Below, piece after piece: positions 1-64,000 of a DNA stretch of 64,000 nt (within the stretch, counting starts at the first letter, position 1; every line of letters begins with the position of its first letter). The notes under the pieces are model-generated. The model saw only the letters and a program-made list of their open reading frames with translations, did not search any database and was not told the DNA's origin. Source of the stretch: Hydrogenovibrio crunogenus (GTDB lineage Bacteria > Pseudomonadota > Gammaproteobacteria > Thiomicrospirales > Thiomicrospiraceae); assembly GCF_004786015.1 (NCBI RefSeq), contig NZ_CP032096.1, positions 248,001 through 312,000 on the forward strand, in the 5' to 3' direction. The position numbers and the translations under genes are program-made.

Positions 1-163
1 GAGCATCTTTGGAAAAGGGGTGCCGATTCAGCTTGGTATAGATCACCAAACAATCCAATAAAGGGTCTTTAAAATCGATTACGGGTTGTCCTAGATCTGC
101 TGTCGAAGTTTCTGTGTGAACTTCTTCGCTTTGGGGGGCAGCAGAGGCTTGGTCATTTTCCAT
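1..163 (-). CDS. lapB: LapB-like type I secretion ABC transporter, N-terminal fragment
   Basis: Only the first 54 codons lie in the window; the gene runs off the left edge. The start is the ATG at 163-161, with AGGAAA about 11 bases upstream. After a polar stretch of about 30 residues the translation reads DFKDPLLDCLVIYTK and then a His-Pro-Phe-Ser motif. This resembles the inactive C39-peptidase-like N-terminus of LapB/HlyB-type exporters for large RTX adhesins. It lies 93 bases downstream of lapD on the same strand, which supports the assignment. The C39-like reading is from family knowledge; the ATPase and membrane domains are not visible, so the call rests on a short segment plus context. 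Confidence 0.6.
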   Translation of the reverse strand, partial: MENDQASAAPQSEEVHTETSTADLGQPVIDFKDPLLDCLVIYTKLNRHPFSKDA

Positions 164-256
164 AAGTTTAGCGGTTTCCTATCCTGTCTCTTTAAGGTGT
201 TGAGTATAAAATAATTTTACGTTTTTAGTAGAGTATATTTTCCTTACACTTAATTT

Positions 257-2194
257 TTATAAGGTTTTGGGCGCGCCGAAATAATACCCTTGAAAGTGGT
301 GAATCCCTAATTCTTTAAATGCTTGAAGCTGCGTTTCTGTTTCAATCGACATCGCAATGATCTGAATATCCAAACTTTCGGACATGTCGCACAGGCTGGA
401 AACGTAATATCGGGTCTGATCGTCTTCTTCAATCGCTTTTGAAAATGACGTATCCAGCTTGATATAGTCCGGGCGGAACTCCTGGATGTAATTCATGTCG
501 GTAAAACGATTACCAAAATGATCTAGCCCAAAGTGAATGCCGGCGCTTTTAATCTTTTCAATTAGGGAGCGAGCTTCGTTTCTGTTGGCATTGATAATCG
601 CTTCAGGAATTTCGATTGCAATTTGGTTCGAGTCTACAGTGTCAAGTTGCTGAAATAACCAATCTTGTAATGTTTGATCTCGAATGACACACTGCCCTAA
701 GTTGATGGCAAGTCGCTCTCCATGGAATAAGCGATGCTTGGATAAATAAGTCACAGCTAAAGAAACAGCGAGTTTATCAATTTCATCCATTTTGTTCAGT
801 TTTCGGATGGCGGGAATGAAAAAACTGGCTGGGTGTATGGTGTTGTTTTTATCTTTTAACCGCAGCAAGGCTTCTCGGTTGTAAATTTTTCGGTTTTCAT
901 CATAAGCCGCTTGTTGGAATAAAATAAACCGTTTGTTTTCGATTGCATCGTTCAGCATCTCTTTCCAACGAGTGTCATTTTCAGCATTGACTTTTTCAGG
1001 CTGGTAATAAAAGAATTGGTTTTGTCCAAGTTGGTCGGCTTCCTTGGTGGCAAAGTCCAGTTGGGCTAATAAGTGGCTACGATCATCTCCTGGTGAATAG
1101 TCAAGATAGGCGACAGAGATACTGATTGTTGACTCAGACGCTTTTAAATGACTTAAAACCTTTGGTATGGATTGACATATTTCCGAAACCGGTTTGGATA
1201 ATTTCTTGCCTGAAATGGTTGGCATGATCGTCAGTAATTCCGAGCCATTTAAACGGGCATAAAAACTGTTCTCAAAGTTTAAGTTATGCGTCATTTTATC
1301 GGCTAAGGCTTTGACTAAATTATCCCCGGCCATATAACCGAATTGATCATTTAATTCTTTTAAATGATGAATGCGAATAAGACAAATCGTTCCTGGTGAG
1401 GCTTCAGCTTGTTTGTCTAGCAAGGCATCGATATTCATTTCAAAATGTCGACGGTTACTTAACCCTGTGACGCCGTCCTGATAGGCAAGTTTTTGTAGTT
1501 TTTCAGCGTGTTGTGCATCTCGGTCAAAAACAGTCTTCATTTTATGTACCATGGCATTCATCGCCGAGACCACACGCTTAAATTCAATGGTTCCTGGTAA
1601 GGCGTCCTGTAGAAGGTATTCCTTACGAACAATCGCCTCAGCTTGTTTTTCCATTTTCTTTAAAGGTGCCAGCATGACACGCAAGGCATAGGCTGCAAAT
1701 CCGATGGCAACCCCTGCGGCTATCAAAAACCAAAGCAGCAAAGAGAGAGCCGTTTTCCATAGTTCAATATAGGCATAACCGGGATGACTTTGAACGACCA
1801 GATGTCCGATAGGAACCCAGCCGGATTGAACGAGGGCTTCTGCATCAGGCGCCTCAATTGAAATAAGGTCGATGAACCAGTTTGGTATGCCGTTTATTTT
1901 TTGGGTGTTGTTTTTTTCGTAAATCAGTTTTCCATCCATATCCAACATCGTGATGTGGGAATAATAGCCGCGGTCAAAGACAGCGTTAATCATAGTCTCC
2001 ATACTGGAAGAATCTGCCGGGTCGGCGACCGAACTTAGAGACAACCCCAAAGAAGTCGCTGTGTCCTGGGCATGCGATTGTAGCTGGGCTTCCAAAAAAG
2101 AACGGGTATTGTTTAAATTGAGTAAAAACGTACCCAGTAGCAAAATAACCAGCATTGCCGTGATAAAAAGCATCATTTGTTTACTCAAGCTCAT
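257..2194 (-). CDS. lapD: LapD-like inner-membrane c-di-GMP receptor (degenerate GGDEF-EAL)
   Basis: 645 residues. A first membrane helix (about 7-27) is followed by a periplasmic LapD_MoxY-type domain (about 30-145), a second helix (about 148-172), a HAMP linker, a GGDEF domain (about 235-390) and an EAL domain (about 410-645). The GGDEF signature is replaced by NGSEL (316-320). The EAL triad is kept at 441-443, but the paired aspartates are LDHFG (557-561), so the second Asp is His. Both domains are therefore predicted to be inactive. In the LapD family this marks a c-di-GMP receptor that sequesters the LapG protease when bound. The start ATG at 2194 has AGGAAG upstream. The adjacent lapG and LapB-like genes make the assignment strong. 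Confidence 0.9.
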   Translation of the reverse strand: MSLSKQMMLFITAMLVILLLGTFLLNLNNTRSFLEAQLQSHAQDTATSLGLSLSSVADPADSSSMETMINAVFDRGYYSHITMLDMDGKLIYEKNNTQKINGIPNWFIDLISIEAPDAEALVQSGWVPIGHLVVQSHPGYAYIELWKTALSLLLWFLIAAGVAIGFAAYALRVMLAPLKKMEKQAEAIVRKEYLLQDALPGTIEFKRVVSAMNAMVHKMKTVFDRDAQHAEKLQKLAYQDGVTGLSNRRHFEMNIDALLDKQAEASPGTICLIRIHHLKELNDQFGYMAGDNLVKALADKMTHNLNFENSFYARLNGSELLTIMPTISGKKLSKPVSEICQSIPKVLSHLKASESTISISVAYLDYSPGDDRSHLLAQLDFATKEADQLGQNQFFYYQPEKVNAENDTRWKEMLNDAIENKRFILFQQAAYDENRKIYNREALLRLKDKNNTIHPASFFIPAIRKLNKMDEIDKLAVSLAVTYLSKHRLFHGERLAINLGQCVIRDQTLQDWLFQQLDTVDSNQIAIEIPEAIINANRNEARSLIEKIKSAGIHFGLDHFGNRFTDMNYIQEFRPDYIKLDTSFSKAIEEDDQTRYYVSSLCDMSESLDIQIIAMSIETETQLQAFKELGIHHFQGYYFGAPKTL

Positions 2195-2249
2195 GCGTTG
2201 CTTCCTTTTGGTAAAGTAGTGTAGTCAGGGGCAGCCTCTTGATTCCGCT

Positions 2250-2894
2250 TCATTGCTGCATCCTTTTGAGTAATCGATTCCAGTTTTCTAACTTTTGAGT
2301 GCCTCCTTTTACAGGCGCCCCTTTGCCTCGTTGTTTCGATAGCCATAGTCCATCACCATTAAAACTGTAAATCGGAATAAGATCTCGGCGTTGTGTTGCA
2401 GGCACAATTCGGTAATTGATATTGTCTAAAACCAATGGGATCGATTTGGGTGTTTTAAAATACGTTAAGACCATATGGGCTTGTCGAAGCCGGATGGCTT
2501 TAACGTAGGTGAGGTATAGCTTCGATTCAGCCACCCCCATGGCTTTTAACGTAAAGTACTTTGCAATCACGAAATCTTCACAGTCTCCAGCATCCGTTGC
2601 CAATAATTCAACTGGGGTCGCCCAATAATCTTTTTGTTTCCAATGTTCCGCATCGGAAACAAACCTGGCTTCATTGAAAAAGCGATTCACTTTGTCCAGT
2701 TTTATATTTTCGGGCTTCTGGTAGTTTTCATTTACCAATTCTTGCCAGGCCTTTAATCGGTTGGCCGCTAATAGACCATACTGCTGTGTTACCTTTTGAA
2801 TTTCTTGTTGGGTAATGACCTGTGGTGCCTTTGAAGGGGCCGCCCAACTGAGAGATATGGAGCTAAACAAAAGTATAAGCAGTCGTTTGGTCAT
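2250..2894 (-). CDS. lapG: LapG-like periplasmic cysteine protease
   Basis: 214 residues with an N-terminal signal peptide (MTKRLLILLFSSISLSWA, cleavage near residue 18). The transglutaminase-like catalytic triad is visible: Cys in AGDCEDF, His in HMVLTYF and Asp in LDNINYR. LapG cleaves the N-terminus of the surface adhesin LapA and so releases cells from biofilm. It is inhibited by binding to the periplasmic domain of LapD when c-di-GMP is high. It lies 55 bases upstream of lapD and 17 bases downstream of the OmpA-like gene, in one apparent operon. Its adhesin substrate is not in this window. Confidence 0.9.
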   Translation of the reverse strand: MTKRLLILLFSSISLSWAAPSKAPQVITQQEIQKVTQQYGLLAANRLKAWQELVNENYQKPENIKLDKVNRFFNEARFVSDAEHWKQKDYWATPVELLATDAGDCEDFVIAKYFTLKAMGVAESKLYLTYVKAIRLRQAHMVLTYFKTPKSIPLVLDNINYRIVPATQRRDLIPIYSFNGDGLWLSKQRGKGAPVKGGTQKLENWNRLLKRMQQ

Positions 2895-2911
2895 AAATCA
2901 GGCATCATGGT

Positions 2912-3856
2912 TTATTCTTGATAGCGGTTATAGTGTTTCATATTGTCAGGTATGGTGGTGCTTGCTTCCTTAGGCACGATCTGTTGATCCATGACTTTAA
3001 ATGAAATACGCCGGTTTTTCTTTCGTCCTGCTTTTGTTGCATTGGAAGCCACGGGGTTGGTTTCTCCTTTCCCCATGATTAGGATTTTAGAGGCATCATA
3101 ATTGAATTTTCGAACCAGATACTCTTTGGTGGACTGAGCCCGGTTCCAAGAAAGTTTTAAGTTGCTGCGTTCACTGCCAAGTGCATCGGTAAATCCGGTG
3201 ATGACAATGAGTTCATGGTCTTTTAGGTTTCGTAACTGGCTGATGTCTCTGTCCAAAATCGGCTTTTGATCCGGACGAATTTTATAAGAGCCTAAATCAA
3301 ACACGATATTGGTGATAACCAAGCTTTTAGGTTCACAGCCATATTGATTTACGATGGTGCCTCTAGGCGTATTGGGACATTGGTCCTTATTATTTAAAAC
3401 CCCATCTCTATCCAGATCGGTATCGAGGCGACAGCCGACTTTATTGACCTCAACACCAGGGAGTGTCCCAGGACATTGATCCTGACTGTCGTAAACGCCA
3501 TCCTGATCTGCATCTCCTTCGCAACCGACTTTATTGACACTGATGCCTGCCGGAGTTTTAGGGCACTGATCTAATCGATCCACGACCCCATCTTTGTCTT
3601 CATCTGATTCACAGCCGAATGCATTCACCTTTTGGTTTGGTAAGCTATTTAAACAGTGATCTTGCTTGTCTTTCACGCCGTCCTGATCCAGGTCTTTATA
3701 GAAGCTGGAGATTTTTTCGGGCTGGAGTGACTTCTCTTTCAACGTTATTTCAGCGGTAGTTTGAGGCGGTTGAGTGGCGTTTTGAGCGAAAAGAGCTGTC
3801 GAGAAAAAGCTCAATAATGAGAGTGCAACAGAACAAAGGAATAAAGAGGGTCTCAT
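2912..3856 (-). CDS. OmpA-family outer-membrane protein with thrombospondin type-3 repeats
   Basis: 314 residues. A signal peptide (about 1-24) is followed by four or five acidic calcium-binding-type repeats of the DxDxDGVxDxxDxCP kind (about 55-170). The C-terminus is an OmpA peptidoglycan-binding domain (about 180-290: IVFDLGSYKIRPD, TGFTDALGSE, NRAQSTKEYL, GRKKNRRISF). It is probably anchored to peptidoglycan at the outer membrane. It is the first gene of the apparent operon with lapG, lapD and a lapB-like gene. That suggests a role in the adhesin secretion or retention machinery, but this is inferred from context only. The repeats and OmpA domain are directly visible. Confidence 0.85.
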   Translation of the reverse strand: MRPSLFLCSVALSLLSFFSTALFAQNATQPPQTTAEITLKEKSLQPEKISSFYKDLDQDGVKDKQDHCLNSLPNQKVNAFGCESDEDKDGVVDRLDQCPKTPAGISVNKVGCEGDADQDGVYDSQDQCPGTLPGVEVNKVGCRLDTDLDRDGVLNNKDQCPNTPRGTIVNQYGCEPKSLVITNIVFDLGSYKIRPDQKPILDRDISQLRNLKDHELIVITGFTDALGSERSNLKLSWNRAQSTKEYLVRKFNYDASKILIMGKGETNPVASNATKAGRKKNRRISFKVMDQQIVPKEASTTIPDNMKHYNRYQE

Positions 3857-3884
3857 TGAATAACCTTATTTATCAAGTAGTATT

Positions 3885-3912
3885 ATTATATAGTGACCTG
3901 ATTTTACAGCAA
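3885..3912 (-). promoter_or_regulatory. Candidate sigma-70 promoter for the lap-type operon
   Basis: Read on the minus strand, TTGCTG (3912-3907) and TATAAT (3890-3885) are separated by 16 bases. The -10 hexamer is perfect and lies about 29 bases upstream of the ATG at 3856. This fits transcription of the OmpA-lapG-lapD-lapB unit. It was identified by eye only. Confidence 0.5.
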
Positions 3913-3968
3913 AAAAGGGCATAAAAACGAGGAATTTTTCTTGAATAAGCTTTCAATAATAAGCCAAC

Positions 3969-5156
3969 CTATAAGGCTTTTTGAATCGCATCCATTAGAA
4001 CCTCATCTGATAAAATCAAAGGGTTGCCTATCATACTTCCTGAACGACAGTTTTTTAAAACCGGTGTCAGGTTATCTATTTGCAATCCGTATTTAGAAAG
4101 TCGATTGGGAAGATAGGTTGCTGTCAGGGTTTTTAAGTGTTCGATTAAGGCGGAAATTGAATCTGATTCAGCGTTAGACGAAGCCGTCAATAAGGTGCCA
4201 ATTTGAGCATATTTCTCTAAAGTACTGCTTGCGTGGGGCGCATCTGATTGTGTTAGGGCATGAATGTTCGCTTCGGTTATTGGTGCGAGTAATGCGGCAC
4301 ACAGCACACCATGGGGTGCTTCAAAAAAGGCACCGATAGGGCCTGCCAAACCATGGACTGCGCCCAATCCGGCATTGGCTAAGGTAATGCCGGACAAACT
4401 GGCCGCCAGCATTAAGTTGCCATAGCCGGTTTTTTGTTGTTCAAGGTCATCACTGTTGATGGCTTCGAATGCGCCGTTAAATAACGTCATGCCTTGCCAT
4501 GCTAGGGCATCGGTAATCGGATTGGCTTTTAAGGTGGTGTAAGATTCCAATAATTGGGTAAAGGCATCCATTCCCGTGCTGTAAAGAACCTCGTGTGGGC
4601 AAGTTGGCAGGAAACTAGGGTCTAACCACACCTCTTTGGCAAGCAGTTTGTCATCGCGAAAGGACTTTTTGAATTCGCCTAAACGGGACAGTACTGCGTT
4701 CTTGGTGGTTTCGCTGCCCGTGCCTGCCGTGGTCGGCATCGCAATAAATGGCAGGGTATTACCGGTCAATTTAAGGCCTTTGCCAACGCCTTCCAGATAA
4801 TCCATTACCGAGGTTTGACTGGGAATCAATCCGGCCACGGCTTTGGCGGCATCCAACACGCTGCCACCGCCGATTCCGATAACCGCATCAGCGTTGTTTG
4901 GACTGGCGTTGACGATTTCATCCACTAAGTCTGGAGAAGGTTCTCCAGACACCACAAACACATTGACTCGAATACCCGTTTGTTGCAGTTGGGTGATTAA
5001 TTCTGATGAAAAACCGCCAGGCCTGGCTAAAAATTGGCCGGAAATGAGCACGACAGATTGAAAGCCTTGTTCTGCAATCGCTGGTGCAAATTGATCTCGA
5101 ATCCCCCAGCCGAATTGAATTTTAGGGAGGTTGGCGATTTGAAAGTTTGCAATCAT
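3969..5156 (-). CDS. Iron-containing alcohol dehydrogenase family protein
   Basis: 395 residues, the usual length for group III Fe-dependent alcohol dehydrogenases. Visible features are the nucleotide-binding GGGSVLDAAK, the TTAGTGSE motif, and the metal-site region GMDAFTQ followed by HGLAGPIG and APHG. The expected ligands are Asp-x3-His plus two further His. Here the first His is Gln (DAFTQ), while the later two His are present. The substrate cannot be deduced; oxidation or reduction of a small alcohol or aldehyde with NAD(P) is likely. The start ATG at 5156 has GGACG upstream. It sits 30 bases downstream of rep and is probably cotranscribed with it. A copy of the CCAGGCCTGG palindrome lies in codons 44-47. 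Confidence 0.85.
   Translation of the reverse strand: MIANFQIANLPKIQFGWGIRDQFAPAIAEQGFQSVVLISGQFLARPGGFSSELITQLQQTGIRVNVFVVSGEPSPDLVDEIVNASPNNADAVIGIGGGSVLDAAKAVAGLIPSQTSVMDYLEGVGKGLKLTGNTLPFIAMPTTAGTGSETTKNAVLSRLGEFKKSFRDDKLLAKEVWLDPSFLPTCPHEVLYSTGMDAFTQLLESYTTLKANPITDALAWQGMTLFNGAFEAINSDDLEQQKTGYGNLMLAASLSGITLANAGLGAVHGLAGPIGAFFEAPHGVLCAALLAPITEANIHALTQSDAPHASSTLEKYAQIGTLLTASSNAESDSISALIEHLKTLTATYLPNRLSKYGLQIDNLTPVLKNCRSGSMIGNPLILSDEVLMDAIQKAL
5017..5026. repeat. CCAGGCCTGG palindrome, copy inside the Fe-ADH gene
   Basis: Exact 10-bp palindrome within coding sequence (Ala-Arg-Pro-Gly on the minus strand). On the minus strand it is followed by CGGTTTTTC, nearly the same flank as the intergenic terminator copy at 21575. 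Confidence 0.9.
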
Positions 5157-5186
5157 TTGTCGTCCTTTAGTGTTAATCAGGAAGGC

Positions 5187-7220
5187 TTATCCCGGGTTCA
5201 ACATGGCCTTTAAGTTCTCTAAATGCGCATTCCCGGTCACTTTTTGTTCTTCTGGAGAGAGCTCCACGCCGGGTTTACCTTCCCACTGCAAGAGCTCTTC
5301 CGGTAATTCTTCTAAAAAGCGGCTTGGCTCACATTTGAGTTCTTCACCGTATTTCTTGCGTTTTTTCGCATACGTCATGGTCAGGCTTCGCTTGGCACGG
5401 GTAATGCCCACATAAGCCAAACGGCGTTCTTCTTCCAATCCGGGGGATTCCATGTTTTGTTTGTGTGGCAGTAACTCTTCTTCCATGCCGATGAGGAATA
5501 CATGCGGAAACTCAAGCCCTTTGGAAGCATGCAAGGTCATCAACGTGACCATATTCGGCTCGGAATCTTCTTCATTGCGTTCCATTAAATCCATCAGCGT
5601 CATATGCGCGACAATTTTTTCCAAGCGGAGTTCGTCGCCATCTTCATTCAACGCTTTATCGATAATGCGTTCAATCCAGAGTAGTAAGTCGCGTACGTTT
5701 TCAATGCGCTTCTCCGCCGCACGGGGAGTGTTACTGGTTTCGTGTAACCAGTTGTCATATTCCAGTTTTTCAATCAGTTGTCGCACAAAGGAGGTGACTT
5801 CCGTGCCCGTCAACGCATCCGCTTCTTGCGCCCAAGACAGTAAAAGCCCTCCAAAGTGTTGCACCCGTTGCAAGGCTTTTTCATTCAGCACGGTACTGAG
5901 TCCCAGTTCTTGAGTTGCATCAAACAAGCTGACGCCACGTTTGGTGGCGTAAGTTGCCAGTTTTTCCAATGTCGAGGCACCAATTTCACGACGGGGCGTA
6001 TTCACGATGCGTAAAAAAGCCGCATCATCATCTGGGTTGACGATCAATTTAAGGTAGCTCATCACATCTTTAATCTCGGCTTTGTCGAAAAAAGATTGTC
6101 CACCCGATAGTTTGTAAGGAATGTTCTGTTCGCGGAGGGCGCGCTCAAACAAGCGTGATTGAAAGTTTCCGCGATAGAGGATGGCGTAGTCCTTAAATTG
6201 CGTGCGGTGTTTGAATTTGTGCACGATGATTTCAGAAATCACTCGCTCGGCTTCATGGTTTTCGTCCGAACAGGCCAGCACGCGCAGCATGTCCCCCATC
6301 CCCATTTCCGACCAGAGGCGTTTTTCAAACACGTGTGGATTGTTCGCGATCAGCGTGTTTGCCGCTTGCAGAATACGGTTACTGGAACGGTAGTTTTGTT
6401 CCAGTTTGATGACTTCCAAATTCGGGAAATCTTTTTTCAGCAATTCCAAGTTTTCAGGCTGAGCACCACGCCAAGCATAAATCGATTGATCATCATCCCC
6501 AACCACAGTGAATTTAGCACGCACGCCTACCAGTTGTTTGACCAACTCATACTGCGCAGCATTGGTGTCTTGATACTCATCCACCAAAAGGTAACGTACT
6601 TTGTTTTGCCACTTGTCTAAAATGTGCGGATTTTCATTGAATAAGCGCACCGGCAGGCCAATTAAGTCATCAAAATCGACCGAGTTGTACGCATGCAATT
6701 GTTTTTGGTAATAGTCATATAAAATGGCGCGCGCCTGCTGCAGATTGTCTTCTGCCATTTCCAATGCTTTTTCCGGGCTGATGTGAGCATTTTTCCAATT
6801 GGAAATATCCCATTGCACGCCATCCAGCTCTTCTTCACTGAGCTGTTGTTTTTTCATCAGCTCTTTTAGAATTTGTTTGGTATCGGTCGCATCCATAATT
6901 GAAAACGTCGATTTATACCCGAGTGCATGATATTCCTGCCGGATAATGTTCAGCCCCAAATTATGGAAAGTCGAGACATTCAACCCTTTACTGGGATCGT
7001 CTTTCAAGAGTTTACTAACGCGCTCTTTCATTTCTTTGGCGGCTTTGTTGGTAAAGGTTAGGGCGTAGATGTGGTGGGGTTGCACATCATGTTTGCGAAT
7101 TAAATGCGCGATTTTTTCGGTAATGACCCGTGTTTTACCCGAACCGGCACCGGCCAGAACCAGTGCAGGGGTCTCAATGTGCATCACCCCTTTAAGTTGT
7201 CGATCATTCAGTCCAAACAT
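5187..7220 (-). CDS. rep: ATP-dependent DNA helicase Rep (UvrD/PcrA superfamily 1)
   Basis: 677 residues from the ATG at 7220, close to the usual Rep length of about 670. The reading frame is open to 7307, but the conserved N-terminus (FGLNDRQ...) begins at the internal ATG chosen here. All superfamily 1 motifs are visible: Walker A GAGSGKTR, VDEYQDTN, GDDDQSIYAWRGA, LEQNYRSS, and near the C-terminus LMTLHASKGLEF and AYVGITRAKR. It is a 3'-5' helicase that assists replication through bound proteins. Upstream, 166 bases separate it from a divergent methyltransferase gene. Confidence 0.92.
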   Translation of the reverse strand: MFGLNDRQLKGVMHIETPALVLAGAGSGKTRVITEKIAHLIRKHDVQPHHIYALTFTNKAAKEMKERVSKLLKDDPSKGLNVSTFHNLGLNIIRQEYHALGYKSTFSIMDATDTKQILKELMKKQQLSEEELDGVQWDISNWKNAHISPEKALEMAEDNLQQARAILYDYYQKQLHAYNSVDFDDLIGLPVRLFNENPHILDKWQNKVRYLLVDEYQDTNAAQYELVKQLVGVRAKFTVVGDDDQSIYAWRGAQPENLELLKKDFPNLEVIKLEQNYRSSNRILQAANTLIANNPHVFEKRLWSEMGMGDMLRVLACSDENHEAERVISEIIVHKFKHRTQFKDYAILYRGNFQSRLFERALREQNIPYKLSGGQSFFDKAEIKDVMSYLKLIVNPDDDAAFLRIVNTPRREIGASTLEKLATYATKRGVSLFDATQELGLSTVLNEKALQRVQHFGGLLLSWAQEADALTGTEVTSFVRQLIEKLEYDNWLHETSNTPRAAEKRIENVRDLLLWIERIIDKALNEDGDELRLEKIVAHMTLMDLMERNEEDSEPNMVTLMTLHASKGLEFPHVFLIGMEEELLPHKQNMESPGLEEERRLAYVGITRAKRSLTMTYAKKRKKYGEELKCEPSRFLEELPEELLQWEGKPGVELSPEEQKVTGNAHLENLKAMLNPG

Positions 7221-7386
7221 CGGTGTAAATCCATTCGCGCGCTGTAATAAAAAAGATACAATATGATACCAGAATGTCGGCGTTTCGAATTTAGAGAAAT
7301 TGCCCAATCTGCGTTATTTTTGCGTCCTTCTGATGATTGGATGGCAATTCGATTGATTTAAACCGTTAACAAAGGTTACACCCATT

Positions 7387-7965
7387 ATGAGCGACATCGC
7401 GCAACTCAAACAAGATATTGTTTTTCAGGCTGAATTGAAAGGCAAGCCGCTGACCTTTCATACCACTTGGGGTATTTTCAGTCCGAGAGAAATTGATTCC
7501 GGCACGTGGTTGTTGCTCAAACATTTGGATTTAAAACCGCAAGAAACGGTATTGGATATAGGATGTGGATATGGTCCTCTTGGTTTGGCGATAGCCGCAA
7601 ATACGCAAGGCGAAGTGCATATGGTGGATAAGGATTTTGTCGCGGTGGAGTACGCGAATAAAAATGCCGAGTTGAATGGATTGACGCATGCCAAAGCGTA
7701 TTTGTCTAATGGCTTGAGTAATGTGCCGAAAGAGTTGAAGTTCAGTACCGTGGTGTCCAATATTCCAGCAAAAGTGGGAAAAGAAATGCTGAGCATTCTG
7801 CTGCATGATGTACATGAACAGCTTGAACCCGGCGGACAATTTGTGGTGGTAACCATCAACGGATTAAGACAGTACATGAAGCGAAACTTCATGGAAGTGT
7901 TTGGCAATTATGACAAAGTCAAACAAGGTAAAGACTATACGATTTCACGGTGCGTGAAAGCTTGA
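7387..7965 (+). CDS. RsmC-like class I SAM-dependent methyltransferase
   Basis: 192 residues forming a single Rossmann methyltransferase (MTS) domain. The SAM-binding motif is DIGCGYGPLG (about 58-67), and VSNIPAK occupies the position of the NPPF catalytic loop of rRNA guanine-N2 methyltransferases. It lacks the extra N-terminal domain of RsmC (about 340 residues) and so resembles the short single-domain relatives. The target is probably an rRNA or other RNA guanine, but the motif is not canonical. It is divergent from rep; the ATG at 7387 has AAAGG upstream. Confidence 0.75.
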   Translation: MSDIAQLKQDIVFQAELKGKPLTFHTTWGIFSPREIDSGTWLLLKHLDLKPQETVLDIGCGYGPLGLAIAANTQGEVHMVDKDFVAVEYANKNAELNGLTHAKAYLSNGLSNVPKELKFSTVVSNIPAKVGKEMLSILLHDVHEQLEPGGQFVVVTINGLRQYMKRNFMEVFGNYDKVKQGKDYTISRCVKA

Positions 7966-8040
7966 ATCTTAATCAAGCAAAGTATCGTTAAAATGGATAC
8001 AATCATTCCAATCTAATTCTAGAAGTACAAAAGGCGACAC

Positions 8041-8961
8041 ATGAAAAAAGTAACACTTTGGCTTTCAATGATCACATTTACATTTTTTGCGACCATGCAG
8101 GTCGCAGAAGCAAAGCGTTTTGGTGGCGGGGGTAGTTTTGGTTATTCAAAACAAATCGCACCTAAAAAATTTAATAGCACCAAACCCAGTTCAAAAACCG
8201 ATGCGGCCAATGCGAAAAGCAATACCACGGCGGCGGGCACTAGACCATCTGGCGCTTCAAGATTTTTAGGGCCTTTAGCAGGTATTGCAGCGGGTGGTTT
8301 GTTGGCTGCGATGTTATTTGGCGATGGATTTGATGGTATTCAGTTACTGGATATCATGCTAATTGCGTTGGTGGCATTCTTGCTGTTCAGCTTTTTGAAA
8401 AAACGTCAGGCAGCCATGATGCAACCGGCTTATTCTCGTGCCCCGTCACATTCAGCTTACGAAACGGAATCTCGCCAAACGGTGGAGCAAATGCGTGAAA
8501 CTCATGTGCCGACTTATGAACCAAATGCAAGCGGAAGCATCATTGGGTCTGCCTTGCCAGAACAAGCAGACCTTACCTTGGAAAAACCAGAATGGTTTGA
8601 TGAAGCGAGCTTTATAGAGGCATCTAAAGAGCATTTTAGAGCTGTTCAGAAAGCGTGGGATACTCTAGATGCCCGAGAATTGACAGATTATTGCACGCCG
8701 GAACTCTTTGCCGCATTGCAGTCTGAGATGGATTCTCTTCAAGCTGGAGAAAATCATACTGAGGTTGATGAGTTGAATGCTGAAACAGTCGATATGGCTG
8801 TTGATGGCGAATATTTTATCGTCAGTGTACGTTTCAGCGGCTTTATTAAAGAAGAACGTAATGACGTGGCCCATGCTTTTAATGAAATCTGGCATATTCG
8901 CCGCTTAGCTGTTGGAGAGGGCAATTGGCAAATTGCCGGTATTCAGCAAAACCAGATTTGA
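8041..8961 (+). CDS. Tim44-like domain protein, membrane-associated
   Basis: 306 residues. The signal peptide ends near AEA (about 24). A Gly/Ser/Lys/Thr-rich region follows (25-75), then two hydrophobic segments (about 78-94 and 98-118). The C-terminal domain (about 170-305: WFDEASFIEASKEHFRAVQKAWD..., EIWHIRR) matches the Tim44-like fold seen in bacterial COG4395-type proteins. The molecular role of bacterial members is not established. It stands between a methyltransferase and a lipoprotein gene in the same orientation, with gaps of about 75 bases each side. Confidence 0.75.
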   Translation: MKKVTLWLSMITFTFFATMQVAEAKRFGGGGSFGYSKQIAPKKFNSTKPSSKTDAANAKSNTTAAGTRPSGASRFLGPLAGIAAGGLLAAMLFGDGFDGIQLLDIMLIALVAFLLFSFLKKRQAAMMQPAYSRAPSHSAYETESRQTVEQMRETHVPTYEPNASGSIIGSALPEQADLTLEKPEWFDEASFIEASKEHFRAVQKAWDTLDARELTDYCTPELFAALQSEMDSLQAGENHTEVDELNAETVDMAVDGEYFIVSVRFSGFIKEERNDVAHAFNEIWHIRRLAVGEGNWQIAGIQQNQI

Positions 8962-9035
8962 TATTTTCCTGTTTAATTTGATAAAGCGTGACCGTTTGAG
9001 TATATTTTGCGCAGGACTTGTTAAAAGGAGTGAAT

Positions 9036-9497
9036 ATGATGAGTGACCGCCGAATTAGAAATCTCGGGCTAATCATACTAACTTTGCTGATGTCAGTAGG
9101 GTTGGGCGGTTGCTCAAAGCCGCCGGTTGAAGTTACCTCTGTGCAGATTGTGGACAATCTGGACAAAGGTTCCGGAAACTTCGACCGCATGCTTCAGATT
9201 TGTTTTAAAAAACCTTTGACGGCCGATTATTACCATCATGTCAAAATCATAACCAACCAATCTTACATGCTGGAAGGGGGCAATATGTTACGCCCACGGG
9301 CCTCGGATCCGGACAATAAATGCCAGCTTCGAAATCTTTATAATTACATCAATAAAGATTCCCCTGTCGGTGCTCGTCAAATGATTAAAGATTTCATGGT
9401 GCCGGGCAATATTAACCAGGTTTTAATCCAGATTTATCTGGATGAGCCAGAAGGAAAAGAGCTGCCGATTGAAGAGAAGTTGTTTAGAAATCTTTAA
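9036..9497 (+). CDS. Predicted lipoprotein of unknown function
   Basis: 153 residues from the ATG at 9036, with AAGGAG at 9025-9030; a second ATG at 9039 is equally possible. An upstream in-frame TTG at 9018 lies before the ribosome-binding site and was rejected. The N-terminus has an Arg pair, a hydrophobic helix and the lipobox VGLGGC, so the mature protein should start at Cys and be membrane anchored. The remainder has no recognised motif. Two further Cys (ICF and KCQL) could form a disulfide in the periplasm. A terminator hairpin follows immediately. Confidence 0.75.
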   Translation: MMSDRRIRNLGLIILTLLMSVGLGGCSKPPVEVTSVQIVDNLDKGSGNFDRMLQICFKKPLTADYYHHVKIITNQSYMLEGGNMLRPRASDPDNKCQLRNLYNYINKDSPVGARQMIKDFMVPGNINQVLIQIYLDEPEGKELPIEEKLFRNL

Positions 9498-9541
9498 ACT
9501 CTTTCATCGTTTGCGTTTTTAGGTTGGATAGACTCAAACCC

Positions 9542-9580
9542 AGGCCTGGTAAGATTTTCTTATCAGGCCTTTATTTTTTC
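9542..9580 (+). terminator. Rho-independent terminator after the lipoprotein gene
   Basis: Arms AGGCCTGGTAA (9542-9552) and TTATCAGGCCT (9560-9570) pair with one G-U wobble around a 7-base loop and are followed by TTTATTTTTT. The left arm begins inside a CCAGGCCTGG palindrome copy (9540-9549). Confidence 0.85.
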
Positions 9581-9602
9581 ATTTAACAAGAATTGAACCC
9601 TT

Positions 9603-10643
9603 ATGCCGAACCCTGTTTCCTTATCTCATTTTGCCTATGCATATGGTCGCCCAGAAAGTGTTGCAGCATTAAAAGCCGAGCCAGCTGATTTTCAAGTAGA
9701 GGAACTGATTGCTTATGCGCTGAGTGGAGAAGGTGAGCATTTATGGGTTTGGGTGCAAAAAATTGGACAGAACACTGATTGGGTTGCCAAACAAATTGCC
9801 CGCTGGGCAGGGATTACCCCCAAAGAGATGGGGGTTGCAGGTAAAAAAGACCGTCAGGCGATCACCCGACAGTGGATGAGTCTTCATTTGCCTGGAAAAC
9901 AAGCGCCCGATATCGAAAGCCTGGACGTGCCAGGTGTCACGCTTTTAAAAGCAATCCGTCATCATCGAAAACTGCAAACCGGGGGCTTGTCGGGCAATCG
10001 ATTCACGCTCGTATTGCGTGACATTGAAGGTGATTCGGATCAAATTGAAAGCCGCTTGCAGAAAATTGCAGAAAAAGGTGTGCCGAATTATTTCGGAGAA
10101 CAGCGCTTTGGAAACGATTTTCAAAATCTTGCGAAAGCCACGGCCTTGTTTCAAGGTCAGATAAAATCTCCAAAACGCCATCAGAAATCTTTATACATTT
10201 CCGCAGCACGGTCTTGGATTTTTAATGAAATTTTGAGTGAACGTGTGCGTCAAGGTTCTTGGAACCGTGCAGTTCCTGGAGATGTCTTCCAGCTAGAAGG
10301 GTCTCAGAAATGGTTTGCTGATGATGGTGATCCTGCTTTGTCCAAGCGAGTTGTCGAAAAGGATCTACACCCTACCGGTGCGTTAACCGGTCGAGGTGTA
10401 TTGCCCTCTCAGAGTGGCGCTTTTCAGGTAGAACAATCCGTGTTGGAGAAGCATCCGATCTGGCAGGCCGGGTTAGAAAAGCTTGGTTTAAAGCAAGAGC
10501 GTCGTGCTTTAAGGGTTTTACCGAAAGAAATGCGTTGGGAGTGGCTAGATCAGTCCACCTTATCTGTGAGCTTTGCTTTGCCGGCTGGCAGTTATGCAAC
10601 AATGGTGATACGTGAATTATTTGAGGTCAAGCTGGAAGATTAA
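9603..10643 (+). CDS. truD: tRNA pseudouridine(13) synthase TruD
   Basis: 346 residues, the usual TruD length (E. coli about 349). The catalytic Asp motif is GVAGKKDRQAITRQ (Asp about residue 82). Also present are HLWVWVQKIGQNTDW, GNRFTLVLR and PNYFGEQRFG, all TruD signatures. It converts U13 of tRNA-Glu to pseudouridine. The start is the ATG at 9603; no strong Shine-Dalgarno is seen. A bidirectional hairpin separates it from the convergent hisI. Confidence 0.95.
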   Translation: MPNPVSLSHFAYAYGRPESVAALKAEPADFQVEELIAYALSGEGEHLWVWVQKIGQNTDWVAKQIARWAGITPKEMGVAGKKDRQAITRQWMSLHLPGKQAPDIESLDVPGVTLLKAIRHHRKLQTGGLSGNRFTLVLRDIEGDSDQIESRLQKIAEKGVPNYFGEQRFGNDFQNLAKATALFQGQIKSPKRHQKSLYISAARSWIFNEILSERVRQGSWNRAVPGDVFQLEGSQKWFADDGDPALSKRVVEKDLHPTGALTGRGVLPSQSGAFQVEQSVLEKHPIWQAGLEKLGLKQERRALRVLPKEMRWEWLDQSTLSVSFALPAGSYATMVIRELFEVKLED

Positions 10644-10660
10644 GCGTTTGAACGTTAATG

Positions 10661-10688
10661 AAAAATGACCAGGCCTGGCCATTTTTTG
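10661..10688. terminator. Bidirectional terminator between truD and hisI, containing CCAGGCCTGG
   Basis: AAAAATG-A-CC and GG-C-CATTTTT flank the central AGGCCT. The inverted repeat has one A/C mismatch, with A-tracts and T-tracts on both sides, so it can serve both convergent genes. The exact palindrome is at 10669-10678. Confidence 0.8.
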
Positions 10689-10701
10689 ATTCAGAAAACG
10701 G

Positions 10702-11145
10702 TTATTTTTTGTACAGCGCTTCAGGATCAATAATCGGGTTGGTTAAGATTTCGGCCTGATGGTCATGAATGGCGGTGTAAAAGCAGCTCTTCCGTCCGGT
10801 ATGGCAGGCTGGGCCTGTTTGATCCACCAACAACAAAATGGCATCGCCGTCACAGTCAAAACGTAGGTCTTTTAAAAGCTGAATTTGCCCGGATTCTTCC
10901 CCTTTACGCCAGTAAGACTGACGTGAACGTGACCAGTAACAGACACGTCCAGTTTCCAAAGTTTCTTGCAACGCGGCTTCATTCATCCAAGCCATCATTA
11001 AGACTTCTTTGCTGTCGAATTGCTGCGCAATGGCTGGGATCAGACCATTATCGTCATATTTGACTTGTTTTTTAACGGCTTCCCAGTCAAACGAATCGCC
11101 TTGTTGCGCTTTTTCCAGTTGTTTGAATGTGGGCTGTTGTGACAT
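10702..11145 (-). CDS. hisI: Phosphoribosyl-AMP cyclohydrolase HisI
   Basis: 147 residues, the monofunctional form without the HisE domain. Conserved elements are [35 protein letters not shown] (metal-binding Asp/Cys) and [11 protein letters not shown] (zinc Cys). It opens the purine ring of phosphoribosyl-AMP in histidine synthesis. It lies 11 bases downstream of an exonuclease gene on the same strand and is far from other his genes in this window. Confidence 0.95.
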
Positions 11146-11156
11146 AACGACTCGTC

Positions 11157-12239
11157 TTATTTCGACTTACGTTTGGCAGCCGCAAAGGCCTGCGCAAATG
11201 GGTTGTTCGAAATTTCGTCTTTCACCGGTTCAGGTTTTTTAATCTTCACTTGTGATTTACGGCCTCGCATCAGCATGGCATTAAATAATTCGGCTGTCGC
11301 TTGGGCATCGGCTAAGGCATCGTGCGCATCGCCCGGGAAAGGTTTGCCCATGATTTTGGCATACGCATCGGTTAGCTTCGGCGTTTTATAGAACCAATAC
11401 ATTTTTTCCGATTGCCAGCGTAATGCACCGACTAAGTCTTTGGAAAGCTCTGCGACATCCAGCCACTTGCTGTAATCCAGCTCAAACGTCAGCATTTTCT
11501 TTTCGGCACTTTTTTCCAGATAAGCAAAGTCAGATTCGGTGCTGTAAGCCAGCACGGTGTCTGCTTCTGCCAGAATACGGTGGATTTCATCCCAGGCATC
11601 CGCTAGGAAAGGCGCATCTTGAACCATCTCAGTACAGATGTTGTGCTTATCGTTCTCAGGAATGTCGTAACCAGGGTTGATGAGTTGGTTCAACAATTCA
11701 TTGCCCTCCAAATCACAAATAGAGACTTGGATGATGTCGGCATTGTCTTTGGTGCAAATGTCGGTGGCTTCAATATCAATACAGACAACCTTATTGCCTT
11801 TCAGCTCTTGATCGTGTTCTTTCAGTTTGAAGTTGGCATCATTACGGCGTTCCTGAATCAAGTTGATGACCTCTGATCCAGTAAATTCTTTGATGAGCTC
11901 CGTGAGCTTGGTTTTGAGTTTTTTGACGGACTTGCTTAAGGATTTACGGACGTCTTCATCGTCACTCGCACGCTCAATCAATTCTTTCACACTTAATGTT
12001 TCTTCGCCCACGACAAGCTCGTCCAGAATCGCATTCACAATTTTAGAGGTATCGAACTGTAAATCTTCCAGCGGCGGGATTTTGACGGTGGCGCTTATGA
12101 GCGCTTTTTCGCCCTTTGCAGGGGAGGCAATGATCTGAATGCCTTTAATATTTAATCCATCGGAAGCGGCAACCGCGACGATGTATTCTTTAATCGGTTG
12201 GTTGCGTTTATCAATAAAGATAAGTTGGGCGTTGCTCAT
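11157..12239 (-). CDS. DEDDh-type 3'-5' exonuclease with a novel N-terminal domain
   Basis: 360 residues. The C-terminal half (about 150-335) is a DnaQ/RNase T-like exonuclease: ExoI motif CIDIEATD, a middle Asp region ([11 protein letters not shown]) and Exo[16 protein letters not shown] with the DEDDh His and Asp. Residues 1-145 form an extra domain rich in charged residues that I do not recognise; it includes a predicted coiled region ([20 protein letters not shown]). The tail is Lys-rich. It could act in RNA or DNA 3' end trimming, but the substrate is unknown. It is upstream of and probably cotranscribed with hisI. Confidence 0.8.
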
Positions 12240-12704
12240 AGGTGTTCTTAACGTTTCTGTGAAAATGACGGTTATTTTATCAGCTTGTTGCTTTCTATTC
12301 CGGGAAACTGATCGCTTTTCCCGTAAATTTCATCTTTTTGACATATTTGGAGAACTGAAAATTGACTGAAGGTTCTATAAAGTAAGCTTTCCCAAGGGGG
12401 GGGATGGCTTTGTCATACTTTTGTATTTGTGCCGAATAAAAACAATGTGTTACTGTATGTAATACGTCAAAATAATTATTGGTGTTTTGAAGGTCAGGCC
12501 AGACAAGAGTCTTTTTGGTGCTTCTTATGAATTAAGTGGTGCGAACTTGATGCAATCACCTTCAATGAAATGATGTGTTATTTATAGTAACTAATTGAAA
12601 ATATTGATTTTAATTAAATTGGTTCTGATTTCTCTAATAACAAATTATTGTGGATTTAATCCAACGATTCTCTGAAATGGTTTTTCTATTCTGTAGGAGA
12701 AACA
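12240..12704. other. Intergenic region upstream of the ectoine-degradation operon
   Basis: 465 bases without a convincing gene. It holds a run of eight G (12396-12403) and a small dyad, TTAC-5-GTAA (12450-12462). AT-rich DNA and a TAGGAG ribosome-binding site precede the ATG at 12705. No clear sigma-70 promoter was found by eye. The length suggests regulatory content for the divergent exonuclease and ectoine genes. Confidence 0.5.
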
Positions 12705-13877
12705 ATGACTAAGCCTTGGCAGGACATTCTGGAAAAGGCGATCGCAAGTCGTCACTGGTTACACCAGCATCCAGAACTCACTTGGGAAGAAACCCAAACC
12801 GCTGACTATATTCGTGCGCAGTTAACCGAGCTGGGTATCCCTTGGCGAGCCTGTGCAAAATATGGGACGGTTGCCACCCTTTCTTCCAAGTCGGATGGGC
12901 AGCATATCGGGTTTCGCGCGGATATGGATGCTTTGCCGATTACAGAAGCCTCCGGGGTGGATTGTTGCTCGGTTGAATCCGGCAAAATGCATGCCTGCGG
13001 TCATGACGGGCACACCGCGACACTTCTTGCCGCCGCCGCTTGGTTTAAGCACCACGAATCCGAATTGCCCAGCCCGATTTCATTACTCTTTCAACCGGCT
13101 GAAGAGGGTGGGCATGGCGCAAAAAAAATGATTGAAGACGGCGCTTTAAACGGTATCGATCGTCTATATGGCTGGCATAACTGGCCAGCACTCCCTTTTG
13201 GAAAAGCACTTTGTCCGGATGGCCCGGTTATGTCCGGCAACGGGACTTTTCACATTACGCTAAAAGGTAAAGGAGGGCATGCCTCTCAACCTGAGATGAC
13301 GCATGACCCTGTTTTAGCCGCTGCCGCCGTGACTTTAAATCTACAACAAATTGTCAGTCGTCGACTGCCACCGCAGGCCAATGCTGTGGTCAGCGTGACT
13401 TCCATCAATGCCGTGAGTAATGTCACGGTCATTCCAGAACATGTCAAGCTTGAGGGAAGTATTCGGCTATCACAACCACAATGGCGAGCGCCGATTAATC
13501 AATTGATTGAAGACATTACGAATGACACGGCAAGCAGCTATGGCGTAGTGGCTGAGATCGACATTCGAGCCCGGTACGATGCGACCATCAACCAGACTGA
13601 TTCCGCAGCAGCATATCGAACGGCCTTGCAGGCCGAATTCGGTGAGACAGCAACAGAATCGGATGTATTGATGCCGTTGATGGCTTCAGAAGATTTCAGT
13701 TATTACTTACAGGCGATTCCCGGTGCGTTTGCGTTGGTTGGGATGGCTGAAGACTCGGCAGGTGGCCTGCGTTTTTCAGCGCCCTGTCACAGCCCGGAGT
13801 ATGTTTTTAATGATCGAATCATCGAGCACGTCGTTAAGGTTTTTAGTCGTTTGGCAGGTGCGCCGATTCCTGAATGA
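12705..13877 (+). CDS. doeB2: M20-family amidohydrolase, predicted N-acetyl-diaminobutyrate deacetylase
   Basis: 390 residues, full length for M20D peptidases/aminoacylases. Metal-binding motifs are visible: HACGHDGHTA (about 102-111), QPAEEGGHGA with the catalytic Glu pair, GWHNWP, and the late His in CHSPEYVFND. The lid domain carries the GKGGHASQP His. Followed by a transaminase, an ectoine hydrolase homologue and an aldehyde dehydrogenase, it most likely removes the acetyl group from N-acetyl-2,4-diaminobutyrate. The classical DoeB is a different (aspartoacylase-like) family, so this would be a non-homologous replacement. TAGGAG precedes the ATG. The family is certain; the substrate is inferred from context. 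Confidence 0.75.
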   Translation: MTKPWQDILEKAIASRHWLHQHPELTWEETQTADYIRAQLTELGIPWRACAKYGTVATLSSKSDGQHIGFRADMDALPITEASGVDCCSVESGKMHACGHDGHTATLLAAAAWFKHHESELPSPISLLFQPAEEGGHGAKKMIEDGALNGIDRLYGWHNWPALPFGKALCPDGPVMSGNGTFHITLKGKGGHASQPEMTHDPVLAAAAVTLNLQQIVSRRLPPQANAVVSVTSINAVSNVTVIPEHVKLEGSIRLSQPQWRAPINQLIEDITNDTASSYGVVAEIDIRARYDATINQTDSAAAYRTALQAEFGETATESDVLMPLMASEDFSYYLQAIPGAFALVGMAEDSAGGLRFSAPCHSPEYVFNDRIIEHVVKVFSRLAGAPIPE

Positions 13878-13921
13878 TTTCATTCAGAAACTCGGTGTGT
13901 TGCATTAGAAGGAGAGAGTAG

Positions 13922-15181
13922 ATGGATTGGTTTGAAAGTTATGAGTCCGAAATTCGTGCGTATGCACGGTCCTATCCGGCTGTTTTTGTCAAAGGCGAAA
14001 ATGCTAAGCAGACGGATGAAAATGGTAAAGAATATATCGACTTCTATGCTGGCGCGGGTGTGCTTAATTTTGGGCACAATCACCCTAAGCTGAAAGCGGC
14101 GATTGTTGAATATATCCAAAACGATGGGGTGCTCCATAGTTTGGATATGATGACTGGGGCTAAACGTGAATTTATTAAAGGGTTTGTAGAAACTATTCTG
14201 AAACCCCGAAAAATGGACTATAAGCTTCAATTCATGGGGCCAACCGGAACCAATGCAGTGGAAGCGGCGCTTAAGTTAGCACGCCGAGTCACGGGACGTA
14301 AAGAGGTTGTTGCCTTTAGTCAGGGGTTTCACGGCATGACATTGGGCGCTCTGGCATGTACTGCGAATGAGGTGTTTCGTAATGCATCTGGTGTGCCTTT
14401 GACCATGGTGTCTCACTGGCCTTTTGAAAGCAACCAAGGGGGTGGGATTGAAAGCTTGGATACCTTGCGAGCTTTGTATGAAAATTCTTCAGGTGGCGCG
14501 GAAAAGCCCGCGGCGTTTATTGTTGAAGCGATTCAGGCCGAAGGGGGCGTGAATGTCGCCTCGGCGGAATGGTTGCAAGCTCTTCAGGCGTTGGCGCGAG
14601 ATTTAGGCGCATTGCTCATTGTGGATGATATTCAAGCAGGCTGCGGTCGAACGGGTCATTATTTCAGTTTTGAAAATATGGGGATCGATCCGGATATTGT
14701 CACTTTGGCAAAAGGCATCGGTGGCCTCGGAACCCCCATGGCGATGAATTTAGTCAAACCAGAACATGATAAACATTGGAAGCCGGGTGAACATACCGGA
14801 ACGTTTCGTGGTCAGAACATTTCGTTTGTGGCAGGACGTGAAGCCTTACGTTTTTTTGAAAATAATGACTTGATGGAGCAAACCCGTGCCAAAGGGCAGA
14901 TTATGCAACAATACTTGCAGGGGTTAGCAGAACGTTATTCTGAGCACGGTTTTTGTGTTCGAGGCAAAGGCATGATGCAAGCTTTGGATGTCAAAGATGG
15001 GGCTTTGGCCAAAGCCGTCGCACGAGACTGTTTTGATCACGGCATGCTATTTGGACCTTGTGGCGTTGGTGGCCAAGTGATTAAGTTGATTCCGCCTTTA
15101 ACCATTCCTGAAGAGGAATTACAGGCAGGCCTGGCGATTTTAGAACAGGCTTTACAACGTCAAGTGGAGATGAAGTCATGA
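13922..15181 (+). CDS. doeD: Class III aminotransferase, predicted diaminobutyrate transaminase (DoeD/EctB-like)
   Basis: 419 residues. This is a PLP fold-type I enzyme: GPTGTNAVEAALKLAR (phosphate binding), FHGMTLGAL, IVDDIQAGCGRTG and the Schiff-base Lys in TLAKGIGG (about residue 266). The sequence style matches the EctB/DoeD group that interconverts diaminobutyrate and aspartate semialdehyde with glutamate/2-oxoglutarate. In this operon it should run in the degradative direction. GGAGAGAG precedes the ATG. Its stop overlaps the next start by four bases (ATGA). A near copy of the palindrome element (GCAGGCCTGG) lies at 15125-15134. Confidence 0.85.
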   Translation: MDWFESYESEIRAYARSYPAVFVKGENAKQTDENGKEYIDFYAGAGVLNFGHNHPKLKAAIVEYIQNDGVLHSLDMMTGAKREFIKGFVETILKPRKMDYKLQFMGPTGTNAVEAALKLARRVTGRKEVVAFSQGFHGMTLGALACTANEVFRNASGVPLTMVSHWPFESNQGGGIESLDTLRALYENSSGGAEKPAAFIVEAIQAEGGVNVASAEWLQALQALARDLGALLIVDDIQAGCGRTGHYFSFENMGIDPDIVTLAKGIGGLGTPMAMNLVKPEHDKHWKPGEHTGTFRGQNISFVAGREALRFFENNDLMEQTRAKGQIMQQYLQGLAERYSEHGFCVRGKGMMQALDVKDGALAKAVARDCFDHGMLFGPCGVGGQVIKLIPPLTIPEEELQAGLAILEQALQRQVEMKS

Positions 15182-16422
15182 TAGAACGCGATGATATGAC
15201 CTTTCCTTTTTCGGAGTATGAGCGTCGAGTACATGAACTGAGACAGCGTATGGAAAAGCGCCTGCTCGATGCGGTGATTATTTCCGACCCGGAAAACCTG
15301 ATGTATTTAACCGATTATCAGACAACGGGGTATTCCTTCTTTCAAGCGCTAGTGGTGCCGTTGGAAAGTGAGCCTTTTATGGTGACGCGTAAGCTGGAAG
15401 AGTCGAATGTTTTGGCACGAACCTGGGTGGAAATTACACGGCCTTATCCCGATACCGGGGATGCAATCCAAATGTTGATTTCTGCATTGGTGGAGTTTGG
15501 CTTGGCGGGAAAATCAATCGGCTATGAACGAAATTCTTATTTTTTCCCAGCGTATCATCAGGATACTTTTCATACCACCTTTACCAAAAGCCGTCTGATG
15601 GACTGTTTCGGTATTGTGGAACAAGGACGTGTTTGCAAATCCAGTTATGAGCTAGACGCCATGAGAAAAGCGGCGCTGGCGACAAAAGCCGGTATGAAAG
15701 CGGGCATTGAAGCGTGTGCACCCGGTGTGACCGAAAATGAAATTGGCGGCGCGATCAGCCAGGCTATGTTTGCCGCCGGTGGCGAAATTCCAGCGGTGAT
15801 GCCGTATGTGACATCCGGCCCCAGAACCATGATTGGGCACGCTTCCTGGGAAGGACGAGAAGTGCAACCCGGCGAACACGTCTTTATGGAAGTGGCAGGA
15901 TGTTATCGCCGTTATCATACGGCGATGATGCGCACCGCCATCTGTGGTGAATTGACTGACAGCATGTATAAGGCACAGGAGATCATGAAAGTGGCCTTGT
16001 CACATGCGCGTGAAAAAATGCGCCCCGGGATGACGGTTTCCGATGTGGATAATATGATCCGAAACATCATATCGGATAATGAAATCGGTGCTAAACTGAT
16101 TACCCGGTCGGGCTATTCCATCGGGATTGCTTTCCCGCCCAGCTGGGATGAAGGTTATATCTTGAGTTTATTTCAGGGAGACAGTTCGGTGTTAGAGCCG
16201 GGAATGACCTTTCATGTGATTCCTTGGATGTGGGGAATCGATGGCGATAAGACCTGTGGTATTTCAGATACCTTTTATATTACCGAAACCGGGTGCGGCT
16301 CTTTTTTTGAGGATGTTGAGCAAAACTTTACCTTGAAATCGGGTCAGCCGGCTTCCAATGAAACATCGATTAAAGCGGTTTCTCAAAACAAAAAAACGAA
16401 AAAATCCGAAACACCGGCGTAA
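15178..16422 (+). CDS. doeA: Ectoine hydrolase DoeA/EutD (M24 fold)
   Basis: 414 residues with a creatinase-like N-terminal domain (about 1-150) and a pita-bread M24 domain (about 165-395). The blocks EVAGCYRRYHTAMMRT, RSGYSIGIAFPPSW, LEPGMTFH and FYITETG follow the EutD/DoeA pattern. At the usual metal-ligand positions the first Asp is Glu and the second is lost (AMMRT), which fits the metal-independent creatinase-like subgroup. It opens the ectoine ring to N-acetyl-diaminobutyrate. It is translationally coupled to doeD by a 4-base overlap; an alternative start lies at 15196. A Lys/Ser-rich tail of about 30 residues follows the domain. Confidence 0.82.
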   Translation: MIERDDMTFPFSEYERRVHELRQRMEKRLLDAVIISDPENLMYLTDYQTTGYSFFQALVVPLESEPFMVTRKLEESNVLARTWVEITRPYPDTGDAIQMLISALVEFGLAGKSIGYERNSYFFPAYHQDTFHTTFTKSRLMDCFGIVEQGRVCKSSYELDAMRKAALATKAGMKAGIEACAPGVTENEIGGAISQAMFAAGGEIPAVMPYVTSGPRTMIGHASWEGREVQPGEHVFMEVAGCYRRYHTAMMRTAICGELTDSMYKAQEIMKVALSHAREKMRPGMTVSDVDNMIRNIISDNEIGAKLITRSGYSIGIAFPPSWDEGYILSLFQGDSSVLEPGMTFHVIPWMWGIDGDKTCGISDTFYITETGCGSFFEDVEQNFTLKSGQPASNETSIKAVSQNKKTKKSETPA

Positions 16423-16431
16423 GGAGTCAGT

Positions 16432-17802
16432 ATGTTTACAGCAACCAACCCCGCAACGGGGGAAGTGATTCATCAGTACAAAACCATGTTGACACAAGCG
16501 GTTGATTTGGCAATTGAAAAATCAGTAAACGCATTTAACGTTTGGCGCAAGACCAGCTTTGAAGAACGTGCCGCACTGCTAAATAAAGTGGCCGATTTAA
16601 TGTTGGAAGATGAGGAAGCGTTGGCAAGACTGATGACGTTAGAAATGGGTAAGCCGATTAAAGAGGCACGAGGGGAAGTGCAAAAAGCTGCCTGGTGTGC
16701 TCGGCATTATGCTGAAAAAGGAGCGTCGTATCTTGAACCGAAAACCTTGGAATCGGATGCTTCATTGAGTTATGTTCAGCATTTACCGTTAGGACCGGTA
16801 TTAGGCATTTTGCCTTGGAATGCCCCTTTCTGGCTGGCTTTTCGTTTTTGTGCGCCAGCATTGATGGCCGGCAACACTTGCTTGATGAAACACGACTCGC
16901 ATGTCCCCGCCTGCGCGGAAGCCATTGCCAAGTTATTTGAAAAAGCCGGTCATCCCAGATTGATGCAGAATCTTCGGGTTCATAATGAACAAGTGGCTCA
17001 TATTTTAGAGCATGAAGCGGTCTGTGCAGTTTCATTAACCGGGTCGAGCTGGGCTGGCAGTCAAGTGGCTTCTTTGGCTGCAAAACATATAAAACCCGCC
17101 GTATTGGAGTTAGGGGGATCAGATCCGAGCTTGGTGCTGGCAGATGCCGATATTGAAAAGGCAGCCGAAACCCTGGCGTTGTCTCGTATCATTAATGCCG
17201 GACAATCGTGTATCGCCGCCAAACGAATCATTGTGGAGGCCTCGGTTTACGATGACTTTATTGAAGCCTTTAAGCCGCACTTAGCCCGATTGAAAATGGG
17301 TGACCCTTTAGAAGAAGATACGCAAGTGGGGCCGATTGCGCGAGCCGATTTACAAGAAGCGCTTGACCGTCAGGTAAAAATGACTGTTGAGCAAGGCGCA
17401 CGCTGTTTGCTCGGGGGAGAGATGCCAGAAGGCAAAGGCTTTTTTTATCCGCCGACATTATTGGTGGATGTGACACCTTCAATGCAAGCTTCGTGTGAAG
17501 AAACCTTTGGGCCGATAGCGGTGATAATGAAGGCCACATCCGAAGAGAATGCGTTAGAAATCGCCAACGATACGCCCTATGGGTTAGCCGCATCGATTTG
17601 GACAGCAGATACCGATAAAGCTCGCCGAATGGCCATAGAAATTGAAGCCGGGCAAGTTGCGATTAATGGCATCGTGAAAACCGACCCTCGTTTACCGAGT
17701 GGGGGGATTAAAAAATCCGGTTACGGTCGTGAACTGGGCCCGCATGGCATTATGGAGTTTGTAAACGTGCAACAGGTTTGGGTCGGCCCGGTCAAAAGCT
17801 AA
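16432..17802 (+). CDS. doeC: NAD(P)-dependent aldehyde dehydrogenase, predicted aspartate-semialdehyde dehydrogenase (DoeC-like)
   Basis: 456 residues, complete ALDH fold. The catalytic Cys is in NAGQSCIAAKR and the Glu in LELGGSDP; PWNAPFW and EETFGP are also present. Overall it is closest in pattern to the short Sad/YneI succinate-semialdehyde dehydrogenase type. In this operon it would oxidise aspartate semialdehyde from the transaminase to aspartate and complete ectoine breakdown. A general succinate-semialdehyde dehydrogenase is the alternative. AAGGAG lies 6-7 bases upstream of the ATG, 9 bases after doeA. It converges on the acyltransferase gene with only 4 bases between the stops. Confidence 0.8.
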   Translation: MFTATNPATGEVIHQYKTMLTQAVDLAIEKSVNAFNVWRKTSFEERAALLNKVADLMLEDEEALARLMTLEMGKPIKEARGEVQKAAWCARHYAEKGASYLEPKTLESDASLSYVQHLPLGPVLGILPWNAPFWLAFRFCAPALMAGNTCLMKHDSHVPACAEAIAKLFEKAGHPRLMQNLRVHNEQVAHILEHEAVCAVSLTGSSWAGSQVASLAAKHIKPAVLELGGSDPSLVLADADIEKAAETLALSRIINAGQSCIAAKRIIVEASVYDDFIEAFKPHLARLKMGDPLEEDTQVGPIARADLQEALDRQVKMTVEQGARCLLGGEMPEGKGFFYPPTLLVDVTPSMQASCEETFGPIAVIMKATSEENALEIANDTPYGLAASIWTADTDKARRMAIEIEAGQVAINGIVKTDPRLPSGGIKKSGYGRELGPHGIMEFVNVQQVWVGPVKS

Positions 17803-17806
17803 CCGG

Positions 17807-18940
17807 CTAAATTTGGTATTTTTTGAATAAATGCGGTGCTGTTTGGTTCAGTAGTTTTGCAAACTGGCACAGCGCCCAACGCCGTTTTTGTGGCAAATGC
17901 TCTACATAAAAAGCGGTGTATTCTATTTCCGGTTCTCCGCCACGCATCCGTTTGAAAGCGCCCGCCCCTGAGCTTAAATTCATGAGAAGACCAGTTTCAT
18001 AAGTTTCTTTCAGCAAAACAGCCATCAGCAAACGATATAGGCCGAGAGACTTTGGTAGTTGTGTGTCGTATCCCAATATAGGCGAGGTGATGATGTCTTG
18101 TTGTGTCAATAATCCTATCGCAGCGACAATCCGCCCGGAAATACTTCGAAAACAATGAAAAGTGACCAGGCCTGCCTGATGTAGTGCTTGAAAATAGTCT
18201 GCCGTGAATTGTGGGTTGTAATGTGAGTGTTTTTCAATAAATAATTGGTTAAAACAGGTTTCGATTTCCTGGAAATCTTCGGGGAAAAGTTCTTCATTTG
18301 ATACATACTGTAAAGCGGTTTTGCGTAATAAACGCTGGTCGTTTTTGGTGTTATTACGTTTCCACCACTCCGTACTCTGGTTGTCGAACAAATACACTTG
18401 TCTGGCCGGAATCAGAAGCCAGCCTTGTTGTTGCAAGGTTTGCATTAATTCGGCATTGGTTCGGCGATTCAATGAACGGATGCTCAAGCTGTGATTGGGA
18501 TAACGTTGGCTCAGTGATTGTGTGAAATCCAATACTGTTTCCGATGACCAGTCCGGTACCAGATTGGTGGAAACCAGCCAATTATTAATTGAAACGGTTT
18601 GATTGATTTTTGCCAATTTCAACGCACCGCTGGCGAGCCCGATGACACTTTTTAACCCGGTTTCGAGTAAAAGATTATTGAGTACACCCAGTTCTTCTTT
18701 CGCATAAGAAATATAAGCGGTATAAGGAGAGCAGACATAACTGTTGTCATACTGCTCGGTGTTGATGGTGATCGGAACCAGGCGACCATCAATTTCTTCC
18801 AATTTGAGCTCGGTGTTGATATTGCGAATAGCATGGCGCAACCCTACCGTGTTCAAACTATTGTAGAAAGCCTGTGCCTCGCCTTGGGTTGTCAGGCCGG
18901 TTGTCTGGGAGTTCATCGGTTCGAGTTGTTCTAAAAACAT
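17807..18940 (-). CDS. GNAT/FemAB-like acyltransferase coupled to btaA
   Basis: 377 residues from the ATG at 18940, which overlaps the btaA stop (TAATG). The frame is open further upstream, but that part lies inside btaA. The C-terminal half (about 190-350) fits a CelD/FemAB-type GNAT fold: a charged WWKRNNTKNDQRLLRK stretch, FHCFRSISGRIVAAIG, and GLYRLLMA followed by NLSSGAGAFKRMRGG. The substrate is unknown. One-base overlap with a betaine-lipid enzyme suggests it acts on the same lipid or a precursor, but this is inference from context. A near copy of the palindrome element lies at 18166-18174. Confidence 0.65.
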   Translation of the reverse strand: MFLEQLEPMNSQTTGLTTQGEAQAFYNSLNTVGLRHAIRNINTELKLEEIDGRLVPITINTEQYDNSYVCSPYTAYISYAKEELGVLNNLLLETGLKSVIGLASGALKLAKINQTVSINNWLVSTNLVPDWSSETVLDFTQSLSQRYPNHSLSIRSLNRRTNAELMQTLQQQGWLLIPARQVYLFDNQSTEWWKRNNTKNDQRLLRKTALQYVSNEELFPEDFQEIETCFNQLFIEKHSHYNPQFTADYFQALHQAGLVTFHCFRSISGRIVAAIGLLTQQDIITSPILGYDTQLPKSLGLYRLLMAVLLKETYETGLLMNLSSGAGAFKRMRGGEPEIEYTAFYVEHLPQKRRWALCQFAKLLNQTAPHLFKKYQI

Positions 18941-20193
18941 TATGCAACCGACGAAAGCGTGTAAGCATGCACTCCGCCGTAAATGGCAGAACGATCTTGC
19001 TGGGTCCAATGATGATTGGCTTCAATGTCGGTCGACCAGTTAGCCAATAATGATTCAGGAAGTTTTGCTTCCAGTGGGGAGGTTTCTCCTGCGGTACGAA
19101 ACACGACTTTGGCTCCTGGCATAGCCGTTCGGTTGACTTCCTGCCAAAGCTCAGTCAGTTGCGACGTGTCCATCCAGTCTTGGGCATCTAAAAATAAATA
19201 AGCATTCAGGCTGTTGGCTGGCGTGGCTTTAAGTCGATCCGTCATTGATTGATGGAAAACATGAATGCGATCAATGTCTTGTTTTAAGGTTTCAAAAGAT
19301 TCTTTTTTTAAATAACGCGGTAGAGCACGTCGGTATTTAATGTCATATTCACGGTTAAATGCTTGCCAGGCAAAGTAGTTATCTTCCAACGGAAAGTCGC
19401 ATGCCAAGCGTCTGGCACGCTCTTTCAGTAAATCATGCATGCCGTATTGCCCTTGTTTAGATTCTTTATCCATTTCATCAAATTGTGCGGGTGGAATGCC
19501 TAAGCTGTACATTACCACCGAGCGATTGCACAAAAACTTCATTAAACGGGTATCAAATACCGGTGCCACATGTTTTGCAAATAACATATGCTGGTCTTCT
19601 CGTGTTCTGGCCTGCATTACTTGTCGAATGTCGTAGCCCAAAGATTTGCTGAGCCAATGAATCAAGCCAATAAACCGTCCAAGTAAACCATGACGATAAA
19701 ACCCACTGGTAAAGTACTCAATGCGGCGAGGCCCCCATAGCGTTTCTTTACCTTCCCAGTAATCCAATGTCGCCTGGTCTAAATTGGGCTGGATGTGAAT
19801 TTGGTAGCTGTCCATATTTTTTTGCAGGTTGGCGCGACCAAAAAAATCAAAAAACGATTCATAATCTGGCAAATGTTTTAAAGCCACTTTTTTTAATTGA
19901 ATCAAAGAGATATGGGCCTCATTTAAATCGACTACGGTAATGGATGTCGGCTCCACCGTCAGATAATTCAGGGCATTACATCCGCCGGATGAGATGGTGA
20001 AGATTCGAGAATCATGGTTTAGCGACAACGCTTTGATATCAACCTCCGGGTCTTCCCAAATTTGAGGGTATACCAATCGGTCAAACCATCGGGTAAACAA
20101 GCGATCTAAAACCCCTTTTCGGCTGAAAATAGAGGCATTGTTAACGGCGGAATTCAACAATTCTTTGGTCGCAGGTGTCGCAGACGTTGTCAT
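18940..20193 (-). CDS. btaA: BtaA-like S-adenosylmethionine:diacylglycerol 3-amino-3-carboxypropyltransferase (DUF3419)
   Basis: 417 residues from the ATG at 20193, close to the known BtaA length of about 413; AGAGAG lies upstream. The frame continues to 20334 but lacks conserved sequence there. Family hallmarks are YPQIWEDPEVD near the N-terminus, a SAM-binding loop FTISSGGCNALNYL, VDLNEAHISL, and a late LDAQDWM block. BtaA moves the aminocarboxypropyl group of SAM to diacylglycerol, giving the homoserine lipid head group of betaine lipids. The usual partner methyltransferase BtaB is absent here, and a GNAT-like gene follows instead. Confidence 0.85.
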   Translation of the reverse strand: MTTSATPATKELLNSAVNNASIFSRKGVLDRLFTRWFDRLVYPQIWEDPEVDIKALSLNHDSRIFTISSGGCNALNYLTVEPTSITVVDLNEAHISLIQLKKVALKHLPDYESFFDFFGRANLQKNMDSYQIHIQPNLDQATLDYWEGKETLWGPRRIEYFTSGFYRHGLLGRFIGLIHWLSKSLGYDIRQVMQARTREDQHMLFAKHVAPVFDTRLMKFLCNRSVVMYSLGIPPAQFDEMDKESKQGQYGMHDLLKERARRLACDFPLEDNYFAWQAFNREYDIKYRRALPRYLKKESFETLKQDIDRIHVFHQSMTDRLKATPANSLNAYLFLDAQDWMDTSQLTELWQEVNRTAMPGAKVVFRTAGETSPLEAKLPESLLANWSTDIEANHHWTQQDRSAIYGGVHAYTLSSVA

Positions 20194-20260
20194 AAAAAGA
20201 CTCTCTTTTAAATGATTATTTAGTGTCCGTTCTATGCTATAACGAAAATCTTGCGGCCAA

Positions 20261-20278
20261 ATGACCATCTTGTAACAG
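20261..20278 (-). promoter_or_regulatory. Possible Pho-box-like direct repeat upstream of btaA
   Basis: On the minus strand CTGTTAC-AAGA-TGGTCAT has the 7-4-7 layout of a PhoB box and matches CTGTCAT at 10 of 14 positions. It lies 68 bases upstream of the btaA start. BtaA is phosphate-regulated in some bacteria, which makes this plausible, but the match is weak. Confidence 0.3.
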
Positions 20279-20328
20279 TTATTTGATAAAAATATGAATC
20301 TGGTCGTTTCATTTGAAATAACCCGCTC

Positions 20329-20344
20329 TGGCACTTTAACTGCA
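20329..20344 (+). promoter_or_regulatory. Candidate sigma-54 (-24/-12) promoter for the MBL-fold gene
   Basis: TGGCAC-N5-CTGCA on the plus strand. The GG and GC doublets are exactly 10 bases apart, as required for RpoN promoters, with one mismatch from TGGCAC-N5-TTGCA. The expected start would be near 20355, giving a leader of about 60 bases before the ATG at 20418. Confidence 0.4.
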
Positions 20345-20417
20345 TGTTTGTTGCATAGTGTGGAAGGTGATATGACGTTAGACTACTGCTATGGTTTCCA
20401 ATGAAGGAGAAAGCACA

Positions 20418-21539
20418 ATGTTGTTTAGAAAGTCGATGATGTTTTTGGGTGGTGTGTTGTGTTTCTCACCTTTGTTAAGCCAAGCCAATGCCGCTCAAAA
20501 CCAAGACCCTTATGTGGCGAGTTTCGAAACCTATGCCAAGGAAGTGGCGGCAATCAATCAACATTCGGACGCGAATCAGGCCTTCCAAACGTATGCTCAG
20601 GAAGTGGCCAGTGTCGAAAAATCCGTGGGGTATATTGGTAATGAACTGCCGATTCCAAAAGCTACTAAAGTGATGGATGGTGTTTATACCGTGGTGGGTA
20701 GTTTTATCTGGGGAACGCGCGCCAATTTTGGTTTGAACAATAATTTATCGGCCATTATTTTTAAAGATGGTGTCTTTGTGTATAACGGTGGGCCGAATGA
20801 AGCGGTGGCATACAGTTTTCACCAACAAATCAAACGATTGACGAACAAGCCTGTGAAATGGCTGGCAGTGGAAAATGACCAGGGGCATGCTTATTTTGGT
20901 GCCAGCTACTGGACTGACGTCGGTGTCAAAAACCTTTACTCACAAAAGCGTGCCAATGAAAACTGGCATCGAATTTTCGAGCGGACTAAAGAACGTTATT
21001 CGGCTGCTAGGGGGCGAGCAATTACTCAATCCGTGCATGATGTCACGTCACGTTTTACAACTTTTGAAGATCGTAAGACGATTGATGTAGGGGGCGGAGA
21101 AACAGTGGAATTGATTAATTTTGGGGGTGGGCACACACCGAGCATGACCGGTATGTATATTCCTTCTCGTCACTTACTTTTTACGGGTGATCTAGGGTTT
21201 AATGAAAGACTTCCCGGGTTATTGCATGACAGTCATTATAAAGATTGGATTCGTTCCTTTGAGAAAATGATGGCGATGGTGCCAAATGATGTCACGGTTA
21301 TTCCAGGGCACGGCACGCCAACGGATATGGCAACGGTGAAGCGACAAACTTATGATTATTTTGTCGACCTGATTGCAGAGGTACAAAAAGTAGTGGATCG
21401 AGGCGGAGATATTGAAGAGGTGGATGCGATTGATCAGTCCAAACATAAAGACCGTCCAGTTTTCGACCAGCTAGCCAAAGAAAATGCGCGCCATATTTAT
21501 CGTGAAATGGTGGCAGAAAAAATGAAGAACTCTCCCTAA
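20418..21539 (+). CDS. Exported MBL-fold protein with degenerate metal motif
   Basis: 373 residues from the ATG at 20418, with AAGGAG at 20404-20409; an in-frame ATG at 20391 precedes that site and was rejected. A signal peptide ends near ANA (about residue 26). The fold is metallo-beta-lactamase: GGHTPSMTG, LFTGDLGF and VIPGHGTP supply the later His, Asp and His. The first motif, normally HxHxDH, reads ENDQGH, so two His and the Asp are missing. Two short similar segments (SFETYAKEVAAI and AFQTYAQEVASV) lie near the N-terminus. Function is unknown. It is divergent from btaA and has its own terminator. Confidence 0.75.
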   Translation: MLFRKSMMFLGGVLCFSPLLSQANAAQNQDPYVASFETYAKEVAAINQHSDANQAFQTYAQEVASVEKSVGYIGNELPIPKATKVMDGVYTVVGSFIWGTRANFGLNNNLSAIIFKDGVFVYNGGPNEAVAYSFHQQIKRLTNKPVKWLAVENDQGHAYFGASYWTDVGVKNLYSQKRANENWHRIFERTKERYSAARGRAITQSVHDVTSRFTTFEDRKTIDVGGGETVELINFGGGHTPSMTGMYIPSRHLLFTGDLGFNERLPGLLHDSHYKDWIRSFEKMMAMVPNDVTVIPGHGTPTDMATVKRQTYDYFVDLIAEVQKVVDRGGDIEEVDAIDQSKHKDRPVFDQLAKENARHIYREMVAEKMKNSP

Positions 21540-21567
21540 GCAGTCTGTAAAAAGTCTGTACCCACCT

Positions 21568-21594
21568 AAAACCGCCAGGCCTGGCGGTTTTTTT
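21568..21594 (+). terminator. Rho-independent terminator after the MBL-fold gene, built on CCAGGCCTGG
   Basis: A perfect 24-bp palindrome: arms AAAACCGCC and GGCGGTTTT around the central AGGCCT, followed by further T. The exact CCAGGCCTGG is at 21575-21584. Confidence 0.9.
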
Positions 21595-21752
21595 ATGAGT
21601 GGCTCTTCACTAAACAAAGACAAGTTTTTCTTGTGATGAAACGTTCGGTTTAAGCTGCTATCAAGAAACATATTAAACTTTTCAGTAAAATTACATATAA
21701 TCTATACCCTACACTCTATAATTAATTCATTTTATAAAGAGAATACGAATAT

Positions 21753-24700
21753 ATGCTCTTAAGGTTGTATAAAGAATCTTTTGTGACTTCTTGGAAGAAA
21801 GGTGGAAAGGTTTTTGCGTTAACCTTTTTGCTTGGCATCTGTGTGGTATTCTTCTTTATTTATATTTATCTGCTGGTTGATGCCGAAGGCAAAAAAGAGC
21901 GTATCCAACTTCACAATGAACACCTGTCTTTAGCAGCCGATACCCTCATTAATGAGTGGGTTGGTGGTATGGCGCAAAATGTCTTGTTTCTGGCAGAAGA
22001 AACCACCAGCCTGACTCAAAATTCTCCCCGTCTTAATCTGACACTTTTAAGAAATCTTTACTTTAACTTTATCAATCATCAACAGGTACTGGGACAGATT
22101 CGGTATATCAGTAATGCGGGTCAAGAAATGATTCGTTTTAACCAGACGCCTGCGGGAGTAAAGGAAGTTACTTCTGAACATCTGCAGGATAAGTCAACGC
22201 GTTACTATTTCAAAGATGCGGTGGATCTTAAAAATGGGCAGTTGGCCATTTCGAAGCTGGATTTAAATATTGAAAATAATAGAGTTGAGATTCCTATCAA
22301 ACCGACATTGAGAATTTCAACGCCCATTTTTGACATTGAAGGCCAACGTCAGGGGGTGTTGGTGGTCAACTTTTTGGTTCATGATCTTCTGGCAAAACTC
22401 GATAATTTGAAAAGGGAATCACAGCAACAGCTCTGGATTGTCAATCAGCGGTTTGACTGGGTGTTGGCTCCGCCAGATCAAATGATTCTCGGTGAGCAAC
22501 AAGGGTTTCATCAGGATGATTTGTTTGCAAAATACCCTGAGTTGGCGAAAGTCTTAAGCATTGAACATTCACCGCCTTCTTTTTGGCACGAAGCGGGCCG
22601 CTTACTTTATGTCCATGCGATTCAGTTGTTCGACTCTCCTGAAGTGATGCAAAACGCAGTCATGAAAAATCGATCCGGCATGTTTTATATTATCTGCGTA
22701 ATGCCGGATTTACCTACCTGGTATACTCAATTATTACACGATGAACGCTTAAAACAATGGGCTGTTCAGCTCAGCATCTTAATCTTTCTTTTCTCTCTGG
22801 CGTTGGGGTTTTATGCCAACAAAAGTGCTAGCTTACAACGCCATAATCTTTATCAAAAGAAATTGTTCGATAACTTTTTTAATCGATCTCCTAACGGATT
22901 ATTTTTATGCGATCAAGACGGAGCAATTGTGTTTCAAAATGAAGCCGGTCACATTTTGATGTCAGAACTGGCGTTAAACAAAGTCTATACTGGGCTGCAA
23001 TTTTTTCACAAATCGTCGCGTCGTATTTTATGGCAGCAGCTGGCTGATGGAGTGCTTCCTGATCAAAACGAATTAACAATGATGGTGAATCGCAGAAAAC
23101 GCTGTTTCAGGGTGCAATGCTTTTTGATGAGTGCTGATGTGTTGGAGGCGCCACTTTTGGCTGTGGTTTTTTATGAGGTTACGCAACTTGTAGAAGCACA
23201 GCAAAAAATGAAAGACAGTGAAAGGCAGGTTCGGGCATTGTTAGACAGTGCCCCGGATGCGATTTTACTGTCTGACACCAATGGCAATATATACATGGCC
23301 AATAAAAAAGCCCAACAGTTGTTTGATATGACGTTAGATAACTTTTTAAATGCGACGATTGAAACACTGATTCCGATAGAAATTAGAAAACACCATGCGA
23401 TGCTCAGAGAAAAATACGCTAAAAACCCTCAAGAAAGAGTGATGTCCATGGGCACGGACTTTAAAGCGCAGAAAGCCAATGGCGCAACATTTGATGCGGA
23501 AATCAGCCTGAGTCCGATTACGATTAAGGGAAAACAACATGTCATCAGTATCATTCGAGATATTACAGAGCGTAAAAAATTGGAAAACGATGTCAGGCAG
23601 TCACAAAAAATGGATGCGCTTGGAAAACTGACCGGTAATCTCGCACATGATTTCAATAATTTTCTCACCACCATCATCGGAAACCTTGATTTATCGAAGT
23701 TACTACTGGAACAACCCGAACTCGATAAGTTGAAGCTTGAAGAGAAATTAAACGCTGCGGTGTCAGCGTCTGAAAAAGCTTCAAAGCTAACCCGACGCTT
23801 ATTAACCTTTGCACGACAACAACCGGTTTCGGAAAACTGTGTGTTGTTATTATCATTTTTAGAAGAGGAATCTCGCATTTTGGCAGCCGCTTCCGGCAAG
23901 CTGGTAAAGTTTGAAATTTGTCCAAGACGTTTTGCTTGGCCGATTATGGTTAATCGTGATGAATTGATGACGGCAATGCTTAACTTGTTGACGAATGCAA
24001 AGGATGCCATGCCGGGCGGGGGGAGTGTTTTTATTGATGTAGAAAACTTTATGCTGGAGGACAAAGGGTTTGATGTGTTAGGGGGAGAAATTCCTGTAGG
24101 CGATTATGTCATTTTATCGGTATCGGATACCGGTACCGGGATTGAAACGGAAAACTTAAATAGTATTTTTGAACCTTTTTTCACCACCAAACCTAAAAAT
24201 AAAGGCACAGGTTTTGGTTTGGCACAAGTTTTCAGTTTCATGAAACAGTCCAAAGGATTTATCAAGCTTTACACCGAGCAAGGTATCGGAACCACTTTTC
24301 AATTGTTTTTCCCGCGAGATGACAGTGAAGAATGTGTGAAGTTAATGTCCGGCATTCCACCTGAAACCCCAACTGTTTCTTCGTCCGTTATCGAAGTTGA
24401 TGATGCTTTTGATCCATCACAATTCAGTATTTTAGTGGTTGATGATGATGTGGGCGTTCGTGCACTGGCTGTTGAATATTTGGAAAGGGCGGGTTATAAC
24501 GTCATCACGGCTTACAGTGCGGACACTGCCTTGTCAGTATTAAGAAAACAGTCAGTAGATTTCATGTTGACCGATGTGGTCATGCCAGAAAAGAATGGTT
24601 TTGAATTGGCAAGCATAGTCGAATCGGAATATCCCGATGTGGATATTGTTTTCAGTTCAGGATTCCCTAAAGACATTCTCAACCAGGCCCGGTTACTGAA

Positions 24701-24812
24701 AAATAAAATGATTTTACTGGATAAACCTTATCGGAAATCCCATTTGTTAAGCATTGTTCAAAGTCGATTGATGTTACGCAAAGCAGCCTCAGAATCAAAT
24801 AACAAGAAATAG
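21753..24812 (+). CDS. Hybrid sensor histidine kinase (periplasmic sensor, two PAS, HisKA, HATPase, REC)
   Basis: 1019 residues. TM1 lies at about 20-42 and TM2 at about 330-352; they enclose a periplasmic sensor of about 290 residues, probably Cache-like. Two PAS domains follow (about 365-480 and 485-610). The H box is LAHDFNNFLTTIIGN (His about 632). ATPase motifs are NLLTNAKDAMPGGG, SDTGTGIE, EPFFTTK and GTGFGLAQ. A C-terminal receiver (about 890-1010) has acidic DDD and phospho-Asp in MLTDVVMPEKNG. It probably phosphorylates the response regulator encoded 8 bases downstream. The signal sensed is unknown. Confidence 0.92.
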   Translation: MLLRLYKESFVTSWKKGGKVFALTFLLGICVVFFFIYIYLLVDAEGKKERIQLHNEHLSLAADTLINEWVGGMAQNVLFLAEETTSLTQNSPRLNLTLLRNLYFNFINHQQVLGQIRYISNAGQEMIRFNQTPAGVKEVTSEHLQDKSTRYYFKDAVDLKNGQLAISKLDLNIENNRVEIPIKPTLRISTPIFDIEGQRQGVLVVNFLVHDLLAKLDNLKRESQQQLWIVNQRFDWVLAPPDQMILGEQQGFHQDDLFAKYPELAKVLSIEHSPPSFWHEAGRLLYVHAIQLFDSPEVMQNAVMKNRSGMFYIICVMPDLPTWYTQLLHDERLKQWAVQLSILIFLFSLALGFYANKSASLQRHNLYQKKLFDNFFNRSPNGLFLCDQDGAIVFQNEAGHILMSELALNKVYTGLQFFHKSSRRILWQQLADGVLPDQNELTMMVNRRKRCFRVQCFLMSADVLEAPLLAVVFYEVTQLVEAQQKMKDSERQVRALLDSAPDAILLSDTNGNIYMANKKAQQLFDMTLDNFLNATIETLIPIEIRKHHAMLREKYAKNPQERVMSMGTDFKAQKANGATFDAEISLSPITIKGKQHVISIIRDITERKKLENDVRQSQKMDALGKLTGNLAHDFNNFLTTIIGNLDLSKLLLEQPELDKLKLEEKLNAAVSASEKASKLTRRLLTFARQQPVSENCVLLLSFLEEESRILAAASGKLVKFEICPRRFAWPIMVNRDELMTAMLNLLTNAKDAMPGGGSVFIDVENFMLEDKGFDVLGGEIPVGDYVILSVSDTGTGIETENLNSIFEPFFTTKPKNKGTGFGLAQVFSFMKQSKGFIKLYTEQGIGTTFQLFFPRDDSEECVKLMSGIPPETPTVSSSVIEVDDAFDPSQFSILVVDDDVGVRALAVEYLERAGYNVITAYSADTALSVLRKQSVDFMLTDVVMPEKNGFELASIVESEYPDVDIVFSSGFPKDILNQARLLKNKMILLDKPYRKSHLLSIVQSRLMLRKAASESNNKK

Positions 24813-24820
24813 GATATTAC

Positions 24821-27352
24821 ATGAGTGTAAATGCGCTAGTCATTGATGATGAATTGTCAGTTGCAGAATTGATTTGCTCGGTTGGAGACATATTCAATGT
24901 GCCTTGTCGCATTGTGACGGATGCAACCGTTTTAAAAGCATCTGATCTGCAGCAGATTAATTTGATTTTTCTAGACTTATGGATGCCGGAAAAAGATGGC
25001 ATTGAAGTACTGGGATGGCTTCAACAACAAGAGTATAGCGGCGCGCTTGTGTTGATGAGTGGCGTGGACTCTTCCGTATTGATGAGTGCGGAAGGACTGG
25101 CATCTTCATATGGTATCAAAGTGGTTGGGCATTTAAATAAACCGTTTGATGTGGCTGCTGTTCAATCATTGATCAATAAAACAGAAGAGAGTTTGAGCAA
25201 AGAGTCTATTGAGTCGTCGGCCGTCACTGAAGAAGAAACGCTGATGAACCCTGTGCAAATACAGCAGGCTTTAGATGAAAATCGAGTTACGGTTTTTTAT
25301 CAGCCCCAAGTGGACTTAAATTCTCAACGGGTGGTGGGGTTTGAGGCCTTGGTAAGGATTTTGTCTGCTGAAAATGAAGTCATTTATCCGAAACGATTTT
25401 TATCGGTGGCAGAAGAGCATGGGCTTATTCATGAAATGACGCGTCAAGTGGTTGATCAAGCCTTGGGGCAATTTAAGGATTTATTGAATCAATACGGCCA
25501 GTTAACGCTTTCCATTAATTTATCCACACAAGACCTGGAAGACCTTGAGTTTGCCGATTGGTTGTATGAAAAGGTCGATGCTTTGGACATTCCCCGAGGC
25601 AAAATTGTTTTTGAAATCTCCGGAATTGAAAAACTACCCTCTTATTCCTTGGTGGTGGCGGGTCTTAGCCGTTTAAGGTTGAAAGGGTTTAAAGTGTCTT
25701 TGGATTATTTCGGTGCTGGCAATGTCACTTTGGAGCAGGTACAAACCTATCCCATTACCGAATTAAAAATTGACCCAAGTTTTGCCGTCAACATTTTGAT
25801 CGATGAAAAGTCTGCCATCCTGATTAAAAGCACTTTGCAGATGTGTCATGCTTTGGACTTGGATGTGGTTGTAATCGGCGTCGAAAGTGAAGCCATTGCT
25901 GCGCAGCTCAAGCTACTCGGCGCGCGGATTGTACAAGGGTATTGGTACTCGCGTTCGCTTAGCTTTGAAAAAACACTGGAATTGTTGGAACAGAATGAAG
26001 AAACCATGCCGGTTGAAACCGTCAATTTGTGTGCCTTAACCGAACAAGAGTCGACAGAGACCGAAGTCAAGCTTAATCAGCACGAGGATTCGCCGCCGCA
26101 CAAAGATGAGAATGAGCGTGTTTTATCAATGGTTGAAGCGCTTGAGACCAAATTAAACCTATCTGAAACCGCCCCGGTTGAGGGAAAGCAACTCAGCGAT
26201 GGCAAGCAATCTTCTCAACCTCAGGAGACCGCTTCAGCGAAGGACGTTGAAAATACGACGGTTACAAAGCACGACAAAGAGGTTAAAGAAGAAATACAGC
26301 AGGAAGAGGAATCTGCTTTAGCCCAATCCAAAATCAAATTGGGCAAAGCGACCCCACGCGCCATGCTAACCTTTATTTTGCCATTGACCGGTAAATTCAG
26401 TTTTATTGGGAACAGTCAAAAGTTCGGGATGATTTTGGCCTATCTTGCTGCATTTGAAGAACGTCGCACGGATTGCTATATCGGACTGGAGTTTTATGAT
26501 GATGCCTCTTCACTCGATCAGTTTTATACCTATGTGGAAAAGCATATTTCCTCCAAAAGTATCGGAATCATAGGCCCGTCTTTTTCATTGTTTGAATCAG
26601 AAGGCTTCGCTAAGAAAACCGCTGGTAGCAAATTGCCTATTATTGGTTCATTTAACAGTTGTGACGATTTAAGAAAACCCAATGCAAAAGGACTTTACAA
26701 CTTCAAACCTGGTGTCAGTGAAGAAATAAATCTGATTTTGGATCGATTGAAAGAAAACGGCAACAAGTCACTTTGCATTATTCCAAAAACCCGTGTGAAT
26801 ATGGGGCTGGATTTAATTCGCTCACGCATGGATGCGTCTGAAATCATCAACTATGACATGAAAGCGTTTAATCAAGTCATTCAAGCCGTGAAAAAACGAT
26901 TGCCAAACAAAGTGTTCTTTTTTGGTTCGGCCAGAGCAATGGTGAAGTTGATTGAAGAGGTGAATGATGAAAATATTCAATACTACACAACCTCGTTAGC
27001 CGGTACTGGAATGTTGAAAAAACTGCTATCCCGTCAAGGAAAACTCAATGTGATGGCCACCAGCCCGCTGCCTGATTTGCAAGGCGATACCATGGCCGCC
27101 AAGTTATTTCGTTCTCAGGCCAAAGAACGCCGAATACCGTCGAAGTTCATTAATATTATCAGTTTTGAAGCCTACCTGGTGACCAAGCTCGTTTTGGACT
27201 TATACATCAAAAACAGTCAGGATATGAATGCCAAGCAACTGAAAAAAGCGTTGGAAAATGTATTCAGTTATGACTTGGGACTGGATTATCCGGTTTCCTG
27301 GGCGCAGGAAAAAAGACAGCTGTTACATCATATTTACCTGAACAAGTTATAA
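24821..27352 (+). CDS. Response regulator REC-degenerate EAL-LivK-like binding-protein domain
   Basis: 843 residues with no signal peptide or membrane helix. REC at 1-125 has acidic D9/D10 and phospho-Asp D52 (IFLDLWMP). The EAL domain (about 145-390) keeps EAL (175-177), N233 and E265. The DDFG pair is D295-Y296 and the EGVE Glu is Ile352, so phosphodiesterase activity is doubtful. An acidic, Gln/Ser-rich linker covers about 395-505. Residues about 510-843 resemble a type I periplasmic-binding protein of the LivK kind (FILPLTGKFSFIGNSQKFG, EFYDDASS, IGIIGPSFS). Such a domain in a soluble cytoplasmic regulator is unusual. It is cotranscribed with the hybrid kinase. Confidence 0.85.
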   Translation: MSVNALVIDDELSVAELICSVGDIFNVPCRIVTDATVLKASDLQQINLIFLDLWMPEKDGIEVLGWLQQQEYSGALVLMSGVDSSVLMSAEGLASSYGIKVVGHLNKPFDVAAVQSLINKTEESLSKESIESSAVTEEETLMNPVQIQQALDENRVTVFYQPQVDLNSQRVVGFEALVRILSAENEVIYPKRFLSVAEEHGLIHEMTRQVVDQALGQFKDLLNQYGQLTLSINLSTQDLEDLEFADWLYEKVDALDIPRGKIVFEISGIEKLPSYSLVVAGLSRLRLKGFKVSLDYFGAGNVTLEQVQTYPITELKIDPSFAVNILIDEKSAILIKSTLQMCHALDLDVVVIGVESEAIAAQLKLLGARIVQGYWYSRSLSFEKTLELLEQNEETMPVETVNLCALTEQESTETEVKLNQHEDSPPHKDENERVLSMVEALETKLNLSETAPVEGKQLSDGKQSSQPQETASAKDVENTTVTKHDKEVKEEIQQEEESALAQSKIKLGKATPRAMLTFILPLTGKFSFIGNSQKFGMILAYLAAFEERRTDCYIGLEFYDDASSLDQFYTYVEKHISSKSIGIIGPSFSLFESEGFAKKTAGSKLPIIGSFNSCDDLRKPNAKGLYNFKPGVSEEINLILDRLKENGNKSLCIIPKTRVNMGLDLIRSRMDASEIINYDMKAFNQVIQAVKKRLPNKVFFFGSARAMVKLIEEVNDENIQYYTTSLAGTGMLKKLLSRQGKLNVMATSPLPDLQGDTMAAKLFRSQAKERRIPSKFINIISFEAYLVTKLVLDLYIKNSQDMNAKQLKKALENVFSYDLGLDYPVSWAQEKRQLLHHIYLNKL

Positions 27353-27366
27353 CGGATAAAAAATAC

Positions 27367-27376
27367 CCAGGCCTGG
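27367..27376. repeat. CCAGGCCTGG palindrome, intergenic
   Basis: Exact copy 14 bases after the response-regulator stop, followed by TCATTTT. It could form part of a weak terminator for the preceding gene. Confidence 0.85.
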
Positions 27377-27472
27377 TCATTTTAGGTCAGAGAAAGGAGA
27401 AAAACGTTACAACCAATCCTGATGTTGATGTAACCATCTAAGGCGAAATGATAGAGCAGTTTGCTTGACTCG

Positions 27473-27904
27473 CTAAGTGGACATCAGCCAATCGAGCAAA
27501 CCGAGCAGGATGGCGTAACGGGCACCTTTTCCAATGAACACCAAAATTACAAACCAATAAAATCGTACCCGCATAATGCCGGCAATAAAGGTTAACGCAT
27601 CACCGAAAATAGGCGCCCAAGCCAACAATAGCGACCAGGTACCATAATGCTGAAACCAATGCTGACTGGCTTCAAGGGTTTTAGGTTTGATTGGAAACCA
27701 GCGTCGATTTTGGTAGTGTAATAAATAGCGCCCCAAAGCGTAATTCAGCATTGCACCCAGTGTGTTACCCAGTGTGGCCCAAAACCATAAATGCCACGGA
27801 TCATGTCCTGCAGAGGCCAGCCCCAGTAGTAATATTTCCGATCCTGCGGGTAACAGTGTTGCCGCTAAAAAAGAGACTAAAAATAGAGAAAGATAACTGT
27901 CCAT
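27473..27904 (-). CDS. YqaA/DedA-like (VTT domain) membrane protein
   Basis: 143 residues, mostly hydrophobic with four or five membrane segments. Family elements are the N-terminal FLAATLLPAGSEILL, WFWATLGNTLGAMLNYALGRYL, and FGDALTFIAGIMRVRF. This matches the short YqaA branch of the DedA/SNARE-associated (VTT) superfamily, whose members are implicated in lipid or envelope homeostasis. It is a single minus-strand gene between two plus-strand units. Confidence 0.85.
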   Translation of the reverse strand: MDSYLSLFLVSFLAATLLPAGSEILLLGLASAGHDPWHLWFWATLGNTLGAMLNYALGRYLLHYQNRRWFPIKPKTLEASQHWFQHYGTWSLLLAWAPIFGDALTFIAGIMRVRFYWFVILVFIGKGARYAILLGLLDWLMST

Positions 27905-28201
27905 TTCGATATTTTACGCTTTTTCGATTGGTGCCGTTAATGCCATTAAAATCAGCTAGGCCTGGTTAATATTAAACAGGAGTTATTTAACTCATTGAAA
28001 AATTTAATCATACGCAAAAAGCCTGTTTGAAGGTACTTTCAAAGCTTAAGTTTTATTTTTGAGCGAATCACATCGTATCTTAGACGTGACTATTGTTAAA
28101 TTTTGCGTTATTTTGGGTAGGTCAGGTTAAAAAATAATAAATATTTGTTCATTAAAAACAACAGGATAAACAAAATCCAATTTCTACAAAGGATGTGAAT
28201 C
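27905..28201. other. Intergenic region between yqaA-like and zinc-ribbon genes
   Basis: 297 bases. It contains a near copy of the palindrome element (CTAGGCCTGG, 27956-27965) and AT-rich DNA. AAAGGATG precedes the ATG at 28202. No gene was recognised. Confidence 0.5.
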
Positions 28202-28705
28202 ATGAGTGGTAAAAGTGTTGATTTGAATAAAAACGGTAAAGGCAATAAACTGATCAAAGAAAAAATCCATGACCCTTATATGGCTCGTTGTAAACCGACG
28301 GAGCCGACGGTTTGCTCAGAGTGTGGTGTGGTGTTTTCGTCCGGACGATGGCAGTGGATGGAAAATGCGCCGGACAACCCCAAGATGATACTCTGTCCGG
28401 CATGCCAAAGAATACATGATCGTGTGCCGGCAGGTTACTTAACCTTGCAAGGCCCTTTCTACGAAGAACACAAAGAAGAAATAGCCAAACTTATTCGAAA
28501 CCATTCCGATCGTCAGGAACAAGAGCATCCTTTAAAGCGTTTAATGGATATTGAAGATCAGAAAGACAAGTCTACTTTGGTTACGGTGACGGAGCATCAT
28601 TTGGCAACCAGTCTTGGTAAGGCGATTGAAAGCGCCTTTCAAGGTGATTTGGATATTCAATACACAGATGAAGACACCGTCGTTCGCGTTTACTGGGAAC
28701 GTTAA
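28202..28705 (+). CDS. BCAM0308-type zinc-ribbon protein
   Basis: 167 residues. The N-terminal third has a CxxC...CxxC zinc ribbon (VCSECGVVFSSGRWQW and LCPACQRIHDRVPAGY). The C-terminal part has alternating beta/helix character (TLVTVTEHHLATSLGKAI..., DTVVRVYWER). The pattern fits a small conserved family of unknown function often labelled BCAM0308. A nucleic-acid or protein-binding role is possible but not shown. It is monocistronic, with a possible terminator downstream. Confidence 0.7.
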   Translation: MSGKSVDLNKNGKGNKLIKEKIHDPYMARCKPTEPTVCSECGVVFSSGRWQWMENAPDNPKMILCPACQRIHDRVPAGYLTLQGPFYEEHKEEIAKLIRNHSDRQEQEHPLKRLMDIEDQKDKSTLVTVTEHHLATSLGKAIESAFQGDLDIQYTDEDTVVRVYWER

Positions 28706-28762
28706 TACACCAAACGGTTAACAAATAAATAGGCTTGGCGCTTGAGCCGGGTCAGTCTGGTG

Positions 28763-28787
28763 AAGGCGGCATGCCTTTTCTTTTTTC
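28763..28787 (+). terminator. Possible terminator after the zinc-ribbon gene
   Basis: AAGGC-GGCAT-GCCTT hairpin (28763-28777) followed by a T-rich tract (TTCTTTTTT). Confidence 0.5.
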
Positions 28788-28862
28788 TCCGTGTTAAGAA
28801 TTCATCGTTGCGTTTTTAACACAGTCATTCAAAAATTACGTTGTCAAAGAGGTCATTTTCTA

Positions 28863-29321
28863 ATGAAGCATTCACTTGTTGTTAACGATAAAAATTATTC
28901 GGTTGAAGCCGATTCAGATACGCCTCTCCTTTGGGTGCTAAGAGATCATTTGCAGTTAAATGGCACCAAGTTCGGTTGTGGCGAAGGCCTCTGTGGGGCT
29001 TGCACGGTATTAATTGACGGCAATCCTGTTCGCAGTTGCTCCTATCCTATTTCATCTTTAAAAGATCAATCGGTCATCACGATTGAAGGCGTCGATCCTG
29101 AGCACCCTGTGGTGCAGGCCTGGAAAGAAATCGATGTGCCACAATGCGGCTATTGTCAATCCGGGCAAATTCTATCCGCCGTCGACCTGCTAGACAAAAC
29201 GTCTAATCCAACCGATGAAGACGTGCAGTCAGCCATGAGAAATATCTGTCGCTGTGGAACCTATCCAGAAATTAAGAAAGCCGTTGAGCTGTCCACTGAG
29301 TTAAAGCGAAAGGAGGCGTAA
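28863..29321 (+). CDS. iorA: [2Fe-2S] subunit of a xanthine-oxidase-family molybdenum hydroxylase (IorA-like)
   Basis: 152 residues from the ATG at 28863, with AGAGG upstream. The frame extends upstream to 28791 but without conserved sequence. The plant-ferredoxin cluster is GCGEGLCGAC plus a later Cys (SCSYP). The second cluster has CGYCQSG and CRCGTY. This is the two-cluster small subunit that passes electrons from the molybdenum centre. Its stop is one base from the start of the large subunit. The homologous isoquinoline 1-oxidoreductase hydroxylates N-heterocycles; the substrate here is unknown. Confidence 0.88.
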   Translation: MKHSLVVNDKNYSVEADSDTPLLWVLRDHLQLNGTKFGCGEGLCGACTVLIDGNPVRSCSYPISSLKDQSVITIEGVDPEHPVVQAWKEIDVPQCGYCQSGQILSAVDLLDKTSNPTDEDVQSAMRNICRCGTYPEIKKAVELSTELKRKEA

Positions 29322-29322
29322 C

Positions 29323-31530
29323 ATGCAAGATTTAATGAAAAAGGCGTCAACAGAAGATTCCCAAGATTCATCCGTAACACACACCTCCAAAAACGTTCAG
29401 GTCGAAGTGATTGAACCTGAAAATCCGAGTCGCCGTGCGTTATTAAAAGCGGGCTTACTGGGAGTGGGTGGACTCGTGCTTGGTTTCAATTTACCGTCAG
29501 CCCAAAAAGCCTACGCAAAAACGGATGCTTCAACCTCAGACAGCTATCCGGTTAAAGGGTGGCTGCAGTTGGACGAAAGTGGTCAACTCGCCATGTTTAT
29601 TCCAGTTTCCGAAATGGGGCAAGGGTCACAGACAGCCATTACCATGATTTTTGCCGATGAATTGGGCGCGGATTATCAAAAGGTGGTGGTGAAGTCACCC
29701 ATTAATGATTCCCTTTACAACAATCCGATTTTTGGTATGCAATTAACAGGTGGGAGTACCGCTGTACGCGCATGGTGGGAGCCGATGCGTGTGATTGCGG
29801 CGACTTTGCGTGAGATGTTAGTTGAATCAGCTGCCAAGCAATGGCAGGTCTCCGCCAAGGAGTGTGACGTTAAAGAAGGCTTTATCCTCCATAAAGCAAC
29901 CCAACGTAAAATAGCTTTTCAGCATGTCATTGACACGGCTAAGTGGGTTCAACCCCCTAAAAGTCCTACCCTTAAGAAAGCAAGTGAATACCGTTACATT
30001 GGTAAACCCATGCACAGAGTGGATACGCCCAGTAAAGTGAATGGTACCGCGGTCTTTGGGATCGATGTTCAATTACCCGACATGCTGATTGCAACGGTTG
30101 CACAGTCACCGGTGTTTGGCGGGCAAGTAGACAGCTACGATGAAAAAGCCGCCAAATCCGTCAAGGGTGTGAAAGGTATCGTTAAAATTCCACATGGCAT
30201 TGCCGTGGTGGCCGACAGTTATTGGCAGGCCAAAAAGGGATTGGAAAAACTCAAACCGACTTTTAAAGACGGAGAGACAACCGGTCTCAATACCGACAAC
30301 ATCGAAAAACGTTTAAAAGACGGTTTAAACAAATCTGGTGAATCGGTGAAGTCGGCTCAAGCGGTGACCGATTTTGAACATAAATATGAAGCTGTCTACT
30401 CTGCACCTTATCTGGCGCATACTACGATGGAGCCGATGAACGCCACAGCGCATGTGACCGATTCCCATTGTGAAGTCTGGGCACCGACTCAAAACCAGGC
30501 ACAATCCGCTAAGGTCGCAGCGGATGTAAGCTTGCATCAGCCCGACCAAGTCACTATTCACACCACCTATCTTGGTGGTGGGTTTGGGCGCAGAGCCTTT
30601 GTTGATTATGTCGCGCAGGCCGTGACCCTTTCTATGGAAATGGAACGTCCGGTGAAAGTGATTTGGTCTCGTCCGGAAGACATTCAGCATGACTTTTATC
30701 GTCCTGCGGCGGTTTGTCAGTTTGACGTGAAAACGGATGCCAAAGGGTTGCCAGTTGAATGGAAAACCAAAGTAGTGTCCGATTCCACTATGGCCGAATT
30801 CACCAATGGTTCAGATACCATGATTGATGGTGCCATGTCTGAAGGGTTGGCTGATCAAGAGTATCAATTGCCGAATGTGTCATTGTCTGTCGTGCGTGAA
30901 GACATGAAAATTCCGGTTGGTTTCTGGCGTTCGGTCGGGCATTCCTACAGTGGCTTCTTTCTAGAAGGCATGTTGAATGATCTGGCGCAAAAAGCCGGCT
31001 TCGACCCTTTTGATTACCGACGTGCGCTGCTCAAGCCCGATTCAAGAACCGCAGGCGTGTTGAACCAATTGGAAAAACTCTCCGGTTGGAAATCCAAGTC
31101 AGCGGACAATATTGGAAAAGGCATGGCGGTTGTCGAAAGCTTTGGCAGCTTTGCAGGTGAAGTGGTTGAAGCGCACCTAGAGAACGGGAAAATCAAAGTG
31201 GATAAAGTCTATTGTGTGATTGACTGCGGTATGGTGGTGAACCCTGAAATCGTCAAAAGACAGATGAGTTCCGGCATTATCTACGGCCTCACGGCGGCAC
31301 TGAAAGGCAAGATTCATTTTGAACAAGGACGCGTTCAGGAAACCAACTTCGATAATTATCCGGCACTTACTATGGAAGAGAGCCCGGAAATTATTGTCGA
31401 GATTGTTCAAAGTGAAAATGGCCCCGGCGGTTATGGTGAACCTGGTGTTCCCCCCGTGGCACCTGCACTTGCCGCAGCCATCAGCCAGCTGACCGATAAA
31501 GTCTATCGAGAGTTACCGCTGAAGGTTTGA
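29323..31530 (+). CDS. iorB: Molybdopterin-binding large subunit of aldehyde/isoquinoline oxidoreductase type (IorB-like)
   Basis: 735 residues. A twin-arginine signal (SRRALLKAGLLGVGG, about 36-50) follows a 35-residue polar leader, so the enzyme is predicted to be Tat-exported with its iron-sulfur partner. Molybdopterin-binding motifs include GGGFGRR and QGSQTAI, and the active-site Glu lies in GGYGEPGVPPVAP near the C-terminus. The layout matches the single-chain IorB group and not cytoplasmic xanthine dehydrogenases. No FAD subunit or cytochrome gene is adjacent. The substrate is not predictable. Confidence 0.88.
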   Translation: MQDLMKKASTEDSQDSSVTHTSKNVQVEVIEPENPSRRALLKAGLLGVGGLVLGFNLPSAQKAYAKTDASTSDSYPVKGWLQLDESGQLAMFIPVSEMGQGSQTAITMIFADELGADYQKVVVKSPINDSLYNNPIFGMQLTGGSTAVRAWWEPMRVIAATLREMLVESAAKQWQVSAKECDVKEGFILHKATQRKIAFQHVIDTAKWVQPPKSPTLKKASEYRYIGKPMHRVDTPSKVNGTAVFGIDVQLPDMLIATVAQSPVFGGQVDSYDEKAAKSVKGVKGIVKIPHGIAVVADSYWQAKKGLEKLKPTFKDGETTGLNTDNIEKRLKDGLNKSGESVKSAQAVTDFEHKYEAVYSAPYLAHTTMEPMNATAHVTDSHCEVWAPTQNQAQSAKVAADVSLHQPDQVTIHTTYLGGGFGRRAFVDYVAQAVTLSMEMERPVKVIWSRPEDIQHDFYRPAAVCQFDVKTDAKGLPVEWKTKVVSDSTMAEFTNGSDTMIDGAMSEGLADQEYQLPNVSLSVVREDMKIPVGFWRSVGHSYSGFFLEGMLNDLAQKAGFDPFDYRRALLKPDSRTAGVLNQLEKLSGWKSKSADNIGKGMAVVESFGSFAGEVVEAHLENGKIKVDKVYCVIDCGMVVNPEIVKRQMSSGIIYGLTAALKGKIHFEQGRVQETNFDNYPALTMEESPEIIVEIVQSENGPGGYGEPGVPPVAPALAAAISQLTDKVYRELPLKV

Positions 31531-31540
31531 TACTTTTCAA

Positions 31541-31586
31541 GTTGGGGTGAAGTTTGGACAAATTCTAGTTCAAGCTTCACCAAAAC
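31541..31586. terminator. Long hairpin, bidirectional terminator between iorB and the redoxin gene
   Basis: Two 19-base arms (31541-31559 and 31568-31586) pair with two mismatches and two wobbles around an 8-base loop. T-rich DNA follows on the plus side. It sits between convergent genes. Confidence 0.75.
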
Positions 31587-31633
31587 TTTCTAATTTATTT
31601 TAGATCATTGCAGCGCTTCGCTTTGCCTAAGTC

Positions 31634-32197
31634 CTATTCCGTTTCTGTCCACTTAATGGAACAGCCCATGGAGGGAATCTGTTCTTTCGGGCCGTGTCCG
31701 GTTTCGGCGACTTGTTTCATGGCTTCTAATAAATCGCGTCGGACGTCTTCCGGTGCGGTTTCTTTACGGGAGGCGTCAAGTCGGCCTCGGTATTGCAGTT
31801 TTAAATCGGCGTTGTAGCCAAAAAAGTCTGGAGTACAGACGGCGCCATAGGCTTTGGCGACTTCCTGTGTTTCATCCATCACGTAAGGGAATGGAAAAAC
31901 GTAGGTTTCAGCGACTTTTTTCATGTTTTCAAACGAGTCTTCTTCATATTCATTTGGATCGTTCGACATGATGGCAATGCTGTTAATGCCATAGGTGTCA
32001 CGAAGAATGCGGGCATCGTCCGCCAGGCGTTCTTGAATGGCTTTGACATACGGGCAGTGGTTGCAGATGAACATGACCAATAAGCCGTTCGGGCCTTTGG
32101 CCTTTTCCAAAGTCCAGTTTTGCCCGTCCACACCGGGTAAATCAAACTCGATGGCGGGTTGGCCGAAATCACAGATGGGGGTGGTTAAACTGACCAT
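31634..32197 (-). CDS. Thioredoxin-like (redoxin) family protein
   Basis: 187 residues in an AhpC/TSA-type thioredoxin fold. The active site is CNHCPYV, a CxxC variant with His and a following Pro. A conserved CTPDFFGY block sits where the cis-Pro loop is expected. No signal peptide is evident, so it is cytoplasmic. It is likely a thiol oxidoreductase or peroxiredoxin-like protein; the substrate is unknown. It is a single gene upstream of a convergent hairpin. Confidence 0.8.
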   Translation of the reverse strand: MVSLTTPICDFGQPAIEFDLPGVDGQNWTLEKAKGPNGLLVMFICNHCPYVKAIQERLADDARILRDTYGINSIAIMSNDPNEYEEDSFENMKKVAETYVFPFPYVMDETQEVAKAYGAVCTPDFFGYNADLKLQYRGRLDASRKETAPEDVRRDLLEAMKQVAETGHGPKEQIPSMGCSIKWTETE

Positions 32198-32251
32198 ACG
32201 GTTTCCTTTTTATAAATCGTTATTGTTTATAGTCTCTGTATTATAGGTAAT

Positions 32252-32279
32252 AAAAAAGCCGCATAAAAGCGGCTTTTTT
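32252..32279 (-). terminator. Rho-independent terminator after the DUF5666 lipoprotein
   Basis: AAAAAAGCCGC (32252-32262) and GCGGCTTTTTT (32269-32279) form an 11-bp stem with a 6-base loop. On the minus strand it ends in a T-run. Confidence 0.9.
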
Positions 32280-32310
32280 AGTGAGGTCATTCACAACGAA
32301 TGAAGAGGTG

Positions 32311-33783
32311 TTAAGGCGATTCTAGCTCGATGGTATCAGCCGTTCCATCCGCCGTTACTTTATCTTCGATTTTGACTAGGCTTTGATTTAAGGTGACTGC
32401 ATTGAAAAATTCTGCCTGAGTCATGCTGGTGTCATCGCTATTTTTAAAAGACGTTCCAGGGGCAATCGAAAACGTAACACCTAAGACTTTAATGCTTGTG
32501 CCTGTACTTGTTCCAGCTTCGACAATCCCTTTAACAACAATGTCGCTGGCTTCTTTGACTTTGACGCCAGAAGCGAAGACGCTGCCATCCCCATTATCAT
32601 AGCCTTCAATTTCAACATAATCCGTGGTTGGATTTAAGTCGTTTACAGAGAAGCTGTCCGTATCCAACACCTCATTTTCCATTTCCGTTTCGGTGCCGAC
32701 ATGAACCGTAATGGCTGGTTGACCTGTCACAGGGCTCACAGTAAAGGTTTTATTGGTTGTATCAATTGCGCTGACGGTGGCTTTGATTTTGATTTCACCA
32801 CTGCGCAGTTTCAGTTCGGTCGCGATTAATTTGCCATTGACAATGCTGCCTTCGGCTTCAACCTGCATATTGTCTTCTAGAGTTAAGCTCGGTGGAGACA
32901 ATTCAGCATTGCTTGCGTCCACAGGAATTTGGTTGACTTTGAAGTTCGCTAGGTCGCCTGTGTTGTAACCTGAAACAAACCCTTCTACCTCAAATTCATC
33001 GGTATCCTCAACACTGTCGTCTTTCCCTTCCACTTTTGAGGCGATGATAGTGTCAACGCCATTATAAGTGCCTTTGGCTTCAACGTAGGCACCGTTCACT
33101 AATCCATTAGGTAGGTCGCTCAGTTCTGCTGCAGAGGCATCAATATTAACCGAGTTAAGCGTAAAGCTTGTTCCAATTAAACCAGCAATGGTGCCTTTCA
33201 GTTCAATTTCACTGGTGCTGCTGTCAAAGACGGCATCTTTGAGTTCAATACGGGTGGCAATTAATTGATTGCTGGCATTATAGAACCCACTGACTTCGAC
33301 ATTGTTATTGTCAGACAGGTTGGTGAAGTCAAACTTGGTGCCATCAACGTTGGTGCCATCGTAGGAGGTTGTATTGATGTCAGCAATGACGGTTGTACCC
33401 AGCACGGTAAACTCTTTCTGGTCAGGCGACAGCAAAGTCAAGCCTGAGACAGGCCCTTGAATGTCATCGTCGTAAACGATGCTGGTTGCCGTGCCGGTGA
33501 TGCCATCAGCATTGATGCTACCGTTGACTTTGACGACCATACCAATGGCTAGGTCTCCTTGGGTTCCACTGATGCCTTCAATGTCAAAGTTTGATGCGTT
33601 GGTTTCAAACTCGACACCGTTTACGAAGACACTTCCGAACCCGGTGATGGTCCCAGAAGAAATGTAACCTGTTCCACCGATGCCGCTGGTGGTGTTGGCG
33701 TCAGACGTGGTGTCTCCGCCACAACCGTAAAGAGCCAGTGCTAGAGCCGTTGGAAGAGTGGCAAGTATTAATCCTTTTTTCAT
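32311..33783 (-). CDS. DUF5666-repeat lipoprotein
   Basis: 490 residues. The signal peptide ends in a lipobox (ALYGCGG, Cys21), so the protein is membrane anchored. The body is a series of about six beta-rich modules resembling DUF5666. They recur with motifs like GxVxxxxxxFxVxGxxI and VEAEGSIVNGKLIA, each about 60-75 residues. It is strongly acidic with no enzymatic motif. Its start overlaps the stop of the DUF6502 gene by four bases (ATGA). Function is unknown. Confidence 0.8.
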   Translation of the reverse strand: MKKGLILATLPTALALALYGCGGDTTSDANTTSGIGGTGYISSGTITGFGSVFVNGVEFETNASNFDIEGISGTQGDLAIGMVVKVNGSINADGITGTATSIVYDDDIQGPVSGLTLLSPDQKEFTVLGTTVIADINTTSYDGTNVDGTKFDFTNLSDNNNVEVSGFYNASNQLIATRIELKDAVFDSSTSEIELKGTIAGLIGTSFTLNSVNIDASAAELSDLPNGLVNGAYVEAKGTYNGVDTIIASKVEGKDDSVEDTDEFEVEGFVSGYNTGDLANFKVNQIPVDASNAELSPPSLTLEDNMQVEAEGSIVNGKLIATELKLRSGEIKIKATVSAIDTTNKTFTVSPVTGQPAITVHVGTETEMENEVLDTDSFSVNDLNPTTDYVEIEGYDNGDGSVFASGVKVKEASDIVVKGIVEAGTSTGTSIKVLGVTFSIAPGTSFKNSDDTSMTQAEFFNAVTLNQSLVKIEDKVTADGTADTIELESP

Positions 33784-34589
33784 GGGAGTTCTCCATTAGA
33801 ATCTTTTTGATATAAATAAATGCCAAGACTGACGTATTGGCTGTCTTTGTCATGTTCTGCTTCGTGTTGGGATAACCAATGATCAAGTTCTTCAAGCAGT
33901 GCTTGAGATTTTTGATTGGCCAACTGTTCAAATTGTGAAAGGGCTTCTTTGTCCAGTTTTGCACTCGAAACTTTTCGTTGAAATCGCTTGTTATTTTGTT
34001 GGGTGGATAGGTTGTGGTTGATTGTTTGAATCAATTCTTGTGTGTCTGTTCCCAAAATACCAATCAGCTCTGGTGAGTCGTTGCCAGGGACATAGGCTGG
34101 ATTGACTAAATGAATCTGGCCGTCCTGTTGCTGGATGCATTTGGCGTCCATGAGCAATTGATACATGGCTTTTGGCGTGATGTCGCCACTGTATTTTTTG
34201 ACTAACTTAATAAACGAATGTTCTCCGTCGTCCAAACTTAGAGGCATGGGTTCATTTTCAGGCGAAAGGAATTCGGTATCATTTGTCCAACCGCCCAAAA
34301 CGCGAGTGGCTCGACTGTATTTTTGATCATTTTCGGAATAATCAATTTTGTCTAGTTCATTCAACCGTTTGACTTCTTTTCGCGAAAGTCCGGTTTTAGC
34401 GGAAACAGACGAAACCGTCGCTTTTTTATTTTCAATCATTGAAAGGTTGAAAGCTTCGTCGACATACGCTTTGCGCACCATTTCTTCAAAGCTGCCACAA
34501 GAAACTCCGTTCCGGAGCATGATACGAACCAGAGGGCCTAAGATTTTTGATGCACTTTTTACCAGTGCTGTTTGTATTTTTGTATTCAT
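33780..34589 (-). CDS. DUF6502 family protein
   Basis: 269 residues, no signal peptide. The N-terminal part contains a likely helix-turn-helix (ATVSSVSAKTGLSRKEVKRL, about 58-77), preceded by a conserved GVSCGSFEEMVRKAYVDEAF block. The C-terminal part is helical. The family is of unknown function and is found next to DUF5666 genes; here the two are translationally coupled. A DNA-binding or regulatory role is suggested only by the helix-turn-helix. Confidence 0.75.
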   Translation of the reverse strand: MNTKIQTALVKSASKILGPLVRIMLRNGVSCGSFEEMVRKAYVDEAFNLSMIENKKATVSSVSAKTGLSRKEVKRLNELDKIDYSENDQKYSRATRVLGGWTNDTEFLSPENEPMPLSLDDGEHSFIKLVKKYSGDITPKAMYQLLMDAKCIQQQDGQIHLVNPAYVPGNDSPELIGILGTDTQELIQTINHNLSTQQNNKRFQRKVSSAKLDKEALSQFEQLANQKSQALLEELDHWLSQHEAEHDKDSQYVSLGIYLYQKDSNGELP

Positions 34590-34762
34590 GATTTGGGATT
34601 ATATCCCCAAAAATTAAAAAAGCAACAAAAATCATTGTGAAACTTTTATGACAAGAAAAGGCTGATTTTATAAAGAGTTAATAAAGATAAAGATTATAAA
34701 AGGGAGAAGGGAGCAGAAAATGTTTGAAGCAGCAGGCTGATTGTAAGTTGTTGATGGCGATA

Positions 34763-34787
34763 AAAAACCCCGCACTGCGGGGTTTTT
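34763..34787 (-). terminator. Rho-independent terminator of the superoxide dismutase gene
   Basis: AAAAACCCCGC and GCGGGGTTTTT form an 11-bp stem with a 3-base loop, directly after the sod stop on the minus strand. Confidence 0.92.
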
Positions 34788-34803
34788 CTGAGAACAAGAG
34801 CGA

Positions 34804-35415
34804 TTAAGCTTTTGCGGCTTGGTACAGTTCTGAAACTTTGTTCCAGTTGACGACGTCCCACCACGCTTGCATGTAAGCTGGGCGTAGGTTTTGGTAACGT
34901 AGGTAATAAGCATGTTCCCAAACGTCCAGACCTAAAATAGGTGTTCCTTTGACTTCGGCAACGTCCATTAATGGGTTGTCTTGGTTTGGCGTTGACGAGA
35001 TTTCAAGCTTGCCGTCTGCAGAAACCGTTAACCATGCCCAACCAGAACCGAAGCGTGTGGCACCGGCTGTGTTGAATTTTTCTTTCATGGCATCTACGCT
35101 ACCGAAAGTGGCATTGATGTCATCTGCTAATGCACCTGTTGGAGCGCCCATGCTGTCACCAGTCATCACTTCCCAGAAGAAAGAATGGTTCCAGTGTCCA
35201 CCACCATTGTTACGCACAGCAGGAGAAATAGACCCTGCATTCGCAATCAAATCTTCCAAAGACTTATCGGCATTTTCCGTGTCTGCAATGGCGTTATTTA
35301 GATTGGTTACGTAAGTGTTATGGTGTTTTGTATGGTGAATTTCCATCGTGCGAGCATCGATAGAAACTTCTAGTGCATCATAATCGTAAGGTAAATCAGG
35401 AAGAGTAAAAGCCAT
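34804..35415 (-). CDS. sodA: Superoxide dismutase, Fe/Mn family with Mn-type signature
   Basis: 203 residues from the ATG at 35415; sequence upstream in frame to 35508 is not conserved. Metal ligands are His27 (MEIHHTKHH), the second His in [10 protein letters not shown], and the Asp and His of DVWEHAYY. The residue that separates the types is Gly before HWNH with Gln in TPNQDNPLM, the pattern of Mn enzymes, whereas typical FeSODs carry the Gln in the first position. A cambialistic enzyme remains possible. It converts superoxide to peroxide in the cytoplasm. Confidence 0.88.
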
Positions 35416-35543
35416 ATTGCATTTCCTTTTTGTGTAATTGAATTGAACGTCCATTTTAACGACAAACGACGAATTATCAATACCCGACTGAAATAATCGG
35501 GTATTCATTTTAAAACAGCGTGTCGAACTTTGCTTGGATTCGT

Positions 35544-35837
35544 TTAAAAAATGTTATCAAGATGTTCCGGCGGTGGCGGCATGTCACCTATTTTTTCAAT
35601 TTCTGAAGGCGGCATTTGCATGAAGTAGCCTTTGGTTTCGAGGGCTTTCTTTACTTCTTCCGCGTCTACGCGTGCCAGCTTACGTTTTTCCGTCAGATCA
35701 AAATCAATGACATGTTGTGGTTCTCCGAACATGACTAACAGTTCATCGGATAATTTTTCCAAACCATCTTCTTTAGGCACAAATAAATAGAGTTCGTCTT
35801 TTTTTGCACTTTTATAGGCTGAAACCAATAAAGCCAT
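35544..35837 (-). CDS. YcgL domain protein
   Basis: 97 residues, the usual length of the gammaproteobacterial YcgL family. Hallmarks are [13 protein letters not shown], the LLVMFGEP block, and a Pro-rich C-terminus (MPPPPEHL). Function is not established. It stands alone between sod and a divergent NDUFA9-like gene. Confidence 0.9.
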
Positions 35838-35990
35838 AATATCTTCCTTTTAAATTTGAGATGGGGGTATTTTATCAAATTGAGACCAAACACTTTAAGG
35901 AGAATCTTCGGCAATTTCTTGACCTTGTGGCCGATTTTCTTTATTCTTACGGGCTGTTTAAATTCCAATCAAATAAAAGCGGGAAGGGTT

Positions 35991-36962
35991 ATGACGGGCA
36001 ATAAAGTAGTTGTATTAGGCGGAACGGGGTTTATTGGTCGTTCGGTTGTCAATGAGTTGTCAAAAAGTGGCTATGAGATTTCGGTCGTTGTACGTCGCCC
36101 AGAAAGATTTCGTGACTATATGTTGTACAAAAACACGAAATTGGTTCAAATCGATAGTTTGCTAGACTCAGAAGGGCTGAAAAAAGCTTTTATGGGAACG
36201 GATGTTGTGGTGAACCTAACCGCTGATCTGACCGCGAAAACAGAAGCAGTTTCGGAAAAAGACATTGTTGCGGTCAATCAACAGATTAAGAAAGCGGTTG
36301 AGTCAGCGGGCATCAAACGGGTTGTGGCCTTATCTCAAATTGGTGCCGATGCAAATAATGCGCGTAACAACTGGTTGTATAACTTAGGCGAGTCCGATGC
36401 CATCATGCATACGATTTCTTGTGCTCAAGTGACGATTCTAAGAGCCGGATTATTGTTGGGCGAGGGAGATGAAGTGGCGACTCGATTTAAAAATCAGTTG
36501 AACCTGTTCCCTGTACTTCCGGTGGCCAATGCCAGTGTTGCGGTTCAGCCATTGTCCGTGAAAGATTTTGCAAAAGCCTTGGTGCTAAGCATTAAAGACA
36601 CGACGTTATTCGGTAAGAAAATCGAAGTGGTGGGTGAAGAGCGCATGGTGTTGAAAGACTTGGCGAGCCTGGTCAGAGACATGATGCAAAAAGACGATGC
36701 CTTGGTGATTCCAATGTGCTCTTTGAATGCAAAATTCATGAGTTTTTTAAACGCATTCGCACCAATTCGTTCGGTTTCTAAAGTGCAGTTAAGTCTTTTA
36801 AAATCTGATTTGATTTCAGATGAAGACTTTTCAAATCGTTTTGGGTTTGTGCCAATGAGTGTGGAGCAAACGTTGGCCAGTTATGTGTTGCCGACCAATA
36901 TGCGAGAGCGCTACAATTTTTACCGACAAGAAGCCGGTCGAAATGAAGATGAATTGGTTTGA
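35991..36962 (+). CDS. NDUFA9-like NAD(P)-binding protein (atypical SDR)
   Basis: 323 residues from the ATG at 35991, with GGAAGGG just upstream; the frame is open to 35856 but that leader is not conserved. The Rossmann motif is VLGGTGFIGRSV, followed by VVRRPERF and a substrate region without the canonical YxxxK pair. This matches atypical short-chain dehydrogenases related to the complex I accessory subunit NDUFA9. It may act in quinone or respiratory chain assembly; this is inference. A strong terminator follows. Confidence 0.8.
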   Translation: MTGNKVVVLGGTGFIGRSVVNELSKSGYEISVVVRRPERFRDYMLYKNTKLVQIDSLLDSEGLKKAFMGTDVVVNLTADLTAKTEAVSEKDIVAVNQQIKKAVESAGIKRVVALSQIGADANNARNNWLYNLGESDAIMHTISCAQVTILRAGLLLGEGDEVATRFKNQLNLFPVLPVANASVAVQPLSVKDFAKALVLSIKDTTLFGKKIEVVGEERMVLKDLASLVRDMMQKDDALVIPMCSLNAKFMSFLNAFAPIRSVSKVQLSLLKSDLISDEDFSNRFGFVPMSVEQTLASYVLPTNMRERYNFYRQEAGRNEDELV

Positions 36963-36983
36963 TTTTGAACCCGTTTCTCGATT

Positions 36984-37009
36984 AAAAGCCGTCATTTGAC
37001 GGCTTTTTT
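36984..37009 (+). terminator. Rho-independent terminator after the NDUFA9-like gene
   Basis: AAAAGCCGTC and GACGGCTTTT stem with a 4-base loop, then more T. Confidence 0.9.
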
Positions 37010-37052
37010 AGTTTATGATGGCCGAAAAAGCAAAAAGATGTTTTAAGGTGAA

Positions 37053-38306
37053 ATGATGGAAACTTATCTTGTTGGTGGGGCAGTACGAGATGCCTTATTG
37101 AATATTCCGGTATATGACCATGACTGGGTTGTCGTAGGGGCGACACCGCAGGATATGCTGGAACAGGGGTTTTCTCAGGTCGGGAAAGATTTTCCGGTGT
37201 TTCTGCACCCTAAGACAAAAGAAGAATATGCTTTGGCGCGTACAGAGCGAAAGAGTGGTCAAGGGTATCATGGTTTCGAAGTCTCCTTTGATCCGACGGT
37301 GACATTGGAAGACGATCTTATTCGCCGTGACCTGACGATTAATGCCATGGCACAAGATGCCGAGGGACGGATTGTTGACCCTTATGGTGGTCAGCAGGAT
37401 TTAGCTAAGAAGGTATTGCGCCATGTCTCTGAGGCGTTTTCTGAAGATCCTTTGAGGGTGTTGAGAGTGGCACGTTTCGCGGCAAAATTGTCGGCCTTTG
37501 GATTTACGCTGGCGCCGGAAACGACCGCTTTAATGAAGTCGATGTCAGCGTCAGGAGAATTGTCGACTTTAACGCCCGAGCGTGTTTGGCAGGAAGTAGT
37601 GAAGGCGCTCAATACTCAGACTCCCAGTGTTTTTTTTAAAGTGTTGGATCAAGTGAATGCGTTATCGGTATTGTTTCCTGCATTGGAGGCATTAAAAGGG
37701 GTTCAGCAACCTGAAAAGCATCACCCTGAAGGGGATGCTTGGGTGCATACAATGATGGTTTTAGATGCATCGGCCGCATTATCAGATGATGTGTCAGTAC
37801 GATTTGCGGCTTTGGTGCATGATTTAGGCAAAGGGGTCACCCCCCGGGAATTTTGGCCGAAGCATCACGGTCATGAAAAAGCAGGTGTTCCGTTGGTGGC
37901 TGAGCTTTGTCAGCAGTATCGTGTGCCGAAGAAAACACAGGTTTTTGCGGAGAAAGTAACGGAATATCATGGTCTGATTCATCGTGGATTGGATTCAGAA
38001 GGGCATCCTCACCTTAAAACGGCAACCTTTTTAAAGGTTTTATCGGCTTGCCAGGCGTTTAAGGAGGTTGCTCAATTTGAATCTTTATTGATTGCATGTG
38101 AAGCAGATGCTAGAGGACGGCTTGGTTTTGAAAGTCGTCCTTATCCTCAAAAGGATTTTTGGTTAGAATTGGCTAAGCGAGCAAATGCTGTCGATAATCA
38201 AGCTATCTTGGCGACTGGGGTAAAAGGCGCTGAGATTGGAGAAGCCATTGTGCAAGAAAGAATGCGCTTGATTGAGAATTTTGTCGGAGAGTATTCGGTC
38301 ATCTAG
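37053..38306 (+). CDS. cca: Multifunctional CCA tRNA nucleotidyltransferase with HD domain
   Basis: 417 residues, bacterial class II type with a C-terminal HD phosphohydrolase domain. The N-terminus has the nucleotidyltransferase GGAVRD and DHDWVVVG (metal-binding Asp pair), then [10 protein letters not shown] and [15 protein letters not shown]. The HD motif is VHDLGKG (about residue 254). It adds and repairs the 3' CCA of tRNA. Two adjacent ATG (37053 and 37056) are possible; AAGG lies upstream. Confidence 0.95.
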
Positions 38307-38321
38307 ATGGCTTAATTTTAA

Positions 38322-38331
38322 CCAGGCCTGG
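38322..38331. repeat. CCAGGCCTGG palindrome, intergenic after cca
   Basis: Exact copy 16 bases after the cca stop, followed by TCATTTTTG. The flanking A/T tracts could make it a weak terminator. Confidence 0.85.
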
Positions 38332-38377
38332 TCATTTTTGAGTGGCGTGAGCGTGTTTCAAAAGGTGGTAAAACGAT

Positions 38378-39280
38378 TTGAAATTGTTGAGATTGACGCG
38401 TATTGCAACCTATGCTTCCGTTCTGGTGGCGCTAACATTGCTGCTGGTGAAAGCGTATGCCTGGTGGGAAACGCGCTCTGTTGGGGTGTTGGCATCGTTG
38501 CTGGATTCCGGATTGGATTTGGTGGCCTCCATTATGATTTTGTTTGCGGTGCGCTTGGCGCAGGTGCCGGCAGATAATGAGCATCGATTGGGACACGGAA
38601 AGGCAGAGCCGCTTGCTTCATTAGCGCAAAGTGTCTTCATCGCCGGGTCTGCTTTGTATCTCATTTTACACGCCATTGATCGACTGCTGTTTCCACAGAT
38701 GATTCAAACGCCGGAAATCGGGATTTGGGTGATGCTATTCTCTATGCTGTTGACGCTTTCTCTGGTCGGTTTTCAGCGTTATGTGATTCGCCGTACCGGC
38801 TCAACCGCTATTACCTCGGACAGTTTGCATTATGTGTCTGATTTGGGCGCTAACTTTGCGGTGTTGATCGGGTTGTTGTTGGTTTCCTGGCTTTGGGTCG
38901 ATGCTTTCCTCGGGTTGTTGATTGGGGTTTGGATTGCCTGGCAGGCCTTGAAATTGGCCTACCTTTCTTCCAATCAACTGCTGGATCGTGAATTGCCAGA
39001 TGAGTTGCGAGCGGAAATTCAGGAAATTGTATTGAGTCATCCAGATGTTCGCGGGTTTAATGATTTAAGAACTTTCCGTTCTGGGCCGACGATTTTCATT
39101 CAGCTGGATTTAGAATTGGATGATGACTTAAGCTTGCTTCAAGCGCATGCCATCTCTGAAGAAGTGACGGCAAATTTGTTAAAGCAGTTCGATAATGCGG
39201 ATGTTTTGATCCATCAGGAGCCGGTCAGTCTTCGCGATGATCCGGATCATCACCAATGGGAAGGACAACCTAATTCTTAG
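38378..39280 (+). CDS. fieF: Cation diffusion facilitator, FieF/YiiP type
   Basis: 300 residues with about six membrane helices and a cytoplasmic C-terminal domain (about 210-295). The transport-site motifs are SLLDSGLD (TM2) and HYVSDLGAN (TM5), the Asp/Asp and His/Asp quartet for Zn/Fe in the FieF group. HRLGHGKAEPLASLAQ is the conserved loop. The start is taken as TTG at 38378, with AAAGGTGG 10 bases upstream; no in-frame ATG fits. It exports divalent metal by proton antiport. Metal specificity (Zn, Fe or Cd) is not settled. Confidence 0.88.
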   Translation: MKLLRLTRIATYASVLVALTLLLVKAYAWWETRSVGVLASLLDSGLDLVASIMILFAVRLAQVPADNEHRLGHGKAEPLASLAQSVFIAGSALYLILHAIDRLLFPQMIQTPEIGIWVMLFSMLLTLSLVGFQRYVIRRTGSTAITSDSLHYVSDLGANFAVLIGLLLVSWLWVDAFLGLLIGVWIAWQALKLAYLSSNQLLDRELPDELRAEIQEIVLSHPDVRGFNDLRTFRSGPTIFIQLDLELDDDLSLLQAHAISEEVTANLLKQFDNADVLIHQEPVSLRDDPDHHQWEGQPNS

Positions 39281-39445
39281 AGCGGGGAGAGTGTTCAGGT
39301 TTTTGTCAGCTTATCAGGCTACCATTCGGCACACTGTCTGATAAAATAAAAAAATTAGGGTTTGCTAATCTACCGGTGCGAGAGGATAGCTAGGTTGCTC
39401 GGATAAACGCATTCATAATTTAAATATTTCAATAAGTAGGTAAAA

Positions 39446-40690
39446 ATGGCTTTAACTGGCTTAACAAAACGTTTGAAACCAGCGATGGTGCCAATACTCA
39501 TTTTGGTGGGCGTAGTTGGTATTTTTATTTTTTTAAAGGCCACCAAGCCGACACAGCCGCCTGTACAAATTCAGCAAAAAGTTTGGCCCATTAAAGTATT
39601 GGGCATTCAAAAGCAAAGTTTATCCCGTGTTCAAACGCTGTATGGCAAGGTCGAATCCTTTCGTTTAGTGGATGTTTCCGCTCCTGTGGCAGGGGTTGTT
39701 TCTGACTTACCTGTCAAGGCGGGCGATAACTTTGAGAAAGGTATGAAACTGGTCGCCTTAGCTGATTCTGACTTAGAGCTGCCTTATCAAATTGCGAAAG
39801 CGGATGTGGCCGATACTCAGGCGCAATTGAATCTTGAAAAGCTGGCTTATGATGCAAACCAAAAACGGCTGGAGTTTGAGAAAAAAGTCTTGGCCTTAAA
39901 AGAGAGAGATGTTGAGCGTAATACACAACTCTTAAAAAAAGATTTGGCCGCCAAATCGGTTTTAGACCAGTCTAAAGAAGCTTTAGTGCGTCAACAATAT
40001 GTGGTGGTGGGTGCCAAGCTATCGGTTCAAGAGCATAAAGTGAAGGTGTCGCAGTTACAAGCGAGACTGCAAAAATCGCAATCGAATTTTGAACAAGCCA
40101 AGATTAATTTGGAACGTGGGCGCATCATCGCCCCTTATGATGGACGCATTGCTCAAGTATCAGTGGCGCAGGGGAATCGTGTCAATACGGGAGCTAAACT
40201 GCTCAGTTACTACGCATTGGATAGCTTAGAGTTACGCGCACAAATTCCAACACAACAATTGAAGACCGTTTATGAAGGGTTGCAAAGTGGCGATACGTTA
40301 TATGCTCGGTTGGAAAGGCATAATCAACAATTTAAGTTGCCGTTGAAACGCTTAGCAGGGGAGGCTAAGACCAGTGGCGTGGATGCTTTTTTTGCCTTGC
40401 CGGATGCTTTGAAAGTGCTTCGCCCAGGCGAGCTGTTACAGGTAGATTTTTATGGTGAGCGTTTAACGGATGTTTTTGCGGTGCCTTATTCAGCATTATA
40501 TGGTGCAGATCGTATTTATGTGGTCGAACAAGGTTTGTTGCATATGAAACACGTTGAAAATTTGGGAGAAACCCGTATAGATGGTCAGCCTATGGTTCTT
40601 TTGCGGGGAGATGTTTCTGACGGAGCACAGGTAATGATAACGCACTTACCGAATGCAATTAGTGGGCTAAAAGTTTCGGTAATGGAGTAA
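39446..40690 (+). CDS. RND efflux periplasmic adaptor (membrane fusion protein)
   Basis: 414 residues. An N-terminal membrane anchor (about 14-32) is followed by a beta-barrel/lipoyl half-motif (VSAPVAGVVSDLPVKAGDNFEKG). A long coiled-coil hairpin follows (about 110-215), then the second lipoyl half (GRIIAPYDGRIAQVSVAQGNRV) and a beta-barrel domain. It links an inner-membrane RND pump to an outer-membrane channel. It is four bases upstream of the RND gene. No TolC-type gene is present here. Confidence 0.9.
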   Translation: MALTGLTKRLKPAMVPILILVGVVGIFIFLKATKPTQPPVQIQQKVWPIKVLGIQKQSLSRVQTLYGKVESFRLVDVSAPVAGVVSDLPVKAGDNFEKGMKLVALADSDLELPYQIAKADVADTQAQLNLEKLAYDANQKRLEFEKKVLALKERDVERNTQLLKKDLAAKSVLDQSKEALVRQQYVVVGAKLSVQEHKVKVSQLQARLQKSQSNFEQAKINLERGRIIAPYDGRIAQVSVAQGNRVNTGAKLLSYYALDSLELRAQIPTQQLKTVYEGLQSGDTLYARLERHNQQFKLPLKRLAGEAKTSGVDAFFALPDALKVLRPGELLQVDFYGERLTDVFAVPYSALYGADRIYVVEQGLLHMKHVENLGETRIDGQPMVLLRGDVSDGAQVMITHLPNAISGLKVSVME

Positions 40691-40694
40691 TTGA

Positions 40695-43600
40695 ATGTCA
40701 GACCATGATGAACTCTTTCGGCCAGAAGCTCATAGCCAAGACTTTCCTGGGTACCATCCACATGAAGATAAATTCAAATCCCGCGGATTTATTGGTTTGT
40801 TTGCTCGCCATAAGGTTGCACCGAATTTATTAATGATGATTATGATTTTGGCAGGGGTTGTGGCTCTGTTGAAGTTGAATGTGCAATTCTTTCCTAACTT
40901 TGAGCTGGACTATGCCACGGTAAGAGTGGTCTGGCCTGGGGCAAATGCGGAAGATGTTGAAACCTCGATCACCGAGCCGGTGGAACGCGTTCTGCGTAAC
41001 CTTGATAATTTAGATGAAATGACGTCAACCTCTTCTTTAGGGACTTCAATGGTGACGTTGAAGTTTGAAGAAGGCACGAACATGATTGAGGCGCTGGACC
41101 AAGTGAATCAGCGTGTCGGTGAGCTAAGGAATTTACCGCAAGATTCCGAAAAACCGATTATTGAACGCATAGTTCGTTATGAGCCGATTGCACGGTTGCT
41201 GTTGATTAGTGACAACGGTTCAGTGGAAGAGATGCGACCCATTGCCCGCCGATTTGAAAGAGAATTGTTGGATGCGGGTATCGATAAAGTTGAATTTAAA
41301 GGATTGCCTTTAGAAGAAATGGCGCTGGAAGTGCCGCAGTCAACACTGGAACATTATCAACTGTCTTTAGAGGATATCGCCACCAAGGTGGCCGGCATGA
41401 GTCGTGACTTACCCGCAGGGTCTGTCGGTGACAACCAAAGTGTGCGCGATATTCGTGCCATTCAGCAAGGACGGACTGAAAGCGACTTTGAGCAACTCAC
41501 TGTGTTGGTGTCGGATACGGAAAAAGTGAGTTTAGGGGATATCGCCCATATTGAACGTCGCGCTAAAAAAGACACGCCTTTGCTGGAAGTAGAGGGGCAT
41601 CCAGCGATTGAAATGCGGTTGATGCGTTCGGAATCGGGAGATACGTTAAAGTCGTCTAAAATCATGCAGGATTGGCTGGTTAAAACAGAGCCTACCTTAC
41701 CCAAAGGCATGCATTTTAAAGTATATGACGAAACCTGGTCGTTGGTGAATCAGCGAATTATGTTGCTGGTGAATAACGGGGTCGGCGGCTTGATTCTTGT
41801 GATTTTGATTTTGTATCTCTTTATGAATGGTCGAGTGGCTTTTTGGGTGGCTGTTGGGATTCCAGTCTCATTTATGGCGACGTTGATGATTATGTATCTG
41901 GCGGGTGGCAGCATTAACATGGTCAGCCTATTTGGCTTGATTATGGCATTAGGGATTATTGTGGATGACGCCATAGTGGTCGGGGAGGATGCGTTAGCCC
42001 ATCATGAAATGGGCGAACCTGCTTTACAAGCGGCAGAAGGGGGGGCACACAGAATGCTTGCGCCTGTCACGGCTTCTTCCATTACCACTGTTGGAGCCTT
42101 TTTGCCTCTAATGATGATTGGGGCAGAGATGGGAAATATCCTGTTTGCAATTCCACTGGTGATTATTTCGGTCATTTTTGCGTCATTGATTGAAAGTTTT
42201 GTGATTTTGCCAGGGCATTTACGCCATGCCTTGAAAAAAGTGACGCCCGCCAAACCCGGTTCGCTTCGTTTACGGTTGGATAATACGATTGATCATTGGC
42301 GGAACGTACAGTTTAGGTCGATGATTAAATGGGTCTTAGCGCATCGAGCGATAACGATTACATCCACTTTGGCGATGATGATTTTTGTAATCGGTTTATT
42401 GGCTGGTGGGCGTTTGGCATTTGTCTTTTTCCCCTCGCCGGAATCAACAAAGTTATCCGCGGATGCTAGATTTGTGGCTGGAACACCTTCTGAAGTGAGT
42501 TCAAAATATGTGGACCATTTGTATCAAGCGTTGCTGGACACCGAAAAAGAATTGGAGCCTGGTATCGTCAAGGTCGCCGTGGTGCACTATAACGAGACCT
42601 CAAAACAGCAAGGTGCAAACTTCAGTGGGATTAATATTGAGTTGGCCGAGCCGGATGAGCGTGATACACGTAATGATGAGTTTATTCGGGTTTGGCAACA
42701 AAAAGCCGGTGTGGTGCCAGGGTTGGATGTGTTGACGATTGAAGCGCCAAGAATGGGGCCACCGGGGAGTGATATTGATATTCGACTGTGGGGGGCGGAG
42801 CCCAGAAAACTGAAGCAAGCCGCGTTGGATTTGCAGCAAGTTTTGTCTCAAATCCAGGGGGTATCCGGTGTTCGAGATGATTTGCCGTATGGTCGAGACC
42901 AAATGGTGTATCGCTTAACACCTGAAGGACAAGCACTTGGTTTAACGTATGCCTCTTTGGGTCATCAGTTGTCGGACGCTTTTTCGGGTCGGTTGGTGCA
43001 GATTTTTACCGATGGGGAAGATGAAGTTGAAGTCCGAGTCCAATTTCCAAGAGAGGAACAGGCAACGTTAGCCAGTATCGATAAAATGAAAATAATGACC
43101 CCTTCCGGTGATCGTGTTGTATTGAGTTCAGTGGCTTCTTGGTCAACCCAGCAAGGGTTTGATGTGATGCGTCATGTAGATGGTCGTTTGGCTGTGACCG
43201 TATTAGGTGAAGTGGATAAAAGCGTGAATAATGCCAATCTAATTCTGAACCAGTTGGAAGAAACGACATTGAAATCACTCTCGGATACTTATGGGTTGCG
43301 GTATTCATTGGAAGGGCAAAATGCTCAGCAGGCAGAAACGATGGCGGACATGAAAGTCGGTTTGTTGATTGGATTGTCGATTATTTATATCGTCTTGGCG
43401 TGGGTGTTTGCTTCTTATACATGGCCGATTGTGGTGATGATGGCGATCCCTTTTGGGTTGATAGGAGCGATTCTTGGTCATTGGTGGCTAGGGATTGATA
43501 TGACTATTTTATCCTTATTCGGGTTCTTCGGTCTGGCGGGGATTGTGGTAAACGATTCGATTATTTTGGTGAGTTTTTATAAACGCTTGCGCGAAGAAGG

Positions 43601-43859
43601 AATGGCAGTGAATCAGGCGCTTGAAGAAGCTTCTGTTCAACGTGTGCGAGCGGTGTTGTTGACTTCTTTAACAACCATCGCGGGATTGACCCCATTATTG
43701 TTTGAAACCTCTTTACAGGCTCAATTCTTGATTCCGATGGCGGTGTCTATTGCCTTTGGGCTGGCATTTTCAACTGCGTTGATTTTACTGGTCATTCCAG
43801 CGACCTTGTCGCTCTATGAAAACTGGTTGGAAAAACGTCAGACTGAACAACCCGTTTAA
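40695..43859 (+). CDS. RND family efflux transporter (AcrB/MexB superfamily)
   Basis: 1054 residues. Twelve membrane helices are expected in the usual 1+5+1+5 plan, with two large periplasmic loops. The proton-relay Asp pair is in GIIVDDAIVVGEDAL (TM4), and conserved SLFGFFGLAGIVVNDSI lies in TM10. An extended polar N-terminus of about 30 residues precedes TM1. It resembles the HAE-type group and not the heavy-metal CusA group; the substrate is unknown. It forms an operon with the adaptor. Confidence 0.92.
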   Translation: MSDHDELFRPEAHSQDFPGYHPHEDKFKSRGFIGLFARHKVAPNLLMMIMILAGVVALLKLNVQFFPNFELDYATVRVVWPGANAEDVETSITEPVERVLRNLDNLDEMTSTSSLGTSMVTLKFEEGTNMIEALDQVNQRVGELRNLPQDSEKPIIERIVRYEPIARLLLISDNGSVEEMRPIARRFERELLDAGIDKVEFKGLPLEEMALEVPQSTLEHYQLSLEDIATKVAGMSRDLPAGSVGDNQSVRDIRAIQQGRTESDFEQLTVLVSDTEKVSLGDIAHIERRAKKDTPLLEVEGHPAIEMRLMRSESGDTLKSSKIMQDWLVKTEPTLPKGMHFKVYDETWSLVNQRIMLLVNNGVGGLILVILILYLFMNGRVAFWVAVGIPVSFMATLMIMYLAGGSINMVSLFGLIMALGIIVDDAIVVGEDALAHHEMGEPALQAAEGGAHRMLAPVTASSITTVGAFLPLMMIGAEMGNILFAIPLVIISVIFASLIESFVILPGHLRHALKKVTPAKPGSLRLRLDNTIDHWRNVQFRSMIKWVLAHRAITITSTLAMMIFVIGLLAGGRLAFVFFPSPESTKLSADARFVAGTPSEVSSKYVDHLYQALLDTEKELEPGIVKVAVVHYNETSKQQGANFSGINIELAEPDERDTRNDEFIRVWQQKAGVVPGLDVLTIEAPRMGPPGSDIDIRLWGAEPRKLKQAALDLQQVLSQIQGVSGVRDDLPYGRDQMVYRLTPEGQALGLTYASLGHQLSDAFSGRLVQIFTDGEDEVEVRVQFPREEQATLASIDKMKIMTPSGDRVVLSSVASWSTQQGFDVMRHVDGRLAVTVLGEVDKSVNNANLILNQLEETTLKSLSDTYGLRYSLEGQNAQQAETMADMKVGLLIGLSIIYIVLAWVFASYTWPIVVMMAIPFGLIGAILGHWWLGIDMTILSLFGFFGLAGIVVNDSIILVSFYKRLREEGMAVNQALEEASVQRVRAVLLTSLTTIAGLTPLLFETSLQAQFLIPMAVSIAFGLAFSTALILLVIPATLSLYENWLEKRQTEQPV

Positions 43860-44250
43860 AATGTTTTTTTCTTTGCTTGACTGAATAATCCCCCGATAAA
43901 AGTTAAGTGAATCAATTCTTGTCACGTGTGCTGGTTAAAAAGTCATTGCGGGACAGCTTTATGAATCGAATCTTTTTAAGATAAAAAATATAAAAAAATC
44001 TTTAATTTCATAAGGCTGTCATCTTTGCTGAATAAGCTGTGTTTAGAAAACTAAAGGCACGATTTGAGCACAAAATTTAGCCTAATTTAAATAAATAAAG
44101 ACTGATGAAATGATAAGAAAACTTGATGATTTTGTCATTTTAAGAGAGAATGTTCGTCCAAATTTATACTTGTCGATTTTTATAAGCGGTCAAAAGGGCC
44201 AAAAAATTGGATAAGAATACCGAATTTTTATAACTTGAGGGAAGTTGCCG
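43860..44250. other. Intergenic region upstream of tkt
   Basis: 391 bases, AT-rich, without a gene. TTGAGGGAAG precedes the tkt ATG. Some TTG- and TATAA-like hexamers are present, but I cannot choose a convincing promoter. The length fits a regulated promoter for the carbon-metabolism block. Confidence 0.5.
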
Positions 44251-46239
44251 ATGTCAACTCGTAGAGAACTTGCTAATGCGATCCGTGTCTTGAGCATGGA
44301 CGCAGTACAAAAAGCTAAATCTGGTCACCCTGGTGCGCCGATGGGTATGGCTGATATTGCCGAAGTCTTGTGGAATGACCACATGAAGTATAACCCAACA
44401 AATGCAAATTGGGCTGATCGTGACCGTTTCGTTTTATCAAACGGGCATGGGTCTATGCTGATTTATTCTTTGTTGCATTTAACAGGTTTTGATCTAAGCA
44501 TTGACGATATTAAAAACTTCCGTCAATTACACGCTAAAACAGCGGGTCACCCTGAATATGGTTATGCAGATGGTATCGAAACAACAACGGGTCCACTAGG
44601 ACAAGGGATCACGAATGCGGTTGGTATGGCGATTGCAGAGCGTACTTTAGGCGCTCAGTTCAATAAGCCTGGTCACAACATCGTTGATCATCATACTTAT
44701 GTGTTCATGGGTGACGGTTGTTTAATGGAAGGTCTGTCTCATGAAGCTGCTGCGATGGCAGGAACATTGGGACTAGGGAAGTTGATTGCTTTCTGGGATG
44801 ATAATGATATTTCTATCGATGGTCATATCGGTGACTGGATGGAAAAAGGTGTTCCTGGTCGCTTTAAGTCTTATGACTGGCATGTGATTCCAAATGTTGA
44901 TGGTCATGATGCTGATGCAATTGATGCCGCAATCCGTGAAGCGAAATCTGTTAACGATAAGCCTACATTGATTTGTACTCGTACAACGATTGGGTTTGGT
45001 TCGCCAAACCTATGTGGTTCACATGACTGTCATGGTGCACCATTAGGTGATGAAGAAATCAAGCTGACACGTGAAAACCTAGATTGGAATTATGAACCTT
45101 TCGTTATTCCTGATGAAGTTTATAACGGTTGGGACCATAAAGAGAAAGGGGCTGCTGAAGAAGCGGAGTGGAATACTCGATTTGAAGCTTACCGCGCTGA
45201 ATTCCCAGAAGAAGCGGCTGAATTTGAACGTCGTATGGCGGGTGATCTACCTGCGAACTTCGAAGTTGAAATGGATAACTTCATTGCGAAAACGCAAGAA
45301 GAAATGCCAAATATCGCTTCTCGTAAAGCGTCTCAAAATGCGATTGAAGCAATGGGACCACTGTTACCAGAAATGTTCGGTGGGTCTGCTGACTTAACTG
45401 GCTCTAACCTAACGAATTGGTCAGGTACGGTTAAAGTGAACTCAACGGTAGCAGATGGTAACTACCTGTCTTGTGGTGTTCGTGAATTTGGTATGGCGCA
45501 TATGATGAACGGTATGGTTCTTCATGGTGGGTTCAAAGTTTACGGCGGAACCTTCTTCATGTTTATGGAGTTCATGCGTAATGCATTGCGTATGTCTGCC
45601 CTGATGAAAATCGGTACGATTTATGTATATACACATGACTCTATCGGTCTGGGTGAAGATGGACCAACGCATCAGCCAGTTGAACAATTGGCAACCATGC
45701 GTGTGATTCCGAATTTCCAAACTTGGCGCGGATGTGATGCGGTTGAATCAGCTGTGTCATGGAAAGTGGCTATGATGCGTGGTGATGCGCCAACGGCATT
45801 GGTTTTCTCTCGTCAAAATCTAACGCCAATGGAACGTACGCCAGAGCAAGTTAAGAACATTGAAAAAGGTGGGTACGTTCTGAAAGATTGTGAAGGAACG
45901 CCAGATATTATCTTTATCGCAACCGGTTCTGAAGTTGGTTTGGCTGTTGAAGCGGCTGAAGCGATGAATGAAAAAGTTCGTGTTGTTTCAATGCCATCAA
46001 CGTGTGCATTTGATACACAAGATCAAGCTTACAGAGACTCTGTCTTAATTCCAGGAGTGAAGCGCGTAGCGATTGAAGCGGGTGTTGCACAATCTTGGTA
46101 CAAATACGTGGGTCTTGATGGTGGTATGGTTTGCATGTCAACATTCGGTGAATCTGCGCCAGCAGGCGAACTATTCAAAGAGTTCGGCTTCACTGTAGAA
46201 AATGTTGTTGCAACAGCAAACAAGGTTCTTGGTAAATAA
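44251..46239 (+). CDS. tkt: Transketolase
   Basis: 662 residues from the ATG at 44251; a TTG six bases upstream overlaps the ribosome-binding region. The thiamine diphosphate motif GDGCLMEG runs to the Asn in [34 protein letters not shown] and [11 protein letters not shown] are standard transketolase blocks. It transfers C2 units in the Calvin cycle and pentose phosphate pathway. It is first in a same-strand series with gap, pgk, pyk and fba. Codon use (GGT, CGT, AAC rich) suggests high expression. Confidence 0.96.
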
Positions 46240-46270
46240 TTATTTGTTTAAAACTAGGCTTGGATAATAG

Positions 46271-46280
46271 CCAGGCCTGG
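46271..46280. repeat. CCAGGCCTGG palindrome between tkt and gap
   Basis: Exact copy in the 63-base gap, followed by TCGTTTTTAGGAG. The T5 run ends two bases before the gap ribosome-binding site, so it could act as a partial terminator within the operon. Confidence 0.85.
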
Positions 46281-46290
46281 TCGTTTTTAG

Positions 46291-47304
<1,014 letters not shown>

Positions 47305-47322
47305 GTTACGGCTGAATGACTT

Positions 47323-47350
47323 AAAGGGAAGGTGGTTTACCTTCCCTTTT
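47323..47350 (+). terminator. Terminator hairpin after gap
   Basis: AAAGGGAAGGT and ACCTTCCCTTTT stem with a 5-base loop, then TTTTC. It may lower read-through into pgk or end one transcript. Confidence 0.85.
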
Positions 47351-47420
47351 CAATTAATTTTTCTTATCTGTACTGCGGATGAGTATAGAAAAGAAAACTT
47401 AATTATTATGTAAATCTAAT

Positions 47421-47445
47421 GCGCTCTCCTTCGGGAAGCGCTTTT
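47421..47445 (+). promoter_or_regulatory. UUCG-capped hairpin in the pgk leader
   Basis: GCGCT-C-TCC and GGA-AGCGC pair around a TTCG tetraloop with one bulged C, followed by TTTT. It lies 24 bases before the pgk ATG. It could be a second terminator or a leader or stability element. Confidence 0.6.
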
Positions 47446-47468
47446 AAACTTTAAAAAGAGGACTCAAT

Positions 47469-48650
47469 ATGTCTGTTATTAAGATGTCTGATCTGAACTT
47501 AGCTGGTAAGCGTGTATTAATCCGTGAAGATTTAAACGTGCCTGTTAAAGACGGTAAAGTAACTTCTGATGCGCGTATCCGTGCTTCATTGCCAACCATT
47601 AAAATGGCTGCTGAAGCAGGTGCAAAAGTAATGTTAATGTCTCATCTGGGTCGTCCTACTGAAGGTGAGTACGCAGAAGAGTTCTCTCTAGCACCTGTTG
47701 CGGCTGATTTGTCAGCTAAGTTAGGCAAAGAAGTGCGTATCATTAAAGATTACCTTGGTGGTGACTTTGAAGTGGCAGAAGGTGAAGTGGTTCTTTTGGA
47801 AAACGTACGTTTCAACGTGGGTGAAAAGAAGAATGATGAAGCGCTTTCTAAGCAGTATGCCGCTCTTTGTGATGTCTATGTAATGGATGCGTTCGGTACG
47901 GCTCACCGTGCACAAGCGTCAACACATGGTGCCGGTGCCTTTGCTGAAACGGCTTGTGCAGGTCCTTTATTGGCGGCTGAACTAGAAGCATTAGGTAAAG
48001 CATTGAACAATCCAGCACGACCAATGGTTGCCATTGTGGGTGGTTCTAAAGTTTCAACGAAACTAACAGTTCTTGAGTCTCTTTCTGAGAAAGTTGATCA
48101 GTTGGTTGTTGGTGGTGGTATTGCAAATACCTTCATCGAAGCAGCTGGGTACAATGTTGGTAAATCATTATCTGAATCTGATCTTGTTCCAACCTGTAAG
48201 AAGTTGAATGAAATCATGGAAGCACGTGGTGCAGCGATTCCATTGGCGTCAGATGTAGTTTGCGGTAAAGAGTTTTCAGAAACTGCTGCTGCAGAAACAA
48301 AAAATGTTTCAGAAGTCGCTGATGATGACATGATTTTTGATATCGGACCTGATTCAGCTGATGAATTGGCTACGATTATTAAAAACGCTGGAACAGTCGT
48401 TTGGAACGGTCCAGTAGGTGTATTCGAGTTTGATCAATTCGGTGAAGGAACTAAGGCGATCTCTATGGCGATTGCAGAATCTTCTGCATTCTCTATTGCA
48501 GGTGGGGGTGATACATTAGCTGCCATCGATAAGTATGACATTGCAGACAAAGTTTCTTATATCTCAACGGGTGGGGGTGCTTTCTTGGAATTCCTAGAAG
48601 GTAAAAAGCTACCTGCTGTTGAAATGTTAGAAAAAGCAGCTGCAAAGTAA
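47469..48650 (+). CDS. pgk: Phosphoglycerate kinase
   Basis: 393 residues, the standard bacterial length. Conserved elements are [53 protein letters not shown] and the nucleotide-binding GGGDTLAAI. It interconverts 3-phosphoglycerate and 1,3-bisphosphoglycerate, in the carbon-fixing direction in an autotroph. AAAGAGGA precedes the ATG. A terminator hairpin follows. Confidence 0.96.
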
Positions 48651-48664
48651 CATAAGTTATAAGT

Positions 48665-48692
48665 AAGGTCAGGCAGGTTGCCTGGCCTTTTC
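48665..48692 (+). terminator. Terminator hairpin after pgk
   Basis: AGGTCAGGCA and TGCCTGGCCT arms with one G-U pair, followed by TTTTC. Confidence 0.85.
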
Positions 48693-48706
48693 ATTCATTT
48701 GTTAAC

Positions 48707-48722
48707 ACACTTCACGAAGTGT
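48707..48722 (+). promoter_or_regulatory. Second hairpin between pgk and pyk
   Basis: ACACTTC-AC-GAAGTGT is a perfect 7-bp dyad 14 bases after the terminator. It has no T-run and could be an operator or part of the pyk leader. Confidence 0.4.
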
Positions 48723-48854
48723 TTGCTGTAAAAGACGAGAGGATGCCTCGGTAAATGAATTCAAGGATAATATGCCCGATCAGGGAGTTTATTTCGCGAG
48801 TCATCTTGCTTTCAGTCAAATCAAAATGAAGGTTATTTAAAGGTAAAAAATCCT

Positions 48855-50297
48855 ATGCCATCTGGTTTAAGAAGAACAAAAATTGTTGCAACGTTGGGTC
48901 CAGCAACGGACAGAGACGGTGAGTTAGAAAAAATGATTAAAGAAGGGGTTGATGTTGTACGCATCAACATGTCTCACGGAAACCCTTCAGAACATATTGA
49001 AAGAGCGCAGAATGTTCGTGACATCGCTGCGCGATTAGATCGCGAAGTCGGGATTTTAGTCGATCTTCAAGGTCCTAAAATCCGTATTGCCCGCTTTTCA
49101 GAAGGCAGTATTTTTCTGGAGCAAGGCGACAAATTTTCATTAGATAATAATGTTGATCCTTTAGCCGGTAACCAAAAAGAAGTTGGCCTGACGTATAAGA
49201 GTCTGCCATATGATGTTAAATCGGGTGATCGTCTATTATTAGATGATGGCCGTGTGGTTTTGGATGTTGATAATGTTGAAGGCGAGCGTGTCAACTGTAC
49301 CGTTGTTGTTGGTGGTAAATTATCAAACAACAAAGGTATCAACCTACATGGTGGTGGACTGTCAGCTGCTGCTCTGACAGAAAAAGATAAAGAAGACATC
49401 CTGACGGCGGCTGAAATTCAGTGTGACTATTTAGCATTGTCTTTTCCAAGAAGTGCTGAAGATGTAGAGTACTGTCGTTCACTGGCAGAAAAAGCTGGCC
49501 TAGTTTGCAGTATCGTGTCCAAAATTGAACGTGCGGAAGCTGTTAATGATGATTTCACTCTGGATAGCATTATTCTAGCCTCTGATGTGATTATGATTGC
49601 TCGTGGTGATCTAGGGGTTGAAGTAGGTGATGCACAGCTACCTGCGCTGCAAAAGAAAATGATTAAGCGTGCACGTCAGCTGAATCGTATTACCATTACA
49701 GCCACACAGATGATGGAAACGATGATTGAAAATGCGATTCCGACCCGTGCTGAAGTTTTTGACGTTGCCAATGCGGTAATGGATGGTACGGATGCGGTCA
49801 TGTTGTCTGGTGAAACGGCAACGGGTCACTCTCCGAATCTGGTCATTAAAACGATGTCTGAAATCGCACATGAAGCTGAAAAATCAAGAAGCACACGTGA
49901 ATCGACCCATCGTATTGATGAATTCTTTACAGCAGTCGATGAGACAATTGCGATGTCTGCCATGTATGCTGCGAACCACTTTGGTGTACAGTGTATAGCT
50001 GCTTTGACTGAATCTGGTAATACGCCACTATTGATGTCGCGTATCAGCTCTGGGATTCCGATCATCGCTTTGACACCGCATATCGATACGCGTCGTAAAG
50101 TGACTTTGTACCGTGGTGTATATCCGACAAGCGTTGACTATACAGGTCTGAATGATGATGAAGTACAAGATCGTATTTTGGAAGAATTGAAAGAAAAAGG
50201 TGTGGCTAAATCAGGTGACCTGATTGTGGTGACACGTGGTCAATCACGTGGAACAATGGGCGGCACAAACCAAATGGAAATCGTTAAAGTTCCTTAG
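48855..50297 (+). CDS. pyk: Pyruvate kinase
   Basis: 480 residues. Motifs include RTKIVATLGPA, VVRINMSHG, LVDLQGPKIR, the catalytic Lys/Glu region SKIERAEA, MIARGDLGVEVG and the pyruvate-kinase signature ITATQMMETM. The C-terminal allosteric domain is present. It makes pyruvate and ATP from phosphoenolpyruvate. Its place between pgk and fba in a carbon-fixation block links the cycle to lower glycolysis. The 204-base leader contains several small dyads. Confidence 0.95.
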   Translation: MPSGLRRTKIVATLGPATDRDGELEKMIKEGVDVVRINMSHGNPSEHIERAQNVRDIAARLDREVGILVDLQGPKIRIARFSEGSIFLEQGDKFSLDNNVDPLAGNQKEVGLTYKSLPYDVKSGDRLLLDDGRVVLDVDNVEGERVNCTVVVGGKLSNNKGINLHGGGLSAAALTEKDKEDILTAAEIQCDYLALSFPRSAEDVEYCRSLAEKAGLVCSIVSKIERAEAVNDDFTLDSIILASDVIMIARGDLGVEVGDAQLPALQKKMIKRARQLNRITITATQMMETMIENAIPTRAEVFDVANAVMDGTDAVMLSGETATGHSPNLVIKTMSEIAHEAEKSRSTRESTHRIDEFFTAVDETIAMSAMYAANHFGVQCIAALTESGNTPLLMSRISSGIPIIALTPHIDTRRKVTLYRGVYPTSVDYTGLNDDEVQDRILEELKEKGVAKSGDLIVVTRGQSRGTMGGTNQMEIVKVP

Positions 50298-50396
50298 TAA
50301 AGCAAGGGTTTTATGATGATTTTTAAGCTTTTTAATCAAAGAAAAGCTTGTTAAAATGAACCGATTTATTTTTAAACTAATAGAGGAGTCTCGCAT

Positions 50397-51461
50397 ATGG
50401 CGATGATTACACTTCGTGAATTAATGGACTACGCAGCAGAAAACAACTTTGGTATGCCTGCGTTTAACGTAAACAACATGGAACAAGTTCGTGCAATCAT
50501 GCGTGCTGCTGATGCTTGTAACTCTCCAGTTATCCTTCAAGGGTCAGCTGGTGCGCGTAAGTATGCGGGTGAGCCAATGCTTCGTCACCTAATCGAAGGT
50601 GCGGTTGAAATGTTCCCTCACATTCCAGTTGTTATGCACCAAGACCACGGTTCGGATGAAGGTGTATGTCTACGTGCCATCCAGTCTGGTTTCACTTCTG
50701 TTATGATGGACGGTTCTTTGCAGTCTGATATGAAGACTCCTGCTTCTTATGAATATAACCGTGATATCACAGCGGCTGTTGTAAAAATGGCTCATGCTGG
50801 TGGTGTAACTGTTGAAGGTGAGCTAGGTTGCCTAGGTTCTCTTGAGACTGGAATGATGGGTGAAGAAGATGGTCACGGTTCTGATGAGAAGCTTGATGCA
50901 GACGCGCTACTAACGGATCCGGAAGAAGCAGCTCAATTTGTTAGAGAAACAAACGTTGACTGTCTAGCTGTTGCTGTGGGGACTTCTCACGGTGCTTACA
51001 AGTTTACTTCTAAGCCTTCTGATGATGTACTACGTATCGACCGTATCCGTGAAATCCACGAGCGTATTCCTGATACTCACATCGTAATGCACGGTTCATC
51101 TTCTGTTCCAGAAGAGTGGTTGGAAACAATCAACAACTTCGGTGGTGACATGGGTCAAACTTATGGTGTACCTGTTGATGCAATCGTTGAAGGGATCAAG
51201 TATGGTGTTCGTAAAGTAAACATCGATACTGATTTACGTATGGCTTCTACTGGTGCGGTTCGTCAGCATTTAGAAGAAAACAAGTCTAACTTTGATCCTC
51301 GTAAGTTCTTGAAAGCAGCTGAAGATGCAATGATGGGAATCTGTAAAGCACGTTTTGAAGCATTTGGTTGTGCAGGACATGCTGATAAGATCAAATCATT
51401 AGGTCTTGAAGAAATGCAAGCGCGTTACGCGAATGGTTCATTGGATCAAAAAGTAAACTAA
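50397..51461 (+). CDS. fba: Class II fructose-bisphosphate aldolase (CbbA type)
   Basis: 354 residues. The zinc site starts in MHQDHGSD (His/Asp) and continues with [20 protein letters not shown] and MHGSSSVPE. The length and N-terminus ([21 protein letters not shown]) match the Calvin-cycle subtype that also acts on sedoheptulose bisphosphate. GAGGAG lies upstream. An ATG six bases in is a possible alternative start. A strong terminator follows. Confidence 0.95.
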
Positions 51462-51485
51462 GTTTTTAGTTTCTTTCCAAGAGTC

Positions 51486-51519
51486 AAAAAAGCCCGATTT
51501 TATCGGGCTTTTTTTTTGT
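51486..51519 (+). terminator. Strong terminator after fba
   Basis: AAAAAAGCCCGA and TCGGGCTTTTTT arms with a 5-base loop and a long T-run. It closes the carbon-metabolism block before gspC. Confidence 0.93.
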
Positions 51520-51682
51520 ATTAACATTTCATTGTCATAATTTCTTGTTAGAATTTAAGGAGAGTCTTTACATTTTTGTTAAAAACCTAGGTTAAAAAAA
51601 CGTTTGTTTTGTCTGGTTTTTAAGCAATCTGACTTTAATTGGTTTAGAATTTTAAATAAAGCATCGAAAAGGAATTGGCTGG

Positions 51683-52507
51683 GTGGCAAATATCTTTCTC
51701 AAATCTCAAGAAAGCCTATCAAGAAGTATGCTCATATTCGGTGTCATTCTGTGTGCTTGGGCTTCAGGCAGTTTGATTGCTGTTAATTTCAAAACCATCA
51801 CAACGCCAATGATTCCTACACTCTCCATAAAAAAGCCAACAGAAACTGTCACTGGTTCTCCTTCTTATTTAATGGGAACGGAAGCTTCTGATACAGGTTT
51901 AAGCGATTCCCATTCAACTGATAATATGCCGTTAACTCGACTGAATTTAAAGCTGATTGGTCTAGTGAATTTAGGGAGCAAAGGGGTGGCGTTAATTCAG
52001 TCTTCACAAACCACTTACGTGGTGAGTAAAGGAGAAGAGTTTTTAAATGACTTGCAGTTGCAAGATATTGGAGAGCGATACGTCATTCTAAAAAATAGAG
52101 GCCAGTTGGAAAAGCTGTTATTGGAAGATAATGCAAAAGATATGGTTTCAACATCCACAAAAACAACTCGTTCTGGTTCCGTATCAGCAATTCAGCAAAA
52201 GCAGTTGAAAAACATAGGCACTCAATTAAAACAGTCACCTTTAATCCTATCCCAACTTTTATCTTTTAAAATAATTGAACGAAATGGTGGCTGGCAAGGC
52301 ATTCAGGTTTGGCCAAAATCTGATAAAGCCCTCTTTAAAGCATTGGGCTTTCAGGCGGGAGATGTGGTTACCCATATCAATGGTAAAAGCATTAAAGAAA
52401 TCGTTCAAAATCAAGCTTCCTGGAAACGTTTAACCACGTTGACAAAATTTGAGTTGATCGTTAAACGTAAGAATGAAACTAAAACCCTACAGGTAACCCT
52501 GGATTAA
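51683..52507 (+). CDS. gspC: Type II secretion protein GspC
   Basis: 274 residues, starting at GTG with AAGGAA 8 bases upstream. One membrane helix (about 16-35) is followed by the homology region that contacts GspD (LNLKLIGLVNLGSKGVALI, about 87-150) and a C-terminal PDZ domain (about 190-272, LGFQAGDVVTHINGKSI). It couples the inner-membrane platform to the secretin. It is first of twelve gsp genes in one operon. Confidence 0.92.
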   Translation: MANIFLKSQESLSRSMLIFGVILCAWASGSLIAVNFKTITTPMIPTLSIKKPTETVTGSPSYLMGTEASDTGLSDSHSTDNMPLTRLNLKLIGLVNLGSKGVALIQSSQTTYVVSKGEEFLNDLQLQDIGERYVILKNRGQLEKLLLEDNAKDMVSTSTKTTRSGSVSAIQQKQLKNIGTQLKQSPLILSQLLSFKIIERNGGWQGIQVWPKSDKALFKALGFQAGDVVTHINGKSIKEIVQNQASWKRLTTLTKFELIVKRKNETKTLQVTLD

Positions 52508-52508
52508 T

Positions 52509-54608
52509 ATGAAAAAAATGAAACTTATTTTATGGTTCTGTTTAATCGGCATGAGTCTCAGCGTTGCTGCACAGCAAGAGTCTAAATCAGAAAACGTGAC
52601 GCTGAAACAGAACTTTCAACAAGCAGACATCGAAAAAGTCATTGAGGCTGTCGCGAAGCTGACAGGTAAAAATTTCATCATTGATCCTCGTGTGAAAGGG
52701 AAAGTGACTTTGATTGCACCAGAAGCAATGCATCCTGACGATTTATATGAAACATTGTTAGCAATCCTACATGTTCATGGTTATGTCGCCATCCCTGGTA
52801 AAACGGCGATTCAAATTATTCCGGCAAATTTGGCAAGAGATCAGGTGCCATATGAAAATCGTGATGCACAACAGAGTGATTGGGTGACGGAAGTGATTAC
52901 CGTCAAAAAAGTACCCGCAACGAAATTAGTTGCAGTGCTTAGACCGCTTGTTGCGAGAGAAGGACATCTGGTCGCTTTGTCTGAAAGCAACCGAATGATT
53001 GTGACAGACAGTCAATCGAATATTGATAGGATGAAACAAATTATTAAAAGGGTTGATGTAGATGAATCCAGTGGCTATGAAGTGATTAAATTATCGCATG
53101 CCTCTGCTGAAGAAATGATGTTGGTGGTTAAAAAAGTGATGTCCAAATCCGCCAACAAACAGTTTAATGTGTCGTTTGATGAGCGTTCTAACCGAATCAT
53201 TTTATCGGGCGATAAAGATACTCGACGTCAAATGCGCGCTTTGATTGCAGATTTGGATGTTTCTGTACCTTCTGAGGGTCGAGTCCAAGTGATTTATCTG
53301 CATTATGCTAAAGCTGAAGAGCTTGTACCTGTATTACAAAAAATTGCAACCAACCGCTCATTGTTGAGCCGTGCCAGTTCAGGCGGTAAGGCAAGTGATG
53401 CGACTGCTTCTGATGCTACAGGGAATGGCGTGCAAGTTAACCAACTGGATGATAAAACCCTGAAATCAAGAATTAGCATTGAAGCCGAAGAGCGTATGAA
53501 TGCTGTGATTATCAGTGCACCGCCTGGTGTCGCTTCCGTTCTAAAAACAGTGATTAAGCAATTAGATATTCGTCGAGCACAAGTGTTGATCGAGGCGATT
53601 CTGGTTGAAGTCACTGAAACCAAGCAAGCCGAATTAGGGGTTGAATGGGGGGCTGCGGGTCCAAATGGAGTGGGGCTGATTAATTTTTCAGGAACGATTC
53701 CAACCATTATTGGAAATGCGGGGAACCCTGCGGCACAAGCCAATGCCATTGGCACAGGGGTCAATGCTGCTTTCGGTGAAATCAGTGCGGATGGAACGGG
53801 TTGGGGAGCGTTGATTCGAGCATTGAACAGTGATTCTGAAGCCAACATCTTATCGACGCCTACTTTGCTGACACTGGACAACGAAGAAGCTGAGATTATT
53901 GTGGGTAAAGAGGTGCCTTTTCAAACAGGTTCTTATACCTCTACAGGCGCTTCCAGTACGCCAACAAATCCATTTAATACAATCGAGAGGAAAAATGTTG
54001 GGTTAAGCTTAAAAGTCACGCCTCAAATCAATGAGGGAGATGAGGTTTTCTTAGAAATCAATCAAGAAATCTCCGATGTGATTCCAAAGGGGGATGCTGT
54101 AGATGTTCAGACCTCGAAACGGCAAATCAAAACCCGAGTGATTGTCGGAGATGGAAATATCATTGTGCTCGGGGGGTTATTAACGGAGAAAGAAACAGAA
54201 GTAGAGAAAAAAGTCCCAGGCCTGGGCGATATTCCCGGGTTAGGCGCGCTGTTCCGTTCTACCAGCAATGAACGGGAAAAAGTGAATTTAATGGTTTTCT
54301 TGCGTCCTGTGATTGTTCGAGATAACAAGATGGGCACTTATTACAGCCGTAAAAAGTACTCCCTCATCCGAGATGAGCAGACCCAGTTGTTAAAAAAAGA
54401 TTCGGGTCTTTTGGAGGGATTACGTCCGAGAATGCCAACGCTGGAGCAATGGAAAAATATGGAGCCTGCAAAGCCATTCGATCCTTCAAAACCTGAAGAG
54501 ACGTCTTCTAATGCGGAACCCAAAACGACCAAAGAAGCCAAACAGCCAACTGAAAAACAACCCTCTGCTGAAGACCCTATGCCTTTAGAAGAGTTTGACG
54601 ATATATGA
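52509..54608 (+). CDS. gspD: Type II secretion secretin GspD
   Basis: 699 residues with a signal peptide (about 1-21). An N0 domain (LKQNFQQADIEKVIEAVAK...) and N1-N3 repeats reach about residue 345. The secretin barrel carries VGKEVPFQTGSY and ends with VPGLGDIPGLGALFR. A Pro/Glu/Lys-rich tail (about 640-699) may bind a pilotin. It forms the outer-membrane pore. Its stop overlaps the gspE start by four bases. The palindrome at 54226 encodes part of the conserved Pro-Gly-Leu. Confidence 0.95.
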   Translation: MKKMKLILWFCLIGMSLSVAAQQESKSENVTLKQNFQQADIEKVIEAVAKLTGKNFIIDPRVKGKVTLIAPEAMHPDDLYETLLAILHVHGYVAIPGKTAIQIIPANLARDQVPYENRDAQQSDWVTEVITVKKVPATKLVAVLRPLVAREGHLVALSESNRMIVTDSQSNIDRMKQIIKRVDVDESSGYEVIKLSHASAEEMMLVVKKVMSKSANKQFNVSFDERSNRIILSGDKDTRRQMRALIADLDVSVPSEGRVQVIYLHYAKAEELVPVLQKIATNRSLLSRASSGGKASDATASDATGNGVQVNQLDDKTLKSRISIEAEERMNAVIISAPPGVASVLKTVIKQLDIRRAQVLIEAILVEVTETKQAELGVEWGAAGPNGVGLINFSGTIPTIIGNAGNPAAQANAIGTGVNAAFGEISADGTGWGALIRALNSDSEANILSTPTLLTLDNEEAEIIVGKEVPFQTGSYTSTGASSTPTNPFNTIERKNVGLSLKVTPQINEGDEVFLEINQEISDVIPKGDAVDVQTSKRQIKTRVIVGDGNIIVLGGLLTEKETEVEKKVPGLGDIPGLGALFRSTSNEREKVNLMVFLRPVIVRDNKMGTYYSRKKYSLIRDEQTQLLKKDSGLLEGLRPRMPTLEQWKNMEPAKPFDPSKPEETSSNAEPKTTKEAKQPTEKQPSAEDPMPLEEFDDI
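54226..54235. repeat. CCAGGCCTGG palindrome, copy inside gspD
   Basis: Exact copy within the codons of the conserved VPGLGD motif. Protein constraint may explain this copy, since the flank lacks the T-run. Confidence 0.85.
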
Positions 54609-56059
54609 ATGCGCTTCCCTTCTCCTTTGCGAATAAAAATGGCGTTGTCCTAGGGATGCACCCGGATATTGGACGCGTTGTATATTGTTTGGAAAACACT
54701 CCACCTTCAGTTTTGATGGAAGTACAACGGGTTTTCGGCAGTGAAGACCTAACGGTAAGACCACTCTCTGAATCGGCATTCGAAAAGCAATTACAAGCAC
54801 AATATGCTTCGCAATCCTCCAACTCAATGGAGGCTATGGATGAATTGGATATCCCTGATTTAGACCAAGCCATGGCTGAGGTCGCGACAGCTGAAGATTT
54901 ATTGAATAGTAATGATGATGCCCCGATTATTAAATTGCTAAATGCCATTTTGGCAGAAGCCATCCGCAAGAATGCATCCGATATTCATATCGAGCCGTTT
55001 GAAACGCAATTGCGGGTGCGTTTTAGAATTGATGGTCAGTTGAAAGTGGTGTTGACTCCTAAAATACAGTTTGCCTCCATGTTGGTTTCCCGTATCAAAG
55101 TCATGGCAAAACTGGATATTGCTGAAAAAAGATTACCCCAAGACGGGCGAATTGCGATTAAGTTGGGCGGACGTGCCGTCGACTTACGAATTTCAACCAT
55201 TCCCTCCAGTTTTGGAGAGCGAGTGGTCATGCGTTTACTGGATAAAAGTGCAGGCCGATTAGATTTAACGGATTTAGGGCTGCCAGATGAACAATTGGCT
55301 AGACTTAAGACGTTGTTACAAAAACCGCATGGTATTTTGTTGGTTACAGGTCCCACAGGGTCGGGGAAAACAACAACTTTATATGCTGGGTTGTCACGTT
55401 TAAATGACAATCAACGAAACATTATGACCGTTGAAGACCCCATTGAATATAACATTGAAGGGATTAACCAGACTCAAGTCAACACCAAAGCGGATATGAC
55501 TTTTGCCAAAGGCTTAAGAGCGATTTTAAGGCAGGATCCAGATGTGGTTATGATTGGGGAAATTCGCGATTACGAAACGGCTGAAATTGCTGTTCAAGCC
55601 TCCTTAACTGGGCATTTGGTTTTATCGACTTTACATACCAATACCGCAGTGGGTGCCATTTCACGACTGAAAGATATGGGAGTGGAGCCGTTTTTATTGT
55701 CTTCCAGTCTGCTAGGGGTCATGGCGCAGCGTTTAGTGCGCCGGATTTGTCCGGAATGTGGTGAACAAAAACCGGCGGATGAGGCGGAATGTGAGATGTT
55801 AGGCGTGTCGTCGGCAGAAATTATGCATCCTGTCGGATGTGAAGCTTGCTCTTATACCGGATACCAAGGTCGAATGGGGATTTATGAGTTGTTAGAAATT
55901 GACAGTTCGGTACGTCAAATGATCCACTCTGGCGAGTCCGACCAAGCAATTGAAAGCTATGTCCATCAAACCACACCCTCAATTTATCAAAGTGCCATGG
56001 AGCTGGTTCTTAATCGACAGACTTCTCTGGAAGAAGTGATGCGTGTGGTACAGCGTTAA
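54605..56059 (+). CDS. gspE: Type II secretion ATPase GspE
   Basis: 484 residues. Walker A is GPTGSGKTTTL (about 249-259), with Asp-box VEDPIEY and Walker B DVVMIGEIRD. A tetracysteine zinc motif follows (CPECGEQ and CEACSYTG, about 382-420). The N-terminal domain before residue 90 is short. It powers pseudopilus assembly from the cytoplasm. ATGA overlap with gspD indicates coupling. Confidence 0.95.
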   Translation: MNALPFSFANKNGVVLGMHPDIGRVVYCLENTPPSVLMEVQRVFGSEDLTVRPLSESAFEKQLQAQYASQSSNSMEAMDELDIPDLDQAMAEVATAEDLLNSNDDAPIIKLLNAILAEAIRKNASDIHIEPFETQLRVRFRIDGQLKVVLTPKIQFASMLVSRIKVMAKLDIAEKRLPQDGRIAIKLGGRAVDLRISTIPSSFGERVVMRLLDKSAGRLDLTDLGLPDEQLARLKTLLQKPHGILLVTGPTGSGKTTTLYAGLSRLNDNQRNIMTVEDPIEYNIEGINQTQVNTKADMTFAKGLRAILRQDPDVVMIGEIRDYETAEIAVQASLTGHLVLSTLHTNTAVGAISRLKDMGVEPFLLSSSLLGVMAQRLVRRICPECGEQKPADEAECEMLGVSSAEIMHPVGCEACSYTGYQGRMGIYELLEIDSSVRQMIHSGESDQAIESYVHQTTPSIYQSAMELVLNRQTSLEEVMRVVQR

Positions 56060-56080
56060 GCAGAATAATAGAGGACATGA

Positions 56081-57295
56081 ATGCCGAGTTTTGAATATCA
56101 AGCACTGACATCAAGTGGCAGAACCCAAAAGGGAACACAGGAGGGAGAGTCTGCAAGACAGGTGCGTCAACAGTTGCGGGATCAAGGGTTAACGCCTTTG
56201 GACGTCACCCCCGTTGTGGACCGTCGCAAAGCGTTATCCTCATTAAGCTGGTTGACGCCTAAGATTCCGATTGCAGATTTATCTTTGATGACTCGCCAAA
56301 TATTTACTTTGTTAGGGGCGGGCATGCCTATGGCAGATGCCTTACGTTCAGTAGCGAACCAAGCTGAAAATAAAGTGATGAAACGCTTTGCAACAGGCAT
56401 TTTTGAAAAGGTCTCGGAAGGGCATTCTTATGCCCAGGCGTTAACCAGCTCAGGCTTTAACTTACCCAGTGACTATGTTGCTACGGTTCGGGCGGGTGAA
56501 GAAAGTGGTCATTTGGTTGAAGTGCTGTCTAGAATGGCCGAGTCGATAGAAAAACAAGAAAAAATCCGCAAAAAAATGCGTTCTGCTCTGATTTATCCAA
56601 CCTTAATGGTGGTTATGGCCGTTGCCATTATTTTATTTTTAATGGCTTTTGTGGTTCCTAAGGTTGTGTCGGTCTTTGATAATATGAATCAAAGTTTGCC
56701 TCCTTTAACACAAGGTTTGTTAAGCACCAGTGAGTTTTTAGACCAGCACTGGGGCTGGTTGCTGTTGGGAGGCATTGGGATGATTGTGGTTTATAAAATG
56801 TTAATGCAAAAAGAAAGATGGCGATCTCAACGAGATCAGGTGTTGTTATCGGTTCCCGCACTAAGAAAATTTTTAGTCTATTCTGCGAGTGCTCGCTGGG
56901 CGAGAACCCTTGGCGTGCTGCATGCCAGTGGCGTTCCGATTACGGAAGCATTGAGAATTTCATCAGAAGTAATGAATTTATTACCCTTAAAGCAAAAAGT
57001 GATGCAGATGGAGGTCGAAGTCCGAGAAGGGCAAAAACTGTATTCCAGTATGAAACAGGCCAAATTTTTTCCAGCCCTATTGCTGAACCTAGTCGAGACA
57101 GGTGAGGGAAATGGTCAGGTCGATGTCATGTTGTTGAAGGGGGCAGAACATTATGAGGAAGAAGTCGATACGGCGGCAACCACCTTGGTCAGTCTGCTTG
57201 AACCCATTATGATCGTGATTATGGGGGGCGTGGTATTAACAATCGTATTAGCGATAATGCTTCCGATTTTTCAAATGAATAGTATGGTAGGTTAA
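56081..57295 (+). CDS. gspF: Type II secretion inner-membrane platform protein GspF
   Basis: 404 residues, typical length. Two repeated T2SSF domains occupy about 70-195 and 270-395. Membrane helices lie near 172-192, 222-240 and 375-396. The N-terminus (MPSFEYQALTSSGRTQKGT) is characteristic. It is the platform that GspE acts upon. Confidence 0.95.
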   Translation: MPSFEYQALTSSGRTQKGTQEGESARQVRQQLRDQGLTPLDVTPVVDRRKALSSLSWLTPKIPIADLSLMTRQIFTLLGAGMPMADALRSVANQAENKVMKRFATGIFEKVSEGHSYAQALTSSGFNLPSDYVATVRAGEESGHLVEVLSRMAESIEKQEKIRKKMRSALIYPTLMVVMAVAIILFLMAFVVPKVVSVFDNMNQSLPPLTQGLLSTSEFLDQHWGWLLLGGIGMIVVYKMLMQKERWRSQRDQVLLSVPALRKFLVYSASARWARTLGVLHASGVPITEALRISSEVMNLLPLKQKVMQMEVEVREGQKLYSSMKQAKFFPALLLNLVETGEGNGQVDVMLLKGAEHYEEEVDTAATTLVSLLEPIMIVIMGGVVLTIVLAIMLPIFQMNSMVG

Positions 57296-57301
57296 AAAGA
57301 A

Positions 57302-57754
57302 ATGAGAACAGAGAAATTAAATCAACGAAATCGAAAAGTGACTAAACAACAAGGGTTTACCCTTATCGAATTAATGGTTGTGGTCGTGATTTTAGCAATC
57401 TTGGCAGCCATTGCGGTACCGCAGTTTATGGATCGCCCCGATGAAGCCCGTATTGTAAAAGCGAAGCAGGATATTTCTTCCCTGAGCTCGGCATTGCAAC
57501 TTTATAAGCTGGACAATTACCGTTACCCGACTACTGAACAAGGGCTGGAAGCCTTAGTGACAAAACCAACAGCTGAACCTGACGCGCCAAACTGGAAGCC
57601 TTACATGCAGCAACTTCCTAAAGATCCCTGGGGACAGGATTATTTATATCTCAGCCCCGGTGAAAAAGGGGATTTTGACCTTTATACCTTAGGGGCTGAT
57701 GGTGAAGAAGGCGGAGAAGGAGTGAATGCAACAATTGGAAATTGGATGAGATAG
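57302..57754 (+). CDS. gspG: Major pseudopilin GspG
   Basis: 150 residues. The prepilin peptidase site is QQG/FTLIELMVVVV, with Glu at position 5 of the mature protein. The C-terminal half has the conserved TTEQGLEALV and LPKDPWGQDYLY blocks and Gly/Asp-rich calcium-binding end. It is the main pseudopilus subunit. GspH overlaps its end. Confidence 0.95.
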   Translation: MRTEKLNQRNRKVTKQQGFTLIELMVVVVILAILAAIAVPQFMDRPDEARIVKAKQDISSLSSALQLYKLDNYRYPTTEQGLEALVTKPTAEPDAPNWKPYMQQLPKDPWGQDYLYLSPGEKGDFDLYTLGADGEEGGEGVNATIGNWMR

Positions 57755-58269
57755 GATTGAGGGATTCAGTTCAATTGAACTTGAGGCGGTCGCGACAAAA
57801 AGGGTTTACCTTGATTGAATTAATGGTCGTGGTCGTCATTTTGGCAGTGCTTGTCTCGATTGCTACTTTGACTTTTACACCGAATGATTCGGTGAAGCTG
57901 AACCAACAGACGTTGGAGTTCAAAGGCGCATTACAACAAGCCTGTGATGAGGCGATTTTTACACAAAAAATTCAGGCCTTAGTGCCCTCAAAAAAAGGAA
58001 GTCGTTTATATTTTTTACAACAAGGAAAGTGGCAAATCGTCTCTTCTGTCAAGCCTTTGGTTTGGTTACCCGGTATGTCCGTTGATTGGCAAGTAGCAGA
58101 GAGACCGAGTGCTCAAGCAGAATTACCGGGTCCAGGTTGGTTATGTTGGCCTACCGGAGAAATTTTACCAGGGAGTGTGACGTTTCAGTTAGGACAGCAG
58201 AAGACTAAAATGAGCTGGACGCCTTTGCTAAAGTTTACCGTGACACAAGAAAATGCCATTGTTAACTAA
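57742..58269 (+). CDS. gspH: Minor pseudopilin GspH
   Basis: Up to 175 residues. The prepilin site is QKG/FTLIELMVVVV. No ATG start is available. In-frame TTG codons at 57742, 57757 and 57775 are all possible, and the last has GAGGGA about 10 bases upstream, so the true N-terminus may be 5-11 residues shorter. The globular part is weakly conserved, as usual for GspH. It overlaps gspG and gspI. Confidence 0.85.
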   Translation: MDEIGLRDSVQLNLRRSRQKGFTLIELMVVVVILAVLVSIATLTFTPNDSVKLNQQTLEFKGALQQACDEAIFTQKIQALVPSKKGSRLYFLQQGKWQIVSSVKPLVWLPGMSVDWQVAERPSAQAELPGPGWLCWPTGEILPGSVTFQLGQQKTKMSWTPLLKFTVTQENAIVN

Positions 58270-58639
58270 AAACACTTTTCAAAAAGTCAAAGGATTTACT
58301 CTGATTGAGGTGATGGTCGCCTTGTTGATTGTCGCCATTGCCTTAGCAGCTTTGAGTATGGCTTTAGGGCAAGCGGTATATCAACAAGGATCGATTGAAA
58401 ACCGTGTGGTTGCTACGTGGGTTGCACAAAATCGAATGATTGAAATTCAACAGGCGCAAGAAACCGGCAGTAAAATTGGGAAAACATCTGATGTGCTTAT
58501 GGCGAATCGACAGTGGCAAACCAAATTGAGCTTAGAGTCGACACTTGTACCGGATATCCAAAAAGCGAAGCTGCAAGTGTTTTTAAAGGGGGAAAAACAC
58601 CCCAGTGCCACACTTTGGTCGGTGTTAGGTCATGAGTGA
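58253..58639 (+). CDS. gspI: Minor pseudopilin GspI
   Basis: 128 residues. The prepilin site is VKG/FTLIEVMVALLIVAIAL, then the conserved WVAQNRMIEIQ block. It forms the pseudopilus tip complex with GspJ and GspK. It overlaps gspH by 17 bases and gspJ by 8. Confidence 0.92.
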   Translation: MPLLTKNTFQKVKGFTLIEVMVALLIVAIALAALSMALGQAVYQQGSIENRVVATWVAQNRMIEIQQAQETGSKIGKTSDVLMANRQWQTKLSLESTLVPDIQKAKLQVFLKGEKHPSATLWSVLGHE

Positions 58640-59246
58640 TTCAAACACATTGATAAAGCGCCAAGCCGGTTTTACACTGATTGAATTGCTGGTTGCGATG
58701 GCAATTGCAGCCGTTTTGGCATTACTGTCTTATCAGGCAATTCATGAAGTCACTCAGGTCAAATCAACGTCAGATTTGAAAAATGAACGCTTCAGTGCAT
58801 TACAGCGCGCGATATGGTGGATGGAGCAGGATTTCTCGCAAATGGTGCCCCGACCTGTTCTGGATGCGTTAGGCTCGAAGTTACCCAGCTATCTGGCAGG
58901 TGAGAACCAAGTTGAGCTCACTCGTATCGCTACATACCCTTCTCCCTATGGTGAAAGCGGCTTGGTTCGAGTGGGATATGTATTAGAAGGACAGACTTTG
59001 TATCGGTTGGTTTGGCCTGTCTTGGATCGCGCTCCAGATACACAACCCCAGAAATGGGTGTTATTAGAAGGGGTCAATCATTTTGAGGTGCGTCAACAAG
59101 ACCAAAATAGGCAATGGCAACGTTTCTGGCCAAAAGCTGAAATTGATGAAACACCCATGAAAAAACAGCCAGGTCTGGTAGAAATTCGATTGGACTATGA
59201 AGGGGTGGGGATGATTAGGCGACTGATTGTTGGAGTGGATCGTTGA
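58632..59246 (+). CDS. gspJ: Minor pseudopilin GspJ
   Basis: 204 residues. The prepilin site is QAG/FTLIELLVAMAI. The globular domain has LQRAIWWMEQDFSQMVPRPV, a GspJ hallmark. It is a tip complex subunit. Its stop overlaps the TTG start of gspK. Confidence 0.93.
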   Translation: MSDSNTLIKRQAGFTLIELLVAMAIAAVLALLSYQAIHEVTQVKSTSDLKNERFSALQRAIWWMEQDFSQMVPRPVLDALGSKLPSYLAGENQVELTRIATYPSPYGESGLVRVGYVLEGQTLYRLVWPVLDRAPDTQPQKWVLLEGVNHFEVRQQDQNRQWQRFWPKAEIDETPMKKQPGLVEIRLDYEGVGMIRRLIVGVDR

Positions 59247-60208
59247 CGTCGGGCAACAAGCAGCAATCCGGGTTTGCCTTGATTACGGTGTTGCTTGTGG
59301 TGGCGATTGTGGCGATGATTGCATCGCAACTTGTTTACCAGCAAGCATTGGATATTAAGCGCACCGAAAGCCGGCTGAATCAAGCGCAATCCTTGGCTGT
59401 CGCAAACGGGATGGAAATTTGGGTGAAAAAAGGTCTGAAGTTGGATGCAAGTCTAAACAGGACCGATCATTTGCAAGAGAAATGGGCTGCCCCAATGCCC
59501 CCTATTCCGTTTGCGGGGGGAGAAGTGTCAGGGCGATTAATTGACCTGCAAGGACATTTTAACCTCAACAATTTAGCTGATCCTGATAAAGAAGGGGTTA
59601 AAATTTGGCAGCAAATAGCTCAACGATTACTGTTGCACTTGAAACTTGATTCTCAGTTAGAATCAGTGATAAGTGATTGGGTCGATAGTGATAATGTAGC
59701 CCGTTTAGATGGTGCCGAATCGGATTTTTATTTACTGAAAAATCCGTCTTATCGGGCGGGGAACCAAAACTTAATTCAGTTAAAAGAACTGGCGCTGCTC
59801 AAAGGGTTTTCGCCACCGGTAATGCAGGTACTTGAACCTTATGTTGCTGCCTTGCCTAAAGTGACGACAATTAATATTAATACAGCGCCCAAGCTGGTTT
59901 TAAGTGCTTTGGCAGATTGGATGAACGATCAGGTTTCCCAGGCCTGGATTGAACAGAGAAAGACTGACCCTGCTACTTCCGTGGCAGAGTTTAGACGTTT
60001 TTTAGCACAACAGACGGGGTTGGACACCAAAGAAATTGCAACTGTCATCCAGGATGACGTGGTGAGCGTGGCGACGCACTTTTTCTTATTAGAAGGGCGG
60101 TTCAACTATGGAGTTGTCCAACAGCAAGTGGATACGCTTCTCTATAGAGAAAATGAAAATAATGTCGTCTTAATTCAAAGATGGTTTGGTATGACAAATA
60201 ATGGATAA
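59243..60208 (+). CDS. gspK: Minor pseudopilin GspK
   Basis: 321 residues. The start is TTG at 59243, overlapping the gspJ stop (TTGA), with GGAG 11-12 bases upstream. The prepilin-like segment SG/FALITVLLVVAIVAM lacks Glu5, as expected for GspK at the tip. Later blocks are GRLIDLQGHFNLNNL, INTAPKLVLSAL and the SAM-like helical insert. A palindrome copy lies at 59938-59947. Confidence 0.93.
   Translation: MTSGNKQQSGFALITVLLVVAIVAMIASQLVYQQALDIKRTESRLNQAQSLAVANGMEIWVKKGLKLDASLNRTDHLQEKWAAPMPPIPFAGGEVSGRLIDLQGHFNLNNLADPDKEGVKIWQQIAQRLLLHLKLDSQLESVISDWVDSDNVARLDGAESDFYLLKNPSYRAGNQNLIQLKELALLKGFSPPVMQVLEPYVAALPKVTTININTAPKLVLSALADWMNDQVSQAWIEQRKTDPATSVAEFRRFLAQQTGLDTKEIATVIQDDVVSVATHFFLLEGRFNYGVVQQQVDTLLYRENENNVVLIQRWFGMTNNG
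59938..59947. repeat. CCAGGCCTGG palindrome, copy inside gspK
   Basis: Exact copy in codons for Ser-Gln-Ala-Trp, a region without strong protein constraint. The usual T-run flank is missing. Confidence 0.85.
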
Positions 60209-61310
60209 AAAAGCAATGCAACCGGAGTTGACTCGGCAGAACTTACAAGCGAAAAAGGCGGGTGCCTGGTTTGATGTGTCTGGCAAATTGAGGGTGTCGA
60301 ACCGGGAAAAGGACAGTTTGACTGATGTGGTATGGGTGCCAACTCAACAGGTACTTTTAACTCAGGTAGTTGTTCCTGGAAAGCGCAAATCAGATTGGAT
60401 GAAAGCTTTGCCTTATGCGTTGGAGGAAGAAATTAGCCAACCCATCGAGGAGGTTTTTATTGCGGTGTTGCACCGTGAACAGACGGGGGACAATGCTGGC
60501 TTAATACAGGTTGCGATTGTGTCGAATGAACGGATGAGTCAATGGACGGAGACGTTAGTTTCAGAAGGCTTGGCAAGTGCTCAGTTGGTTCCAGATTGTT
60601 TTCAATGCCCTTTTCCCGAAAAGCAGAATGAGTCGTCTACCGTTTACTATATTGAAACAGAAACGCACCGTTTGGCTCGAACAGGTCAGTGGACGGGGAT
60701 GGCGATTCCGCTTGACTGGCTTACATTGGTTTCCTTTAAAAACATAACGTGGCAAAAAGCGTCTCCTGCCTTTCCGGTGTTGGAGTCTCTTAAATCTCTT
60801 GGTTTGCGCCAAGGTCACTATCAACCATTTTCAAAATCGACGACTTGGGTCAAAAATTGGGGCAAAGTCATTGCTGTTTTTGGTTTGTTGCTGCTGTTGT
60901 TAGTGGCTCAGAACTGGATGGAGGCACACCAGAAAACCATCGAAAAGCAACAGCTCACCGAAGCAACTGAGCGCTTGTTTAAGCAAATGTTTCCAGAAGT
61001 TAAGCGAATTGTTAACCTGACAGCCCAAGCGAAAACCGCTCTTGCTAAGCAACCGTCTGAATCTGAAAAGGTTGGACCTGCACAATTAGCGAAGCTTGTC
61101 GAATCGGCTTTTAAACAAGTTCCAAAAGTTGAAATAAAGGCCTTTGAATGGCAAAACCAACGATTGAGTTTGTCTTTGGATTCACCCGATAACAATTCCT
61201 TGCAAGCGTTATCAGAGGCGCTAAAAAATAAAGTCGTGTTGACACTTAAAATTAACAGTATGCAACCCAACCAAGTTCAAGCGGAGATGGTAATTGATGG
61301 AATTCGATAA
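60201..61310 (+). CDS. gspL: Type II secretion protein GspL
   Basis: 369 residues. A cytoplasmic actin-like domain (about 1-205: VWVPTQQVLLTQV, LPYALEEEIS) is followed by one membrane helix (about 218-236) and a periplasmic ferredoxin-like domain. It ties GspE to the platform. It overlaps gspK by 8 bases. Confidence 0.92.
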   Translation: MDKKAMQPELTRQNLQAKKAGAWFDVSGKLRVSNREKDSLTDVVWVPTQQVLLTQVVVPGKRKSDWMKALPYALEEEISQPIEEVFIAVLHREQTGDNAGLIQVAIVSNERMSQWTETLVSEGLASAQLVPDCFQCPFPEKQNESSTVYYIETETHRLARTGQWTGMAIPLDWLTLVSFKNITWQKASPAFPVLESLKSLGLRQGHYQPFSKSTTWVKNWGKVIAVFGLLLLLLVAQNWMEAHQKTIEKQQLTEATERLFKQMFPEVKRIVNLTAQAKTALAKQPSESEKVGPAQLAKLVESAFKQVPKVEIKAFEWQNQRLSLSLDSPDNNSLQALSEALKNKVVLTLKINSMQPNQVQAEMVIDGIR

Positions 61311-61800
61311 CCTTAAACAGACAATCTTGCAGGTATGGAAAGGGTTTTCTCAACGGGATCAACGAGCTATTGTGGTATTGGGCGGAGTTTTATTGTGTGC
61401 CATCTTGTATTTTTTAATTTGGCTACCAAGTGAGCATGTCAAGCAGCAAGCACAGCAAAAACTGGCGCTAAGCCAGCAAAAGTGGGAATGGCTCAATGAA
61501 CAATTACCTAAAGTTGCCCAGCGAGCGCCGGTCTTACCTGCGTCTACATTGAAAACCACAGAAGCGTTAATGCAATTCATTCAGACTCAGCTGCGGGAAA
61601 TGAATCTCTTTCAAAAAATCGAACATATTGAAACACAAGGGCAAAAAGTCGTGGTTGACTTTAAAGAAGTGAACGCGCCACGGTTATTTCGTTGGTTATC
61701 TCAACAAGAACAGCAAGGACTCATTGCTTTTTCGGCGGACCTAAAGCCTTTGCAGCCGGGAATTGTGACGGCAAAAGTAATTTTTGAGGTACCTAAATGA
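61297..61800 (+). CDS. gspM: Type II secretion protein GspM
   Basis: 167 residues from the ATG at 61297; the preceding TTG is less likely. One membrane helix (about 26-44) is followed by a coiled region and a small periplasmic ferredoxin-like domain (about 90-165). It partners GspL. It overlaps the gspL end. Confidence 0.9.
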   Translation: MEFDNLKQTILQVWKGFSQRDQRAIVVLGGVLLCAILYFLIWLPSEHVKQQAQQKLALSQQKWEWLNEQLPKVAQRAPVLPASTLKTTEALMQFIQTQLREMNLFQKIEHIETQGQKVVVDFKEVNAPRLFRWLSQQEQQGLIAFSADLKPLQPGIVTAKVIFEVPK

Positions 61801-62561
61801 AGCGCTGGACTGGAGTCATTGTTTTATTTTTAAGTGTGACGCTTTTGTCGCTTATTTGGCACTTCCCTGCCAGCTGGGTGGCTCAGCATAGTTGGGTTAA
61901 ACAAAGCTTACCTAAACCAATGACGATGTCAGAAGTCGATGGTCTTTGGTGGCAAGGCAAGGCAAAAATATCTTGGCAGCATAGGCCGGTAGGGACAGTT
62001 GAATGGCAGTGGCATCCGGTTGGTCTGGTAACCGGATCCTTAGTGCTTAACCTGAAGCTCAGTGCACCGAAAGCACATCTTGAAGCACAGGTATCGGCGG
62101 ACACAACCGAGGTCGCCGTGAAGAATATGAACGGAACTTTCAGTTTGTCTTATCTTTCCAACCTATTTAAATCTGCTTCCATATTGCAGGCGGCGGAAGG
62201 CGATGTGGTTCTTAAAGACGTATCATCTGCGCTTGCTCAGGCGAGCTTAAGTCGTGGCGAGGCTTGGCCAAATCATCTTAAAGGGCAAATGGTGTTAGTC
62301 GATTTCGATCTGATGGGGATTCATTTACCCTTGTTGAAAGTCACGCCAGAACTAAACAGTGAGGCGATGACATTGCGCTTAAATGGAACAGGCAAGGGCT
62401 GGCAATTGACAGGAACCAGTCTTGTGACGGCGAATCACCGTTTTCAGAATAATCTAGTCTTGACGTCGAAAACCCCGCAAAGCTTTCCAAGCTGGGGAGG
62501 GGTTATGATGCAAAAAACGGCCCCCAATAAAGCGGTTTTAAAAAATACCGGTCGCTGGTAA
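61797..62561 (+). CDS. gspN: Type II secretion protein GspN
   Basis: 254 residues. An N-terminal membrane helix (about 5-25) is followed by a beta-rich periplasmic domain that starts with the GspN-type SEVDGLWWQGKAKI block. It is last in the operon; its start overlaps the gspM stop by four bases (ATGA). The prepilin peptidase gene gspO is not in the window. Confidence 0.88.
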   Translation: MKRWTGVIVLFLSVTLLSLIWHFPASWVAQHSWVKQSLPKPMTMSEVDGLWWQGKAKISWQHRPVGTVEWQWHPVGLVTGSLVLNLKLSAPKAHLEAQVSADTTEVAVKNMNGTFSLSYLSNLFKSASILQAAEGDVVLKDVSSALAQASLSRGEAWPNHLKGQMVLVDFDLMGIHLPLLKVTPELNSEAMTLRLNGTGKGWQLTGTSLVTANHRFQNNLVLTSKTPQSFPSWGGVMMQKTAPNKAVLKNTGRW

Positions 62562-62568
62562 GTAGGGG

Positions 62569-63237
62569 TTAGCTGGTTTGAGCTTGATATGGAACTAAGC
62601 TGACAGGGTGTGAGGTGAGCGACTCTAGGTCTGTAACGTTTTCAAGATCGCTTTGATCAGATAAGTTATTTACAAAAATGTGAGCAATTTCTAACCCGGC
62701 ATTTTCAATCGCATTGATGCTAAGCAAAGCATGGTTTAAGCACCCTAATCGGTTGCCAACGACTAGAATGACCGGATAGCCAAGTTGCTTTGCAAGGTCA
62801 ATATTGAGACCGTCTGATGCTAGAGGAGAGTAAATACCTCCCGCGCCTTCAACAAATGCTACGGTTTGTTGAGGAACTTCGCTCGCTAAGGCAAGATCAT
62901 GAATGGTGATGGTTTGTTTGGCTTGCGCAATCGCTCTGGCTGGTGAAATAGCAGGCTCAAGAAGGTAAGGGCAGACTGTCTGGAGAGATTCCTGACTTTC
63001 GCAGGCTTGGTGAAGCTGGACAGCATCTTCAGAATACAGTTCTCCGTTTTGATCCCTTAATGCGCCAGATGCAATCGGTTTGCGTGGAGAAATGACCAGG
63101 CCTGGTTGTTTTTTCAGCAAATACTGCGCAATGGTACAACTGACAAATGTTTTACCAATATCGGTATCTGTTCCGGTTATAAAAAAACCACCGGGTTGGG
63201 TGGTTTTGAAATAATGAAGAAAACTCGAGAAAGGCAT
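62569..63237 (-). CDS. bioD: Dethiobiotin synthetase BioD
   Basis: 222 residues. The P-loop is GTDTDIGKT (about 22-30), with the substrate Lys/Ser in RKPIASGA, the conserved PYLLEPAISP, and VEGAGGIYSPL. It closes the ureido ring of dethiobiotin using CO2 and ATP. Its start shares one base with the purC stop (TAATG). The other bio genes are absent here. It is convergent with gspN; a palindrome copy lies at 63096. Confidence 0.94.
   Translation of the reverse strand: MPFSSFLHYFKTTQPGGFFITGTDTDIGKTFVSCTIAQYLLKKQPGLVISPRKPIASGALRDQNGELYSEDAVQLHQACESQESLQTVCPYLLEPAISPARAIAQAKQTITIHDLALASEVPQQTVAFVEGAGGIYSPLASDGLNIDLAKQLGYPVILVVGNRLGCLNHALLSINAIENAGLEIAHIFVNNLSDQSDLENVTDLESLTSHPVSLVPYQAQTS
63096..63105. 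repeat. CCAGGCCTGG palindrome, copy inside bioD
   Basis: Exact copy with TTGTTTTTT on the plus side and TCATTTC on the minus side. It closely matches the intergenic copies although it sits in coding sequence (Gln-Pro-Gly-Leu-Val). Confidence 0.9.
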
Positions 63238-64000
63238 TACGGATTTTCCATTAAACGTGCTTGCGCTTCTTGATATTTCTGGAAAGTCATGTCCACAACC
63301 TCTTCAGGTAGCTCAGGGCCTGGAGCAGTTTTGTCCCAGTCCAACGATTCTAAATAATCACGAATATATTGTTTGTCAAAACTGTCTGGGTTTTTGCCGA
63401 CTTGGTAGGTTTTTGCTGGCCAGAAGCGAGAACTATCAGGTGTTAGGGCTTCATCAATTAAGTGGATGACACCGTGTTCATCTTCACCGAATTCAAATTT
63501 GGTATCAGCGATAATAATGCCGCGTTCAGCGGCAAACTCAGCCGCCATTTTGTAAAGTGCTAAGCTGTATTCCTTCACCTTTTGTGCTTTTTCTTCGCCA
63601 ATTAATTTAACCACTTCTTCAAAGGAGATGTTTTCATCATGATCTCCTATTTCCGCTTTTGTTGACGGGGTAAACAGTGGTTCAGGGAGTTGCTGCGCTT
63701 TTTTGAGCCCCTTAGGCAGGTCGATGCCACAGACCGTTTGTGTCTTTTTGTATTCTTTCCAGCCCGAACCGACTAAATAACCGCGCACAATGGCTTCAAC
63801 TGGTAGAGGCTTCAGTTTGCGCACAATCATGCCTCGACCATCCAATTGAAGAAGTTCATCTGGTGTCAGCACATCGGCAAGTTGCATGTCATCTGCTAAT
63901 TGGTTTGGCAGAATGTGGCTGGCTTTTTTCATCCAGAACTGTGCGGTTTCCGTCAGAATACGCCCTTTTCCTGGAATAGGCGTTGGCAACACCACATCAA
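63237..64000 (-). CDS. purC: SAICAR synthetase PurC, 5' end beyond the window
   Basis: At least 254 residues; the frame stays open past the right edge, so the true start is outside. Visible blocks are DVVLPTPIPGKG at the truncated end, VEAIVRGYLVGSGWKEY, FTPSTKAEIGDHDENI, IIIADTKFEFG and DEALTPDSSRFW. It makes the succinocarboxamide intermediate of purine synthesis. The pairing with bioD by one-base overlap is unusual but clear. Confidence 0.94.
   Translation of the reverse strand, partial: DVVLPTPIPGKGRILTETAQFWMKKASHILPNQLADDMQLADVLTPDELLQLDGRGMIVRKLKPLPVEAIVRGYLVGSGWKEYKKTQTVCGIDLPKGLKKAQQLPEPLFTPSTKAEIGDHDENISFEEVVKLIGEEKAQKVKEYSLALYKMAAEFAAERGIIIADTKFEFGEDEHGVIHLIDEALTPDSSRFWPAKTYQVGKNPDSFDKQYIRDYLESLDWDKTAPGPELPEEVVDMTFQKYQEAQARLMENP

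Follow-up and report, generated by a model that had tools for sequence, protein, structure and literature searches.

Type I periplasmic binding protein (PBP) domains normally act outside the cytoplasm, as the first-pass annotation of the locus studied here had stated, but cytosolic cases exist. AmiC is a cytoplasmic PBP-I amide sensor that controls an antiterminator, and a further cytosolic case comes from the genus studied here (L136, described in the last section). An extract of PMC9602780 also describes, in general terms, SBP-type domains as sensors of cytosolic signalling proteins. On the side of c-di-GMP signalling, the degenerate EAL domain of LapD acts as a c-di-GMP receptor according to an excerpt of PMC3032553, and RocR3 appears in an excerpt of PMC12051241 as a known REC-EAL protein with altered catalytic residues.

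Here we analyse a gene within a 64,000-nucleotide stretch of Hydrogenovibrio crunogenus DNA (the window) whose product joins a receiver (REC), an EAL domain and a C-terminal PBP domain. A REC-EAL-PBP protein is not named anywhere in the open-licence literature searched. We propose that it is a cytoplasmic RocR-type response regulator with a C-terminal Venus-flytrap, in which phosphorylation and a cytoplasmic ligand would both act on the EAL domain and the output of the window copy would be non-hydrolytic, a reading for which we hold confidence and doubt to be evenly balanced.

Organization of the locus

The open reading frame at 24821-27352 (+) runs from an ATG at 24821 to a stop at 27352 and encodes 843 aa; frame and coordinates are exact. 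Its parts, and the kinase gene that precedes it, are as follows.

21753..24812, + strand: membrane hybrid histidine kinase, 1019 aa, likely cognate kinase (Pfam; AHDFNN motif; conserved gene order)
24821..27352, + strand: REC-EAL-linker-PBP response regulator, 843 aa (ORF and Pfam)
24836..25171, + strand: receiver domain, residues 6-117 (Pfam Response_reg, 4.2e-8; residue table)
25256..25954, + strand: EAL domain, residues 146-378, catalytically degenerate (Pfam EAL, 1.5e-56; residue table, 16 proteins)
25997..26356, + strand: acidic, probably disordered linker, residues 393-512 (composition; pLDDT <50 throughout in the full-length model)
26363..27340, + strand: type I PBP (Peripla_BP_6) domain, residues ~515-840, cytoplasmic by sequence (Pfam, profiles, hydropathy)

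The linker has 27 D/E and 13 K/R in 120 residues and is longer than in the six homologues. Pfam places Peripla_BP_6 at residues 518-840 of the window protein (1.8e-7) with 31.6 bits, just below the cut-off of 31.7, and the genome-side scan gave 33.1 bits, above that cut-off. The joining of a PBP-I domain to REC and a degenerate EAL, already read from the DNA by the first-pass annotation, is borne out by Pfam and by comparison of a profile of seven homologous C-termini with solved binding proteins. That annotation had also proposed a search for the same architecture in other genomes, and we find it in six other loci from five other genomes; since the whole architecture recurs there, it is not a product of chance.

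The adjacent histidine kinase

The kinase gene (21753-24812), which was not part of the earlier annotation, ends 8 bp 5' of the REC-EAL-PBP gene. Its product consists of an HK_sensor/dCache-like N-terminal sensor, PAS, HisKA (with the AHDFNN motif), HATPase and a C-terminal receiver (Pfam). A kinase is also found immediately upstream in four of the six homologous loci, with gaps of 2-34 bp, and a hybrid kinase adjoins all eight stand-alone REC-EAL regulators examined (L112-L119; gaps -11 to 167 bp), these kinases being recognized by Pfam for L112, L113 and L119 and by the AHDFNN motif for L114-L118. Within the order, the N-terminal half of the window kinase is matched at E<1e-70 in only four of 62 genomes, each of which also has a REC-EAL-PBP protein; weaker matches occur in 29 of the 62, and in genome G043 a sensor half of 478 aa (E 2.1e-47) is present without REC-EAL-PBP. 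As half of a kinase/response-regulator module, the window protein has one of its inputs suggested by its neighbour.

The receiver of the window protein is complete in the residue table, with the phospho-acceptor Asp52 (24974-24976), Asp9/Asp10, Ser80 and Lys107. Asp52 is kept in the window protein and in L011, L012, L013 and L015, all five adjoined by a kinase. In the remaining two members, L014 (6957-9260) and L016 (7610-10027), Glu replaces the phospho-Asp and EAL residues are altered; no kinase was seen by eye in the 16 kb around each. When the eight stand-alone regulators are counted, the phospho-Asp is present in 13 of 13 proteins with an adjacent kinase versus 0 of 2 without one, which is a small number. 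For what so few cases can tell, the Asp/Glu split runs in the direction that a lost kinase would predict.

The PBP domain and its putative ligand

By Pfam alone the PBP assignment is marginal (Peripla_BP_6 is detected in five of the seven homologues at E<=0.01), and it is the profile built from the seven homologous C-termini, of 336 positions, that settles it. Among solved structures 4kv7 is matched at 5.1e-24, with positions 7-327 of the profile covered, 3lop at 8.3e-13 and 4m88 at 1.9e-6; the E. coli LIV-binding protein 2liv is matched at 0.0085 over positions 8-199, that is, over partial length. The profile comparison argues that the C-terminal domain is a type I PBP relative over its whole length. 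For the structure prediction that the first-pass annotation had proposed, AlphaFold2 on a two-row alignment of the window protein and L056 reached a pLDDT of 42.6 for the PBP part and 43.8 for the full protein. Because this two-sequence prediction failed for the PBP part, the assignment of the fold rests on sequence profiles; Foldseek on the poor model gave a best E of 4.4e-3 and no match at E<=0.001. The 50 matches listed include 3lop, 3hut and ribose-binding protein, but we draw no support from them.

In an alignment of the seven fused PBPs with 15 exported SBPs, G524, G530, G536, D560, G585, R618, N627, E635 and S725 are invariant in all seven fused domains, and R618, N627, E635 and S725 are so although identities fall to 20-26%. 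Three further invariant residues, N778, W827 and R832, are specific to the fused family. The G-[TS]-P-T loop present in 12 of the 15 nearest SBPs is found in none of the seven fused PBPs, position 563 is Ser in 7/7 fused domains versus Tyr in 13/15 SBPs, and the window protein departs even from its own family at P610S and G613S.

The first-pass annotation had called the domain LivK-like and suggested an amino acid as ligand. This part is not supported: the nearest relatives are 4kv7-type SBPs, and the P-A-x-T loop, which we take to be typical of LIV-type proteins, is missing. Ala100 and Thr102 of LivJ presumably belong to the loop that clamps the alpha-amino-acid group. The loop P-A-S-T of SBP L038, assumed to be LIV-type by its motif, aligns with S-F-N-S in the window protein and with P-[FY]-x-G in the other six members, and in 4n0q, a homologue of the LIV protein, P-T-A-T falls on p-f-n-g of the fused family. 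A LivK-style clamp is therefore absent, and the sequence does not support a branched-chain amino-acid binder of the LivK/LivJ kind.

Inspection of the genes around the nearest exported SBPs covered six loci (L088-L092 and L095). A HAMP sensor protein stands beside the SBP in three of them (L090-L092) and is a kinase in L090 and L092, an arrangement that we take to be TorT/TorS-like; by eye no kinase lies next to the SBP in L088, L089 or L095. The L090 locus (5760-10813) is a three-gene run of a REC-SpoIIE phosphatase regulator, an exported Peripla_BP_6 protein and a HAMP kinase with a TorS-type sensor. At L092 (8661-13653) a hybrid kinase with two REC domains stands by an exported SBP and is followed by a REC gene and a gene for a HisKA-REC-adenylate/guanylate cyclase protein. 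Another arrangement was noticed at L131:4411-6564, where a double binding protein of ~700 aa combines DctP and Peripla_BP_6 (Pfam). Proteins of ~700 aa at L132:3882-6035, L133:3916-6099, L134:5480-7570 and L135:4431-6620 resemble it by eye, and each of these five adjoins, again by eye, a GGDEF-EAL gene, that of L134 being split in two frames.

Distribution and evolution

In the 62 genomes of the order, the PBP profile finds seven REC-EAL-PBP proteins in six genomes, namely the window genome, G035 (two proteins), G039, G040, G046 and G047; G085 (partial) and G036 (19 bits, partial) were left out of the family count. The closest homologue of the window protein, L011/L056, shows 44% identity. Pattern-seeded contig scans, which reach close relatives only, returned only L056 (Thiomicrorhabdus sp. 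ZW0627) with A3 and no match with the whole window protein, and there was no match in viral contigs. Matches to the profile occur in 49 of 369 genomes of the class sample at E<=0.001 and in 54 of 398 genomes of the phylum sample at E<=1e-8, the window's own genome included in both counts. A fused frame, defined as one open frame in which the PBP profile and the REC-EAL profile each match at E<=1e-3, was found in none of 50 loci (49 beyond the order and L025 of G036, several being two cuts of one place), while all five known fused loci scored positive; matches beyond these 50 loci were judged by their listed frame length, mostly ~400 aa.

A tree of 22 PBP domains comprising the seven fused ones and 15 exported SBPs (picked by E-value and coverage, the weaker and mostly partial L042-L055 being omitted) places the fused domains in one clade with 100/100 support. 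The front halves behave differently. Their near relatives are the eight stand-alone REC-EAL regulators mentioned above, 396-421 aa long and each adjoining a hybrid kinase, and in a 16-part REC-EAL tree fused and stand-alone proteins are interspersed, with four label changes, two of them forced by well-supported branches; without the long rows L016 and L120 the count falls to two. The AU test (p 0.00056) rejects a single clade of the fused REC-EAL halves, long branches (L014, L016) being involved. A single clean fusion followed by vertical descent is weakened by this result, though the PBP halves form one clade. Because the fused REC-EAL halves intermix with kinase-adjacent regulators of 396-421 aa, the window protein is best read as a RocR-like module to which a PBP domain has been added. 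The tree suggests at least two events of PBP loss or of separate gain, and the simplest reading would be one fusion followed by PBP loss in some lines or by exchange of parts between paralogues.

These results bear on whether the PBP still senses anything. It might no longer bind a small molecule and instead serve as a platform for dimerisation or partner docking, with phosphorylation as the sole real input; we regard this as unlikely, though it is the strongest of the alternatives considered. The fused family has not kept the binding loops seen in the nearest SBPs, which speaks against the proposed sensor role and means that ligand binding could be lost: G-[TS]-P-T is absent and Ser563 present throughout, and the window copy adds P610S and G613S. 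The REC-EAL module, moreover, can evidently work without a PBP, given that this domain was probably lost or gained separately at least twice. Such a platform would not, on the other hand, readily account for the invariance of R618, N627, E635 and S725 in all seven members or for the family's own N778, W827 and R832, and the rebuilt loops fit the binding of another kind of ligand equally well. We keep to a ligand-binding flytrap as the preferred reading.

In two close relatives, G009 and G002, the homologues of 20391-21539 and 27473-27904 are directly adjacent, no other listed ORF of >=90 aa lying between them, and the two-gene cassette of kinase and regulator is absent. G040 and G046, two genomes of a different genus, have this kinase/regulator pair close to homologues of the window genes at 17807-20334, which hints at an old location with later losses; the cassette may instead have been acquired by transfer. 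The G+C content of the cassette (41.1 and 42.7%) is slightly lower than that of the flanks (44.8 and 46.2%) and of the window (44.3%). Further downstream, two adjacent genes at 28791-31530 were read by eye as encoding a [2Fe-2S] protein and a large molybdo-hydroxylase subunit, the latter with a strong match in one of the ten other genomes of the genus (G006).

Catalytic residues of the EAL domain

A residue table of 20 positions in 16 proteins (7 fused and 9 non-fused) was used to assess the EAL domain, the full catalytic/metal set being taken as the ten positions E175, N233, E265, E268, D295, D296, K316, E352, E355 and Q372. The window protein lacks three of these: E268 is replaced by Gly268 (25622-25624), D296 by Tyr296 (25706-25708) and E352 by Ile352 (25874-25876). 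The loss of the second Asp of DDFG (Tyr296) and of the Glu of EGVE (Ile352) had been recognized correctly in the first-pass annotation, which overlooked Gly268. E175, R179, N233, E265, D295, K316, D318, E355 and Q372 are retained, and so are most of the substrate-contact residues.

The degeneracy noted earlier thus holds for the window protein but not as a property of its family. All ten positions are kept in four of the seven fused members (L011, L012, L013 and L015), so that decay of the EAL domain is a feature of particular lineages; of the other two, L014 carries E352Q and D318H, and L016 carries E268N, D296N and E352K. All eight stand-alone regulators (L112-L119) keep the ten positions, and D296G and D318N occur in L120, which belongs to a protein of 1365 aa. 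Degeneracy as a rule accompanying the PBP was rejected, 3/7 fused versus 1/9 non-fused proteins (L120) being too few.

The window copy could be a former phosphodiesterase response regulator that has lost catalysis and is decaying towards loss. Its three catalytic replacements are not shared by the closest homologue L011/L056, the two close relatives have its flanking genes side by side without the cassette, and the PBP profile finds a REC-EAL-PBP protein in just one of the 11 genomes of the genus, the window's own. Decay is nevertheless improbable in our view: the frame is intact over 843 codons, the active site of the receiver and eight other EAL residues are retained, the kinase gene is an open frame that retains the phospho-His motif, and two other members have also lost EAL residues, which points to a new, tolerated role more than to plain decay. 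Low-level catalysis that persists despite the substitutions is more improbable by far. E175, N233, E265, D295, K316 and Q372 would allow for it, but mutants of ProE at E422, D450 and E506, which in our mapping, with a uniform shift of 154 in numbering, correspond to 268, 296 and 352, had very low or no activity, and the two residues that we match to 296 and 352 are probable metal ligands (both points from an excerpt of PMC7290235). A non-hydrolytic output remains our preferred reading for the window protein.

Cytoplasmic location

Hydropathy alone (Kyte-Doolittle, 19-residue windows) revealed no export or membrane segment in the window protein, in agreement with the first-pass annotation: the maximum of any stretch is 1.44, compared with 2.81 for the transmembrane helix of the neighbouring kinase. 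An extracytoplasmic PBP part, brought about by a hidden segment for export or by a second start, is scarcely credible. In its favour, the domain family is normally exported and residue 515 is a Met. Against it, no stretch exceeds 1.44, this Met stands at the domain start, the other six members have no Met there, and EAL and REC are cytoplasmic domains.

Proposed working of the REC-EAL-PBP protein

An outside signal would be sensed by the adjacent membrane kinase and lead to phosphorylation of Asp52. Separately from phosphorylation, a small cytoplasmic molecule would close the PBP domain, and the phosphorylation state and the PBP state would both act on the EAL domain that lies between them. 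Since the EAL catalytic residues are kept in four of the seven members, their output would probably be c-di-GMP breakdown with two gates. In the window lineage, where three catalytic residues are lost and most substrate contacts kept, the output would probably be binding of c-di-GMP or of a partner and not hydrolysis, with a logic like that of LapD or FimX. The most likely role would be that of a c-di-GMP binder or an adaptor, controlled by phosphorylation and tuned by a metabolite of the cytoplasm.

Against phospho-control as a general feature stand the two of seven members that have neither an adjacent kinase nor the phospho-Asp; in them the replacement by Glu would lock the receiver in one state. 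A bolder version of the proposal, which we put forward only tentatively, is that the family represents a two-component output with its own cytoplasmic metabolite sensor, that the window EAL is a c-di-GMP-reading pseudo-enzyme and that the kinase-less Glu members have the flytrap as their only input. If the PBP does bind a cytosolic ligand, the protein would be a response regulator that contains its own metabolite sensor. The family with its relatives would then offer a natural series (active or inactive, with or without kinase, with or without PBP) within one small order, in which the step from phosphodiesterase to receptor could be followed. The family could also be a source of cytosolic PBP-I domains for biosensor work.

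Comparison with known systems

The PBP part belongs to the same domain family as the exported 4kv7/3lop-type Peripla_BP_6 SBPs and shares with them the loop with G and L-R (613, 617, 618); some of these SBPs are likewise encoded in two-component settings, as in L090 and L092 beside sensor kinases. The exported SBPs, however, are separate proteins, most with hydrophobic N-termini, whereas the fused PBPs have no leader, lack the G-[TS]-P-T loop and are placed behind an EAL domain. With AmiC the window protein would share a PBP-I domain working in the cytosol, but AmiC acts on an antiterminator. The protein of genome G007 in the window's genus (L136:5241-8564, + strand; 1108 aa, no visible leader) also joins PBP-I to c-di-GMP domains, in the order Peripla_BP_6/5 (5-354)-PAS-GGDEF-EAL-BLUF, the last of these being a blue-light domain; it differs in its N-terminal PBP and lack of REC, and it was missed by the A1 profile.

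The likeness to LapD and FimX would be one of logic only, a non-catalytic EAL domain that probably still binds c-di-GMP. The window protein is a soluble REC-EAL-PBP protein without GGDEF, HAMP or transmembrane parts, and it keeps the first residue of the EAL motif, which LapD alters (excerpt of PMC3032553).

The closest counterpart is the RocR/PvrR type. The REC-EAL half finds its best solved match in RocR (3sy8, 8.2e-32) and its best family match in NCBIfam RR_EAL_PvrR, though at 205 bits, far below the cut-off of 580, so that it does not qualify as a PvrR equivalog. Shared with this type are the REC-EAL order, the N-terminal receiver with its phospho-Asp and, for the window regulator, the kinase gene beside it; the window protein adds a linker and a C-terminal PBP, and its EAL lacks three catalytic residues. 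The REC-EAL-PBP protein is thus a rare but real variant of the RocR-type response regulator and not a new kind of system.
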